Shown here: one piece after another, positions 1-52,091 of the stretch
How positions within the stretch are numbered: the first letter of the stretch is position 1
How the letters are laid out: each line of letters opens with the position of its first letter
Assembly (NCBI GenBank): GCA_022563535.1
Contig: JADFNE010000031.1
Coordinates: 1 to 52,091 of the forward strand
DNA length: 52,091 nt
Direction: 5' to 3'
From: Myxococcales bacterium
GTDB lineage: Bacteria; Myxococcota_A; UBA9160; UBA4427
Position numbers and translations under genes: made by a program
Notes under the pieces: model-generated
The model's database searches: none
What the model was told of the DNA's origin: nothing
What the model saw: the letters and a program-made list of their open reading frames with translations, nothing else

Positions 1-62
1 CAACCTCGCCAAATCTCCGCTTGCTCAAAATCCGAAAAACCACGACGCCCCGTTCGAGCCAT
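1..62 (-). CDS. IS30-family transposase, N-terminal fragment (runs off window)
   Basis: The minus strand has an ATG at 62-60 with a GGAGG-type ribosome site about 8 bases upstream, and 20 codons are open to the window edge. The residues begin MARTGRRGFSDFEQAE. This resembles the start of IS30-type transposases, which open with a short basic stretch and then a helix-turn-helix beginning near 'KAELWRRW'. The bases just upstream (about 95-150) would then hold the element's terminal inverted repeat, but the other end is outside the window so its limits cannot be set. A degraded gene lies directly next to it, which fits transposition damage. The family call rests on 20 residues only. Confidence 0.5.
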   Translation of the reverse strand, partial: MARTGRRGFSDFEQAEIWRG

Positions 63-261
63 TTTCGCCTCCTCCAACTTTCAAGTGCTTGAGGCGAGTA
101 TGTTGCGTTGACCTGTTGAATCTACCCGGCTTATGTCAAACCTGAAGTGAGAGAGCCACCCCTGTCTTCGGGGCGAAAGTTGTGGGGCTACCACGTGTCG
201 GCGGTCTTCACCATAGATACGTGTGGAAGGAAGCCGCGTAGGAAACTCAGGCCGCTCGGAT

Positions 262-751
262 TCATGAACTGATCTGACACTGCGGATCTATTTTGAGGAC
301 AGACAGGTACAGTCCGGCAATCGGAGAGCCGATGCAACTCTCCAGAGCCACTCGTAGGGCAGCACACGCCGCGTGCCCCTTTCCGAGCGCGCGAAACGCA
401 TAGAAGCAGAGCAGTCCACAAGCAGCGGCCCACCCTACGTAGCCAATCCGCACAGCAATGATCGGGTCGATTCCCAGCGCCTCGCCCGATGACCAAAACA
501 CGGCGCCGACCAAACTCGCAAGCGGAGACTTGGGGTCGAAGAGGTCGAGATGGGGCGTCTCGCCCTCCGCCGTTCGCCAGGCGAAGTAGAGGAAGTAGCG
601 GATGTCCGTGGTAACCGGGGCTTTGAAGAGATTGAAGCTCCCGAAATGAAGCAGCAGAGTTCCAACGGCCGCCAGGGGCAGGCCAAAGCGCAGCGAGGCG
701 GAAACCGCGCTCCTCCTGGGTATCGGACTCGGGCTGCGTGGTCACAGTCAC
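262..751 (-). pseudogene. Broken GT39/PMT-type membrane glycosyltransferase
   Basis: One minus-strand frame (about 745 to 262) encodes a hydrophobic protein with 'HLDLFDPKSPLASL' and 'IGYVGWAAACGLLCFYAF'. A first-loop 'FD.K.PL' motif is typical of ArnT/PMT-like (GT39, PF13231) transferases, which add lipid-linked sugars to proteins or glycans at the membrane. This frame has no good start codon. A GTG start at 751 lies in another frame (MTVTTQPESDTQEERGF...), and joining the two needs a single-base shift near the run 'gcccctggcggc' around 680. The protein stops after roughly 160 residues where 500 or more are usual, so it is also truncated at the 3' end. It is read as a frameshifted, truncated relic beside an IS fragment. 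The family call is moderately secure and the pseudogene status fairly secure. Confidence 0.6.
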
Positions 752-842
752 GGGTGCAGCTTACAGTGCAACCCCCGTCACGACCACGCAGACTGCGCCG
801 CCAAACCCGACAGGCATCCACCGTACCTACAACTGAATTGAA

Positions 843-866
843 GACGAGTCGTCGTTAGACTAGTCT
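843..866. promoter_or_regulatory. Two adjacent short palindromes upstream of the sulfatase-like gene
   Basis: The bases gacga-g-tcgtc (843-853) form an inverted repeat, followed three bases later by the perfect palindrome agactagtct (857-866). They end eight bases before the ATG at 874. They could be an operator or a hairpin covering the ribosome site. No other evidence supports a function. Confidence 0.25.
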
Positions 867-873
867 CACCGAG

Positions 874-2274
874 ATGCGGTGCGTTTCGATCGGAATCATC
901 ATGCTTCTGCTCTGCTCGTGCGGAGCGCCGCAGGGCCCCAAGCAGGGTCCCAACGTTGTCATCATCACTGTGGACACGCTCCGGGCAGACTACCTAGGGG
1001 CCTATGGCGACAAACACACGCGAACCCCCAGGATCGACCAACTCGCCAAGTCGAGCACCGTCTTCGAAAACGCCGCCGCACCGATGCCGCTGACGCTTCC
1101 GTCGCACTTTTCGATGATGACGTCCCGCTATCCGCGCGAGCACGGTGTCCTCAACAACCGAATCCAGCTACCCGACACTGCACTGACCTTGGCAGAGATC
1201 TTTTCATCTCACGGCTACCAGACGGGTGCCTTCGTGTCGGTTGCCCTGCTCGACAAGGCTTCGGGTGCGGCGCAAGGCTTCGATGCGTACCGTCATCCGA
1301 CGGAGCCGCGAGAGCGGCGCGCGGAAGAGACGATTCACGACGCATTAAAGTGGGCAGACGGCCTGAAACCCGGCGCACCCTTCTTTCTCTGGGTACACCT
1401 CTTCGAGCCCCACCTGCCCTATGCGCCAGGGGAAGGGCCCGGGCGCGCAATCGATCCGGATCTCTTCGCGCGCTATCCGTCCATCAACTGGTTGCAGCTA
1501 TACGACGTGGCTCGAGAGAACGACGGCGACATTCCGAGTGAGGTCTTCGAATACGCCAAAGCCTTGTATCGAGCGGAAATCGAGAATGTCGATCGCTTGT
1601 TGGGCGAGCTGCTCGACGGTCTTGAAAAGCGCGGTCTTCGCTCGAACACCATCACGGTACTGACGGCCGATCACGGCGAGCCCTTCGAGAACGGGGTCTA
1701 CTTCGAGCACTCGGATTCGTTGTACGACGGCGCCATTCGGATTCCCATGATCGTGAATTACCCACCGATGTTTCCGGCCGGAAAACGCGTCGATGCCCAG
1801 GTGTCCATCATCGACGTCGCTCCGAGTGTTCTCGTGGCGGCGGGTATCGAAGTTCCGAGTTCCTATTCCGGGCTTGCGCTGCAAGATGCAGCGCAAAGGG
1901 ACGACCGATACGTCCTCATCCAATATCCCTTCTATCACCCGAAGCTCGCCGCCGGTCGGCCTAGCCGACGCGCGGTCATCAAGACGGTTGCGGGACACGC
2001 GGTCGAAGCCAGTTTGGTTGCAACCGAACGCGTTGGGATCGTCGGCAGCGGCGGAAAGCTGATTCGAACCGGCCAGGACCAGCTGGAGTTCTACAAGCGG
2101 GCAAAACCTCACGGACAAGACGAGCGGGTATCCGATTGGAGCAGCGAAGCGTTCCGTCAGCTCGACGCCGAGCTTTCCCGCCTGCTTGAAGAACACCCCC
2201 TCGAGCTGATCGACCCGGTGATGATCAACGAAGAGTTGCTCGAGAATCTCAAGGCCCTGGGCTATGCGGAATAG
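874..2274 (+). CDS. Sulfatase-fold (alkaline phosphatase superfamily) lipoprotein with Thr in the nucleophile position
   Basis: The 466-residue protein opens with a short lipoprotein signal ending near Cys16 (L-C-S-C). The metal-site Asp lies in VDTLRAD (about residues 33-39), and a second metal motif TADHGEPF lies near 265. In true sulfatases the nucleophile is the Cys of C-x-P-S-R, converted to formylglycine. Here the aligned segment is T-L-P-S-H, with Thr74 in that place. Thr is the nucleophile in phosphoethanolamine transferases and other members of the superfamily, so phospho-transfer or phosphodiester hydrolysis is as likely as sulfate removal. The C-terminus ends ENLKALGYAE, a motif common in such proteins. 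The stop overlaps the next gene by 11 bases, so the two are probably co-translated. It should sit on an envelope membrane facing the periplasm or outside. Confidence 0.85.
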   Translation: MRCVSIGIIMLLLCSCGAPQGPKQGPNVVIITVDTLRADYLGAYGDKHTRTPRIDQLAKSSTVFENAAAPMPLTLPSHFSMMTSRYPREHGVLNNRIQLPDTALTLAEIFSSHGYQTGAFVSVALLDKASGAAQGFDAYRHPTEPRERRAEETIHDALKWADGLKPGAPFFLWVHLFEPHLPYAPGEGPGRAIDPDLFARYPSINWLQLYDVARENDGDIPSEVFEYAKALYRAEIENVDRLLGELLDGLEKRGLRSNTITVLTADHGEPFENGVYFEHSDSLYDGAIRIPMIVNYPPMFPAGKRVDAQVSIIDVAPSVLVAAGIEVPSSYSGLALQDAAQRDDRYVLIQYPFYHPKLAAGRPSRRAVIKTVAGHAVEASLVATERVGIVGSGGKLIRTGQDQLEFYKRAKPHGQDERVSDWSSEAFRQLDAELSRLLEEHPLELIDPVMINEELLENLKALGYAE

Positions 2275-3544
2275 GGGTTTGCCCTCTCGCTTTTTGCTCG
2301 TCGTTACACTGCTTGTGCCATTGTTGCAGACCGCAGCCTGTGAGGACGGCGGGACAGAACCGCAGGCGCCGCAGGCCGACGAGACGATGAGTCGCGAAGA
2401 ACTCGATCAACTTCGCGCGATTGGCTACGTGAGCGTCGTCGAGGAACACAATGGCGCGACGACCCTGGGTGTCTTGCAACAGTCACCCGACAAAGAGCAA
2501 GCGGGCCTGATCTACTTCACCAATGCCTTTGGCTGCTCTTCACAGTTGATGCGCCCAGACGGCGAGGTCGTCCACAGTTGGCACCATGAGCCCTGCTATC
2601 GCTGGGGAAACACGGTCCTGCTCCCCAGTGGCGATGTTTTGGCTATTCATCGAGAACCGGCAGATCTGGACGATCAAGCATCGGTCTTCGAGTCATATCA
2701 TCTGCTTCGCGTGGGTTGGAACGGCGAGGTCGCCTGGAAACGCAAGCTCCCCGTGCATCACGACATGGACGTGCTGCCGGACGGTCGGATTGCAACACTC
2801 ACCTATCGTCACGAGATCATCGAGGAGATCCACCCGGAGATCCCCGTTCGGAACCACTACATTACGCTGCTGGACGCCGAAGGAAATCTGCTCGAGGAAG
2901 CATCGCTCACGAAACTGCTCCATTCCGACCTCTCCGTCTTCACGCCCCAGAAGATCCGGCCTTCCGATCGAGACGGTTTCATGGAAGTCGATTTCCTGCA
3001 CTCGAATGCCATCGAGTGGATGCAATCGGAGGAGCTCGCCCGCCGCGATCCGATCTACGCACTCTCAAATCTTCTCGTGACTTTCCGCCATCAAGACATC
3101 GTCGCGATCTTCAACTGGGCTGAAAAGAAAATCGTCTGGGCTTGGGGGCAGGGGGAGATCTCCGGGCCCCACGATGGCACGCTTCTGCCCAGCGGAAACA
3201 TCCTCGTCTTTGACAACGGTCTCGACCGGCATTGGTCGCGGGTCGTCGAAGTCGACCCGCTGCGTCGGGAGATCGTATGGGAGTACCACGCAGCCGATCG
3301 CGAAAGCCTGTATACGGGAACCCGTGGTGCCTCCCAGCGCCTGCCCAACGGCAATACCCTCATCACGAACTCAAAGTGGGGACGCGTATTCGAGGTGACG
3401 CCCGAGGGCGAGACCGTCTGGGATTTTCGCAACCCGATCACGGACACGAGCGGCAGGCCTTCGGTGATTGTGCGTACCCGTCGTCTGCCAGAAATCGACA
3501 CGCCGGCTCCTCCATTCCCCAGGACGGATACCTCCGGAGGTTGA
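2264..3544 (+). CDS. Arylsulfotransferase (ASST)-like beta-propeller lipoprotein
   Basis: The 426-residue protein has a signal peptide ending in TAAC (Cys26), a possible lipid-attachment site. The propeller-like repeats carry ASST_2-family signatures: 'LLPSGDVLAIH', 'HDGTLLPSGNILVFDNG', 'EIVWEY' and 'RLPNGNTLITNS'. ASST enzymes move sulfate between phenolic compounds without PAPS; many bacterial homologues have no known substrate. The start lies inside the end of the preceding sulfatase-fold gene, so they form a two-gene operon. Residues 47-55 (LDQLRAIGY) match the C-terminal motif of the sulfatase-fold partner. A homologous gene lies at 45461-46789. The enzymatic role is uncertain; a sensor or binding propeller is an alternative. 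Confidence 0.75.
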   Translation: MRNRGLPSRFLLVVTLLVPLLQTAACEDGGTEPQAPQADETMSREELDQLRAIGYVSVVEEHNGATTLGVLQQSPDKEQAGLIYFTNAFGCSSQLMRPDGEVVHSWHHEPCYRWGNTVLLPSGDVLAIHREPADLDDQASVFESYHLLRVGWNGEVAWKRKLPVHHDMDVLPDGRIATLTYRHEIIEEIHPEIPVRNHYITLLDAEGNLLEEASLTKLLHSDLSVFTPQKIRPSDRDGFMEVDFLHSNAIEWMQSEELARRDPIYALSNLLVTFRHQDIVAIFNWAEKKIVWAWGQGEISGPHDGTLLPSGNILVFDNGLDRHWSRVVEVDPLRREIVWEYHAADRESLYTGTRGASQRLPNGNTLITNSKWGRVFEVTPEGETVWDFRNPITDTSGRPSVIVRTRRLPEIDTPAPPFPRTDTSGG

Positions 3545-3594
3545 GCGCCGCGCCTTCGCCCGGCCGACGAGTCACTCGGACACCTCAAAATCAA

Positions 3595-3627
3595 CAACCC
3601 CGCCAAGCAAAACGCTTGGCGGGGTTG
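3595..3627. terminator. Bidirectional terminator hairpin between convergent genes
   Basis: A perfect 14-bp stem (caaccccgccaagc / gcttggcggggttg) encloses the 5-base loop aaaac. It sits between the 3' ends of the ASST-like gene (ends 3544) and the fusion gene on the other strand (ends 3690). On the minus strand the stem is followed by ttgattttg; on the plus strand there is no T-run. Confidence 0.75.
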
Positions 3628-3689
3628 AGCATGGAAGCCATTCACCTGCGCCCACCCCTCGCCGATTCTGGCGTGCCCGCAAAACCTAC

Positions 3690-6600
3690 CTACTGAATAT
3701 GATCACAACTCTGCACATAACCAAGATTCATCAGCTGCAAACAATCCTCTTTGGTCATTGCGACATCACCGCCAGCTTCGACCGCTTCTCCTAGAGCATA
3801 TTTCAATTGCAACTCAGCATGAGAGGCCAGCGTGGTCATCTCCGAGTCGAAGCCCGAGCTCGCGAGATTCTTTGTCTCATGAGGATCGGAACTCATGTCA
3901 TAGAGTTCCGTCTCTTCGAGACCGCGCGGATTGCCCGGGTTCGCCTGGATCATTTTCATCGTCTTGGTCCGCAGGCTCCAGATCACATTGCCCTCGTGGT
4001 CCTCTTCGGAGTACACCTCGAGATCCTTGGCGGAGCGTGAAGAACCTTCGCTCATCAGGTCGATGCCCTGCATTGCATCCGGCACCCGGGTCCCCGTCGC
4101 GGCAATCAGCGTCGGCGCCACGTCGATCGTTCGAGCCATCTCGGCCAAGCTGCTGGCGGGGGCCGCCGGCATACCCTTGGCCCACTTAATCAGCAGCGGA
4201 ACATGGATTTGCTCGTCGTACAACGTGAGCCCGTGCCACCATCCACCGTGCTCGTAGAACTCTTCGCCGTGATCGGCGACCAGTGCGATTACCGAATTGT
4301 CGTACAGGCCTAGTTTCTTGAGTTGGGCAAGCAGGTGACCCACGTTGCGGTCGAGATATTCGATTTCGCCGTTGTAGAGCCGGTGCATCTCCTTGGCCAG
4401 GCTCTCGTCCGGGTGCTGATTCGAAACCCGCGCAATCGCGATTCCCGTGTAGCTCCCATCGGCTTCGTGTTCGAAGTAGGGATCGTGGGGGTCCATATAA
4501 TGAAGGAATAGAAAGAAGCGATCCGCTGCGTGGCGTTCGAGCCAGTCGAAAGCGGTCTCGTTGACCACGTTGCTGTCCTGGTAGAAATCACCGAAGCGCA
4601 GGCCCTTGTTGATCTTGAACCAGACGGCCCGAACGATCGAATAGATGATCAGCTTGGACGAAGATTCCCGAGCTCCTGCGAGATAGTCGGGCCCGAGGTA
4701 GATGTACTCGTCGTACCCCTGATCGAAGCCAAAGCTTCCGGCCAGGTTGATGTTGCTCGCGATCCCGCCCGTGGTGTAGCCGCGCTCCTTGAGTACCTCC
4801 GAGATCAACTCGACGTCGGGAGACAAAGTAGAGGGCTTCGACATGGCATTGTGGCTCGAGGGCAGCAGCGACGTAAGCAGCGATGCCGTTGCGGGCTTGG
4901 TCCAGGACGCAGCAGAGAAGCCTTGGAACCGGCTGCCGCCTTCTTCCATCAGGCTGCAGATGTTCGGGGTTTCGAGACTTCCGCCATAACAGGAGAGATG
5001 ATCTGCGCGCAGGGTGTCGACCATGATCAGGATCACGTTGGGCTGATTCGCCAGCGCAGCGGGAATGCCTCCGTGGTGCGTGTCCGCCTTGCCGCTCGGG
5101 CCCGCGACCAACATGGTGATAAAGCCCATGACCAACGCGACTGCGAGGGCGCCGAATGCGCCGGACGGTTGTGCCAGGCGTCCGATACTGCCCCGGAACA
5201 ACCGCGGTCCCATGAAGAAGAAGAAGAGCGCGATGGCGCCTCCCGCGGCCAGCACTCCCAGGAGAACGGGTGTCGGTGGCATTTGTTCGAGGTAGACATC
5301 TCGGCGCAATCTGAAGACGGTGATGGCCAGACCAAAGGGAACCAGGGTCGCAATCATCGCGAGACTGGGCACCCAACCCTGGGCGTCTTCGCGATCCATG
5401 GGCAGCACGCCGAGGAAGGCGCCGCCCACCATTCCCAATCCACCAAGGATCGTCGAGTAGGCGAGGAATCCGTACCAGAAAACCTGGGCTTCTTCGCCGA
5501 AACCACCCTGGGCGATCACGGCCGTTTCGATCAGGCCGATCAAGATGCCCGCGAGGATGCCGCCGCCGAGACCCAGCCCGGCCGAGTGCGCGATCCGCGC
5601 GCCCATCGGGGGAAGTGCATGGCCCGACACGGCGTCGTGCTTGGCCTTCTCCTCGTCGGTTTCGATCGAGCCCGCTGCTTTGGCGGCTTCTGCGTAATCG
5701 ACTTGTTGGCCGTCTACCAGGCAGGAACTGGGGGTGTAGTCCTTCGGGCGGATCCACCAGAAAACGCCGCCGATCAGCGTGAGGGCTTCCGCCGCCCAGA
5801 ACCCGAGGGCTGCCGAAACGATTGCGTTTCCCGCACCCAGCCGCTCGCTCAGCAACAAATACTGCGCGGCTTCGCGAATTCCTTCTCCCGCAATGGTAAA
5901 GGGGCTGAGCACCGTGGCGAGGATCTGGATCGATGAGCCGAACGTCACCTCCCAGAAATTTGCGCTGGCTACGCCGATCGCGAGTGCGGTAAAGAAGTAC
6001 ATCGCTGCGGTCGTGAAGTGGACGACAAAGCTCAGAAACAGGGCCTGGATGACCAGCATCTTCTGGTTCCGGTAGGCCGCGGCTGCGTTGGAAAGTCGCA
6101 GTACGATGCCTTCGAGTCGCTGCTTGCCGGGGATCGGCACGTTTTCGAGCACCCACTGCACGAGACCCGGGAAAAATAGAATGGTGAGCAGGCTGCCGAT
6201 GATGCCCCCGACCAGGGCAACGGAGATCGCCGCAAAGGTATAGGTCTGGTCGCCAAGGTGAACGCGGAGAATCTCGACACCAAACGGAAGAGAGACGAGG
6301 TATGTCAGAAAGATTCCCGTGACGCCCAAAACCTTCTCGAGGAACGTTGCCGCGGTGGTCTCGACCGTGCGACCACTGAAGCGCGAAGCGTCATAGAGTT
6401 TGTAGCCATCGAGACCCGCGGTGCTGGGCAAGAAGGTTCCGATGAAGCGTCCAATCAAGAACGAACCAAAGATGTGCTTGAAGGGAAGTTGAATTCCCTG
6501 CCCGCGCAACAGGATGATCCAGCGACGCATCGACGCCAGAATCCCGACGAACTTGATTCCCGTCGCCATCGAAACGAACAACCAGAAGGTTCCCGCGTCT

Positions 6601-6812
6601 ATGTTCTGGAGAGTTTGCTGAATCAACTTCCATGCAATGACGTATTCCCCGTCTTCGAGTTTCACGGGGTGAGACAGGAGCAACCAGAACGCGCGAACGG
6701 TGACCCATGCTTTCAAAACGTTGAGGATGCGCCCTCGCAGATTGTCGGGCGCAAAACGCGAGACAAGAATGGCGAGCAGGGCGACGGACGCGATTTCGAG
6801 CAGAATAATCAT
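3690..6812 (-). CDS. Fusion: flippase/LPG-synthase-like membrane region plus sulfatase-fold catalytic domain
   Basis: The 1040-residue polypeptide has three parts. Residues ~60-360 resemble the 'lysylphosphatidylglycerol synthase TM region' family (UPF0104/AglD-like), with FIGTFLPSTAGLDGY and the SPFTIAGEGIREAAQYL loop. Residues ~400-570 are another set of hydrophobic helices. Residues ~590-1040 are a sulfatase/alkaline-phosphatase-superfamily domain with VDTLRAD (about 598-604) and VADHGEEFYEHGG. The nucleophile segment reads T-K-P-A-T, so Thr (about residue 638) replaces the formylglycine Cys. The layout suggests a membrane enzyme that handles a lipid or lipid-linked substrate and transfers or removes a phosphate or sulfate group. 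The C-terminus carries an L-x-x-L-G-Y motif (LQLMNLGYVQS). gpsA lies upstream on the same strand, 266 bases away. Boundaries are approximate and the substrate is unknown. Confidence 0.8.
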   Translation of the reverse strand: MIILLEIASVALLAILVSRFAPDNLRGRILNVLKAWVTVRAFWLLLSHPVKLEDGEYVIAWKLIQQTLQNIDAGTFWLFVSMATGIKFVGILASMRRWIILLRGQGIQLPFKHIFGSFLIGRFIGTFLPSTAGLDGYKLYDASRFSGRTVETTAATFLEKVLGVTGIFLTYLVSLPFGVEILRVHLGDQTYTFAAISVALVGGIIGSLLTILFFPGLVQWVLENVPIPGKQRLEGIVLRLSNAAAAYRNQKMLVIQALFLSFVVHFTTAAMYFFTALAIGVASANFWEVTFGSSIQILATVLSPFTIAGEGIREAAQYLLLSERLGAGNAIVSAALGFWAAEALTLIGGVFWWIRPKDYTPSSCLVDGQQVDYAEAAKAAGSIETDEEKAKHDAVSGHALPPMGARIAHSAGLGLGGGILAGILIGLIETAVIAQGGFGEEAQVFWYGFLAYSTILGGLGMVGGAFLGVLPMDREDAQGWVPSLAMIATLVPFGLAITVFRLRRDVYLEQMPPTPVLLGVLAAGGAIALFFFFMGPRLFRGSIGRLAQPSGAFGALAVALVMGFITMLVAGPSGKADTHHGGIPAALANQPNVILIMVDTLRADHLSCYGGSLETPNICSLMEEGGSRFQGFSAASWTKPATASLLTSLLPSSHNAMSKPSTLSPDVELISEVLKERGYTTGGIASNINLAGSFGFDQGYDEYIYLGPDYLAGARESSSKLIIYSIVRAVWFKINKGLRFGDFYQDSNVVNETAFDWLERHAADRFFLFLHYMDPHDPYFEHEADGSYTGIAIARVSNQHPDESLAKEMHRLYNGEIEYLDRNVGHLLAQLKKLGLYDNSVIALVADHGEEFYEHGGWWHGLTLYDEQIHVPLLIKWAKGMPAAPASSLAEMARTIDVAPTLIAATGTRVPDAMQGIDLMSEGSSRSAKDLEVYSEEDHEGNVIWSLRTKTMKMIQANPGNPRGLEETELYDMSSDPHETKNLASSGFDSEMTTLASHAELQLKYALGEAVEAGGDVAMTKEDCLQLMNLGYVQSCDHIQ

Positions 6813-7078
6813 GGAATCAATCTCTTCGTTTTGGGCACGATTGGGTGCGTTGAGGAACTGGACGGACGTTCATTGAAGCACGCAAAAGTACGAAATATCA
6901 ACACAATACGCCCCTTGCGGGGCCGTTTACGTTTTTTGCACCCGACCTGCACAAGCACGAATGTGCGCCGCCGCCCTGAACCCAAGGCAGTTCCTCACTT
7001 CCTCGTCCCCACTAAAGAGAGACCACAATTCTCCCACAACAACACTCCCCCAACTTGCCTCCAAAAGACCCCGCCACC

Positions 7079-8083
7079 CTACCCAAACTCACTCTTGAGC
7101 TGTCGCATCATCAACGACTTCCCCGCCTCCAGGGGCGTCCGTTCCCTATCCAATACTTCGCGCACCAGCTGGGCCATCGGCATGTCCACGTTGAGCCGAT
7201 CTGCGAGTTTGCAAACAGCGCGGGTTGTATTTACGCCTTCTGCAACTTCGCCCATCTCTTCCAGGATTTCGTCGAGCCCACGACCCTGACCGAGCGCGAG
7301 TCCAACCCGGCGATTGCGTGACAGATCCCCGGTGCAGGTCAGAATCAGATCACCCATTCCCGAGAGTCCGAGGAATGTGGTGGGGTCTGCCCCCAATCGG
7401 ATTCCCAGCCGGGTGATTTCGGCGAGTCCCCGGGTCATGATCGCAGCTCTCGAGTTGTGTCCCTGGTTTTGCCCGTCTCCCATCCCGACCGCGATTGCAA
7501 TTACATTCTTGAGCGATCCACCGAGTTCGACTCCCATGACATCCGTGCTCGTGTAGCAACGAAACCAGGGACAAGAGAGAGTCGCTTGTACGGAAATTGC
7601 GTACGTCTCGTCCTGACAGGCAATGGTGACCACCGTGGGCTTGTGATTGGCGATCTCCGCCGCAAACGACGGACCCGACAAACAGGCGATTCGCGCGTGA
7701 TGTGATGCGGGCAATACGTCGCGCAGAACCTGGTTCATCGTCATGCCCGTATCGAACTCGATTCCCTTGACGGCGGAAAGCAGAATCGCCCCCTGTGCAA
7801 GGTGTGGGGCCGCTTGCCCCATGACTTCGCGTACGGCGTGACTCGGCACCGCACAGATCACCAGTTCCTTTTTTGCGACGGCTTCGGCCAGATCGCTGGT
7901 CGCGCGAACGCCCGCTGGAATGGTGGTGTCGCTGAGATAGTGAGGGTTCCGGTGGTCACGATTGATCGCATCTGCGGTGGCCTGGCTGCGCGTCCAAAGC
8001 GTGACGTCGCCGTAGCCTTCGCAGAGGATGGCGAGGCAGGTGCCGAAGCTTCCGCCGCCGATCACGCCTACCGGTATCGACAT
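7079..8083 (-). CDS. gpsA: Glycerol-3-phosphate dehydrogenase [NAD(P)+]
   Basis: The 334-residue protein matches the full length of GpsA, which reduces dihydroxyacetone phosphate to sn-glycerol 3-phosphate for phospholipid synthesis in the cytoplasm. Visible signatures are the N-terminal dinucleotide motif VIGGGSFGT, the central LSGPSFAAEI, the catalytic-Lys segment GGSLKNVIAI, and LSGMGDLILTCTG with N-R-R-V-G. The ATG at 8083 starts directly before the Rossmann strand, as usual. The next gene on this strand is the membrane fusion enzyme. The presence of both this enzyme and a glycerol-1-phosphate dehydrogenase homologue (35047-36141) means the cell may make both glycerol phosphate stereoisomers. 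Confidence 0.95.
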   Translation of the reverse strand: MSIPVGVIGGGSFGTCLAILCEGYGDVTLWTRSQATADAINRDHRNPHYLSDTTIPAGVRATSDLAEAVAKKELVICAVPSHAVREVMGQAAPHLAQGAILLSAVKGIEFDTGMTMNQVLRDVLPASHHARIACLSGPSFAAEIANHKPTVVTIACQDETYAISVQATLSCPWFRCYTSTDVMGVELGGSLKNVIAIAVGMGDGQNQGHNSRAAIMTRGLAEITRLGIRLGADPTTFLGLSGMGDLILTCTGDLSRNRRVGLALGQGRGLDEILEEMGEVAEGVNTTRAVCKLADRLNVDMPMAQLVREVLDRERTPLEAGKSLMMRQLKSEFG

Positions 8084-8432
8084 TGCCCGATTGTAGCGGA
8101 GGCGAGGGCTGAGTCTGTGGCTGTCGGGCTGCGGAGATCGTGCGATCGATGGGCTCGAACACGGTCAAGTGTGTTGCGTTGACCTCGCAGCCCAAGTATT
8201 TTTGTCCGGGAAAGTTGGCATTGGGAGATCGGTCCGTCGCCCGAACCGGCCCCACTTCTACGCAGATCCTGAAGACGCGAAAACAAGCTCCGAAGAAAGT
8301 CCCCGAAAAAGTTCTTCGCCCCCCAGGCCAAATGCGCAATTGCGCTGCGTTGGGGTGCGGCATGCGCATTTGAATGTGCATCATCACCGGCGAGTCTCGC
8401 GCTGGTCGGCGAATCGAGTGAAGGGGGTGCTC
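8084..8432. other. Divergent intergenic region between gpsA and the nuo-like operon
   Basis: This 349-base gap has no convincing gene on either strand. It must hold the gpsA promoter on one side and the promoter and leader of the seven-gene complex I-like operon on the other. The only clear structure is the inverted repeat listed separately (8329-8372). AAGGGGG at 8421-8427 is the ribosome site for the first operon gene. Confidence 0.6.
8329..8372. promoter_or_regulatory. 10-bp perfect inverted repeat in the nuo-like leader
   Basis: caaatgcgca (8329-8338) and tgcgcatttg (8363-8372) are perfect reverse complements separated by 24 bases, ending 60 bases before the first operon ATG. They could be an operator with two half-sites or a leader RNA stem. 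No regulator gene lies nearby to support either reading. Confidence 0.35.
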
Positions 8433-8843
8433 ATGCTTGTCGAATACCTGGGTCTGATTGGACTGTTGGCGGTTGGGCTCGGCACGGTGTTTTTTCTTTA
8501 CACCCTTGCGAGTGGCCTTCGCAAAAGGCGCGCCCGAGCAGCGGGCTTGGACGGTTCCGCCCTCGATCCCGTAAGCGAGGAACCCGGTATCCCAGTCGGC
8601 CGCTCGACCGCGCGTTACTTCTTCATTGCAATCGTTGGGTTGATGCTCCACGCAGGGTCCTTCTACTTCTACTTGTGGGGAGCCACGATTCGCAAAGCCG
8701 GTCTCACGGGTCTGATGGTCATGCTCGGCTTTGGTATGTGTCTGATGATGGGTGTGTTCTATGCGTGGGCTCGGGGGGCGGTTTCCTACGCAACCGAATC
8801 CGAAGACGAAGCCCAGATCGATTCAGCAAAGCCGAGCACGTAA
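8433..8843 (+). CDS. NuoA-like complex I membrane subunit (divergent)
   Basis: The 136-residue protein with three hydrophobic segments aligns to NuoA through its second half (Y.W..(T/S)IR..G..GL..M..F......Y...RGA). ATG 8433 is chosen because AAGGGGG lies 6 bases upstream. In NuoA the loop near the quinone channel carries conserved acids in a F-D-x-E-A segment (Asp79 and Glu81 in E. coli). Here the aligned residues are L-H-A-G-S, and the later Glu of helix 3 (Glu102) is also hydrophobic. First gene of the A-H-J-K-L-M-N operon, and no nuoB follows. It would be an integral inner-membrane protein. The family call rests on size, position and the C-terminal alignment. Confidence 0.65.
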   Translation: MLVEYLGLIGLLAVGLGTVFFLYTLASGLRKRRARAAGLDGSALDPVSEEPGIPVGRSTARYFFIAIVGLMLHAGSFYFYLWGATIRKAGLTGLMVMLGFGMCLMMGVFYAWARGAVSYATESEDEAQIDSAKPST

Positions 8844-8867
8844 CACTCGGAAAGGGGGCGGGCTCGA

Positions 8868-9950
8868 ATGCTGTTGGGCATTGGGTTCAAGGTGATCCTG
8901 ATCGCTACCGTGCTACTGGGAGTTCTGGTCCCGGCCCGAGTGCGGATGCTGGTCGGCCGCAGTGCCCAGCCAGCGTTTCAGGGCGGACCGTTTTCGAGCC
9001 ATGCAGTCATTGGTTTGATTGGCCCCCTGGCTCATCTCCTCGATCTCATCGCGATCGAAGCGAGAGTGACTGCCGCCGCGAGAAGAAACTCGAACATCGC
9101 CGCCGCCGCGGTATTTGTCGCCCCCCTGTCGGCCTTCGCCGTGATTCCGTTTGGATCGCGTTATTCCATCGGCGGGCACGAGATTGATCTCGTCGTTGCG
9201 AATCTCGACTGGGGCATTGTCTGGTTGTTGGGCGCCGCAATGCTTTCAATTTACGGTTCGATCGGGCTGGTCCCCAATGTTGGAGATCGAGTGCGTTGCG
9301 GCGTGGTCAAAATCTCGTGGGCGGCCGGAGCCGGATTCGCCCTGGCCGCCCTCGCCATGGTGTTCGGCAGCCTGAACCCGACCGAGATCGCCATTGCCCA
9401 GGACCAGAGCTTTTCGATCGGCAAATTCTCTGGCTCCAACGCCCTCGAGGTCCAACGACTGCTGGTTCCGGGATGGGGAATGTTTCTTCAACCCTTTTCG
9501 ATGCTTCTATACAGTGTCTGTGCCCTGGGTGTGTTGCAGCTGACGGCGGCCGATTCCTCCGATGAACCCGGGAGCCGTTTGACCGGAGCGCAATATTTTC
9601 TCGTCAGGACGTCGGGACATCTCGATGCGTTGTTGGTCGCGAGTGTCATCGTCGCTCTCTTTCTTGGAGGCGGTGCCCTGCCGTATGTCTCGGGAAGCAC
9701 AATCGTAGAGGCAATCGGCGCCTACCTGGGCACCGGGTTCGCGACCTTGTTGTGCATGGTTGTCCATACTTCGGTGTTCTTCGCCAAAGTCATTCTGGTG
9801 GTCGCCATGATCGATCCCATTCGCAGGCGTTTGATCGGGCTTTCGTTCGAGGCGTCACTGAAATTGTGTTGGAAGGTCGTCGTCCCGCTGTCCCTGCTGA
9901 ATCTTCTTGTGACGGCCAACTTTTTGCTAGCGCGCGGGGCATCGCAATGA
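8868..9950 (+). CDS. NuoH-like complex I membrane subunit lacking the quinone-loop acids
   Basis: The 360-residue protein has about eight hydrophobic helices and aligns weakly to NuoH (ND1), the subunit that forms the quinone chamber. The NuoH-like parts include an N-terminal helix, 'LFLGGG' near 270, and a terminal helix with R-R-R-L and W-K-x-x-x-P-L-S-L-L-N. The conserved central loop of NuoH (A-E-x-x-R-x-P-F-D with E-x-E-S-E-L) is missing; the aligned stretch reads TAADSSDEPGSRLTGAQY. The early GPN...KE motif is also degraded. SD-like AAAGGGGG precedes ATG 8868 at a normal distance. The stop overlaps the next start as ATGA. Such losses would be expected to abolish ordinary quinone-coupled function. 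Confidence 0.65.
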   Translation: MLLGIGFKVILIATVLLGVLVPARVRMLVGRSAQPAFQGGPFSSHAVIGLIGPLAHLLDLIAIEARVTAAARRNSNIAAAAVFVAPLSAFAVIPFGSRYSIGGHEIDLVVANLDWGIVWLLGAAMLSIYGSIGLVPNVGDRVRCGVVKISWAAGAGFALAALAMVFGSLNPTEIAIAQDQSFSIGKFSGSNALEVQRLLVPGWGMFLQPFSMLLYSVCALGVLQLTAADSSDEPGSRLTGAQYFLVRTSGHLDALLVASVIVALFLGGGALPYVSGSTIVEAIGAYLGTGFATLLCMVVHTSVFFAKVILVVAMIDPIRRRLIGLSFEASLKLCWKVVVPLSLLNLLVTANFLLARGASQ

Positions 9951-10474
9951 CCTGGCCGCCGATGATTTTTTCGCTGCTCTGCGTAGTGATCCTCGGGGCG
10001 GCAGTCGCCGGGATTCTTTCTCGGCGCGGGACACGAACCAGTGTCGCATGGTTTTTGCTCAGCATGAGTGCACTCGCGGGAGTCTTCATTCTGCTCAGTG
10101 CCCACGTGATTGCGATCGCGCAATTGCTCTTCTGCGCCGGACTCGGACTCGTCTGCTTCTTTGCGATTGACGATTCTGCGGACTCCGATGTCCAGCCGAA
10201 CACCCACAACAACTGGATGCCCAGATCGTGGCATTGGCTCATCATCACGTTGGGTGTCGCGGGCGTGAGCCTGATGTGGACTTTTCTTTCCAGTCTCATG
10301 CCGGGCAACCTGGCTGGAACGCCGCAACACGCGGCGCTGCTCAGTGCGAGATCTTTCGAAACCGTTGGTCATACGGTGCTGGTCGACCAGGGGGTTGCAG
10401 TGCTCTGCGTTGGCCTGTTGTTGTTTGGCGCATTGATAGGGGCCGGTTACCTCGTGCGCAGAGGTCTCGAATAA
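9947..10474 (+). CDS. NuoJ-like complex I membrane subunit (divergent)
   Basis: The 175-residue protein with five predicted helices matches NuoJ in length, topology and position. The helix-3 signature of NuoJ (about V-Y-x-G-A-I..L..F) is represented by F-C-A-G-L-G-L-V-C-F-F: the Gly that forms the pi-bulge is kept and the Tyr is Cys. ATG 9947 overlaps the stop of the NuoH-like gene (ATGA), and the stop is directly followed by the NuoK-like ATG, so translation is coupled. It sits in the inner membrane between the H- and K-like subunits if a complex forms. Confidence 0.6.
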   Translation: MTWPPMIFSLLCVVILGAAVAGILSRRGTRTSVAWFLLSMSALAGVFILLSAHVIAIAQLLFCAGLGLVCFFAIDDSADSDVQPNTHNNWMPRSWHWLIITLGVAGVSLMWTFLSSLMPGNLAGTPQHAALLSARSFETVGHTVLVDQGVAVLCVGLLLFGALIGAGYLVRRGLE

Positions 10475-10786
10475 ATGATCGATCCCAACGCATCGATCGC
10501 GCTTTCGGCCGCCCTCTTTGGTCTGGGAATTCTGGGGGTCTTTGTGCATCGCAGCACCATCTCGGTGCTCCTCAGTCTCCAGTTGATGCTCGCAGCATCG
10601 GTACTCGCACAGGTTTCATTCGACCACACCGTTTCCAGTGTCGGGCAGGCTGCGGGGCAGGGGTTCGGAGTGCTGGTTCTTTCCGTCGCAACCGCACAAG
10701 TCACCGTCGGCCTGGGCCTCTTGATCGCCGCGCGGCGCGAACGCAGGACAAGTCAGCCCCAAGCTGCGGGCAGCTCGCCATGCTGA
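10475..10786 (+). CDS. NuoK-like subunit with both conserved Glu replaced by Gln
   Basis: The 103-residue protein has three helices and a good match to NuoK (MrpC-like). NuoK has two nearly invariant membrane glutamates on the proton path, Glu36 and Glu72 in E. coli. Here the first aligned motif reads LSLQLMLAAS with Gln36 (codon cag) and the second reads ATAQVTVGL with Gln75 (codon caa). The surrounding residues are well kept, so the alignment is secure. In E. coli, replacing these residues strongly lowers activity. The gene directly abuts the NuoJ-like stop and overlaps the next gene by seven bases. Confidence 0.8.
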   Translation: MIDPNASIALSAALFGLGILGVFVHRSTISVLLSLQLMLAASVLAQVSFDHTVSSVGQAAGQGFGVLVLSVATAQVTVGLGLLIAARRERRTSQPQAAGSSPC

Positions 10787-12795
10787 ACGGTACGACGTCC
10801 TCCGACTTGATTCGCTGGATACCCCTGTTCCCGTTGGCCGGGGCGGCCGTTCAGGCGTCGATGTTGTTTCTGCTGCGCAGACCCGTGGCAAGGACCTGGG
10901 TCGTTGCCATGTCGGTAGTTCCGCTCGTCCTTTCGTTTCTGTTTACCTGCGCGGCTTTTGCCGAACTCATCAATCTACCACCGGGAACCCGAGTGCAAAT
11001 CGATTCCCTCTGGAGTTGGATCGGACTCGGGGTCGGGGACGAAACCTTCAACGCAGACCTCGCCTTCCGCTTTGACGCGCTCTCCGGCGCCACCGCTCTC
11101 TTGATCATCATCGTGAGTCTATTGGTTTGGCTCTATGCGCTCGGGTTCATGGAGGGCGACACGCGACCCGACGCGGGATACCAGCGATTTTTCACGTACA
11201 TGAGCTTCGTTCTTTCGTCGATGTTGGTGTTCGTGCTCGGTGACAATCTGCTGGTCATTCTGGCGGGTTGGATGGGGACAGGACTCGGCACGGCTGCGTT
11301 GATCGGGTTCTGGTATTCAGATCGCGGCGGTGGCCGCGCGACGATTCGCAGCATCACTTTCAGTGTTGCGGTTGATGCGATGCTGATCGGCTCCTTCGTG
11401 GGATTGTTCTGGTCGCTCACCACGATCGGCGCCCATACTTCAAGTCTCAGCGACGTCGAAGTCGGGCTCTCGGCCCTGGGCGAATTGCTGGTGACTCTGC
11501 CGTTTGGAGTCGAGGTGCGGGCCCTGACCCTGCTGGGGCTGGGAATCGGGCTCGCGGCGTGTGGTAGATCGGCACAGCTGCCCTTTACCTTCGCGCTCTC
11601 CGGTGTCTCTCGATCCCCGGCGCCAGCGGCGGCTCTCTCGGTGCTCACCGCGTCGATGGGTGTCTATCTATGCTGCCGATTCTCGTTCCTGTTTGCTGCT
11701 ACCGACGCTGCATCCTCTGCCATCGCCTGGGCCGGAGCACTGACCGCGGTAATTGCTGCGGTGTTTGCACTCGTCCAGCGCGACCTGGTCTCGATACTGA
11801 TCGCGACTGCGATTAGCCAGTTTGGCATTGCCTTTCTGGCGGTCGGATGTGGTGCCTACAGCGCAGCGATCTTTCATCTCGCGATGGTCGCTGTCGTCTC
11901 CACATTGATGATCTTCTCCGCGGGATCGGTCATCCACTGCCTCGAAGGGGAGCGCGACATTCGTCGCATGGGGGGGCTGAGCGCTCGACTGGTCTTGACT
12001 CACCTGATGGTTGTCATCGGCGTGCTCTCGCCGGCGGCATTCCTTTCTCGAGAACAAGCCATCGCCTCAGTATTCGAGACCCAACACGTGCCCGGTGCCG
12101 GGGTGCTGTATGGCTTCACGTTGATTGCCGCGCTGCTCGTCAGTTGGGCGCTCTCCAGATACCTGATCGGAGTTTTTTGGGGTTCGATCCGGACTCCTCT
12201 CGGCTTTCGCGACGAATTCAACGATCCACGACTGGGGCTCATGATCCCAATGTACGGGTTGGCTTTTCTCTCGGTGCTTGGGGTCGCGCTCAATCCCGCG
12301 CAAATCTGGGGCGATCTACTGCCGGGAGGTGTCGAGGGTTCTGACAGTCTCGGTCTCTTCCTCGACAGTGCCCTCGCTGCCAGGGCTGGCGAAGCGATCG
12401 ACGTGGGGTTGCGTTGGCGGATGGTCGCTGGCGCGCTGCTCGCGACGGTACTCGGGTTTGGCATCACCTATCTCCTCTACATTCGCTTTCCGAATATCCG
12501 CATCGAGCTGAATGAAAAACTGGCGCCGGTGCAGCGCGTGCTCGCCGGAAACAATGCGTGGGGGCTGTTGGAACGCCGGATTTCGTCGCCACTGATCGCG
12601 CTTTCGCGAACGCTGTTCGAAGGGACGTCCGCTTTCCAGAGCCTCGCTGAGCGAATGCGGCTGGGAGATATGGCGCGCGCGCTGCGGGGCAATCCAGCTT
12701 CCGACGCACACGCAACGAGCATTCGAATCACCCAGGTGTCCTTCCTGGTCGTACTTGGAGGCGCGCTGATCATGCTCGCCTGGGTTGCCCAATGA
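10780..12795 (+). CDS. NuoL-like antiporter-type subunit with depleted proton-channel residues
   Basis: ATG 10780 overlaps the NuoK-like stop and gives 671 residues. The body aligns to NuoL over helices 3-13: RFDALSG, 'RFFTYMSF', 'ALIGFWY', 'GRSAQLPF', 'SAAIFHL' and 'FSAGSVIHCLEGERDIRRMGGL'. Several residues essential in E. coli NuoL are changed. Glu144 of the GWE motif is Met (GWMGTG), Lys229 is Arg (G-R-S-A-Q), His338 is Val and Lys342 is Ser in helix 10, and Lys399 is Arg. The W-L-P-D-A-M-x-G-P-T-P-V loop is replaced by an unrelated sequence. His334 and Asp178 are kept. The remaining C-terminal part contains a long region and a final helix, as in the lateral helix of NuoL. It overlaps no frame of NuoM if that gene starts at 12830. 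Confidence 0.85.
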   Translation: MLNGTTSSDLIRWIPLFPLAGAAVQASMLFLLRRPVARTWVVAMSVVPLVLSFLFTCAAFAELINLPPGTRVQIDSLWSWIGLGVGDETFNADLAFRFDALSGATALLIIIVSLLVWLYALGFMEGDTRPDAGYQRFFTYMSFVLSSMLVFVLGDNLLVILAGWMGTGLGTAALIGFWYSDRGGGRATIRSITFSVAVDAMLIGSFVGLFWSLTTIGAHTSSLSDVEVGLSALGELLVTLPFGVEVRALTLLGLGIGLAACGRSAQLPFTFALSGVSRSPAPAAALSVLTASMGVYLCCRFSFLFAATDAASSAIAWAGALTAVIAAVFALVQRDLVSILIATAISQFGIAFLAVGCGAYSAAIFHLAMVAVVSTLMIFSAGSVIHCLEGERDIRRMGGLSARLVLTHLMVVIGVLSPAAFLSREQAIASVFETQHVPGAGVLYGFTLIAALLVSWALSRYLIGVFWGSIRTPLGFRDEFNDPRLGLMIPMYGLAFLSVLGVALNPAQIWGDLLPGGVEGSDSLGLFLDSALAARAGEAIDVGLRWRMVAGALLATVLGFGITYLLYIRFPNIRIELNEKLAPVQRVLAGNNAWGLLERRISSPLIALSRTLFEGTSAFQSLAERMRLGDMARALRGNPASDAHATSIRITQVSFLVVLGGALIMLAWVAQ

Positions 12796-12829
12796 ACGTC
12801 GGCCTGAACTGGGATGGGAGGTTGCCGAC

Positions 12830-14599
12830 ATGGTGACTCCCGTAGATTCCAACATCGTGAGTTGGGTCGTATTTCTTCCGATGTTCACAGCGCTTTCACT
12901 CCTGGGGGCGCGCGTCATCGCTTCGTCGATCTTCAACCTGGACGGCCTGCCGAGTTGGTCCTGGCGTGCGATCGCACTGCTGAGTTCCACGATCACTTTC
13001 GTGCTGGCGTTTGTGGGACTCTGGCAGGGATTCGATCCGGAAATCACCGACTATCAAATGATGGAGCGCATCGGCTGGATGCCCTCGTTGGGGCTCAACT
13101 ACTTCGTCGGAGTCGACGGCATCAGCCTGGTGCTGGTCATGCTCACAACCTTCGTGTTTCCGATTGCGATCGTGGGTTCATGGAAAGAAGTCGATCAGTG
13201 GCTGAGAAGCTATTCGGTGTTTTTGCTCTTGCTGGAGACGGGGATCATTGGGGCATTGGTCTCGCTCAATGCTATTCAACTCTATTTTTTCTGGGAACTC
13301 ACCCTGATCTCGAGTTTCTTCATCTTGGGTCGCTGGGGTGGAGCCGACGGTCTGCGCGCGGCGGTGAAGTACCTGGTCTTGGGTGCTGCGGGATTTTTCT
13401 TGATGCTGGCCGCGACTCTGGTCGTCTATAGACTCAATCTCGAGCAAGGCGGCGCGGGAAATTTTGATCTTGTGAGATGGATCGACGTGGCGTCTCCTGG
13501 ATTTCTCGACACGCGTGTCCCGATCGGTGCCGCGGCCGGAGTCACCGGCGATGCTGGAATCGATTGGTGGCAGACGCAGTCGTGGCTGTTCTTCGCCTTT
13601 GTCCTGGCCTTTGCGGTCAAAATTCCGCTGGTCCCATTTCACGGCTGGTACAACGACGCCCAGTGCCAAGGCCCGACTTCGGGTTCGGTCATCGTATCCG
13701 CCCTGGTACTCAAGCTCGGAATCTTCGCGTTTCTTCGCATCGCGCTCCCGCTCTTTCCCCATGCAGCGATGGAATCTGCGCCGTGGCTGTGCGGCCTTGC
13801 TCTCGCGGGTATCGCCATCAGCGGCGTGTTCGCACTCGCGCAGCGAGATGTCAAACGTCTGCTGGGATACATATCCCTTGCGCATATGAGCTTCATTGTG
13901 CTCGGGATATGCAGTCTCGAACATCATGCGGTTGTGGGCGCTGTTGTCCACATGCTCAGCCATGGATTGTGCATCTCCGTGCTGTTCATCTTGATCGGCT
14001 TTATCGTTGAGCGCAGGTCGACCCGGGAGCTGTCGCAATTTGGTGGGCTGGCGAGACCGATGCCGATCTGCGCAGCGTTGTTCGCGATCGCGATCCTCGG
14101 CCAGGTCGGAGTACCGGGCACCAGCGGTTTCGTGGGCAGTTTTCTCGTCTTCCTGGGGAGTTTCCCGATCGGAGGGTTCACGACCCTTCTGGCACTCGCG
14201 GGGATGGCCTTGGTCGCCTGTGGGTTGATGGGCGCCGCTGGCAGGATGATGCTCGGCCCGATCGAGCAACCGGAAAATCGCGGCCTGATCGATTTGAATT
14301 TGCGCGAGCGACTGGTCGCGCTGTCGCTGATCGTCCCGATCCTGTGGGTCGGCCTGTACCCCAATCCCATTTTGAGACGAATAGAACCTCCGGTGAGCTT
14401 GCTGCTCAACGGAATGGCGCGCGCGGTCGCTGATGCGCCCGCCCCCGTGCCGGATGTCAAACCCGTGGATCGCGTAGTTGAGAAGATTGATGAGAAGATT
14501 GATGAGAAAATCAATCAGGACGTTTTTCAGGAAAAGGTTCAGGACATTCTCGAGGAAATGGATAAGGAACCTGTTCCGGCAATGGAAGTGCGGCCGTGA
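12830..14599 (+). CDS. NuoM-like antiporter-type subunit with charged coiled-coil tail
   Basis: ATG 12830 is preferred because GGGAGG lies about 11 bases upstream and the first helix follows; an in-frame TTG at 12785 would overlap the NuoL-like gene. The 589-residue protein is the best-conserved subunit here. Glu in FFWELTL, Lys in AFAVKIPLVPFHGW, Lys in LVLKLG, His in AHMSF and His in MLSHGL (E. coli Glu144, Lys234, Lys265, His322, His348) are all present. The terminal Glu407 of GFVGEF is Ser (GFVGSF). Residues ~545-589 form a hydrophilic tail with three EKID-like units followed by acidic residues, predicted coiled coil, which is not a feature of ordinary NuoM. GTGA overlap with the NuoN-like gene. 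Confidence 0.9.
   Translation: MVTPVDSNIVSWVVFLPMFTALSLLGARVIASSIFNLDGLPSWSWRAIALLSSTITFVLAFVGLWQGFDPEITDYQMMERIGWMPSLGLNYFVGVDGISLVLVMLTTFVFPIAIVGSWKEVDQWLRSYSVFLLLLETGIIGALVSLNAIQLYFFWELTLISSFFILGRWGGADGLRAAVKYLVLGAAGFFLMLAATLVVYRLNLEQGGAGNFDLVRWIDVASPGFLDTRVPIGAAAGVTGDAGIDWWQTQSWLFFAFVLAFAVKIPLVPFHGWYNDAQCQGPTSGSVIVSALVLKLGIFAFLRIALPLFPHAAMESAPWLCGLALAGIAISGVFALAQRDVKRLLGYISLAHMSFIVLGICSLEHHAVVGAVVHMLSHGLCISVLFILIGFIVERRSTRELSQFGGLARPMPICAALFAIAILGQVGVPGTSGFVGSFLVFLGSFPIGGFTTLLALAGMALVACGLMGAAGRMMLGPIEQPENRGLIDLNLRERLVALSLIVPILWVGLYPNPILRRIEPPVSLLLNGMARAVADAPAPVPDVKPVDRVVEKIDEKIDEKINQDVFQEKVQDILEEMDKEPVPAMEVRP
14480..14515 (+). repeat. Three 12-bp tandem units inside the NuoM-like tail
   Basis: gagaagattgat occurs at 14480-14491 and 14492-14503, followed by the variant gagaaaatcaat (14504-14515). 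They encode E-K-I-D, E-K-I-D and E-K-I-N, a charged amphipathic stretch that probably forms a coiled coil. Confidence 0.85.
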
Positions 14600-16086
14600 C
14601 CACATCCTATTGGCAACTACAAGCGTTGGCGCCACTGGGGATCATTGCGCTTGCCCCGTTGGTGCTCGTGCTGACGGATGCAGTCTTCATGCGTGAGGGA
14701 AAGCAGGCCAGAGAACGCGAGTTGGGTTTCTTCAAGGGTTCTCTTCTTGCGACCGCCGCGGCGGTTTTTTTGCTCTCCTCGATGGCGTTCGCGGGTTTGA
14801 ACTTTGAAAACACAAACGGTGTGATCGCGTTGGCGAATTCGATGTTCGTCGTCGATCTGACTGCGAGCTTCGCGATCGTACTGTTGTGTAGCGGAGGCTT
14901 GCTGACGCTGTGGCTTTCGCTCGCCTATCTCCCGGCCCGGGGGGTTCATCACGGCGAGTACTATCCCCTGCTGCTCCTATCCGTTGCGGGGGCAATCGCC
15001 GTGGTCTGCGCGGGAAACCTCATCATCCTGTTCGTCGCAATCGAACTGATGACGCTTCCCGTATACGTGATGGTGGCATTTGATCGGGACAAGCGCGGTA
15101 GCGGTGAAGCTGGTATGAGCGCACTGCTGACGGGAGTCTTTGCGAGCGCAATTTCACTCTACGGCATCGCGCTGATCTACGGCGCAACCGGTCACTACGA
15201 CTACCCGGGCATTCACGGCGCAATGGGCGGAGCCTCTCCCCTGGCCCTCGGAGGAATGGTATTGCTGCTTGTCGGCATTCTCAGCCGACAGAGCTTTGCA
15301 CCGTTTCACCAGTGGGCACCCGACCTGAGCGAGGGCGCTCCCGCCGTCGTTGCGATCTGTCTCCCCGCCACCATTGCGACCGCAGCGGCGTTCGCACTGA
15401 TTCGCATTTTCGATTTGATCGCACCCGCCGCCCTCCCCGGATTTACTGCGCTGTTTTCATTCCTGGCAGGGATCAGCATGGTGGTCGGAAGCCTGATGGC
15501 GGCAATCCAATCCAACGTAAAGCGCATGCTCGCGTACGGGGGCGTTGCCCACGCCGGCTTTTTCATGGCCGCGCTGATTGTGCCAACCCCCGAGGCTCGC
15601 AGCGCAGCACTGCTTCACATCACCGTGTTTCTCTTCATGCAAGTCGGTGCACTGGGTGCAATTGCGGCCATGGCGCGGCGGGGAGAAGAGTGGGAATCCC
15701 TTTCGGACTACACGGGCCTTGCGGAGCATCGGCCGATTCTCGCAGCCGCAATGACGCTCTTCCTGCTCGCGCTTGCGGGATTGCCCGGAACTTCGGGCTT
15801 CGTGAGTCGCCTGGCGGTGATGTCGGTTGCGATCGGAGACGGTCAAATCCTGCTCACACTCTTGATGGCGATCACCAGTGTGGTCTTGTTCGCGGGGTAT
15901 CTGCGCGTGCCTACGGCAATGTACATGGGAAAGGCCAACCGCGGCGAGTCTGAGGATCTCTCACTTCCGGCGGTGTTCGCACTTTCAATTTGCGCGCTCG
16001 CGACGCTCTACTTCGGCCTGTTCCCGGGTCGAGGTCCAATTCCGTTCGACATTCTCGAAATCGTGCAGCGAGCTGTGCAACCCTGA
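14596..16086 (+). CDS. NuoN-like antiporter-type subunit lacking channel lysines
   Basis: GTG 14596 overlaps the NuoM-like stop (GTGA) and gives 496 residues aligning along all of NuoN. Conserved segments are IELMTLPVYV (Glu133 equivalent kept), FASAISLYGIALIYGATG, APFHQWAPDLSEGAP, VKRMLAYGGVAHAGF and AGLPGTSGF. Lysines that form the proton path in E. coli NuoN are replaced: Lys158 by Ser (E-A-G-M-S-A), Lys217 by Arg (G-I-L-S-R-Q), Lys247 by Ala, and Lys395 by Arg (G-F-V-S-R). Last gene of the operon; a 178-base gap follows before the glycosylation locus. Membrane-embedded, with a role that depends on whether partner subunits exist elsewhere in the genome. Confidence 0.88.
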   Translation: MTTSYWQLQALAPLGIIALAPLVLVLTDAVFMREGKQARERELGFFKGSLLATAAAVFLLSSMAFAGLNFENTNGVIALANSMFVVDLTASFAIVLLCSGGLLTLWLSLAYLPARGVHHGEYYPLLLLSVAGAIAVVCAGNLIILFVAIELMTLPVYVMVAFDRDKRGSGEAGMSALLTGVFASAISLYGIALIYGATGHYDYPGIHGAMGGASPLALGGMVLLLVGILSRQSFAPFHQWAPDLSEGAPAVVAICLPATIATAAAFALIRIFDLIAPAALPGFTALFSFLAGISMVVGSLMAAIQSNVKRMLAYGGVAHAGFFMAALIVPTPEARSAALLHITVFLFMQVGALGAIAAMARRGEEWESLSDYTGLAEHRPILAAAMTLFLLALAGLPGTSGFVSRLAVMSVAIGDGQILLTLLMAITSVVLFAGYLRVPTAMYMGKANRGESEDLSLPAVFALSICALATLYFGLFPGRGPIPFDILEIVQRAVQP

Positions 16087-16120
16087 CGGGCCGGTTCCCA
16101 ACTTCAAGCGACGGGCATGT

Positions 16121-16153
16121 GTCTTGCATTGGTCTTGCATTGGTCTTGCAATG
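16121..16153 (+). repeat. Three tandem 11-bp units upstream of the glycosylation locus
   Basis: gtcttgcattg occurs at 16121-16131 and 16132-16142, and the variant gtcttgcaatg at 16143-16153. One 11-bp step is about one helical turn, so a protein could bind the repeats on one face of the DNA. They lie 112 bases before the NeuB-like ATG, where the promoter should be. Replication slippage without function is equally possible. Confidence 0.6.
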
Positions 16154-16264
16154 TAAGGCCATTGCAAGCGCGATATCGGGCTGTGGCGTTTCAAGCTGCA
16201 TTCCAATCGTGCAACTTGAAGGCCGAGGCGGAACAATCTTCCGGGCCCGGCTCCAGGAGGGAAT

Positions 16265-17146
16265 ATGGGAAGCGCGCCCAGGTTCATCGCGGAAGTTTCT
16301 AGCAATCACGGTGCCGACCTCCAGCGGTCTTTGGCTTTCATCGATCGCGCTGCCGACATCGGCTGTGATGGCGTCAAGTTTCAGCTCTTCAAGATCACTC
16401 AGTTGTTTGCACCCGAGATTCTCGCCAAGAGTCACGACCACCGCGCTCGGGTCGCCTGGGAACTACCTCTCGAGTTCATTCCGGAACTTGCAGCGCGGGC
16501 ACGCGAACGGGCAATTCAGTTTGGCTGCACTCCATTCTATCTCGAGGCAGTCGACGTCCTCGAGCCCCATGTTGATTTTCTGAAAATCGCCTCATACGAA
16601 CTCATCTGGAACGATCTATTGCGGGCGTGTGGCGCCACGGGGAAGCCGATCGTTCTGTCCACTGGAATGGCCAATCTTCAGGAAGTGCGAGATGCGGTCG
16701 AAACCTTGTTCAACGCGGGCTGCCGGAGACTCACGCTTCTGCATTGCGTGTCGGGGTACCCCGCCAAGCCCTACGAGGCGAACCTCTCGGCCCTCGTCAC
16801 CCTGCGCGACCTGTCCCGAAACTTCCAATCGTTGGACCTCGATGTTGGCTGGTCGGATCACACCGTCGAACCGGGTGTGCTCCATCGCGCCATTCACCGC
16901 TACGGTGCCCAGATGATCGAGTTTCATTTTGATCTCGACGGAAAGGGCGAAGAGTATGCTGTCGGTCATTGCTGGAAACCGGATCCGATCTCGCATTTGA
17001 TTCGCGATACTCGAATCGCGTTTCGTTCCGATGGAGACGGTCGCAAGATTCCGGCCGCGAGGGAGCGAGAAGAGCGCAACTGGCGCGCCGATCCGACAGA
17101 TGGCCTCAGGCCGGTGCGGAGTTTTCGGGAGAGCTTCGCTCGGTGA
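16265..17146 (+). CDS. NeuB-like nonulosonic acid synthase without SAF domain
   Basis: The 293-residue protein matches the TIM-barrel domain of N-acetylneuraminate/legionaminate/pseudaminate synthases (NeuB, LegI, PseI), which condense phosphoenolpyruvate with a hexosamine-type sugar. It has IAEVSSNHGAD, GCDGVKFQLFK, FLKIASYEL, STGMANLQEV, LLHCVSGYPAKP and VGWSDHT. Most family members have about 350 residues with a C-terminal SAF (antifreeze-like) domain; here the chain ends shortly after the barrel with WRADPTDGLRP. The ATG is well supported by AGGAGGG. It overlaps the next gene by GTGA. No NeuA-type CMP-sugar synthetase is seen in the window. Confidence 0.85.
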   Translation: MGSAPRFIAEVSSNHGADLQRSLAFIDRAADIGCDGVKFQLFKITQLFAPEILAKSHDHRARVAWELPLEFIPELAARARERAIQFGCTPFYLEAVDVLEPHVDFLKIASYELIWNDLLRACGATGKPIVLSTGMANLQEVRDAVETLFNAGCRRLTLLHCVSGYPAKPYEANLSALVTLRDLSRNFQSLDLDVGWSDHTVEPGVLHRAIHRYGAQMIEFHFDLDGKGEEYAVGHCWKPDPISHLIRDTRIAFRSDGDGRKIPAAREREERNWRADPTDGLRPVRSFRESFAR

Positions 17147-19134
17147 AACTACTCGATCCACCAGCCGTTTCCCGGGCAGGGGTTCGGAACCTCGCGGGCC
17201 AGCGCATTTTTGTCAGCGGCGGTGCGGGCGTCATCGGGCGTGAACTCGTCCCGATGCTGATAGACGCCGGCGCCGAGGTTCTGGTCGGAGATCTAGAACC
17301 CCGCCCGCCGGACTTCCCAAAGAAAGTGGCCTACCGCCGAGGTGACCTGAACCGAATCACCGAGCGGGAACTCAGGGCATTTAGCCCGGAGGTGTTCTTC
17401 CATCTCGCCGCAACCTTCGAGCGTTCCGTCGAAACTCCGGGTTTCTTTGACGAGGGGCATCGGCACAACATTGCGCTGAGCCATCACCTGATCGGCTGCA
17501 TGGCAAAGCTGTCGAGCCTGGGGCGGGTCGTCTTTGCTTCGAGCTATCTGATTTACGATCCGGCGCTCTACACCACGGATCGACCGCAGGCCGAGGCTGC
17601 CGTGCTCGATGAAACAGCGACCATCCGCCCGCGAAACCTGTGTGGTTCGGCGAAGCACCATCACGAACTCGAACTCGAGTTCTTGTCCGAATGTCCGGAC
17701 GTCGCTTTCACGAGCGTCAGTGCCCGCATCTTTCGCAGCTATGGCTGCGGCTCGCGCGACGTCATTTCGCGATGGGTTCGGAGCCTGTTGGCAAAGGAAG
17801 TACTCGAGGTCTACGGGGTCGAAGGATCCTTTGACTACATCTTTGCGCGTGACGTCGCACGAGGTCTACTCGCCCTGGCGATGAGTGAAGCCAAGGGAGT
17901 GGTGAATCTCGCGACCGGGTCCTCGCGACGGGTTTCGGAGGTACTGGCGATTCTCCTGGATCATTTCCCCTCGATGGAGACCCGCTCACTACCGACAGAC
18001 ATTGCGTACGAAACCGCAGCGGCGGACGTGACGCGGCTGCTAGACGAGACTGGATGGTCGCCGCAGACGAGGATCGAAGAAGGCATTGCGGAGATCATCG
18101 CTTACGAACACAAACAGGCTGCGACGTACGCGACTCGTACGCCACAGATTCGCTGGCAGTCTCGATCCTCTCGTACGCCCCGGGGCCAGAACGTTCTGAT
18201 CACGAGTATCGCCAAGAAGATCCCCTTGATCAGGAGTGTGAGGCGGGCATTGGCAAAGTTCGACCCCGGAGCCCTCGTCTACGGAGCGGACTGCGATGCG
18301 GATGCTCTCGGGGTTCATTTCGTGGATGCGTTCTGGCAGTGCCCGCGGCTCGATGAGTTGAGTTTCCAAGGGCTGCTCGAATACTGTCTGCGTCACGGCA
18401 TAAGTTTCGTCGTTCCGACGCGAGATGCCGAGTTGCCCGTGTTTGCGGAGTATCGACCAGCGCTCGCCGAGGCCGGAATTGAAGTGTTGGTGGGCTCACC
18501 CTCGAGCGTTGCCAACTGCGTGGACAAGCTTCGCTTTGCAAAACTTCTCGAAGTGTCGCGGTTGCCCGCGATTCCCACTACCGAAGACTTCGATTCCGTG
18601 CGGGACCATCCATCGCTGGTGGTGAAAGAGCGCTTCGGAGGTGGTTCGAAGAACCTCCATTGCAACGTTTCACCAGAAGAAGCCCTTGGCTTGTCCAAGC
18701 ATCTCGAGTCTCCGATCTTTCAACCGTTCTTGCAAGGTCGCGAGTTCAGTGTCGACCTGTATCGCGATCGCAAGGGTTGTGTCCACGGAGTTGTTTGCCG
18801 CACTCGGGACAGCGTTGTCGGGGGAGAGTCCCAGATCACGACTCTGGTCGAATCGCCCGTACTCGCGGATCTTTGTGAGCAGGTCGTTCGAGCTCTCGCA
18901 TTCTGGGGTCATGCAACTTTACAAGCGATCGAGCTACCCTCGGGTGAGTTTCGGATGCTCGAATGCAATGCGCGCTTCGGCGGAGCTTCGACGTTGAGCG
19001 ACGAAGCCGGCCTCGAGAGCTTTTACTGGTTCCTTCTAGAAGCCAGCGGCGAGAACCTCAACTCGCATCCCTTTGTGCGCAGCCGAGCCGGTTTGAGACT
19101 CATTCGGCACGCGTCGGACCACTTCGTCAACTGA
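17143..19134 (+). CDS. Fusion of NAD-dependent sugar epimerase/dehydratase and ATP-grasp ligase
   Basis: GTG 17143 is taken as start because it overlaps the NeuB-like stop (GTGA). Residues ~15-325 are an extended SDR domain: FVSGGAGVIGREL (NAD site), a central ASSYLIYD segment, FDYIFARDVARGL and the C-terminal D-V-T-R-L-L-D-E-T-G-W motif. The usual YxxxK is not clearly kept. Residues ~345-663 are an ATP-grasp domain like carbamoyl-phosphate-synthase-type ligases: DKLRFAKLLE, VVKERFGGGSKNL, FQPFLQGREFSVDLY and MLECNARFGGAS. ATP-grasp enzymes join a carboxylate to an amine or thiol. The two activities on one chain suggest a sugar intermediate that is both epimerised or dehydrated and then amide-linked. 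The exact substrate is unknown. Confidence 0.8.
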   Translation: MKLLDPPAVSRAGVRNLAGQRIFVSGGAGVIGRELVPMLIDAGAEVLVGDLEPRPPDFPKKVAYRRGDLNRITERELRAFSPEVFFHLAATFERSVETPGFFDEGHRHNIALSHHLIGCMAKLSSLGRVVFASSYLIYDPALYTTDRPQAEAAVLDETATIRPRNLCGSAKHHHELELEFLSECPDVAFTSVSARIFRSYGCGSRDVISRWVRSLLAKEVLEVYGVEGSFDYIFARDVARGLLALAMSEAKGVVNLATGSSRRVSEVLAILLDHFPSMETRSLPTDIAYETAAADVTRLLDETGWSPQTRIEEGIAEIIAYEHKQAATYATRTPQIRWQSRSSRTPRGQNVLITSIAKKIPLIRSVRRALAKFDPGALVYGADCDADALGVHFVDAFWQCPRLDELSFQGLLEYCLRHGISFVVPTRDAELPVFAEYRPALAEAGIEVLVGSPSSVANCVDKLRFAKLLEVSRLPAIPTTEDFDSVRDHPSLVVKERFGGGSKNLHCNVSPEEALGLSKHLESPIFQPFLQGREFSVDLYRDRKGCVHGVVCRTRDSVVGGESQITTLVESPVLADLCEQVVRALAFWGHATLQAIELPSGEFRMLECNARFGGASTLSDEAGLESFYWFLLEASGENLNSHPFVRSRAGLRLIRHASDHFVN

Positions 19135-19250
19135 TGGAGCGGAAGATGTCGTTGGCTTTGAGAACACCAGTGGGGGCCAACCACGAGAATTCGACCGGGT
19201 CTTTCAATGGTTCCACGCTCGAATCCCACCAGAGCGCATTCCTGCACTAA
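19134..19250 (+). CDS. Possible small protein translationally coupled to the fusion gene
   Basis: An ATG at 19134 overlaps the preceding stop as TGATG and opens a 38-codon frame (MERKMSLALRTPVG... to ...SAFLH) ending in TAA at 19250. It has no recognisable domain, no membrane segment and no clear ribosome site, so it would depend on coupling. It fills most of the otherwise empty gap before the APH-like gene. A chance frame is quite possible. Confidence 0.2.
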   Translation: MERKMSLALRTPVGANHENSTGSFNGSTLESHQSAFLH

Positions 19251-19273
19251 AGCTGCACGTCGCCTGCACCGAC

Positions 19274-20350
19274 TTGCCAAGGGTGATTCATTCAATCCCC
19301 AACCCTCGACTCCTGATTACTGCCGAAGAATTTCTCGATCGACACGAGATTTCGCCGCCCTACAAGATCATGCCGTTGGTCGGCGGTCGTGGCCATCGCC
19401 AGTACCGGGTGAGAACAGGAGCGGGTCGTTTTCTCCTGAAGCAGTACTTCCGACGTGTCTCTGAACCTCGGGATTGGCTCGCGGCCGAATTCAAATTCTG
19501 TCAGTTCCTCCACCGATCGGGCATAAGGCAGGCACCCGAGCCAATTGCCTGGGACGAGCGCGAGGGTCTGGCGCTCTACGAGTTCATCGACGGCCGACCG
19601 TTGCGTCGCGGAGAGATCGGGGACCGAGAGATCGAATCCGTGATCGACTTTGTTCGCGAGATCAACATGCATCGTCGGCGACCCGATGCACGCGCACTGA
19701 CCAAGGCCCACGAGGCGGCGTTCTCGATCGCAGCACACATCGGCCAGATCGATCGACGCGTGCAGCGGCTCAACGGCATCGATCCGATCAACTCCAACCA
19801 GAACGAAGCCCTGCGCTTCGCGCGCCGCGAGCTGTCGATCGCGTGGAAGCGAGCCGAAGAATCGGTCCGAAAGGAATGCAGCAAGCTCGGAATTGATCCT
19901 GGCGCCCGCCTTGCGAACGACAGGCGAATTCTTTCTCCCGCCAATTTCGGCTTGAACAACGTGTTGCGTACGCGAAACGGCACCCTTCGCTTTCTCAATC
20001 TCGAGGGCGCGGGTTGGGATGATCCAGCTCGGCTGGTAGGGGATTTCTTCTTCCAGCCATCACTTGCCGGAGAGGCCCGTCACCTCGAACTGTTTCGCAG
20101 CAAGGTTTTCTCCGGCCTGTCCCACCCAGAGTTCGAAGTTCGCCGCAGCGCGATCATGCTCCCTTTGTTCAAGACCCATTGGTGTTGTCGCGTGCTCGAA
20201 GATTTCCTCGACGACACCCAGCCCCAGGTCGGGCCGGTTGAGCCGAGGTCGAGAGATCTCCCGTGGTTGAGCCCGGTTGCGGCTGCGCGGCGCATCTTGA
20301 ACAGCAGAAGCCCGGAAGCTCACGAACTACGCGGGGGAGATCGCCAATGA
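19274..20350 (+). CDS. APH-like kinase homologue lacking catalytic Asp residues (probable pseudokinase)
   Basis: The 358-residue protein belongs to the aminoglycoside phosphotransferase/choline kinase fold and is clearly paralogous to the protein at 29869-30963 (shared L-S-P-x-x-F-G-x-x-N and GWDDPA motifs). In the family the catalytic loop carries an Asp before the metal-binding Asn, and a second Asp follows in a D-F-E motif. In this copy the segments read SPANFGLNN and FLNLEGAGW, so both aspartates are Asn (codons aat). It would be expected to bind ligand but not transfer phosphate. Start is uncertain: TTG 19274 or GTG 19283; no good ribosome site precedes either. It overlaps the next gene by ATGA. 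Confidence 0.75.
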   Translation: MPRVIHSIPNPRLLITAEEFLDRHEISPPYKIMPLVGGRGHRQYRVRTGAGRFLLKQYFRRVSEPRDWLAAEFKFCQFLHRSGIRQAPEPIAWDEREGLALYEFIDGRPLRRGEIGDREIESVIDFVREINMHRRRPDARALTKAHEAAFSIAAHIGQIDRRVQRLNGIDPINSNQNEALRFARRELSIAWKRAEESVRKECSKLGIDPGARLANDRRILSPANFGLNNVLRTRNGTLRFLNLEGAGWDDPARLVGDFFFQPSLAGEARHLELFRSKVFSGLSHPEFEVRRSAIMLPLFKTHWCCRVLEDFLDDTQPQVGPVEPRSRDLPWLSPVAAARRILNSRSPEAHELRGGDRQ

Positions 20351-21534
20351 GCGACACGCCTGTAAGACATCGGAACTATCGAATCATGCGGATCTCGTCC
20401 CTCGGAGATCCGGACGCGGCGGAAGTTCTCTACCGCAACGACCCCAGTCTTCGCTGCTGTTCCTTCGCCGAACAACGCCGCTCGTGGCTGGCTGAAAAGA
20501 TTCATCACGGTGACGCACTTGCCCGGGCCATGAAGTCGATGGGGCACGAGGCCGAAGAAATCATCTGTGACATGGAAAACCTGCAGCGTACCTGGGCCTG
20601 GGAGCGCGGTATCGAAGTAGACGAGAAAAATTGGCGCACCCAGTTGGTCTTGCACCAGATCGCCGAGTCAAAACCGGAAGTCCTTTTCTTGCAAGACCAC
20701 GACGTGCTTCCCTACGAATCACGGCGCGACCTCAAGGCTCGCTTCCCGTTCATCGAACTGCTCGTCATTCATCAGCAATCGATCGTTCCATCTCCCAAAG
20801 TGATTCGCGAACTTTCAACGGCTGACCTGCTGCTTGTGAGTTCTGCACCGCTGTACCGCAGATGTCGCGAAGTCGGACTCTCTCCTCATCTTGTCTACTC
20901 ATGTTTTGATCCCGGGATTCTCTCGCAGCTTCCGGCGCCGTCCAAGGTTGCCGAAGCGCAGCTGTTTGATTTTACGTACGTCATGGAATCAGGCCCCGCT
21001 GCGAATAATCGAAATCGCAACGCGCAACTCAAAGGATTGATGCACCAGACTCCGCTCGAAATCTGGTCGTCTCCGCAATCGGCGCCATTACCCGTTTCCA
21101 ATTCGACGAAGAATCATGGCCCGGTATACGGACTCGACTACTACAAGGTGTTGCAGCGCTCGCGCATCACCTTCAACGCCCACGGCGATCTTGCCCGAGG
21201 AGGTGTGGGCAATCAAAAGTTATTCCAGGCGACCGGTGTCGGGGCCTGCACGATTACCGATCGGGGGGCCAATCTTGGCGAGCTGTTCAAAGACGGAACC
21301 GAGGTTCTGACCTACGACTGCGTGGAAGATTGCGTCGAGAAGGTTGACTATCTGCTGAATCACGAAGACGAGCGACGAGAGATTGCCGCAGCGGGACGCA
21401 TGCGAACCCTGTCGGAGCACTCGAGCAGAAAACGCTACAGCGAAGTCGACGAGATCATCCAGCGGGCCCTTGCTGGGCGCCGGCGGAGCCTGCGCTCGCG
21501 TTGGAGTGGGCTTTCGGGGAGCTTGAGTTTCTAA
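20347..21534 (+). CDS. CgeB-like glycosyltransferase (GT-B fold)
   Basis: The 395-residue cytoplasmic protein has the layout of CgeB/DUF3880-type transferases. The N-terminal domain carries ALARAMKSMGHEAEEII and LFLQDHDVLP. The C-terminal domain carries YGLDYYKVLQRSRITFNAHGD, FQATGVGACTITDRGANLGELF and a following LTYDCVEDCVEKVDYLL, typical of the sugar-nucleotide site in 'Glyco_trans_1_2'. Start ATG 20347 overlaps the APH-like stop. Family members add sugars to spore coat or flagellar and surface glycans. The last 80 bases overlap, tail to tail, the 3' end of the Maf gene on the other strand. Confidence 0.8.
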   Translation: MSDTPVRHRNYRIMRISSLGDPDAAEVLYRNDPSLRCCSFAEQRRSWLAEKIHHGDALARAMKSMGHEAEEIICDMENLQRTWAWERGIEVDEKNWRTQLVLHQIAESKPEVLFLQDHDVLPYESRRDLKARFPFIELLVIHQQSIVPSPKVIRELSTADLLLVSSAPLYRRCREVGLSPHLVYSCFDPGILSQLPAPSKVAEAQLFDFTYVMESGPAANNRNRNAQLKGLMHQTPLEIWSSPQSAPLPVSNSTKNHGPVYGLDYYKVLQRSRITFNAHGDLARGGVGNQKLFQATGVGACTITDRGANLGELFKDGTEVLTYDCVEDCVEKVDYLLNHEDERREIAAAGRMRTLSEHSSRKRYSEVDEIIQRALAGRRRSLRSRWSGLSGSLSF

Positions 21535-23482
21535 CCCTGCGGTCGGCGCTCTGAGTCCCCGACGAAGCTGCTTCTTCTGCCGCCTCTTTGGCCATCGAGC
21601 TCTCGACTGATTCAGAACACAACCTGAGCAGCTCGCGGGCGCGTACGACTCCGTGCTGAGTTGCTTCGAAGAGAAACTGAGCCTCGCTTACCGCTTGCAT
21701 GGGTGTCGCGTGATGGTTCTCGCTCCGCCTTACTTCGGCCAACGAGGAGGCGATCTCAGGCTGCACGACAGAGTCGATCCACGGAATACTCAGGAGGAGT
21801 GCCCGCACTTCCTTTTCCATATGACCGATGCGCCGCAGCAGGTCGATCTGACGCTGAGGAGAGTTTGTGCGCGGAAGTTCCCGTGCGGCAGCTTCGCAGC
21901 GCTCCTCGCCCTTCCGTCCGTTCCGATCCAGTTTGTTCAACAGCTTTTGGACCCGCGCAATTTCCTGCAAGAACTTGTCGAAATTGGATGGTGTCCACTG
22001 GTCGTATACATCGGTGATGATCCGATGGGCGTCGACCACTTCGCTCGCATGCTGCTCGAGTGCCTCGGAGAACGGCAGATGGGGAAGGCCGTGAATTCGC
22101 GCGCCTCCTTCGGTGCAGTTCAGCACCTCGGAACCGCGGTCACCGCATATTTGCGCAAGGCCCCTGTAGCTATCGATGAATCCAGCGTAGCTCGGTGATG
22201 TCGCTACTTTTTCTCCGTACCATCCGTCTACGTAGAGCACCCGAATGCGTTTGGGTTCTCTGCTCTTGGTCGATTTGAGCATTTCCATGCGCGAAGAAGA
22301 GTCGATCGTCGAATAGCCGTCATCACCAAATTTGATCGTGACCTGGTCGTAGGCCGACCCCTTCGCGTAGTGTCGCCCATCCGTATAGGCCAGGTCCTGG
22401 CCGATCAGCATGATCGGATTGGCGCCGAGCGCGGCGGCCAATGAGACTGCTCCATGGGCGACGGTGCTGCCGCCAAAGGTCCAGCCCTTTCGGTCGAGCA
22501 CTCCGGCGATCCAACGCCCGACTTTGTCTGCCGCCGGAGTCGCGATGAATCGACTCCGAACAGGGAGGTCGAAGAATCCACCGGTGACATCGTTGGTGAG
22601 GACGAGATTTGTCGTGTCGCTCGAACCCACTCGACTCAACTGATCCTCGACCCGTTTGCTCTCGAGAACATGAACCAGATCGGGTTCGATTCCCACGGAC
22701 CGAAGTGAACCGAGTGCCTGACCAATACAGACGATCAAGACTCGATCTCGGTACTCGATCAGTTTGGGCAATTGCTTGTCAAGAGAAGGACCGGCTGACA
22801 CGACAACTGTCGGAACATCTTTGAAGCGACCAAAGAGCTCCCGGAAACTGGGGTTCTTGCTGATTGGACCGACATTGCACATGGTGATCTTGCCCCAGGT
22901 TTCGAGCTCGCGGACCCGGGTTCCGATCGTAATGTCAATGAAGTCCTTTGCGCGGGAAACGATTGCCACTGCTTCGTGAACTTCGAGGGGCGTCAGTTTC
23001 ATGGTTGGGGGGTGGACATAGACCTGCAGCTTAAGCCCCGTGATGTAACGAGCATCGACCAGGCTAAAGAGTTGTGCAAGAGTGTCTGCAAAGTCGACAA
23101 ACTTGTCTGAAAGAAAGGTGAGGCTCTGTCTTGCGGTGAGTGCCGCTTTCATTCTTTCGGCCGAGGGCTCATACACGATCAACCGCGCGGGGCTGTTGGC
23201 ACGCAAGGCTTCGAGGTGGTGACCCAGCCCAAAGCCGATCGCGATCACGATGTCCGCTTCGGAATCTACGATCTCCGCGGCGATCGTCGCACCCTCGCGC
23301 CGGGGATCGTAGGATGATCCGAGTTGAATCCCCTTGTAGATGACCGTCGCGTCTCCACTGCGACCCTCGACAATTTTGCAGTCCTCGCTGCTCGCGTCCT
23401 CGACCCGCTTGGCCATGGCGGAGTTTTTTCGCCGGAGTCTCAGCAGGTTCTTCTGGAGGTTGTCTCGTTTGTTTGAAACCAT
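21455..23482 (-). CDS. Maf-type (motility accessory factor) flagellin glycosyltransferase, DUF115
   Basis: The 675-residue protein has the DUF115/MptE-like core near residues 190-430: VVVSAGPSLDKQLPKL, LGSLRSVGIEPDLVHV, FGGSTVAHGAVSLAAALGA and MLIGQDLAYTDGRHY. Maf proteins transfer nonulosonic acids such as pseudaminic or legionaminic acid onto flagellin in the cytoplasm before export, which fits the NeuB-like synthase close by. The N-terminal 180 residues form a second Rossmann-like part. The C-terminal ~60 residues are low-complexity (Ala/Ser-rich) and overlap the CgeB-like gene. It is transcribed alone from the divergent region with the RmlD-like gene. The pterin kinase reading suggested by the MptE relation is much less likely here. 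Confidence 0.85.
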   Translation of the reverse strand: MVSNKRDNLQKNLLRLRRKNSAMAKRVEDASSEDCKIVEGRSGDATVIYKGIQLGSSYDPRREGATIAAEIVDSEADIVIAIGFGLGHHLEALRANSPARLIVYEPSAERMKAALTARQSLTFLSDKFVDFADTLAQLFSLVDARYITGLKLQVYVHPPTMKLTPLEVHEAVAIVSRAKDFIDITIGTRVRELETWGKITMCNVGPISKNPSFRELFGRFKDVPTVVVSAGPSLDKQLPKLIEYRDRVLIVCIGQALGSLRSVGIEPDLVHVLESKRVEDQLSRVGSSDTTNLVLTNDVTGGFFDLPVRSRFIATPAADKVGRWIAGVLDRKGWTFGGSTVAHGAVSLAAALGANPIMLIGQDLAYTDGRHYAKGSAYDQVTIKFGDDGYSTIDSSSRMEMLKSTKSREPKRIRVLYVDGWYGEKVATSPSYAGFIDSYRGLAQICGDRGSEVLNCTEGGARIHGLPHLPFSEALEQHASEVVDAHRIITDVYDQWTPSNFDKFLQEIARVQKLLNKLDRNGRKGEERCEAAARELPRTNSPQRQIDLLRRIGHMEKEVRALLLSIPWIDSVVQPEIASSLAEVRRSENHHATPMQAVSEAQFLFEATQHGVVRARELLRLCSESVESSMAKEAAEEAASSGTQSADRRVRNSSSPKAHSNASAGSAGAQQGPAG

Positions 23483-23709
23483 TGCGCTACCTCAGTATCC
23501 GGAGCAATCTTGCGCAGGAGTTGCGACAAGCCGTAGTGCCATTCGGCCGACCGTTGAAACTGCTCTATAGATAGAAGGACTGATTTTGCCCTCCGAACTC
23601 TCCCCAGCGGCCTGGATCAAAACCCCACCGATCGAGAATCCGTCCGGAATCTCGATACCTGCGGCAGTTATTGCTCAAGCCTGAGCACGATCTTCCGATC
23701 GCTCGCGAT

Positions 23710-24645
23710 ATGCGCAAACTACTCCTCTTTGGAGCCACTGGGAAAATGGGCTCTGCAATCTCGCGTGTCTTCGGTGACGACCACGAGATCATCGGCATGA
23801 ACCGCAATCACCTCGATTGTGAGAATCTCGATCAGGTCTCTGCGGTGGTGGCTGCCGAAAGACCCGATCTGGTGATCAACGCGGTCGCATTTCTGGGGAT
23901 CGATGCTTGCGAAAGCGAGGCGGATCGAGCGATACAACTCAACACGCTGCTCCCAAAGCGTCTGGCGGAACTCTCGCGAGATCGTGGTTTCGTGTTCGCT
24001 CACCTCAGCACGGACGCTGTATTTGGCGATGCGCTCGATAAGTACTGCGTTGAATCCGATCCGGTCAAGCCCTTCAACGTCTACGGCCTGACGAAGTACG
24101 GCGGTGACTACTTCGTTCAGTCGATCGCAAGGCGTTCTTACCTGTTCCGGCTTCCGGTTTTATTTGGCGAGTCGAGCAAGCGAGATCAGTTTGTCGAAAA
24201 AATGTTGTCCCGAGTGCAAGCGGGCGAGCGTCGATTGCAAATTTCTTCAGATATCATTACTACGCCGTCCTATAGCCGCGACATCGCCGAGGAAATGCAT
24301 CGAATCCTCGCGTCAGACTTGCCGCCAGATCTGTATCACCTGACCAACGAGGGTCGAGGATCATTGTTCGAAATGATCGAGCTTCTCGTCGCGAATCTCA
24401 GGCTGGCGGTTACGGTCGAGCCGGTGAGTCACAAACGCTTTCCTTCTTTCGGCCGAAAGAACGTCTTCACCACCATGAAGTCCGAGAAAGTCACTTCGCT
24501 TCGACCGTGGCGCGATGCGTTTCGCGAATACTGCGAAACCTTGCAGGCGCAGGTTGGGACCATCGAGACGTCGAGCACGCAACCAGAGCGGCGAGTGCGC
24601 AAGAAGTGGTCGTCATCATCGATGAATCAAGGCTCTCCGATTTGA
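23710..24645 (+). CDS. RmlD-like SDR sugar-nucleotide reductase
   Basis: ATG 23710 starts directly before the Rossmann strand (MRKLLLFGATGKMGSAI) and gives 311 residues; an in-frame TTG at 23671 would add 13 residues. The protein follows dTDP-4-dehydrorhamnose reductase: the NAD(P) motif G-A-T-G-K-M-G, the segment VINAVAFLGIDACE, STDAVFGD, the catalytic Y-G-L-T-K, and RLPVLFGES. It likely reduces a 4-keto sugar nucleotide. No rmlA/B/C genes are seen, so the product need not be rhamnose. The stop overlaps the HAD gene start (TTGA). Confidence 0.8.
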   Translation: MRKLLLFGATGKMGSAISRVFGDDHEIIGMNRNHLDCENLDQVSAVVAAERPDLVINAVAFLGIDACESEADRAIQLNTLLPKRLAELSRDRGFVFAHLSTDAVFGDALDKYCVESDPVKPFNVYGLTKYGGDYFVQSIARRSYLFRLPVLFGESSKRDQFVEKMLSRVQAGERRLQISSDIITTPSYSRDIAEEMHRILASDLPPDLYHLTNEGRGSLFEMIELLVANLRLAVTVEPVSHKRFPSFGRKNVFTTMKSEKVTSLRPWRDAFREYCETLQAQVGTIETSSTQPERRVRKKWSSSSMNQGSPI

Positions 24646-25352
24646 GATCCAACCCGCGAAGTCCGAGCGTCTTCGCGAAGTCCGGCCTGGACGGGCGCAG
24701 GATTGTTCTGGGAATTGACTTCGACAACACCCTGGCGCGCTACGACGAACTATTTCATTCCCTCGCTATCGAACGAGGACTCATCCATCCCGGTACCCCG
24801 GCGACCAAGCTGGCTGTGCGAAGCGCACTCCGGGAGCAGGGGCGTGATCGGGAGTGGACCGAACTTCAGGGGCTGGCGTATGGAGAGCGGCTCTTGCACG
24901 CCCCTCCGTTTGAATTTGCCATCGAGGCGCTTCGCGCTCTCCATCAACGGGGATGCGAGCTTCGAATCGTAAGCCACAAGACCCGATTCCCGGCGCGGGG
25001 CCCCCGCTTCGATCTTCGTCAGTCGGCGCTAGATTGGCTGAGAATCCACCGTATCATGGATCTCGAGGCGACGGGCATCGGCCGTGCTCAGGTTTTTTTC
25101 GAAAACTCGCAGCGAGACAAGCGAGCGAGAATTCAATCCCTTGGCTGCACGCACTTTATAGATGATCTGCGAGAATTTCTGCTCCACCCCGAGTTTCCCA
25201 CCGGTGTCCAGCGTTTTTTGTTCGATCCGAACAGCCTCGACAAGTTGCACGAATCAATTCCCGTAATCACACATTGGGATCAGGTACGTGAATGTCTCAG
25301 TCGCACCCGTAAGTTCGTAGATCACGACGCTCTTCCCTACAGATCCATCTGA
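24642..25352 (+). CDS. HAD-superfamily phosphatase
   Basis: A TTG at 24642 overlapping the preceding stop, with AAGG upstream, gives 236 residues; a GTG at 24606 is an alternative. HAD motifs are visible: motif I LGIDFDNTLARYD (both Asp), motif II RIVSHKT, a Lys/Arg-rich motif III region, and motif IV HFIDDLREF. It should dephosphorylate a sugar phosphate in the cytoplasm. The neighbouring HldE-like genes suggest a GmhB-like role on a sugar bisphosphate, but the sequence does not show GmhB's Cys zinc site, so this is only inferred from context. Confidence 0.7.
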   Translation: MRSNPRSPSVFAKSGLDGRRIVLGIDFDNTLARYDELFHSLAIERGLIHPGTPATKLAVRSALREQGRDREWTELQGLAYGERLLHAPPFEFAIEALRALHQRGCELRIVSHKTRFPARGPRFDLRQSALDWLRIHRIMDLEATGIGRAQVFFENSQRDKRARIQSLGCTHFIDDLREFLLHPEFPTGVQRFLFDPNSLDKLHESIPVITHWDQVRECLSRTRKFVDHDALPYRSI

Positions 25353-25430
25353 CCGTTGCCGATCCGGTGCCGGTGTATGAACCCGCGATGACTTCATCGA
25401 ATTGAAAGAACGGATCAACCGGAGGACGAG

Positions 25431-26126
25431 ATGGCGATGAGCGAGGGGCCCATGCAAAATGCACGCGAAGCCTATGAAGCTGCGATGGGATCGCGGATCA
25501 ACACCCCGGGAGTTGTACTGGGTCCGTGGGCCTCGGATGATCTGATAAACGATCCAAAGCACCTGGCGTTCGTCATGGCTCGCTACAAGTTTTGCGCGAA
25601 GATGTTGACGGGGAAGCAAGAGGTGCTCGAGGTTGGCTGCGGGGACGCCCTCGGACTGCCGATCGTCGCCCAGGCCGTTGGACATTTGCACGCCGTAGAC
25701 TGGGACCCCCGTCAGTTGCGCGGAAACGCCGAGCGACTCTCGCATATCGAGAACGTCAGCTATGTCTTGCATGATCTCAACGAATCGCCGCTAGCGACTC
25801 GCGTGGATGCCGCCTACACGGTGGATGTCATCGAGCACCTCGAACCGGCCAAGGAAGCCAGCTTTGTCGAGAACCTCGTCGCATGTCTGAAGCCCGGCGG
25901 CGTGCTGATCACCGGCACTCCGAACATCACCGCGGCGGAGTACGCCTCGCCTCAGAGCAAGATTCACCATATCAACCTCAAGAGTTTTGAATCACTCCGA
26001 GAGTTGATGGAGCGATACTTCGAAAACGTTTTCATGTTCGGCATGAACGATGAGGTGCTCCACACCGGATTCGGACCGATGTCGCACTACCTTTGGTCGG
26101 TCGCCGCAGGTCCCAAGCGCATTTGA
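25431..26126 (+). CDS. SAM-dependent class I methyltransferase
   Basis: The 231-residue protein has the SAM-binding motif LEVGCGDALGLP (about residues 64-75), the acidic residue after strand 2 (HAVDWDP), and YTVDVIEHLEPA and LKPGGVLITGTPN for motifs II-III. The start at ATG 25431 has GGAGG 6 bases upstream. Its place among sugar genes suggests O-, N- or C-methylation of a glycan intermediate. The N-terminal ~45 residues are unlike common families. Confidence 0.8.
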   Translation: MAMSEGPMQNAREAYEAAMGSRINTPGVVLGPWASDDLINDPKHLAFVMARYKFCAKMLTGKQEVLEVGCGDALGLPIVAQAVGHLHAVDWDPRQLRGNAERLSHIENVSYVLHDLNESPLATRVDAAYTVDVIEHLEPAKEASFVENLVACLKPGGVLITGTPNITAAEYASPQSKIHHINLKSFESLRELMERYFENVFMFGMNDEVLHTGFGPMSHYLWSVAAGPKRI

Positions 26127-26136
26127 GAAGTCATTC

Positions 26137-26364
26137 TCACAGCTGAACACGGGCCCCTTGGTCCAGCACCTCCCGAGAGTATTCCTCGAGCGCAACGCTC
26201 CGGTTTCTCAGTGCTGAAGCGCGGCCCGCCAATTCCAGTCTGCCGAGATTCGTCCAGCCACACTCAAGTTGCGCATGGATGATGTCGTTACAGGTTCCCA
26301 GCAGGTTCTCACGAGCCGGCAATGAATGGGGATTACTCGCTCTCGATGCAGAAGCGTAGATCAC
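26137..26364 (-). other. Cryptic coding-like frame of unknown identity on the minus strand
   Basis: The gap between the methyltransferase and the HldE-like gene contains a minus-strand frame whose last ~57 codons look protein-like (ENLLGTCNDIIHAQLECG... to ...SREVLDQGARVQL, then TGA). Its upstream end runs into the HldE-like gene. It could be the 3' relic of a lost gene, or a small gene. I do not recognise the family, and a chance frame cannot be excluded. Confidence 0.25.
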
Positions 26365-27794
26365 TTCGCGAAGTCGCAGACGAACTCGACAAACCCGCCG
26401 CAGGTCGGGCCAAGGTCGTGCAGTGCCACGGTGTATTCGACCTGCTCCACATCGGGCACATCCGACACTTGCAAGAGGCGCGGCAGCTCGGCGATTGCCT
26501 CGTGGTCACCATCACACCCGATCGGTTCGTCAACAAGGGCCCCCACCGACCGGCCTTCAGCGACGACTTGCGTGCCGAAGCACTCGCCGCGCTGGAATGC
26601 GTCGATTTCGTCTGCATCAACGAGTGGCCGACAGCGGTCGAAGCCATCCGCATGCTTCGACCGGACGTGTTCCTGAAAGGGGCTGTGCAGGGTACGGGGC
26701 CGAGAGATCGCAACAATGCGATCGATCTCGAACGCGAGGCGATTGAGAGCGCCGGGGGGAAGTTGGTTCTCACCGATACCGAACTCAACAGCGCGTCGGC
26801 ATTGATCAACCGCCATACCGACATCTTCTCGCCCCAGCTGAAGGATTTTCTGCAGAAGTTTCGAGCACTTCACTCTGCCGAGCAGCTGGTGGCGGAGCTT
26901 TCGCAGTTCAAGCATCTGCGAACGCTGGTCGTGGGCGAATCATTCGTTGAGTTCGGCGCCGGACGAAGCGAAGACGTTCGGAGTGTTCTTGGTGCACTTG
27001 GTATCGAAGAGCAGCCTTTCGCAATCTCGACTGAGGATCGCACGAGCGAACGTTACGCCGGTGGAGCGATGGCGGTTGCGAACGCACTGTCGCGCTTCAG
27101 CGATCGTGTAGCGCTTCTCACTGCCGGGATTGGAGACGAAGTTTCGCCGGGGTTCTTGAGCAAGAACGCCGCCCCGGGAGTCGATCTCGAAATTGTGGAC
27201 GCAGCTGACCTGTCGTCGGGTGGCGTCGAGGGATCACTCGACCGCCTGCTGGATCGATACGACAACGTGCTGATGTCAGATTGGGGTACTGGATGGGTCT
27301 CGCAGAGTGCTCGAGCGATGATTCGCGCGCGCGCGTCCTTCTTTGCGATCGACATTCGCAATCCGGTTTCCCAAGCAAGTCTCGACCTGCCCGAGTGCGG
27401 GGCAAATTTCATCCTGCAGAGCATCGCCGCTGGGCAAGCGGACAACGCCATGGCCGGACGCCTGGCTGAGCAGCACGACTGCGAAGTCGTGCTGATGATC
27501 GGCGATGAAGCCCACGGTTCAGCAGAATCCGCCACTGTCGTCTACGACGCAGAGGCAAAGTCCTGTACCGACGTACCGGCGTTTCCAGTCAATCCGGTAA
27601 ATCGGGTGGATCCACTGGGTACTCGGGAGGCGCTCTTTGCACTGACCGCGTCGTGCAGTGCCCGGGGACTCGACCCGGCCGCAATCGGTTTCATTGGGAA
27701 TCTCGCGGCCGCTGCGGCGACGACGACGGCCGGATCCGGTCACCCCCTCGAGCCACGGTTGATCTACCGACACATCGATTCACTTCTCAAGTAG
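26322..27794 (+). CDS. HldE-like fusion, nucleotidyltransferase first; kinase domain without GAGD site
   Basis: In the 490-residue protein, residues ~30-160 are a nucleotidyltransferase of the RfaE-II/TagD type with GVFDLLHIGHIRHL (HxGH at 43-46) and NKGPHRP. Residues ~190-490 are a PfkB/ribokinase-like domain with YAGGAMAVANAL. Canonical HldE has the kinase first, so domain order is reversed. The PfkB catalytic motif G-A-G-D is G-T-R-E here, so the base Asp and anion hole are lost. The paralogue at 38197-39720 keeps G-A-G-D. It could therefore act as a nucleotidyltransferase whose second domain only binds or regulates. Start ATG 26322 is uncertain (next ATG 26346). Confidence 0.8.
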   Translation: MNGDYSLSMQKRRSLREVADELDKPAAGRAKVVQCHGVFDLLHIGHIRHLQEARQLGDCLVVTITPDRFVNKGPHRPAFSDDLRAEALAALECVDFVCINEWPTAVEAIRMLRPDVFLKGAVQGTGPRDRNNAIDLEREAIESAGGKLVLTDTELNSASALINRHTDIFSPQLKDFLQKFRALHSAEQLVAELSQFKHLRTLVVGESFVEFGAGRSEDVRSVLGALGIEEQPFAISTEDRTSERYAGGAMAVANALSRFSDRVALLTAGIGDEVSPGFLSKNAAPGVDLEIVDAADLSSGGVEGSLDRLLDRYDNVLMSDWGTGWVSQSARAMIRARASFFAIDIRNPVSQASLDLPECGANFILQSIAAGQADNAMAGRLAEQHDCEVVLMIGDEAHGSAESATVVYDAEAKSCTDVPAFPVNPVNRVDPLGTREALFALTASCSARGLDPAAIGFIGNLAAAAATTTAGSGHPLEPRLIYRHIDSLLK

Positions 27795-27824
27795 CCGACA
27801 GCGAAGCCCGGGAGAGCAAAAGTT

Positions 27825-28823
27825 TTGACCGAAAGTTCGACATTCGAGAACACGAGCAGTGATGTGTTCGATCGCAGCAGGCTGAACATCCGCCCGCTCA
27901 GCGAGCGACAACACAAGTTGGACTTGTCGTCCGTGCGCAAGCTCGTGAAGGTCGAAACGACCCACCCGGCGCTCTCCGAAGTGGGACGCGCGATTGCGCG
28001 CGCGAGATCTCGGCAAGCGGCGGTGATCATGATGCTGGGAGGGCATGTCATTCGGGCCGGAGTGCAGCCCTATCTGATCGACCTGATGGAACGCGGCTTC
28101 ATCTCGTGCATCGCGCTCAATGGATCCGGCTTGATTCACGATTACGAGTTGTCGCTGATCGGTGCCACAACCGAGGATGTCGAAACCTACCTGGATACAG
28201 GTCAGTTCGGACTTTGGCGGGAAACCGGGGCGATCAACGAAATCGCCTCCGCGGCATATCGCGAGAAAACCGGCCTGGGTCACATGGCGGGGCGCATGAT
28301 CGAGGAAGGCGACTTTCCTCACAAGCATGCGAGCATTCTCGCGGCGGGCTACCGCACCGGAGTACCCGTCACAGTCCACGTTGGCATCGGCTACGACATC
28401 GTCTACGAACATCCAAATTGTGACGGCGCTGCGTGGGGAGCCGCGAGCTACTGCGATTTCTTACGCTACGCCAAGGTCGTTGAAGCGCTCGAAGGGGGGG
28501 TCGTGGCGACCTTTGGTTGCGCGGTGATGGCTCCCGAGGTGTTCCTCAAGTCTCTCGCGATGGCGCGCAATGTCGCGCTTGCGGACGGGCGCCGGGTTGG
28601 CAACTTCGATTCTCTGGTCTGCGATCTTTTGCCGCTTCCCAACGATGTAAGTCACGAACCCTCGTTGGACAATCCCGCGTACTACTTCCGCCCGTGGAAG
28701 ACACTCCTGGTGCGCGCTGTCTCCGACCGGGGTCGTGGACACTACGTGCGTGGCCACCACGGAAGCACGATTCCCGAGCTATGGACCAGCGTCGATCAGG
28801 CGGCACGGAAGTTGGACTCATGA
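27825..28823 (+). CDS. Conserved protein of unknown function, possibly deoxyhypusine-synthase-like
   Basis: TTG 27825 is preceded by GGGAGAG. The 332-residue protein is soluble, with the motifs MLGGHVIRAG, ALNGSGLIHDYELSLIG, KTGLGHMAGRMI and PVTVHVGIGYDIVYEHP. The pattern (GGHVI, NGxGxIHDxE, HxGIGYD) recalls a Rossmann-like family distantly related to deoxyhypusine synthase. I cannot assign a reaction. It lies between the degenerate HldE-like gene and an epimerase, and overlaps the latter by ATGA, so it is probably part of the same sugar pathway. Confidence 0.6.
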   Translation: MTESSTFENTSSDVFDRSRLNIRPLSERQHKLDLSSVRKLVKVETTHPALSEVGRAIARARSRQAAVIMMLGGHVIRAGVQPYLIDLMERGFISCIALNGSGLIHDYELSLIGATTEDVETYLDTGQFGLWRETGAINEIASAAYREKTGLGHMAGRMIEEGDFPHKHASILAAGYRTGVPVTVHVGIGYDIVYEHPNCDGAAWGAASYCDFLRYAKVVEALEGGVVATFGCAVMAPEVFLKSLAMARNVALADGRRVGNFDSLVCDLLPLPNDVSHEPSLDNPAYYFRPWKTLLVRAVSDRGRGHYVRGHHGSTIPELWTSVDQAARKLDS

Positions 28824-29872
28824 CCGAGGCATCGAACAACAATCTCACCAAGAACTCCATCAACAACCCCAATGGCTACCGCACCGTGCTCGTGACCGGC
28901 GGGGCGGGATACGTGGGAAGTTCTCTTGTGCCGGAGCTTCTGAGAGAAGGCTACCGGGTCAAGGTGATTGATCTGTTCTGGTACGGGCGCGAAGTCTTCG
29001 CGGAAGTTGCTGGGCATCCCAATTTGAATCTGGTCGAACTCGACATCCGCGAAGCCCGGCGAATGCGCGAGGAACTCGCCGGACAGGATGCCGTGATCCA
29101 CCTGGCGTGTATCTCCAATGATCCGAGCTTCGATCTCGCGCCAGCGCTGGGAACGAGTATCAATCTCGACGCATTTTTGCCCCTGGTCCAGGCCGCCGTC
29201 GAACAGGGGGTTCGCCGATTCATTTATGCGAGTTCCTCGAGCATCTACGGGGTTCAGGATCATCCGGAGGTCAAGGAGGACACGGAACCCCGTCCGCTCA
29301 CCGACTATTCAAGGTTCAAGTTGGCCTGCGAAAAAATGTTGCTCGACTATTCCGACGCCGGCCAAATGGAGCGCGTCATTTTGCGACCGGCAACGGTTTG
29401 CGGCTACGCCCCGAGACTTCGCCTGGACGTGGTGGTGAACATCTTGACCGCCCACGCGCTCACCAACAGAAAGATTCGCATCCTCGGCGGCGAGCAACTG
29501 CGCCCAAATATTCATATTGCCGACATGGTGCGCGCCTACCAAGCCATACTGAACGCGAGCCCCGATCAAGTCGACGGTCAAGCGTTCAATGTCGGGTATC
29601 AAAATCTTCCAGTCGAAGAAATTGCTCGTCTGGTTCGGGACACCGTGGGTGACCCTGGCATCGAACTCGAACGTGTGTCCAGTGACGACAATCGTTCGTA
29701 CCACATCAACTCGGACAAGATTCGCGCCGCCTTGGGTTTCCGGCCCATCCACAAGGTCGAGGATGCAGTACGAAGTCTTGTGGATGCCTACCGGGATGGC
29801 CGCATTGTCGATCCCATGACCAACGATCGTTACTACAACATCAAAAGAATGCAGGAGATCAACGCCCGGTGA
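28820..29872 (+). CDS. NAD-dependent epimerase/dehydratase (extended SDR)
   Basis: ATG 28820 overlaps the previous stop (ATGA) and gives 350 residues. The NAD motif is VLVTGGAGYVGSSLVPELL (residues ~23-41). The active-site elements are YASSSSIYG and YSRFKLACE (YxxxK), followed by LRPATVCGYAPRLRLD and the substrate-loop R-P-N-I-H-I-A-D-M. These fit nucleotide-sugar epimerases/dehydratases such as the HldD, GalE and GDP-sugar families. A NAD-linked change at C4 or C6 of an activated sugar is likely. The stop overlaps the APH-like start (GTGA). Confidence 0.85.
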   Translation: MTEASNNNLTKNSINNPNGYRTVLVTGGAGYVGSSLVPELLREGYRVKVIDLFWYGREVFAEVAGHPNLNLVELDIREARRMREELAGQDAVIHLACISNDPSFDLAPALGTSINLDAFLPLVQAAVEQGVRRFIYASSSSIYGVQDHPEVKEDTEPRPLTDYSRFKLACEKMLLDYSDAGQMERVILRPATVCGYAPRLRLDVVVNILTAHALTNRKIRILGGEQLRPNIHIADMVRAYQAILNASPDQVDGQAFNVGYQNLPVEEIARLVRDTVGDPGIELERVSSDDNRSYHINSDKIRAALGFRPIHKVEDAVRSLVDAYRDGRIVDPMTNDRYYNIKRMQEINAR

Positions 29873-30963
29873 GCGTCGCACTGACAGAAGCGAGCGAGTT
29901 TGATTGCGCTCTGGTCGGCCCCGCGCTGAACGAAGTCGCTGGTTCGGGACCTCTCTCGTTGCAGCCATTGGGTGGCGGCCGGAACAGTCGCGTGTATCGA
30001 GTCGATCGCAGCGATCGCAACGATGCAGAGGTCTATGTGGCCAAGATCTATTCCGACACGGACCCCAAGTCGACTTGCGATCGACGCGGCCGCGAGTTCG
30101 CCGCCCTTCGCTTTCTCTGGAACAACGATGTCCGCTGTATTCCCGAGCCCATCGCAACCTTTCCCGAGCAGTCCCTGTCGATCCTGCGATTCGTAGAAGG
30201 TACGCCCTTGACCCGGGACGATGTCAAGCAGCGCGACGTCGAAGCGCTGGTCGAATTCCTCATCCAGCTCGATCGCCTCAAGCTGCAAACAGCCAGTTTC
30301 GCACTCGGGGCTGCTTCGGAGGCCTGCTTCTCCCTGGACGCCCTCGCCGAATCCATTCGCGCTCGTCTCGCACCTCTGCAAGTCGCGGCCGAGCTGGCCG
30401 ACACGCGTGCACACGAACGGCTTCAACTCTTTCTGGCCGGCTCGATCCGACCGGTTCTCGCACGAGCGTTCGAATCGGCTGCTGCTTTGCAGCGCGAGCG
30501 CGGTCTCGAAATCGACAGTGTGCTTGCGCGCGAGAGCCGCACCTTGAGCCCGTCGGATTTCGGCTTTCACAACGCGTTGCGGCGCCCAGATGGATCGCTG
30601 GTCTTCGTCGACTTCGAACATTTTGGCTGGGACGATCCCGCAAAGATGGTGAGTGACTTCCTGCTCCATCCAGCCCTTCCACTCTCGGTCGATTTGCGCC
30701 GGCAGTTCATGCAATCAGCCATCGCCCGCCATCCCGCATGTACCGAGCTCGATTGGCGCGTTCCTCGCGTGTTCCCGCTCTACGCCATCAAGTGGTGCAC
30801 GATCCTGTTGAACGAGTTCGTTCCAGAACAGCGGCAAAGGCGAGCCTTTGCGTTGCATCGCAAGGGAGACTCCGAGGCGGTGCTCCTCGAGCAGCTCGCC
30901 AAGGCCAAATCCCTGTTGGAATCCGCAACCGAAGAACGAGGGGAGTTTCCCTATGCCGCATAG
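29869..30963 (+). CDS. APH-like small-molecule kinase (active-site residues intact)
   Basis: GTG 29869 overlaps the epimerase stop. The 364-residue protein has the APH/choline-kinase fold: a Gly-rich start (LGGGRNSRVYRV), the catalytic loop SPSDFGFHNAL with the Asp present, and the metal-binding segment FVDFEHFGWDDPAKM. It is a paralogue of 19274-20350, where both Asp are Asn. It probably phosphorylates a sugar or polyol intermediate. The transketolase gene begins inside its last codons (overlap of 11 bases), so the genes are co-translated. Confidence 0.75.
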   Translation: MSVALTEASEFDCALVGPALNEVAGSGPLSLQPLGGGRNSRVYRVDRSDRNDAEVYVAKIYSDTDPKSTCDRRGREFAALRFLWNNDVRCIPEPIATFPEQSLSILRFVEGTPLTRDDVKQRDVEALVEFLIQLDRLKLQTASFALGAASEACFSLDALAESIRARLAPLQVAAELADTRAHERLQLFLAGSIRPVLARAFESAAALQRERGLEIDSVLARESRTLSPSDFGFHNALRRPDGSLVFVDFEHFGWDDPAKMVSDFLLHPALPLSVDLRRQFMQSAIARHPACTELDWRVPRVFPLYAIKWCTILLNEFVPEQRQRRAFALHRKGDSEAVLLEQLAKAKSLLESATEERGEFPYAA

Positions 30964-31837
30964 TTCAACCGTAGAGAGCCAACCCAAGGCCCTTGCTCTC
31001 CACGCGGATTGGCTGGGACTCGCAACGCCCCTCGACGCACGCAGCAAGGAATTGCGCGAGACGGTCCTCGAAATTCTTGCCACAAGCCGGCGTGGACATC
31101 TCGGTTCCACCTTTTCGTTGATCGAAATCATTCGAGTCCTGTATGACGATATTCTCCGCTTTGATTCGAAGCGTCCCGACTGGCCGGGTCGCGATCGCTT
31201 CATCTTGAGCAAAGGCCACGGTTGTCTCGCTCTTTACGTTCTTCTGGCCGACAAGGGATTCTTTCCCCGCGAACGGCTCATGGAGTTCTGTGCCGACGGT
31301 GGAATGCTGGGCGGCCATCCCGACCACCTGAAGGTTCCGGGGGTCGAAGCGTCGACGGGAAGCCTGGGCCACGGCGCATCGATCGGCGTCGGCATGGCGC
31401 TGCATGCCCGGCGGGTCGGATCGAAGCATCGCGTCCTGGTCGCGCTGGGCGATGGCGAGTGCAATGAAGGCTCAGTCTGGGAAGCCGCGATGTGTGCGGG
31501 CAAACACAAACTCAGCAACCTCACCTTCATCGTGGACTACAACAAATGCCAGTCCTATGGCGCTACGCATGAGGTGCAGGACCTCGAACCCTTCGCCGAG
31601 AAATGGGAAAGCTTCGGCTGCGCTGTGCGAGAAGTAGACGGTCACGACGTGATAGATCTGCGTTCGGTGTTCAAGAGCCTGCCCTTCGAAAGCGGTAAGC
31701 CCAACGCGATCATTTGCCACACGGTCAAGGGGAAGGGAATCCCGGTTGCCGAGTTCAACTCTGCCTACCACCACAAGAGTCAGATTTCGGACGACGATCT
31801 CTCAGCCTATCGCCGTGCACTCGGAGACTATCCATGA
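30953..31837 (+). CDS. Transketolase, N-terminal (TPP-binding) subunit
   Basis: ATG 30953 has GAGGGGAG upstream and gives 294 residues. It has RRGHLGSTFSL, ILSKGHGCLALYVLLA, GSLGHGASIGVGMA and the TPP motif GDGECNEGSVWEA followed by N-K. It is half of a split transketolase; the other half is the next gene (ATGA overlap). Transketolases move two-carbon ketol units between sugar phosphates and can make sedoheptulose 7-phosphate. A copy inside a glycan locus suggests a dedicated sugar-building step, not central metabolism. Confidence 0.92.
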   Translation: MPHSSTVESQPKALALHADWLGLATPLDARSKELRETVLEILATSRRGHLGSTFSLIEIIRVLYDDILRFDSKRPDWPGRDRFILSKGHGCLALYVLLADKGFFPRERLMEFCADGGMLGGHPDHLKVPGVEASTGSLGHGASIGVGMALHARRVGSKHRVLVALGDGECNEGSVWEAAMCAGKHKLSNLTFIVDYNKCQSYGATHEVQDLEPFAEKWESFGCAVREVDGHDVIDLRSVFKSLPFESGKPNAIICHTVKGKGIPVAEFNSAYHHKSQISDDDLSAYRRALGDYP

Positions 31838-32868
31838 GAAAGGCCTGCCTCGACATGGTCTTCGAGCTCGCAAAGCGGGACGAGCGCGTTCTCTTCGTGG
31901 GTTCAGACCTCGGCCACGGAACCCTTGATGAGTTTCGCCAGACGCTTCCCGATCGCTTCCTGATGGAAGGGATCAGCGAGATGAATGTCGTCGGACTTGC
32001 GGCGGGTTTCGCGATGGAGGGAAGCGTCCCCTACGTGAATACGATCGCGACCTTCCTGACGAGACGCTGCTACGAACAGGTCGCGATGGACGTGTGCCAC
32101 GCCAACCTGCCCGTTCGCCTGATCGGAAACGGAGGCGGGCTGGTGTACGCGCCCTTAGGCCCCACCCACGAAGCCATCGACGACATCGCGATCATGCGCG
32201 CCTTGCCCAACATGACGATCGTCGCCCCGGCTGATGCCGACGAAATGCGACGCTTCATGCGCGTGAGCGTAGACCACGATGGACCGATCTATATCCGACT
32301 GGCGAAGGGCTACGACCCGATCGTCACCGATTCATCGAATGACTTCGAGATTGGCGCGGCCGTATCGATGCGCGAAGGGACCGATGCCCTGTTGGTGACG
32401 ACTGGCATCGGCTTGAGAATCTGCCTGGAAGCAGCCGAAGCTCTAGCCGCCAGGCATATCGACGTGGGTGTGCTGCATCTTCCGACGATCAAGCCGCTGG
32501 ACGTCGATGCATTGATCTCGCGTGTCGAGGGTGTGTCGGTGGTGGTGAGTGTCGAAGAGCACTCGATTATCGGCGGGCTCGGAAGCGCCATTGCGGAACT
32601 GATCGCTGAGGCGTCCTTCGATGTACCCAAGCGATTCCGGCGAATCGGAGTTCCCGACGCCTACCCGCATCAATACGGATCGCAAGCCAGTCAACTCGAA
32701 CACTTTGGCATCACTCCACTGGGTGTGGCCGAGACTGTCGAAAGTCTCGCGACCCGCCGTCATCGGCCACAAGTCCACGCGAGAGCGCGAAACCAGGGAG
32801 GAATAAAATGGGACAACTCCAAAACATCATCACCCCCCTACACACGAGGACAACCCGGGATTGTCTAG
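31834..32868 (+). CDS. Transketolase, C-terminal subunit
   Basis: The 344-residue protein carries the pyrimidine-binding half (GISEMNVVGLAAGFAMEG with the catalytic Glu, VPYVNTIATFLTRR, GPTHEAIDDIA, and a C-terminal TTGIGLRICLEAAEAL/ VVSVEEHSIIGGLG). It forms the active enzyme with the preceding gene. The last ~30 residues after VESLATRR look unlike the family and overlap the start of the next gene by 61 bases, so the reading frame may have been extended by a recent change. Confidence 0.9.
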   Translation: MRKACLDMVFELAKRDERVLFVGSDLGHGTLDEFRQTLPDRFLMEGISEMNVVGLAAGFAMEGSVPYVNTIATFLTRRCYEQVAMDVCHANLPVRLIGNGGGLVYAPLGPTHEAIDDIAIMRALPNMTIVAPADADEMRRFMRVSVDHDGPIYIRLAKGYDPIVTDSSNDFEIGAAVSMREGTDALLVTTGIGLRICLEAAEALAARHIDVGVLHLPTIKPLDVDALISRVEGVSVVVSVEEHSIIGGLGSAIAELIAEASFDVPKRFRRIGVPDAYPHQYGSQASQLEHFGITPLGVAETVESLATRRHRPQVHARARNQGGIKWDNSKTSSPPYTRGQPGIV

Positions 32869-33476
32869 GCCGGATGAGCGACGACAAGGTCGCATGCATG
32901 AAAATCGCCCGGAAGTTCGAGGCGGACTACTGGGATGGCGACCGGCGCTACGGCTACGGGGGCTATCGGTACGACGGCCGTTGGAAGACGGTCGCGGAGG
33001 AGCTGATTGACAAATTCGATTTGCCACAATCGGGAGCCAGCTTGTTGGACATGGGGTGCGGCAAAGCCCACCTGCTCTACGAGTTCAGCAAGCTTCTGGA
33101 CAACCCTGAGCTCGTGGGTTGCGACATCTCGTCCCATGCGATCGCCGAGGCGCCGGCGGAGATCAGGCACGCCCTGTTTCGGCAACGGGCCCAGGACACG
33201 TATCCCTTCGAAGACGACGCCTTCGATCTCGTGCTCAGCATCGGCACGCTCCACAACCTCACGCTGCCGGATCTAAAGGCTTCACTTCTGGAGATCGAGC
33301 GAGTGGGAAAGAAAAAGTACCTGCTGGTGGAGAGTTACCGAAACGAGGAAGAACTCTTCAACCTGCAGTGTTGGGCGCTGACCTGTGAGTCGTTTTATCG
33401 CCCGGAAGAATGGACCTGGATGTTCCGCGAGTTCGGATACTCCGGCGACTTTGAATTCATCTATTTCGAATCGTGA
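32808..33476 (+). CDS. SAM-dependent methyltransferase
   Basis: ATG 32808 has a very strong ribosome site (AGGGAGGAAT) although it lies inside the transketolase gene; the next ATG at 32874 would be free of overlap. The 222-residue protein has a distinctive YWDGDRRYGYGGYRYDGRW segment, the SAM motif LLDMGCGKAHLLYE, VGCDISSHAI and the later FDLVLSIGTLHNL. It is a class I methyltransferase; families of this kind occur in bacterial glycan clusters. The methylated compound is not known. 23 bases separate it from the radical SAM gene. Confidence 0.8.
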   Translation: MGQLQNIITPLHTRTTRDCLGRMSDDKVACMKIARKFEADYWDGDRRYGYGGYRYDGRWKTVAEELIDKFDLPQSGASLLDMGCGKAHLLYEFSKLLDNPELVGCDISSHAIAEAPAEIRHALFRQRAQDTYPFEDDAFDLVLSIGTLHNLTLPDLKASLLEIERVGKKKYLLVESYRNEEELFNLQCWALTCESFYRPEEWTWMFREFGYSGDFEFIYFES

Positions 33477-33499
33477 CCTCCGCATAAAGGATTTTCATC

Positions 33500-34570
33500 A
33501 TGGGCTTGAAGTACACGAAAATGAAGGCCTTCCATTACAAAGACAAGATCGACTCGCTGCCGCTGGAGACGGGGGAGATACGCGCTCCCATCCACGTCCG
33601 GATCAAGCCGACCAACGTTTGCGCACATTCGTGCTGGTACTGCGCTTACAAGGTCGACAACCTGCAGTTGGGCCAGGACATGGTGACGCGAGACAGCATC
33701 CCGCTCGAAAAGATCCTGGAGATCATCGACGATCTCGACGAGATGGGGGTTCGTGCTGTCACGTTCAGCGGCGGAGGCGACCCCTTCCACTACAAATATC
33801 TGCTGGACGCCGCGAAGGCATTGGCGGCGAGCAAAATGAGCTTCGCTTCCCTTACCAATGGGGCGAGGCTGAACGGTGACATCGCCGCAATCTTCTCTGA
33901 GTCCGCGACCTGGTTGCGAATCTCGATCGATGGATGGGACGCCAAGAGTTACTCCGAGTATCGAGGCGTCAAGGAAACCGAATTCGGCAAGGTCGTGGGC
34001 AACATGGAGGCGTTTCAGAAACTGGGGGGCAAGTGCGTGCTGGGCGTCAGCTACATCATCGACAAGAAGAACGCCGCTCACATCTTTGACTTCACCCGAC
34101 GCATGCGCGATATCGGCGTGAGGAGCGTCAAGATGTCACCCTGCATCACGAGCAACAGTGGCGCGGAGTCGAACCGCTATCACGCCGAGTTCTACGATGC
34201 CGCCAAGGTCGAGATCGCCAGGGCGCAGTCCGAACTCGCGAGCGATTCATTCGAGATCAACGACGCGTATCACTTTCTCGATAACAAATTCGAGAAGGAC
34301 TACACCTGGTGTCCGTATCTGCAGATGCTGATGGTGATCGGGGCGGATCTGAACGTCTACGCTTGTCAGGACAAAGCCTACAACCTCGACAACGGATGCC
34401 TCGGATCGATCAAGGATCAGCGCTTTCGCGATTTCTGGTTCGACAACAAGGAGCGTTTCTTCAAAATCAATCCTTCGATCCACTGCAACAACCATTGCGT
34501 GGCCAACCCAAAGAACCGCCTGATTCTCGATTATCTGGAAGCAGATCAAGATAATCTGGGCTTTGTCTGA
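33500..34570 (+). CDS. Radical SAM protein with SPASM-like C-terminal cysteines
   Basis: AAGGA precedes ATG 33500. The 356-residue protein has the cluster motif CAHSCWYC (CxxxCxxC, residues ~42-49), VTFSGGGDPFHY and the radical-SAM barrel. C-terminal cysteines (C-P-Y-L-Q, V-Y-A-C-Q-D, C-N-N-H-C) are likely ligands for an auxiliary iron-sulfur cluster. SPASM proteins modify peptides or sugars. The sugar neighbours suggest a sugar or nucleotide-sugar substrate such as dehydration, epimerisation or C-methylation, but this is inference. Confidence 0.85.
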   Translation: MGLKYTKMKAFHYKDKIDSLPLETGEIRAPIHVRIKPTNVCAHSCWYCAYKVDNLQLGQDMVTRDSIPLEKILEIIDDLDEMGVRAVTFSGGGDPFHYKYLLDAAKALAASKMSFASLTNGARLNGDIAAIFSESATWLRISIDGWDAKSYSEYRGVKETEFGKVVGNMEAFQKLGGKCVLGVSYIIDKKNAAHIFDFTRRMRDIGVRSVKMSPCITSNSGAESNRYHAEFYDAAKVEIARAQSELASDSFEINDAYHFLDNKFEKDYTWCPYLQMLMVIGADLNVYACQDKAYNLDNGCLGSIKDQRFRDFWFDNKERFFKINPSIHCNNHCVANPKNRLILDYLEADQDNLGFV

Positions 34571-35050
34571 TTGTCGGTGAAGGATGTCTCGAGTGGGGGT
34601 TGGAAATCCTTCCTCCAGAGCCCAAGGGTGGGCACGACGGTCTACGTCATCGGGGTCTTCGACCTCTTTCATCGAGGTCACCTCGAATTTCTCGAAGCCT
34701 CTCGATCCCTGGGAGATCGCCTCGTCGTAGCCATCAACGGCGACGAGATGGTCAGCACCTACAAACGAAGGCCGGTGAATGACGAGACGGACCGACTCGC
34801 GATCGTGAGCGCACTGCGCTGCGTCGATCGCGCATTCGTGATCGAAGAGTACGACAACCGGCAGGAGCTCATTCGCCACGGAGTCGACATCATCGTCCAT
34901 GGCAACGATTGGCAGCCCGACTCATACATGAATCAGATCAAGGTAGATTCGGACTTTCTCGAACGACATCGCATTCGATTGCAATTCATTCCCTACTACC
35001 CCGGCGTGAGCACGAGTTCGATCATTCGAGCGATTCAGGAGTCCCCGTGA
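34571..35050 (+). CDS. TagD-like glycerol-3-phosphate cytidylyltransferase family protein
   Basis: The frame starts at TTG 34571 directly after the previous stop (GTG 34577 is an alternative) and gives 159 residues. GVFDLFHRGHLEFL carries the HxGH nucleotide site, and the end has YPGVSTSSIIRAI like the RT.GISTT motif of TagD. Family members make CDP-glycerol or related CDP-polyols. The overlap with the following glycerol-1-phosphate dehydrogenase homologue (GTGA) strongly suggests that its substrate is a glycerol phosphate or similar polyol phosphate made by that gene. Confidence 0.8.
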   Translation: MSVKDVSSGGWKSFLQSPRVGTTVYVIGVFDLFHRGHLEFLEASRSLGDRLVVAINGDEMVSTYKRRPVNDETDRLAIVSALRCVDRAFVIEEYDNRQELIRHGVDIIVHGNDWQPDSYMNQIKVDSDFLERHRIRLQFIPYYPGVSTSSIIRAIQESP

Positions 35051-36141
35051 ATCGCCAGGGATCTACATTTCCGTTCTTGTTGGAGATGGTCGATCTCGAG
35101 ACATTGGATTTCGAAGATTTCCTGACGCGCAGCGGTCTTACGCCAGCACGAATCAGGATCATCACGGGCAAGAAATTCTCGCGACGCATCGGCAATGACT
35201 TCGCAGGGCGCATTCGCAGTCTGCCGGTGGAAGTCATTCACTCCGCTGAAAACTCTCTGTCGTTTCACGAGCGCATCTGCAGGAGTTCGCCGCTGCAGCG
35301 AAGCGTTACCCTGGTCGTTGGAATCGGTGGGGGCGCAGTGCTCGATTTTGCCAAGTACCACGCGTCCAGTCTCGAACAGCCCTATTTCGCCATTCCCACA
35401 GTGATCTCAAACGACGGGATCGCCTCACCCATAGCGATTCTTGCCGACGACCGCGGTCACGCCAGGAGCTACTCCACGACCCCTCCCATCGGGATCGTGA
35501 TCGACCCGACGATCCTCGTAGAGGCGCCGCTCTGGGCACTCACCAACGGTCTCGGTGACGTGCTCTCGAACCATTCGGCGGTGATGGACTGGGATCTGGC
35601 GGTTCGCCGGGGGCGGGCCGAACCTAGTGCCCTGGCGAGGATCATGTCCCGAAGCGCGGTTCAGAGCATATTGGCCCCGGCACCTTCCATGCGGGATCTG
35701 GCGTTTCTCGAGCGCTACATCAATGCCATCGTGCTCTCGGGGCTCGCGATGTACATCAGCGGGAATAGCCGGCCCTGCAGTGGTGCCGAGCATCTGATTG
35801 CACACGTGATCAGCCGCGATCGCCCGGCGAGCTTTGGCCATGGCTTTCTCGTCGGATCGATTGCGCCCTACATCGTCTGGCTGCACCAGCGATCGGATCG
35901 AACCCTGCTCCCGCTTGCACGATCGGTCGGATTCGAACTCGACTTCCTCAAACTAGCGGGGAAGCGACAGTCTTTTGGGGCGTTGATCGACGCGGCTCGA
36001 ACGATTCGCGGTCCGCGTTTTACCATTCTCGATCAGCTGAGCACCACCCAGCTCGAAGCGGAGTACCGCAGCTATCTTCGCGCGTTGAAGGCTCCGGCGG
36101 AGTCGACTCGGCCCTCGTTCGCAGATGTTGCGTATCAATAG
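35047..36141 (+). CDS. Glycerol-1-phosphate dehydrogenase family protein (AraM/EgsA-like)
   Basis: GTG 35047 overlaps the cytidylyltransferase stop and gives 364 residues. It has GIGGGAVLDFAKYHA (NAD site), PTVISNDGIASPIAI, the metal-site Asp in HSAVMDWDLA, His in SGAEHLIAHVI and His in SFGHGFLVG. AraM and archaeal EgsA reduce dihydroxyacetone phosphate to sn-glycerol 1-phosphate. Active-site residues are all present. Iron-dependent alcohol dehydrogenases that reduce other aldehydes are the alternative. It converges with the tandem CDP-alcohol phosphotransferase gene, overlapping by 7 bases. Confidence 0.8.
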   Translation: MNRQGSTFPFLLEMVDLETLDFEDFLTRSGLTPARIRIITGKKFSRRIGNDFAGRIRSLPVEVIHSAENSLSFHERICRSSPLQRSVTLVVGIGGGAVLDFAKYHASSLEQPYFAIPTVISNDGIASPIAILADDRGHARSYSTTPPIGIVIDPTILVEAPLWALTNGLGDVLSNHSAVMDWDLAVRRGRAEPSALARIMSRSAVQSILAPAPSMRDLAFLERYINAIVLSGLAMYISGNSRPCSGAEHLIAHVISRDRPASFGHGFLVGSIAPYIVWLHQRSDRTLLPLARSVGFELDFLKLAGKRQSFGALIDAARTIRGPRFTILDQLSTTQLEAEYRSYLRALKAPAESTRPSFADVAYQ

Positions 36142-37850
36142 AGCGACACGATGCGATCGGCCGGCAGACCGTATCCTGTGAGCTGCGTATGAATTTCTGA
36201 AGCCCACTCCGAGGCGATGAACACGACAACGCCTTCGACGTCGTCCGCGATCATCTTCGGGTCGACGATCGCAGCGCCGTGGAACCTCGTGCCCCAGCGA
36301 TCCGAGTTGTTGTCGCAAACATAAGCGATCTCGATTTCGCGCTTGCGAAACCCGGCCACGAATTGAGCCGCACCCTCTCCGGCGCCAAACAAGACCGCCT
36401 TCTTGCCGTCCATGACGACGCGCTGCAGCCCTGCTTCGGTGTCCGCTTGCTTGATCGCACTGTGGCCGACGTGGAAGGCCGTCGCGGCGATCGCGATCAC
36501 GAGCACGGACCAGAGAAACAGATCCGCTCGACCCGCTACGAGAAAGACGAAGTTCAAAAAATAGAAGTTTCCGACATTCATGAACCCCAGTCGGTGTTTT
36601 CGGCGCACGTTTTCGAAGCGAAGGATCGCACGGCGCAGGACGACGAACTGTCGGTTCTCGCTTTCATCCGCCAATCGCCCGGCGGGTTGGGATGCAAACG
36701 TCGCGGCGTGGAGCAGTTCGTGGACACGGCTGTATTGCAAGAGCGTGGTTGCGCCGAGCACACTCATTCCGAGCAACCAGTACGCAGCCGTGGGTGATGC
36801 CGTCTGTGCAGCCAGTGAATAAGTGACACTGACGAGGATGATGGTTTCGGTCAATCGGTCGCTGTATAGATCGAGGCGCCAACCGTGGCGAGAATACTGG
36901 CTGCGGATACGAGCCAGTTGCCCATCGGCGCAGTCGAAGATGTACGACAGTTGGAACAACAGGGCTGCGGCGATCATCGCTGGCCACTGTCCTGGAAATC
37001 CAGCGATCACGCCTGCGCCCGCAATCGCGCTACCAAACGAGGCGAACGTGATCTGGTCTGGACTCACGCGTCGGTGTCGTAAGTACGAAACGATGCGCAG
37101 CGAGAACCAGTAATCGAAAGCCACTGTCCAGAAGTCGACTTGCTTTGCCACGCCCTCGATCTCGTCCAGGTCCGAAAAGATCGGTTGAGACTTTGCACAT
37201 TCCCAGAGGCGATAGCCGAGGTCGAGCAGCTTGAGTGTGGTTCCGACGTAGATGAGCGCGTCGAGTCGTCCCAAGGCCGCACACACGCTGATGAGAAAGA
37301 AGAGTGTGAAGTGATCGAAACCCGGAATGATCCCGCGTTCCAGAAACCAGGCCTTCCAGCGCGCCCGGTCGAGTTCCACCCGCGCCATCAGCGGGACAAT
37401 GTAGTTCTGCACCACCAGGTGATCGAGAATCAATACTCCTAGAAAGGCAATGCGCCAACCCCACGCGACATCGGCCATCCATGCAACCGACGAGAACACG
37501 ACAACGCGCACGAGCCGGTCACTGATCTGGTCGTATCGAGCGCCGCCGGGAGTACAGCGATCGGTCAGGCGGGCCAGGTTTCCGTCGGCACCATCGAGAA
37601 AGTGGTGGAGTTGCAGCAAGATCGCTGCGCTCAGGTTTGCCCCTGTGAGCAGACACAGTCCAGTGGCGACGCCGGAGATCAGCGCCAGGGTCGTCACCGC
37701 GTTTGGGGATAGCTTGAGGTCGTAGGCCCATTTGGTAAAGAAGGGGTCGACGAGATGCGCGTAATAGCGATTGATCGGGTACTCGGGATCGCGCCGGACG
37801 CACACCACGTAGCGATCGTAGAAATCCCAATAGCGCGCCGTCAAAGTCAT
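36135..37850 (-). CDS. Tandem double CDP-alcohol phosphotransferase with C-terminal Rossmann-like domain
   Basis: ATG 37850 (SD GGAGAAGG) gives 571 residues; a further ATG at 37979 has no ribosome site. The chain has two hydrophobic CDP-OH-P-transf blocks, each with the full D-x2-DG-x2-AR-x8-G-x3-D-x3-D motif: one at about residues 85-110 (starts DGADGNLAR) and one at about 310-335 (starts DCADGQLAR). Such enzymes transfer a phosphoalcohol from CDP to an alcohol acceptor in the membrane. Residues ~485-571 form a nucleotide-binding-like domain (KAVLFGAGEGAAQFVAGF, YVCDNN). I know of no standard enzyme with this layout. It is convergent with and overlaps the G1P dehydrogenase gene. Confidence 0.82.
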   Translation of the reverse strand: MTLTARYWDFYDRYVVCVRRDPEYPINRYYAHLVDPFFTKWAYDLKLSPNAVTTLALISGVATGLCLLTGANLSAAILLQLHHFLDGADGNLARLTDRCTPGGARYDQISDRLVRVVVFSSVAWMADVAWGWRIAFLGVLILDHLVVQNYIVPLMARVELDRARWKAWFLERGIIPGFDHFTLFFLISVCAALGRLDALIYVGTTLKLLDLGYRLWECAKSQPIFSDLDEIEGVAKQVDFWTVAFDYWFSLRIVSYLRHRRVSPDQITFASFGSAIAGAGVIAGFPGQWPAMIAAALLFQLSYIFDCADGQLARIRSQYSRHGWRLDLYSDRLTETIILVSVTYSLAAQTASPTAAYWLLGMSVLGATTLLQYSRVHELLHAATFASQPAGRLADESENRQFVVLRRAILRFENVRRKHRLGFMNVGNFYFLNFVFLVAGRADLFLWSVLVIAIAATAFHVGHSAIKQADTEAGLQRVVMDGKKAVLFGAGEGAAQFVAGFRKREIEIAYVCDNNSDRWGTRFHGAAIVDPKMIADDVEGVVVFIASEWASEIHTQLTGYGLPADRIVSLY

Positions 37851-38196
37851 GCCTTCTCCAAGTTCCGCGATGCACTGGGGGTTCGCAGCTAATCGGAAAA
37901 ATTCGCAAATGCTTGAGCAACTAGAGCGGAACTCAGGGGGCTGGAATTGAATATTTTCCTCGCTTCCCAATCGCAACATGTCCGCTTCCGTTCGTTGCGA
38001 GATCGCATGGGATTCTCGTAGCCGACCTTCGCGAGAGTCAAAGCTTATATCGCGAGCGATTCGAATCTCACCACTGCGCCGCGCAGTTGCGAGTTTCCTT
38101 GCTCAAGTATGAACGGAATATTCCGAAGAGTTGCGAGTAGCGTTGCCACTCCACACGAATCCCTCGGTAGCCGGGAAAGAAGTCAGGGAGCAGGAG
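37851..38196. other. Divergent promoter region between the double CDP-AP gene and HldE-like gene 2
   Basis: No gene was found in these 346 bases. The octamer gttgcgag occurs at 37994, 38086 and 38130, and a 12-bp palindrome lies at 38114-38125 (listed separately). GGGAG...GGAG around 38185-38195 is the ribosome site for ATG 38197. Both neighbouring genes are transcribed away from this region, so promoters should be here. Confidence 0.6.
38114..38125. promoter_or_regulatory. 12-bp perfect palindrome cggaatattccg
   Basis: The sequence equals its own reverse complement and lies 71 bases before ATG 38197 in the divergent promoter region. It is a candidate operator; no regulator is identified. 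Confidence 0.35.
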
Positions 38197-39720
38197 ATGA
38201 ACGGCCAGCCGATCATCGGTCTCGAACAACTCGCCGCCTCAGCGAATCGAAAACGTTCGCAAGGCAAGACCATCGCGTTGTGTCACGGCGCCTTCGATCT
38301 CCTCCACATGGGACACATTCGACATCTCCAGCGCGCCCGGCGTCAAGCGGACTTGCTCTATGTAACGGTGACGGCCGACCGCTTCGTCAACAAGGGACCC
38401 GATCGTCCCGTGTTCGGCGAGGACTTGCGGGCCGAGGCTCTCGCGGCGCTGGCCTGCGTTGATGGTGTCGCAATATATGAGGGTTCGACGGGTGTCGATG
38501 TCATCAAGGCGATCAAGCCGGACGTATACGTAGAGGGACTCAACCCCGCATCACTCGAAACAGGAGGGGTGTCGATCAAAAAGCCCGAGTACTCTGCGGT
38601 CGAGTCACTCGGGGGACGTGTCTACTTCACAGAAGAGATCACCTTCAGTTCCTCGAGCCTGCTCAACGAACACTTCGACGTTTTTCCGGAGGCCGTCCGA
38701 AAGTACCTGCGAGAATTTAGACAGCGCTATTCCGATCGCCTCATCATCGCGACCCTGCGCTCTCTGCGTGGGCTCAAGATCCTGGTCGTCGGAGATGCGA
38801 TCATCGATGAGTATCACTACACCACACCGCTGGGGCGACCGGGCAAGGGCGGGGGATTGGCGGTTTCGTTCGAATCCGCCGAACAGTTTGCTGGGGGCGC
38901 GATCGCAGTTGCAAACCATCTCGGAGAATTCTGTGACGACGTCACTCTCGCGACCGGAATCGGGCAGGGAGATGGCAGCGAGCATTTCATTCGTTCGCAC
39001 CTGGTCAAGACCGTAGAGCCTGTCTTCTTTCGTTCCGCAGAGTCGACGACGCTGATCAAGCGACGCTTCGTCTCCGCAGACTTCGATCGGTTGTTCGAAA
39101 TCTATCTGCGCGAGGGTGAAGACTACGACCCCGAAGTGGGCGCCGCTGCCAATCGCTGGCTCGGGTTGCAACTATCGCAGTTCGATATCGTGGTGGTTCC
39201 GGATTTTGGCAACGGATTCATCTCGGAGAACATGGTCGAGACTCTGTGCGAGCAGGCGCGCTTTCTTGCGGTCAATACCCAGATCAACAGCGGCAATCGC
39301 GGCTTTCACGTGATCAACCGCTACCGACGGGCCGACCTGGTTTCGCTCAACGAACCGGAGTTGCGCCTGGCGGCGCACGACCGGGTCAACTCCGTCGATC
39401 ACCTGGCCGAGATCATCGGAGAACGTGTCGACGCCAAAGCGGTCGCGGTCACGATGGGAACCGCGGGCATGCGAATTTTCGACCGGCAAACGGGTGAACA
39501 CGTCCACGTTCCGGCGCTTTCAACCAAGGTGGTGGATCGGATCGGTGCTGGGGATGCGTTCTTGGCCCTGGCGTCCCTGTGCGTGGGCGCTGGTCTCCCG
39601 GTCGATCTGTCGGGGTTCGTCGGCAGCACCGCAGCTGCGATCGACGTTCAAATTGTTTGCAACAGAGATCCGGTGACGAGCTCGGGCCTGTATCGATACA
39701 TCACCACGTTGCTCAAGTAA
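38197..39720 (+). CDS. HldE-like fusion, nucleotidyltransferase first, kinase site intact
   Basis: The 507-residue protein has an N-terminal nucleotidyltransferase (GAFDLLHMGHIRHL, HxGH at 37-40; NKGPDRP) and a C-terminal PfkB/ribokinase-like kinase (AGGAIAVANHL, and V-V-D-R-I-G-A-G-D-A-F with the catalytic Asp near residue 453). The order is the reverse of canonical HldE, in which the kinase precedes the ADP-heptose synthase domain. It should phosphorylate a sugar phosphate and activate it as an NDP-sugar. ATG 38197 has GGGAG...GGAG upstream. The end is 7 bases from the convergent selB stop. Confidence 0.85.
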   Translation: MNGQPIIGLEQLAASANRKRSQGKTIALCHGAFDLLHMGHIRHLQRARRQADLLYVTVTADRFVNKGPDRPVFGEDLRAEALAALACVDGVAIYEGSTGVDVIKAIKPDVYVEGLNPASLETGGVSIKKPEYSAVESLGGRVYFTEEITFSSSSLLNEHFDVFPEAVRKYLREFRQRYSDRLIIATLRSLRGLKILVVGDAIIDEYHYTTPLGRPGKGGGLAVSFESAEQFAGGAIAVANHLGEFCDDVTLATGIGQGDGSEHFIRSHLVKTVEPVFFRSAESTTLIKRRFVSADFDRLFEIYLREGEDYDPEVGAAANRWLGLQLSQFDIVVVPDFGNGFISENMVETLCEQARFLAVNTQINSGNRGFHVINRYRRADLVSLNEPELRLAAHDRVNSVDHLAEIIGERVDAKAVAVTMGTAGMRIFDRQTGEHVHVPALSTKVVDRIGAGDAFLALASLCVGAGLPVDLSGFVGSTAAAIDVQIVCNRDPVTSSGLYRYITTLLK

Positions 39721-39727
39721 GCGAAAC

Positions 39728-41683
39728 TCAGCTGCCGCGAAGCACCCGCACGTCGCCCATGCGCCGGGTGACGTGAAGGTCGTCGAGTAGTTCCATCAGC
39801 GGCATCGCGGTCCGCCGACTGGTGCCGATGACTTCCTTGTAGGTTTTGGTGTCGATCTCTTGATGCTCGGTGAGGTATTGGACGACCCTTTCCTTTAGCG
39901 CGTCGATTGCGCTCCGATCGAAGAACAAGTCGCCGGGCGCACGTACGATTTCTTCGTTCCGCTCGAGGAATGCGACGAGGTCCCGAAAGAGATCTTGGCT
40001 AATTGCCAATCGCACCGACCAATCCTTTACCGAGACGGGTTCGAGGCCCGCGCTCTTTGAGTCTTCGCGAATCTTTGCGATGGCAACCTCGGCCTCCGCA
40101 TCGAGGGTCGGGGTGTAGCCCCGCCGCCAGGCAAACTCTCCACCGATACAGATCTCGGCGCGTTCCTCGAGTCGATTGAGGGCTAGCTCTGCCGCTTCCG
40201 GCCGCACGTTTTCGGGCAACTGTCCGCGCAGGGTTCCGCGGCTCATGCCCGGGCGCAGGGGTTCCGCTCGATGGTAGGCCTCGAGTACCTCGATCAACCG
40301 CTGCTCCATGCGCGCGATGATCTCGCTTCCGATCCAGCGCTTTCCTCCCGCACGTACGAGGGTGCCATCGGCTTCGAGCTTCGCGAGGCGATCGCTGAGA
40401 TCACTCGGGGACAACCCCATTTCGACGGCCAGCTCGGGCTCGACCGCTCCGGTCATTCCTGTTCGCAAAATACGCTCGCGGATCCCCGCATCGGTGTTCC
40501 CTTCGGCGAAAATCTCGAGCTCGCGCGCGAGATTCGGATCGCTGCGTCGGCGATGGGGTGGTGCGACATCGAGTATTACGCCTCCGCCCAGGGTTCCTCC
40601 GGTTCCTTCGCTACGTGCAAAACCCCGGGCGATGAAGCGATCTCCCAGCACCAGGGGTACCGGATCGCCGTCGATGTGGAGGCGGGCGAACGCATTCTCT
40701 CCCGGCGCAAAGCCCTCGCAGCCGATGGGTGACAACCGTGCCCGGCGCTCAGCGGTACCCGAGAGAAATTCGATCGACAGCGTTCCTTCTGTTTCGGGCG
40801 CACTCGAGAGCCAACCGATTTGAACGTCTGCAGTCTGGGTGGAGATGATCGCGCCGGACTTGGCGATCATGTCGCCCCGGGACAGCTCCGAAACTTCGAT
40901 GTTCTGGAGGTTCACCGCGCAACGCGCACCCGGCCCTACGCTGTCTCGCGCTTGACCGTGGCTCTGCAAGCCTCGAATGCGCGCCTTGGTTCCCTTTGGA
41001 TGAATCTCCATCGTATCGCCGGTGTGGAAGGAGCCACCCTGCAAGGTTCCCGTGACCACGGTTCCGAAACCCTTCATCGCGAATGCGCGGTCGACCGAAA
41101 GGCGGCTCGGCCCCACGCGGGGGGTGCGGGGAGGTGTGCTGCGAATCAATGATGCGAGGGTGCTGCGCAATTCGTCGAGTCCGGCGCCTGTTTCAGAAGA
41201 GACGGGGACGATGGGTGCTCGGGCAAGTGCCGTCGGAGCGAGCAGGTCCCGCACCTCTTCGCTCGCGAGTTCGATCACTTCTTCATCGGCGAGATCGCTC
41301 TTGGTGAGGGCAACGACGCCGCTTTTGATCGCGAGCAGATCACAAATCGCCACGTGTTCCCGGGTCTGGGGCATTACGCCCTCGTCGGCGGCCACCACCA
41401 GCAAGACGAGGTCGATGCCGGCCGCGCCCGACACCATGGTGCGTACGAGCTTCTCATGGCCCGGGACGTCCACGACAGCGACCTTGAGTCCGTGGTCGAG
41501 CTCGAGGAGCGCGAAGCCGAGTTCGATGGTGATCCCGCGCGCTTTTTCTTCGGGAAGTCGGTCGGTGTCCACACCGGTGAGTGCGCGAACCAGGCTGGTC
41601 TTGCCATGATCAATGTGGCCTGCAGTCCCGAGCACCAGCGACGCAGGCTGCGATGGATCGCGCTCCTCGTCAGCGCGGCCCAA
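39728..41683 (-). CDS. selB: Selenocysteine-specific elongation factor SelB
   Basis: The GTPase domain is clear: [13 protein letters not shown] (P-loop), [23 protein letters not shown] and the TKSD guanine motif. A translation-factor domain follows, then the C-terminal winged-helix repeats that bind the SECIS RNA. SelB brings Sec-tRNA to in-frame UGA. TTG 41683 (651 residues, overlapping serS by 14 bases) is chosen; a GTG just before the P-loop is possible. selA, selC and selD are not in this window, so they must lie elsewhere. Convergent with the HldE-like gene. Confidence 0.93.
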
Positions 41684-42947
41684 TGGAATCTCGCCCCATG
41701 TAGGGTCGCAGAACCTTGGGGATTGCAACGCTGCCGTCCGAGCGCTGATGAATTTCGAGCAGGGCGAGGATCGCCCGGGCATTCGAGATTGCCGTCCCGT
41801 TCAGGGTGTGGACCATCTCGTTCTTTTTGGCGCCCTGTCGTCGGAAGCGAATCTTGAGTCTGCGCGACTGAAAGTCTGTGCAGTTCGAGGTGCTCGTGAT
41901 CTCTCCCCAGTCGCCACCATCCCCGCGGCCGGGCATCCAGGCCTCGAGGTCGAACTTGCGATAGGCCGGGGCGCCGAGATCGCCCGTTGCGATTTCGATC
42001 ACTCGGTACGGGATCTCGAGAGCATCGAAGATGCGTTGTTCGATCCGCAACAACTCTTGATGTTGGGCTTCGGAATCTTCGGGGGTCGTGAATACGAACA
42101 TCTCGGTTTTTGAAAACTGATGAACCCGGTACAGCCCCTTGCTCTCTCTACCCGCGGCACCCGCCTCGGTGCGGAAACAATGGGAGACCCCCGCAACCTT
42201 CAGCGGGAGATCGGCTTCATCGAAGATCGTGTCCGCGTACATTCCCCCGATGGTGATCTCCGCGGTCCCGATCAGGCACAGGTCGTGCCCTTCGATCGAA
42301 TAGATCTGGCTCTCCTCGCCGCGTGGACTGAAGCCGAGCGCTTCGATGATATCGGGTCGTGCGACGTCCGGGGTCGTGATCGGGGTGAAGCCCTCGTCCA
42401 TGACGATGTCGAGCGCGAATCTCTGCAGCGCCAGTTCGAGCAGGCAAGCTTCGTTTTTGAGGTAGTACCACTTCGAACCCGCGACGGTGGCCGCACTTTC
42501 AAAATCGACCAGATCCAGTTCGTCGCACAATTGAAGATGGTCCTTGGGTTCGAAGTCGAACTTTGGAATTTCACCGGAGGTACTGATCTGGCGAAACTTG
42601 TCTTCACCCCCCACCGGACTTTCAGGATGCACGAAGTTGGGCAACTCGCGCATCGCCACGATCAAGTCGGCCTCAGAATCACGCAATCGATCTTCGATCT
42701 CCGAAACCTGTTCCTTGAAGCCGCGCCCGGCGGCATTGTGGGCCTCTCGCTCTGCGGGATCCAGCTTGCGTTTGCCGGACTTCTGGTGCTCGTTGCGTAG
42801 GCGATTCGTCTCGCCCAACTGGGTCAGCAGGGCATTGTAGTCATGCTGGGCGGCGAGGATCGCGTCGAGATCGACGACCAGTCCGCGTTTGCGACAGCTC
42901 TCCGCGATCTCGTCGCGGCGCTCCGTCAGGGTTTTTGGATCCAACAT
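41670..42947 (-). CDS. serS: Seryl-tRNA synthetase
   Basis: ATG 42947 gives 425 residues starting MLDPKTLTERRDEI, the usual start of SerRS; an upstream GTG at 42968 is less likely. The N-terminal coiled-coil arm (~residues 20-110) is followed by the class II core: motif 2 FRTEAGAAGRESKGLYRVHQF and motif 3 LNGTAISNARAILALLE. It charges tRNA-Ser and also tRNA-Sec, the first step of selenocysteine synthesis, which makes the overlap with selB notable. Confidence 0.96.
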   Translation of the reverse strand: MLDPKTLTERRDEIAESCRKRGLVVDLDAILAAQHDYNALLTQLGETNRLRNEHQKSGKRKLDPAEREAHNAAGRGFKEQVSEIEDRLRDSEADLIVAMRELPNFVHPESPVGGEDKFRQISTSGEIPKFDFEPKDHLQLCDELDLVDFESAATVAGSKWYYLKNEACLLELALQRFALDIVMDEGFTPITTPDVARPDIIEALGFSPRGEESQIYSIEGHDLCLIGTAEITIGGMYADTIFDEADLPLKVAGVSHCFRTEAGAAGRESKGLYRVHQFSKTEMFVFTTPEDSEAQHQELLRIEQRIFDALEIPYRVIEIATGDLGAPAYRKFDLEAWMPGRGDGGDWGEITSTSNCTDFQSRRLKIRFRRQGAKKNEMVHTLNGTAISNARAILALLEIHQRSDGSVAIPKVLRPYMGRDSIGPR

Positions 42948-43237
42948 CGTGGGCGGATAGAGAAGCACAGGGGCCGTGCGAGAACCACAAAGTCCTGGAA
43001 TCGCCCGACCAAATCCCCCCGGATGGCGTCGAATCCGGGCTTTCGGGCGGTTGGACGTTTTTTGATCCCGTTTTTGGAGTCAATTTCCGATGACAGGTGC
43101 ATCTGACCGGCAGAAGCTCGACCGCAATGGCCGAGGGTTCGGCCCGTCGGCTGACAGATCGCGCATCCCCGGTAAACTCCCGCGATTCTGAATGCCCGCG
43201 CAATGACGGCGCGCGCAAAACGATGATGAGGAACGAA
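42948..43237. other. Divergent intergenic region between serS and the aminotransferase
   Basis: No gene is seen in these 290 bases. It holds the promoters of the serS-selB unit and of the aminotransferase. T-rich stretches occur around 43050-43090 (gttttttg, gtttttgg) without a clear hairpin. GAGGA at 43228-43232 is the ribosome site of the aminotransferase. Confidence 0.5.
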
Positions 43238-44602
43238 ATGGCAGAGCAGATTTCCAAAGCAGAACTCGAACAACTTGCGCGCAGGCACCTGTGGCCGTGC
43301 TTTACACCCCTCAGCGAGACGGACAACCTCCCGCTCATCGTGCGTGGAGAGGGCTGCTATGTCTTCGACGACGACGGCAAGCGATACCTCGACGGCCTGG
43401 CCGGTCTCTTTCTGACAAACGTCGGACACGGCCGCACGGAACTCGCCGACGCCGCTTTCGAGCAGGCGAACAAGCTTCATTTCTTTCCGCTCTGGACCTT
43501 CATGCATCCCGCAGCCATTCAGCTGGCGGCGAAGCTCGCATCCCTGGCTCCCGGCGATCTCAATCGCGTCTTCTTTGGCAGCGGCGGTGGCGATGCGGTC
43601 GAAACCGCGTGGAAGCTCATCAAACAGTACTTCCGCGTGAAGGGCCAACCCGACCGCTACAAGGTCATCGCCCGCAACATCGCCTACCACGGAACAACCC
43701 TCGGCGCGCTCTCCATCACTGGTGTTCCCGAGATCCGCGATCCCTACAAGCCGCTGGTTCCCGGCACCTTCCACGCCCGCAACACCCATGCGTACCTGGA
43801 AAAGGAACAAGGCGAGGAGTTGGCCGAAGCCTGTGCCAACGACATCGAGCGCATCATCTTGCAGGAAGGACCGGAAACCGTCGCGGCCGTTTTTCTCGAG
43901 CCGATCCAGAACGCGGGCGGTTGCTTGGTGCCCCCGCCCACGTATTTCCAGCGCGTGCGGGAGATCTGCGACCGCTATGGCGTATTGCTCGTATCCGACG
44001 AGACCATCTGCGCCTTCGGTCGACTCGGTCACATGTTCGCCTGCAACCGCTACGACTATCAGCCGGACATCATCACCTGTGCCAAGGGCTTGACGTCGGG
44101 ATACGCACCGCTCGGCGCCACGATCGTGAGTGATCGTCTCGCCGAGCCGTTCGTGGATTCGAACGAAACCTTCATGCACGGAATTACTTACGGAGGCCAT
44201 CCCGTCAGCTGCGCGGTCGCGCTGGCGAACATCGAATTGATAGAACGCGATGACCTGACCGGCTGGGTGCTTCAGTACGAGGACGAGTTCCGGCGCGAAC
44301 TCGAGACGCTCTACGACCTGAAGTTCGTCGGTGACATCCGCGGCGCTGGCTACTTCTACGGCATCGAACTCGTCAAGGATTCCGCAACGCAGCAACACTT
44401 CTCGGATGCGGAGTGCAAGCGGCTGCTCGGCGAGATCCTCTCGCCCCGGACCTTCGAGTTGGGTCTGATCTGCCGAACCGAGGACAAGGCCGAGCCCGTC
44501 ATTCAGCTCGCCCCTCCCCTGGTTGCGGGCCCCGAAGAGTTCAAAGAGATTGTGCGCATCCTCCGCCAGGCCATCACGGAAGCGCAGGAGATCATGGGCT
44601 AA
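43238..44602 (+). CDS. Class III PLP-dependent aminotransferase
   Basis: ATG 43238 (GAGGA 6 bases upstream) gives 454 residues; earlier in-frame ATGs at 43223 and 43226 have poorer spacing. Signatures: LDGLAGLFLTNVGHG, FFGSGGGDAVETAWKL, AYHGTTLGALS, VLLVSDETICAFGRLG (cofactor Asp) and TCAKGLTSGYAPLGA with the PLP lysine. These fit omega-amino-acid:pyruvate or polyamine transaminases. It would use an amine or omega-amino acid as donor. It stands alone and is not clearly linked to neighbours; the later amine oxidases would also act on amines. Confidence 0.93.
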   Translation: MAEQISKAELEQLARRHLWPCFTPLSETDNLPLIVRGEGCYVFDDDGKRYLDGLAGLFLTNVGHGRTELADAAFEQANKLHFFPLWTFMHPAAIQLAAKLASLAPGDLNRVFFGSGGGDAVETAWKLIKQYFRVKGQPDRYKVIARNIAYHGTTLGALSITGVPEIRDPYKPLVPGTFHARNTHAYLEKEQGEELAEACANDIERIILQEGPETVAAVFLEPIQNAGGCLVPPPTYFQRVREICDRYGVLLVSDETICAFGRLGHMFACNRYDYQPDIITCAKGLTSGYAPLGATIVSDRLAEPFVDSNETFMHGITYGGHPVSCAVALANIELIERDDLTGWVLQYEDEFRRELETLYDLKFVGDIRGAGYFYGIELVKDSATQQHFSDAECKRLLGEILSPRTFELGLICRTEDKAEPVIQLAPPLVAGPEEFKEIVRILRQAITEAQEIMG

Positions 44603-44604
44603 GG

Positions 44605-44619
44605 GGCCGCTGCGCGGCC
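44605..44619 (+). terminator. Short GC hairpin after the aminotransferase gene
   Basis: ggccgc (44605-44610) and gcggcc (44614-44619) flank the loop tgc, directly after the stop at 44602. The downstream tract is only ctgtcttt, so it is a weak rho-independent terminator candidate. Confidence 0.4.
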
Positions 44620-44673
44620 TGCTGTCTTTGGGTCTGCTCGCTGTGGCAGTTACGAGTGTGGTTGCTGTGCCGG

Positions 44674-45444
44674 TTACAACTCGAAGAGCAGGTCGGTTCG
44701 GATGATGTACTTCAGGCCCGAAACGACTTCTTCGGAGCTGTGCAGGCAGTGCAGGGGATGGGCTCCGTGTGGGAAGCAGAGCGCGCCACCCGCCGGTGTC
44801 TTTACATTGACCCACCCCACTTCGTCCTGGTTGCGCGCGGGTAGAGATGCATCGTCCTTGTTCACACAGAACTGCGTCTCGCCGCCTTCGAAGTCGTCGC
44901 TCAAGAAGAACAAGACCGACATCTGGCTGAATCGGTCCGGATAGGCGTTGGGCACGAGCTGTCTCTCGATCACGCGGCTACCCGGCCAGGCGCCGTCCGT
45001 GTGGGGCTTGAAGAAGTCGCCTGCTTGGTAGCGATAGAAGCGAAACCTGGCGTTGAGCCCCAGAGTCTTCTTGCCGCCAAAGATGCCCTGATCGTCGGAG
45101 GTGAAGTCTGCGCAGCGCTGCCAGATGATGCCGTCGGTCTGTTCGTCCACGACCCAGGTGACGTTGTAGTTGTGGCGCACGCTCCTCGGGAGTGAGACTG
45201 CCGCGTCCGGGAGATAGCCCAGGGCATCGGTGAGTTCGATGAAGCGAGCGCACTCGTCGCGGGACAATACGTTCAGCAGTTGAAAGGTTCCGGGGACACC
45301 CGCTACTTCGACCCGTGAAAGCTCGGCTCGGGCGTCTTCGTCCAACCCGACCGGATTTGCGTTTTCATTGGCCCAGGTGGGCAGGGCCGGGTGTTCGGCT
45401 CCGGGTTCCTTTGCCACAACGTAGAAGTCTGAAGGTCTATTCAC
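44674..45444 (-). CDS. 2-oxoglutarate/Fe(II)-dependent oxygenase (prolyl 4-hydroxylase-like)
   Basis: In the 256-residue protein the iron site is HxD in FKPHTDGAWPGSR (about residues 147-159) with a later His in the HPLHCLHSSEE segment, and the 2-oxoglutarate-binding Arg follows in KYIIRTDLLF. The layout fits the P4Hc/2OG-FeII_Oxy_3 family, which hydroxylates amino-acid side chains or small molecules using O2. It ends 71 bases from the convergent aminotransferase. No substrate can be assigned. Confidence 0.82.
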   Translation of the reverse strand: MNRPSDFYVVAKEPGAEHPALPTWANENANPVGLDEDARAELSRVEVAGVPGTFQLLNVLSRDECARFIELTDALGYLPDAAVSLPRSVRHNYNVTWVVDEQTDGIIWQRCADFTSDDQGIFGGKKTLGLNARFRFYRYQAGDFFKPHTDGAWPGSRVIERQLVPNAYPDRFSQMSVLFFLSDDFEGGETQFCVNKDDASLPARNQDEVGWVNVKTPAGGALCFPHGAHPLHCLHSSEEVVSGLKYIIRTDLLFEL

Positions 45445-45460
45445 CGATTCCGTTTCCCGA

Positions 45461-46789
45461 TTATTGCTGAGAGACGCTGTGCTTCGTGGTGGTCAACCAG
45501 GACGTCTGCCTTGCGTCTACCCGTTTCAGCGAATAGAGATTCGCGATCTTGTCTCCCCTATCGCCCACCCGATAGGGGCTGCGGAACTCCCAGACGACTT
45601 CGCCGTCTTGCGTCAGTTCCATTGCCCGCCCGCCCTCGGTCTCGACCACCAATGTGTTCCCGTTCGGCAGCACCTGGATGCGGCCCGATCGTCTCGAATA
45701 TAGCGGCTCGGACTTCGACCCGGTGAACTCCCGCATCACGCGACGCGCCCGGGGATCCAGCGTAAGGACGCTCGATCGATCGGCCGTGAGGAAATTGTTG
45801 AAAACGACGATGCCGCCGTCGGGTGCAATACGTGGAGAATGCTGCATGCCGAAGGGGCCCTGCTGGGACCAGCGAGTCACTCCTTTCTCCATGTCGATGA
45901 TTGCGACCGTGTCGAGCATGGCCATCGAAACCAGTGCGTCTCCGGCCCGAAACGGGCTTCCCAGTAGAGCCGCCTCGGCGGTAGTCAGCAACCAAAGAGA
46001 ATTGGTGTGAAAGGGGTCGAAGATATTCGTCACGTTGAGTCTGTAGCCGCGTTCTTTGCCGCGAGTCCAGAACGCCTTGCGCAATCGAAGCCAGTTGACA
46101 TTGCGCAGTGCGTCAGAGATCGCGAGTCTCCGCAGTTCCTTTCCGCCGCTGTCGCGCGTCACGATGAAATCTTCGATTGCGAGTTTTTCGGAGATTCCCG
46201 AAATCATCATCCGCTTTGCCTGGAGGTGCACGATTTCTCCCGCTTCGTTGAGCTGAAGATCGTGATGGGCGGGCTCCGACACGGCCCAAAGCAGCTTTGA
46301 ATTGCGGTCTAGCTTGAAGAGCCCGAACAATTCCCAAATGACGAGAAGGTCGCCATTCGGGAATAGCAGCGCGTCGCGCCAGAAGTTCCGGCGAGGTTCC
46401 TCCGCGCCCGAAAGCCTCGGGTGATCGGAGAACACCTGCGCGAACTCAGCCCGCCACTCGTGAAGGACCTCGCCGTCCATACCCATCAACAGGGCAACGG
46501 GGCCGTGGCCCGAAGTGATCAAGTTCAGCCCCGGCGCGGTTCGCTGGGGATCGTGCACCGTGATGCCCTGGACATCGCCCGCTTGCTTGGTAGCCGCGAG
46601 ATAACCGATGGCGCTCAACTGCTCGATCAGTTCGGCTTCGCTCGCCTCTGCCAGAGTGGAGCCGATCGATGGAGCAGGCCCCTCATCATTTCCGCTGTTC
46701 TGCTCACAGCTGAAGCTTAAAAAAAGCCCGAGCAGGAGCAGATAGACGACAAGCCAGACAGGGAAGAAGCGAGATGCGTGTGATCTCAC
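45461..46789 (-). CDS. Arylsulfotransferase-like beta-propeller lipoprotein (second copy)
   Basis: GTG 46789 follows GGAGGTGAG and overlaps the upstream amine oxidase stop (GTGA). The 442-residue protein has a long N-terminal hydrophobic segment with Cys28 as a possible lipid site, then residues 55-63 IEQLSAIGY, and propeller repeats with ASST_2 signatures: LFPNGDLLVIWEL, HSPRIAPDGGIVVFNNF, VLPNGNTLVVE and GEVVWEFRSPY. It is homologous to 2264-3544, though its partner is an amine oxidase instead of a sulfatase-fold protein. Probably envelope-attached; reaction unknown. Confidence 0.7.
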   Translation of the reverse strand: MRSHASRFFPVWLVVYLLLLGLFLSFSCEQNSGNDEGPAPSIGSTLAEASEAELIEQLSAIGYLAATKQAGDVQGITVHDPQRTAPGLNLITSGHGPVALLMGMDGEVLHEWRAEFAQVFSDHPRLSGAEEPRRNFWRDALLFPNGDLLVIWELFGLFKLDRNSKLLWAVSEPAHHDLQLNEAGEIVHLQAKRMMISGISEKLAIEDFIVTRDSGGKELRRLAISDALRNVNWLRLRKAFWTRGKERGYRLNVTNIFDPFHTNSLWLLTTAEAALLGSPFRAGDALVSMAMLDTVAIIDMEKGVTRWSQQGPFGMQHSPRIAPDGGIVVFNNFLTADRSSVLTLDPRARRVMREFTGSKSEPLYSRRSGRIQVLPNGNTLVVETEGGRAMELTQDGEVVWEFRSPYRVGDRGDKIANLYSLKRVDARQTSWLTTTKHSVSQQ

Positions 46790-48780
46790 CTCCGCCGCGT
46801 AGCCAGCTGCCTTCTTCGCGATTGCATTAGCATCAACATGAAGACCCCACTCACCAGGGTAGCGCTAACGGAGGGCTCTGGAACCGAGATCATCAAAGGC
46901 ATGACTCGGGTGTGGGAGCCGTTGGGGTTCGTCGCCGTGAGGCTGACGGTGTAGTCCCCAGGTGTTGTGTACAGGTGATTGGGATGCTGCACGCTCGAGC
47001 TGCCGGAGTCGCCGAAGTTCCACGACCATCCCGTCGGTAGCTGGTTCGAGAGGTCAGTGAACGAAACATCGAGAGGCGCTGGGCCGGAGGTCACCAATGC
47101 CGAGAAGTCCGCCGTCGGAGTGCCCGGGGCGGGAGGGCCGCCGATCGCTGTATGGTGTTCACTCGCGGCTCGCTCACCCGTATGCATGGCTCCGGGAACG
47201 GTGGCCGAATTGCCGTTGTTGGTGGCTTCGCCGGCAAAGAACAGCGTGGTTCCCACCGGCTGCGCCAACACCTCGCGCATGCTGGTACCACCGGGAAAGG
47301 AGCCCACAGTCGGATACGAGTAGCTCCCGAGGACATAAGGCTCATTCGACCAGTCCTGGACCACGGCAGACATATAAGCCGGAGTTGCTGCGTTGCTGAA
47401 CATCTCATCCAGATCGCTCAGGGCCTGATTGATGCGGGCGGTGTCGTCCGGGAGAGCGCTCATGATCTCCCCGTTTATGCCCATGATGAAGCACGTCAGC
47501 ACATGATCCGCCGCCCCGGGCTGATATTTCTTGGGGGCCCAGCACTCTGCGGTAGGGCCCTCGGTGATCGCGTCCATCATCTTGTCTTCCCAGAACTGGC
47601 TCGTGAAACGCAGGCTGATCTTCATCCCCTTGCCCATACCGAGGGTGTCGATGGCGTTCTGCTTGGCGACGGGAAGGGCCGGCACGAATTCGATCAGTCC
47701 GGCCTGAAGAACACCGAGGGATACCGTGACGATGATGGCGTCGGCATAGTGGTAGACGTCATTCGCGTCGATGGCGACCGGCTTGACACCACTCGTGTCG
47801 ATCTTCGTCACGGGGCTGTTGAGCGTCACCTTGCCCAGGATCGGGTCGAAGTAGAGGGCGTTCAGTGCGTCCAGGTAGCCGGTGGGAGCGAGACCGTAGA
47901 CCTTCGACGACAGGGTCCATAAGGCGCCCTGGCGCGAGAGGCTTCGCAGACCGAGTCGCTCGACGGTAGTCCCATACTCGCCGGCCGGAGTGAGGGCCTC
48001 GTACAGGTGATAGGCTCGGTGGCTCGAGTCGACACCGAGCACGGTATCCATGTGTTCGGCAACCGTAATGTCAGTGGGGTCGTTGGCGTGGCTGCCATAG
48101 TCGTAGTAGAAGTCCCAGTAGTCGTAGATATCGGGGTCGTCTTGGCAGTTGCCGGTGACCACCCAGCAGGTGTTTCCTCCATCCATTGATATCAGTGTAT
48201 CCTGGGAGTTGTTTTCCCTGAAGATCTCGATTTGGGCACCGTTGCCGTACATTGCCTTGATGTCGTTGAAGATGAAGTTGTTATTGGTGCCATAGAGTTC
48301 CTCTGCACCCAGTTCGATCCCTATATCGCCCATGGTGTCGGACCAGACGCGACCCCCGTGTCGATCGCTCGCCTCCACGACCAACACGTCGTAGCCGAGA
48401 CCGTCAAGCACGACTGCGGCGTAAAGGCCCGCCGCTCCGGCTCCGACGATCACGACATCGTGATCCGTCGACGTTACGGGTCCACCGCCCTGCGCGAACA
48501 CCGTCCCGCCGGTGTCGGTGCTGGACGGGGTGCTCCCTTGCGAGTTTTGATTGCGGTGTCCGGCGTCTTGACGCCCAACCTGGCGGAACCCGATCTTGCC
48601 CCCCGAGATTTCGACGAGACCGTTGCTACGGGTGACCGTGGGTGCGGACTCGCTGTGTTGGCCTGCGCTCGAAGGTGTGGGGAGCGAGGTCAGCGCGAGC
48701 AGCAATCCGATCGCAAGAGACTTCTGAAGAGATTCAACAGCGCAGCGACGCCGCGAAGCGCGGTACCTGGGAGCATCCAT
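46786..48780 (-). CDS. PEP-CTERM-anchored flavin monoamine oxidase with PKD domain
   Basis: In the 664-residue protein a signal peptide (about 15-40) is followed by an FAD/amine-oxidase domain: VVIVGAGAAGLYAAVVL, GGRVWSD, and near the end LFFAGEATNNGNSATVPGA with the second FAD motif. Residues ~550-635 are a PKD domain (WNFGDSGSS). The C-terminus is a PEP-CTERM signal: VPEP, a hydrophobic helix and a basic tail, which is cut by an exosortase in EPS-producing Gram-negatives. The enzyme would therefore be exported and attached to the surface. No exosortase gene lies in this window. It is the first gene of an operon with the ASST-like lipoprotein. Confidence 0.88.
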   Translation of the reverse strand: MDAPRYRASRRRCAVESLQKSLAIGLLLALTSLPTPSSAGQHSESAPTVTRSNGLVEISGGKIGFRQVGRQDAGHRNQNSQGSTPSSTDTGGTVFAQGGGPVTSTDHDVVIVGAGAAGLYAAVVLDGLGYDVLVVEASDRHGGRVWSDTMGDIGIELGAEELYGTNNNFIFNDIKAMYGNGAQIEIFRENNSQDTLISMDGGNTCWVVTGNCQDDPDIYDYWDFYYDYGSHANDPTDITVAEHMDTVLGVDSSHRAYHLYEALTPAGEYGTTVERLGLRSLSRQGALWTLSSKVYGLAPTGYLDALNALYFDPILGKVTLNSPVTKIDTSGVKPVAIDANDVYHYADAIIVTVSLGVLQAGLIEFVPALPVAKQNAIDTLGMGKGMKISLRFTSQFWEDKMMDAITEGPTAECWAPKKYQPGAADHVLTCFIMGINGEIMSALPDDTARINQALSDLDEMFSNAATPAYMSAVVQDWSNEPYVLGSYSYPTVGSFPGGTSMREVLAQPVGTTLFFAGEATNNGNSATVPGAMHTGERAASEHHTAIGGPPAPGTPTADFSALVTSGPAPLDVSFTDLSNQLPTGWSWNFGDSGSSSVQHPNHLYTTPGDYTVSLTATNPNGSHTRVMPLMISVPEPSVSATLVSGVFMLMLMQSRRRQLATRRR

Positions 48781-49017
48781 AGCAGCAACAACCTGGTGGA
48801 GAGATTCTACATAGGCACGGGAGTGTGACTCGAGCGCTTCTCCTTATTCCGGCACAATACGACATAATTGCTCCCTTTTAGAAGAATTATCAAAATGCGA
48901 GCAGTTTGGGTTGGCAAGCAGATCTCGAGGCGCCGAGTGAAGTGCAGAGACTGCCAGGAATGGGCTGCGTTGCGTATGCAGCTAATTCTCTAATACCCAC
49001 ATCGGACGTAATTTTTC

Positions 49018-49156
49018 TCAACCGGGTCGATGAAGCAGCGCGACGACTCTTGCCGCGATCCCTCGCCCCTCGAGGGGTCCATGCACATGCCCATAATGGT
49101 GTCCCGAGGCGGCAGCACCCGTGAAGAACAACCAATTCGCGATGGGCTAGGATCGA
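49018..49156 (-). pseudogene. Duplicated 3' relic of a flavin amine oxidase gene
   Basis: The minus strand of 49018-49156 reads PIANWLFFTGAAASGHHYGH... ending VVALLHRPG and TGA. This aligns residue by residue with the last ~40 codons of the intact gene at 50808-52061 (PIENRLFFAGEATSEHHYGY... ending VVALLR). A stop (TAG) replaces the Glu codon before the Pro, and no coding frame continues upstream. DNA identity is also high in the 'caccattatggg' region. The relic lies just before the His-rich membrane/TPR gene and the intact copy just after it. The remaining bases of the 380-base gap (48781-49017) show no gene. Confidence 0.85.
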
Positions 49157-49160
49157 ATTC

Positions 49161-50792
49161 ATGTCGAACGTCGATCGCCGCTGGCTGGCGGGCCCGGTGT
49201 CGGATCTGCTCTGGGGCTGCGGGTTGGCCTACTTCCCCGTCCTGATCATGCTGGTGCTCGCCGGTCCCCAACTGCAGGCCCTCATTCCCCTCGGTCTGCT
49301 GCCGTTCGGCAGCATCGTGCTTTCCATTCCCCACTACGGCGCCACCTTGCTCCGGGTTTACGAGCGGCGGGAAGACCGCCAGAAATACAGCTTCTTCACG
49401 GTCCATCTGACGATCCTCGTCTGGGGCCTCTTCACGGTGGGTCTATTTCAACCGACCGTGGGTTCCGCGATGTACACGGTCTACCTCACATGGAGCCCGT
49501 GGCATTACGCGGGCCAGAACTACGGACTCGCCTCGATGTTCCTGCGCCGGCGCGGCATCGAGATCACGCCCTGGACAAGGCGCGCGCTGCGCGCCTCCTT
49601 CTTGCTCTCCTTCGCGCTCTCGTTCCTGGCGATGCACATCGGCGATTCGACCGGGGCGACCTATGCCCCGACTCCCATGAGCGCCTTCGGCGACTTCCAC
49701 TTCTACGCGCTCGGCCTCCCCGCGGCGGTGGCGGGCAGGGTCGCCGGGCTAGTCCTGGTCATGTACGTCGCTTGCCTCGGCGTGGCCGCCGTAGGCTTGC
49801 TCCGCCGCGCGTCCCTCGCGGACATTACGCCGACGGCGCTGCTGGTCCTCTCCCAGGCGCTGTGGTTCACCGTCCCGATCATTGCCAGGAGCGAAGGCAT
49901 TGGCATCGACACCGTCGCCTTCAACCTGGTCGATGCGCAGTACTCCTTTTGGTGGATCGCCTTCGCACACTCGGTCCAGTACCTCTGGGTGACCCGTTAC
50001 TTTGCCCGCTCCGGCGGTGCTGGTCACCACTACTTCACCCGCGCGACATTCGCGGGCTTTGCCGTCTTCGGCCTGCCGGTGCTGCTCTTTACGTGTACGG
50101 GTCTTTCTCCTGTGCCTCACGACGCCGGCCTGTTCCTGCTCGTCAACACGGCCGTCAATCTCCACCACTTCATCCTCGACGGCGCAATCTGGAAGCTGCG
50201 CGACGGCGCCATTGCCCGGATTCTGCTGCGCCCCGTCGAGCCGTCTAATCGAGTGGTCCCGGAGCGCAGCGGGCTGCCCTGGCGACGCATCGCGGTGGTG
50301 GTTGTCGCCAGCCTCTACATGGTCCAGTTCGTCGTGAACACGGAGGAGAAGGAGTTCGGAGTCATTCGCGCTGGCGACGATGCCAAACGCCTTGGTACGG
50401 CCGAGCGACGCCTCGCGCAGGTCCGCCTGCCGAGTCCGATGGTGAGCGCGAGACTCGGCATCGCCCTCGCGCAGGCCGGTGAACTCTCCGAGGCCGCTGC
50501 CGCGCTGGAGAGGAGCATCGATTTGCGACCTTCGGCGCTGGCATGGACTGCACTTGGCCAGGTGCGATCGCGACAGAGGGAGTGGGCAAGCGCCGAGGAG
50601 GCGCTCACCCAGGCGATCGCGATTGAACCCGATCACCGCACTGCGCTCCATGAACTCGGCAAGGTGAGGCTCACCTCGGGAGATGCTGCCGGGGCCATCG
50701 CGCCACTCGAGCGAGCGCTCGAGCTGTCGTACGGAGAGGAGCGCCGCAGTGTGGAGTTGATGTTGCGGCGCGCGCAGAGCGCTGTGCCGTAG
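49161..50792 (+). CDS. His-rich polytopic membrane protein with C-terminal TPR repeats
   Basis: In the 543-residue protein about ten hydrophobic helices span residues ~15-400. Conserved-looking polar motifs sit at membrane edges: SIPHYGATLLRVY, SPWHYAGQNYG, GHHYFTRA and NLHHFILDGAIWKLR. Clustered His with H-Y and H-H patterns recall di-iron or heme membrane enzymes, though no known family is matched. Residues ~420-540 form TPR-like repeats (LGIALAQAGELSEAAAALERSI, LTQAIAIEPDHRTALHELGKV). It stands between a relic and an intact amine oxidase gene. Function unknown. Confidence 0.7.
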   Translation: MSNVDRRWLAGPVSDLLWGCGLAYFPVLIMLVLAGPQLQALIPLGLLPFGSIVLSIPHYGATLLRVYERREDRQKYSFFTVHLTILVWGLFTVGLFQPTVGSAMYTVYLTWSPWHYAGQNYGLASMFLRRRGIEITPWTRRALRASFLLSFALSFLAMHIGDSTGATYAPTPMSAFGDFHFYALGLPAAVAGRVAGLVLVMYVACLGVAAVGLLRRASLADITPTALLVLSQALWFTVPIIARSEGIGIDTVAFNLVDAQYSFWWIAFAHSVQYLWVTRYFARSGGAGHHYFTRATFAGFAVFGLPVLLFTCTGLSPVPHDAGLFLLVNTAVNLHHFILDGAIWKLRDGAIARILLRPVEPSNRVVPERSGLPWRRIAVVVVASLYMVQFVVNTEEKEFGVIRAGDDAKRLGTAERRLAQVRLPSPMVSARLGIALAQAGELSEAAAALERSIDLRPSALAWTALGQVRSRQREWASAEEALTQAIAIEPDHRTALHELGKVRLTSGDAAGAIAPLERALELSYGEERRSVELMLRRAQSAVP

Positions 50793-50807
50793 GACCGGTC
50801 CCGCGCA

Positions 50808-52061
50808 TCAACGCAGTAGCGCAACGACTTTTTCAGCAGCCGCTCGACCCTCGAGAAATGCTCCGTGGGCATACCCATAATGGTGTTCCGAGGTGGCCTC
50901 GCCCGCGAAGAACAACCGATTCTCGATGGGCTCTGCGAGTGCGACTCGGGCCCCGGCGTGCCCCACGAGCGCAATCGTATAACTTCCACCGACGTTGGGA
51001 TCGCTTCCCCACTGCGTGCAATCCGTCGCGGTAACGTATTGCCGTAGTTTCGAGTCGAATACCTTCTCGAGTCGGTCGAGCAGGTAGTCCGCAGCACCCT
51101 CCACACCGAGCGCTTCGAGTTCATCGGCCAGTGGGCCCCCAGCATATGCGACCGCCATGGTGGAATCTCCGTAACCCGTGATGATGCACATCGACGCATG
51201 CGGGCTGTCGTAATAAACGAAACAGTCGTCGGTGTACGACCCATAGATGTTCCGGTCGAATTGAATTGCGACCTTGGCGAGTCTCCCCATGGGCAACGCG
51301 GCAATGGCCGCGCGAGTTGTGTCGGGCAAGCCGGGTTCGAAGCGAATGCGATTGGCGGCGAGAACACCGGTCGACACCGTAACGATCGCGACCTTGCTCG
51401 AAATGGTTCCCTTGGAAGTCCGGCTCTCCACTCCGTCGCCGCTCCAGGCGATGCTCTTCACCGCTGCGCCGAGGTCAACGGGTAGATCCTTGCCGAACTC
51501 GTGAATGAGGGCTCCGTATCCGCGGGGAAGATAAAGCTCGTCGCCGTCCGCCTCGTCCTTCGCGAAGTCCAGTGCGGAAATTTCAGCGAGGTCTCCGCCC
51601 TGAAGCGCTCTGAGATAGTTTTCCAGGTGGGGGGCCCAAACCGACGTCGTGTCGATGACATCCGCGATCGAGACGTCGCCGCCTTGCAGGGCGGCCGCAT
51701 CGATCGCGCTGTAGCAGTCCTGGACGTAGCGGTCTCGCGCTCGCGCTTCGTCGTCGTTCACCCAGCCGCCAGCCGCCGTGCCAACGAACGTCTTGTGCTC
51801 GAGCCGTGGGAAGAACCGCTCGACGCTTTCGAAGCCGCACTTGTCGGCGATCTGGACGAGCGGGTTGTAGGGCCCGCCGGACATCCAGGCACAACCATGA
51901 TCGAAGGGCACCGCGAAGGTGTGGCTGTCGGTATAGGCGCGGCCGCCGATTCTGTCTTTGGACTCGAGAATCTGCACGCTAAGGCCGTTGTCCTGCAGGG
52001 CCCGAGCTGCCGACATCCCGGCGACACCAGCGCCTACGATCACTACGTCGAAATCTGTCAC
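50808..52061 (-). CDS. Flavin-containing monoamine oxidase
   Basis: The 417-residue protein without signal peptide carries the FAD site VVIVGAGVAGMSAARAL at its N-terminus, RIGGRAYTD, a central TVSTGVLAANRI and the C-terminal FAD contact NRLFFAGEATSEHHYGYAHGA. It matches amine/polyamine oxidases, which oxidise primary or polyamines to aldehyde, ammonia and H2O2. The size suits a soluble cytoplasmic enzyme, in contrast to the secreted PEP-CTERM paralogue. Its stop is 15 bases from the convergent membrane/TPR gene. Confidence 0.9.
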   Translation of the reverse strand: MTDFDVVIVGAGVAGMSAARALQDNGLSVQILESKDRIGGRAYTDSHTFAVPFDHGCAWMSGGPYNPLVQIADKCGFESVERFFPRLEHKTFVGTAAGGWVNDDEARARDRYVQDCYSAIDAAALQGGDVSIADVIDTTSVWAPHLENYLRALQGGDLAEISALDFAKDEADGDELYLPRGYGALIHEFGKDLPVDLGAAVKSIAWSGDGVESRTSKGTISSKVAIVTVSTGVLAANRIRFEPGLPDTTRAAIAALPMGRLAKVAIQFDRNIYGSYTDDCFVYYDSPHASMCIITGYGDSTMAVAYAGGPLADELEALGVEGAADYLLDRLEKVFDSKLRQYVTATDCTQWGSDPNVGGSYTIALVGHAGARVALAEPIENRLFFAGEATSEHHYGYAHGAFLEGRAAAEKVVALLR

Positions 52062-52091
52062 GCGTCTAGGCTACAAGAGCCGTCTTCGGTG

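Follow-up and report, generated by a model that had tools for sequence, protein, structure and literature searches.

Complex I (NDH-1) is regarded as one machine, the membrane arm of which is meaningful only if it is driven by quinone reduction. The window analysed here, a stretch of 52,091 nucleotides (contig C31) from the Myxococcales bacterium MAG G000 (4.63 Mb in 147 contigs, estimated completeness 97.9%), carries an operon that matches the 14-subunit enzyme in its seven membrane subunits and in their order, at the same chromosomal place that complex I genes occupy in relatives, but G000 is without NuoB, NuoD and a complex I-type NuoF, and the quinone loops and most proton-path residues of the arm have been lost. 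The 11-subunit form of Desulfitobacterium hafniense (PMC11238625) is likewise without the NADH module, and two relatives in the same order, G005 and G035, resemble that stage; this form, however, keeps NuoB, NuoC, NuoD and NuoI together with the pump residues, whereas G000 lacks NuoB, NuoD and most such residues. Mrp/Mnh cation/proton antiporters are redox-free complexes of NuoL/M/N-type subunits, but the antiporter small-subunit set MrpB/E/F/G with MrpA/D was not found in the nuo operon, which has no MrpB/E/F/G at all, keeps NuoH, NuoA and NuoJ, and has lost antiporter residues in NuoL and NuoN. In the DAB/MpsAB inorganic carbon transporters, a NuoL-type subunit serves a non-redox protein (PMC13144422), but these systems consist of one antiporter-type subunit and DabA, whereas the nuo operon comprises seven complex I subunits with no linked DabA. 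Searches of open-access papers turned up no account of a complex I that consists of the arm alone.

We propose that this locus is probably a respiratory complex I that was cut down in situ to a redox-free membrane complex. Its identity as a complex I membrane arm with a reductive history is very likely, and a function independent of redox chemistry is likely as well.

The operon and its missing partners

The A-H-J-K-L-M-N operon occupies positions 8433–16086 of the + strand, and all seven frames are intact and mostly overlap or abut:

8433..8843, + strand: nuoA-like, 136 aa (PF00507, 6.6e-7; group-wide profile match)
8868..9950, + strand: nuoH-like, 360 aa (PF00146, 4.8e-15; alignments; AlphaFold2/Foldseek match to NuoH/NdhA)
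9947..10474, + strand: nuoJ-like, 175 aa (PF00499, 3.9e-7; group-wide profile; conserved position)
10475..10786, + strand: nuoK-like, 103 aa (PF00420, 1.2e-13)
10780..12795, + strand: nuoL-like, ~671 aa (PF00361, 7.5e-26; PF00662)
12830..14599, + strand: nuoM-like (PF00361, 5.3e-56)
14596..16086, + strand: nuoN-like, 496 aa (PF00361, 1.2e-57)

The complete complex I membrane set (A, H, J, K, L, M and N) is therefore present at the locus, and the Pfam matches, together with the intact and overlapping or closely spaced frames, bear out the first-pass annotation of this DNA, which had described seven coupled genes for membrane subunits only. The customary YECG and FDVE motifs are unrecognisable in the NuoA-like protein. 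The start of nuoJ overlaps the stop of nuoH, and the NuoJ score for PF00499 (30.3 bits) falls slightly under the curated Pfam cut-off of 33.2, so that this call leans also on position. The nuoM frame is open from 12785, with the likely ATG at 12830, and the C-terminal region of NuoL is conserved across an alignment of genus g1, to which G000 belongs. An AlphaFold2 model of the window NuoH, for which the input was restricted to window and related-locus sequences, reached a pLDDT of 79.6 and a pTM of 0.81, and its best PDB matches in Foldseek were all NuoH/NdhA/ND1 chains of complex I/NDH-1 (TM-score ~0.5–0.8); the model thus indicates that the NuoH fold is retained in the most diverged large subunit. 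Its low-confidence stretches include residues 32–38 and 226–236, which align with lost loops.

Queries with E. coli sequences across the whole 52-kb window returned no Nuo subunit beyond the seven, which extends the earlier observation that no hydrophilic nuo gene lies in the operon or in the ~8 kb on either side. Absence of NuoC, NuoI, NuoE and NuoG refers to this window, and absence of NuoB and NuoD to the genome: neither NuoD (PF00346) nor NuoB (PF01058) had a match in the whole of G000, and control genomes did respond. Order-specific profiles were built from 17 NuoD and 14 NuoB sequences, divergent ones included, and detect the g10 homologues at E values of 1e-57 to 1e-172. The NuoD profile recovered G006 as well as G024 and G027 (both g10, with divergent NuoD) and at E ≤ 1 found nothing in G000–G004, G011, G015 or G055. 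The NuoB profile found nothing in G000 and gave weak matches only in G002 (E = 0.003) and G003 (E = 0.8), the former being rejected as a real NuoB because of that weakness. Of the complex I quinone module, neither NuoB, which holds cluster N2, nor NuoD was accordingly found in G000.

The complex I NADH module was not found either, as NuoE and NuoG are absent from the window and the one NuoF-like gene in the genome, on contig C3, is associated with formate dehydrogenase: it encodes a NuoEF-like protein beside a 945-aa FdhA-like protein, which on the basis of its N-terminus and gene order is read as a formate dehydrogenase subunit. Given this neighbour, we read the NuoF-like protein as part of an NAD-formate dehydrogenase, and not as a complex I remnant. 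Nor does G000 contain a second complex I, since its remaining three antiporter-type genes, on contig C8, are part of an Mrp/Mbh-type cluster that also encodes MnhB, MbhD/E and MnhG; no complex I-type membrane arm other than A-H-J-K-L-M-N is present.

These searches narrow the options that the first-pass annotation had left for such an arm. Unlinked NuoB and NuoD partners are excluded genome-wide within the reach of the profiles, and an extra copy is contradicted by the want of a second complex I-type arm. Two circumstances named beforehand as speaking against the proposal do not obtain: G000 has no complete nuo operon elsewhere of which this one might be a decayed copy, and related genomes do not constantly link the arm to nuoB–I. 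The best fit is an arm without an electron donor, as the quinone loops of NuoH and the proton-path residues have been lost too.

Residue loss and selection on the arm

By E. coli numbering, relatives with a complete complex I retain NuoK E36/E72, NuoL E144/K229/K399, NuoM E144/K234/E407 and NuoN E133/K217/K395 with hardly any exceptions. In NuoK of the window, glutamine replaces both E36 and E72; NuoL has E144 replaced by M and K229 and K399 by R, and has lost H338 and K342; NuoN keeps E133, with K217 and K395 replaced by R and K247 by A; and NuoM keeps E144, K234, K265, H322 and H348, with S in place of E407. The ERR...GPN loop of NuoH is lost, as are the E157, E216, E220 and E228 positions and the glutamates of the TM5–TM6 loop. 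The pump residues of NuoK, NuoL, NuoM and NuoN and the E-channel/quinone residues of NuoH are, in short, mostly lost, with NuoM partly kept. Electron transfer and pumping in E. coli both require NuoN K247 and K395 (PMC13073174). With E407 lost, even the NuoM path may be incomplete, although an E. coli NuoM E407K variant still pumps ~1.5 H+/e-, about three quarters of normal (PMC9271201). Loss of the pump residues themselves did not figure in the first-pass annotation and forms the strongest part of the case.

Retention was compared at columns that show no variation among E. coli and 14 relatives whose complex I residues are normal. Genus g1 retained 49% of charged columns versus 75% of Gly/Pro columns (Fisher P = 4e-13, which serves as a guide only because neither the columns of one protein nor the species of one genus are independent of each other), and the 11-subunit control G005 retained 91% of both. 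This skew against charged residues occurs in every pump-eroded lineage but is absent in G005. The best-preserved antiporter-like subunit differs by lineage, being NuoM in g1 (charged retention of 76%, compared with 60% in NuoN and 38% in NuoL) and NuoN in g2 and g9 (73–83%, compared with 50–61% in NuoM); in g1, only NuoM retains E144/K234/K265/H322/H348.

NuoL, NuoM and NuoN are under purifying selection, with dN/dS ratios (Nei–Gojobori) of about 0.1–0.3 that overlap those of complete complex I. Where computable, ratios in genomes without the Q module were 0.08–0.20 for NuoL, 0.11–0.14 for NuoM and 0.08–0.29 for NuoN, single values being rough because synonymous divergence is high in most g1 pairs; pairs with complete complex I gave 0.18–0.28 for the same three subunits. 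The pair G002/G003, which has no Q module, yielded 0.12 for NuoM, 0.18 for NuoL and 0.29 for NuoN, and higher ratios of 0.4–0.5 for NuoJ and a NuoH fragment. Between G000 and G001, all seven frames are intact at 41–61% amino-acid identity.

Distribution and history within the order

NuoH was found in 72 of the 80 genomes surveyed in the order and NuoD in 61. Those with NuoH and no NuoD include all four genomes of g1 (MAGs throughout, 94–98% complete), both of g2, both of g33, G011 and G078; for g9 the count is two of two if the sole NuoD of G017 (g9) is contamination. We count it as such because it shares contig C115 with a NuoB, a NuoC-like protein and cox1 of mitochondrial look, and we therefore do not accept the NuoD and NuoB of G017 as proof of a Q module in g9. 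NuoD is also missing from G026, G060 and G066, which are 76–87% complete and belong to genera in which it is otherwise present. The arms span H to N as far as contigs allow, those of G076 and G078 ending inside nuoL. NuoL of g1 matched three Myxococcota MAGs (UWMA-0315, PL23a_bin.25 and Arabian9_MAG_39) at 53–57% identity, after which identity fell to ~30%.

Three landmarks place the locus in the window relative to those of other genomes:

3690..6812, - strand: LPG_synthase_TM and sulfatase protein, 1040 aa (Pfam; synteny landmark)
7079..8083, - strand: gpsA, NAD glycerol-3-phosphate dehydrogenase (Pfam; upstream landmark in most of the order)
39728..41782, - strand: selB, with serS adjoining (Pfam, tblastn)

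Across the order, the nuo locus is flanked by the LPG-synthase/sulfatase protein, a FeoB-like GTPase and GpsA on one side and by SelB and SerS on the other; in most relatives selB follows nuoN immediately on its downstream side, and in G000 it is displaced. The order GpsA, nuo, SelB–SerS is found in relatives with complete complex I too, and this shared position shows that reduction took place in situ, without acquisition from elsewhere. GpsA, the FeoB-like GTPase, SelB and SerS were rejected as partners of the arm because they also flank complete operons. We likewise rejected the idea that family f4 had received the entire arm-only locus by transfer, since the gpsA flanking it in G055 has its best matches in f4 genomes, at 70–84% versus 61–68% for f1.

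Complete relatives have an A-E-F-G-H-J-K-L-M-N operon, with nuoB elsewhere and nuoI, nuoC and nuoD adjacent at a second locus. In G005 and G035, the operon is without E/F/G and residues are normal; in G006, g10 and g11, NuoB, NuoC, NuoD and mostly NuoI are kept, as are the cluster N2 cysteines of NuoB, and the pump residues of the arm are lost. This spread of states among relatives is the basis for a well-supported order of loss, in which the NADH module (E/F/G) went before the pumping and quinone residues, and the Q module went last, in at least three lineages. In the H-J-K-L-M-N tree, g9 and g2 group with g11, and g1 groups with g10 and G055; a single clade of all arm-only rows was rejected (p-AU 5e-9) and at least three state changes are needed, although the groups compared were picked after the presence/absence pattern was known and long branches weaken exact placement.

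Explanations for an arm without its driver

The arm has been kept under selection despite loss of the redox half, so a job without redox chemistry seems to have been gained. The seven proteins would still assemble as one long arm without redox-driven pumping. NuoM is the only antiporter-like subunit of g1 whose Glu-Lys-Lys-His-His chain is intact, so it may still let protons or cations through, and NuoH, NuoA, NuoJ, NuoK, NuoN and NuoL would provide a scaffold and a docking face for a putative partner at the former NuoB/NuoD site. The reading as a whole, in which a redox-free seven-subunit arm arose repeatedly in one order, kept one ion path and serves PMF-driven chemistry, sensing or scaffolding, is quite plausible, at somewhat under an even chance; that the one residual ion path is the working part is a more tentative suggestion.

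We prefer a scaffold that retains a single ion path; its main rival is an arm coupled to a new non-redox cytoplasmic partner, with PMF driving the partner's chemistry or transport as in DabB/DabA. This rival has a precedent in DAB2, where a complex I-type antiporter subunit is joined to a non-redox partner (PMC13144422), and it agrees with the free docking face and the better preservation of one antiporter-like subunit per lineage. We nevertheless consider it unlikely, because no conserved partner gene is linked and the conserved neighbours are those that flank complete operons. A quinone module that is present but beyond recognition, or hidden in assembly gaps, might be suspected given that g1 is represented by incomplete MAGs and that g10 relatives carry divergent NuoB/C/D/I, but the order-trained profiles found no NuoD at E ≤ 1 in any of the four g1 genomes, in g2, in G055 or in G011, and the NuoH residues that would face such a module are lost, which makes this explanation improbable.

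Rapid evolution of NuoH and NuoJ and loss of most functional residues are what a functionless, slowly decaying relic would display. However, seven intact frames with dN/dS mostly at 0.1–0.3, the far better preservation of Gly/Pro than of charged residues, and repeated loss of the Q module with the arm retained each time make a pure relic improbable as well. Least probable is an arm that draws its electrons through a different input module, for instance the NAD-formate dehydrogenase whose genes lie on another contig: the NuoEF-like protein does adjoin the FdhA-like protein in G000, but relatives whose complex I is complete also have a single 51K-family protein of similar size, G011, G017 and G055 yielded none, NuoB and NuoD, which would hand electrons on to quinone, are missing, and so is the quinone site.

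Reduction to a redox-free arm would mean that the membrane arm outlasts its driver in several lineages, with pump residues removed and the architecture under selection, a natural experiment that separates residues for coupling from residues for structure. The order also holds the intermediate stages, from the 11-subunit G005 through the uncoupled-looking G006, g10 and g11 to the arm-only g1, g2, g9 and g33, and the pattern suggests that in Myxococcota a conserved membrane complex serves a new role. A COX1-family protein was found in all 61 genomes checked, so these organisms probably respire oxygen.

Relatives with quinone-module subunits

In genera g10 and g11 of the same order, NuoB, NuoC, NuoD and mostly NuoI are retained at loci L112-L117, L120, L126-L128 and L130, where the N2 cysteines are present in NuoB and the pump residues of NuoK, NuoL and NuoM are gone; judged by these sequences, the complexes look quinone-reducing and may operate without pumping. 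Genus g43 holds both a complete complex I, in G077 (L246), and a locus in G078 (L245) at which the start of the H/K/L arm is divergent and NuoK is Q/Q. NuoD was not found in G078, a genome that is 85% complete and whose contig ends in nuoL, and the apparent arm-only state of this genome within g43 is possibly a recent conversion. A single contig of the g9 genome G017 (C115, L124) carries NuoB, NuoC, NuoD and NuoH together with cox1 matches, all mitochondrial in look, and is probably eukaryotic contamination of that MAG.

Operon neighbours and related loci in G000

The sugar and NeuB-type genes of the window occupy the position held by SelB and SerS in most relatives, and part of the same set occurs in G002 and G003. 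The LPG-synthase/sulfatase fusion adjoins the nuo locus and is kept order-wide. Elsewhere in G000, the genome containing the window, a MobA-like gene lies close to the NuoEF-like/formate dehydrogenase-like pair.

Window 16265-27791, downstream of nuoN: the sugar and NeuB-type set, with genes for NeuB, epimerase/ATP-grasp, glycosyltransferase, MptE-like and RmlD proteins
Window 3690-6812: 1040-aa protein, LPG-synthase-type membrane domain fused to a sulfatase domain
G000 contig C8 (L057): Mrp/Mbh-type antiporter cluster (MnhB, MbhD/E, MnhG and three Proton_antipo_M proteins)
G000 contig C3 (L142:6202-10664): 543-aa NuoEF-like protein adjoining a 945-aa formate dehydrogenase-like protein
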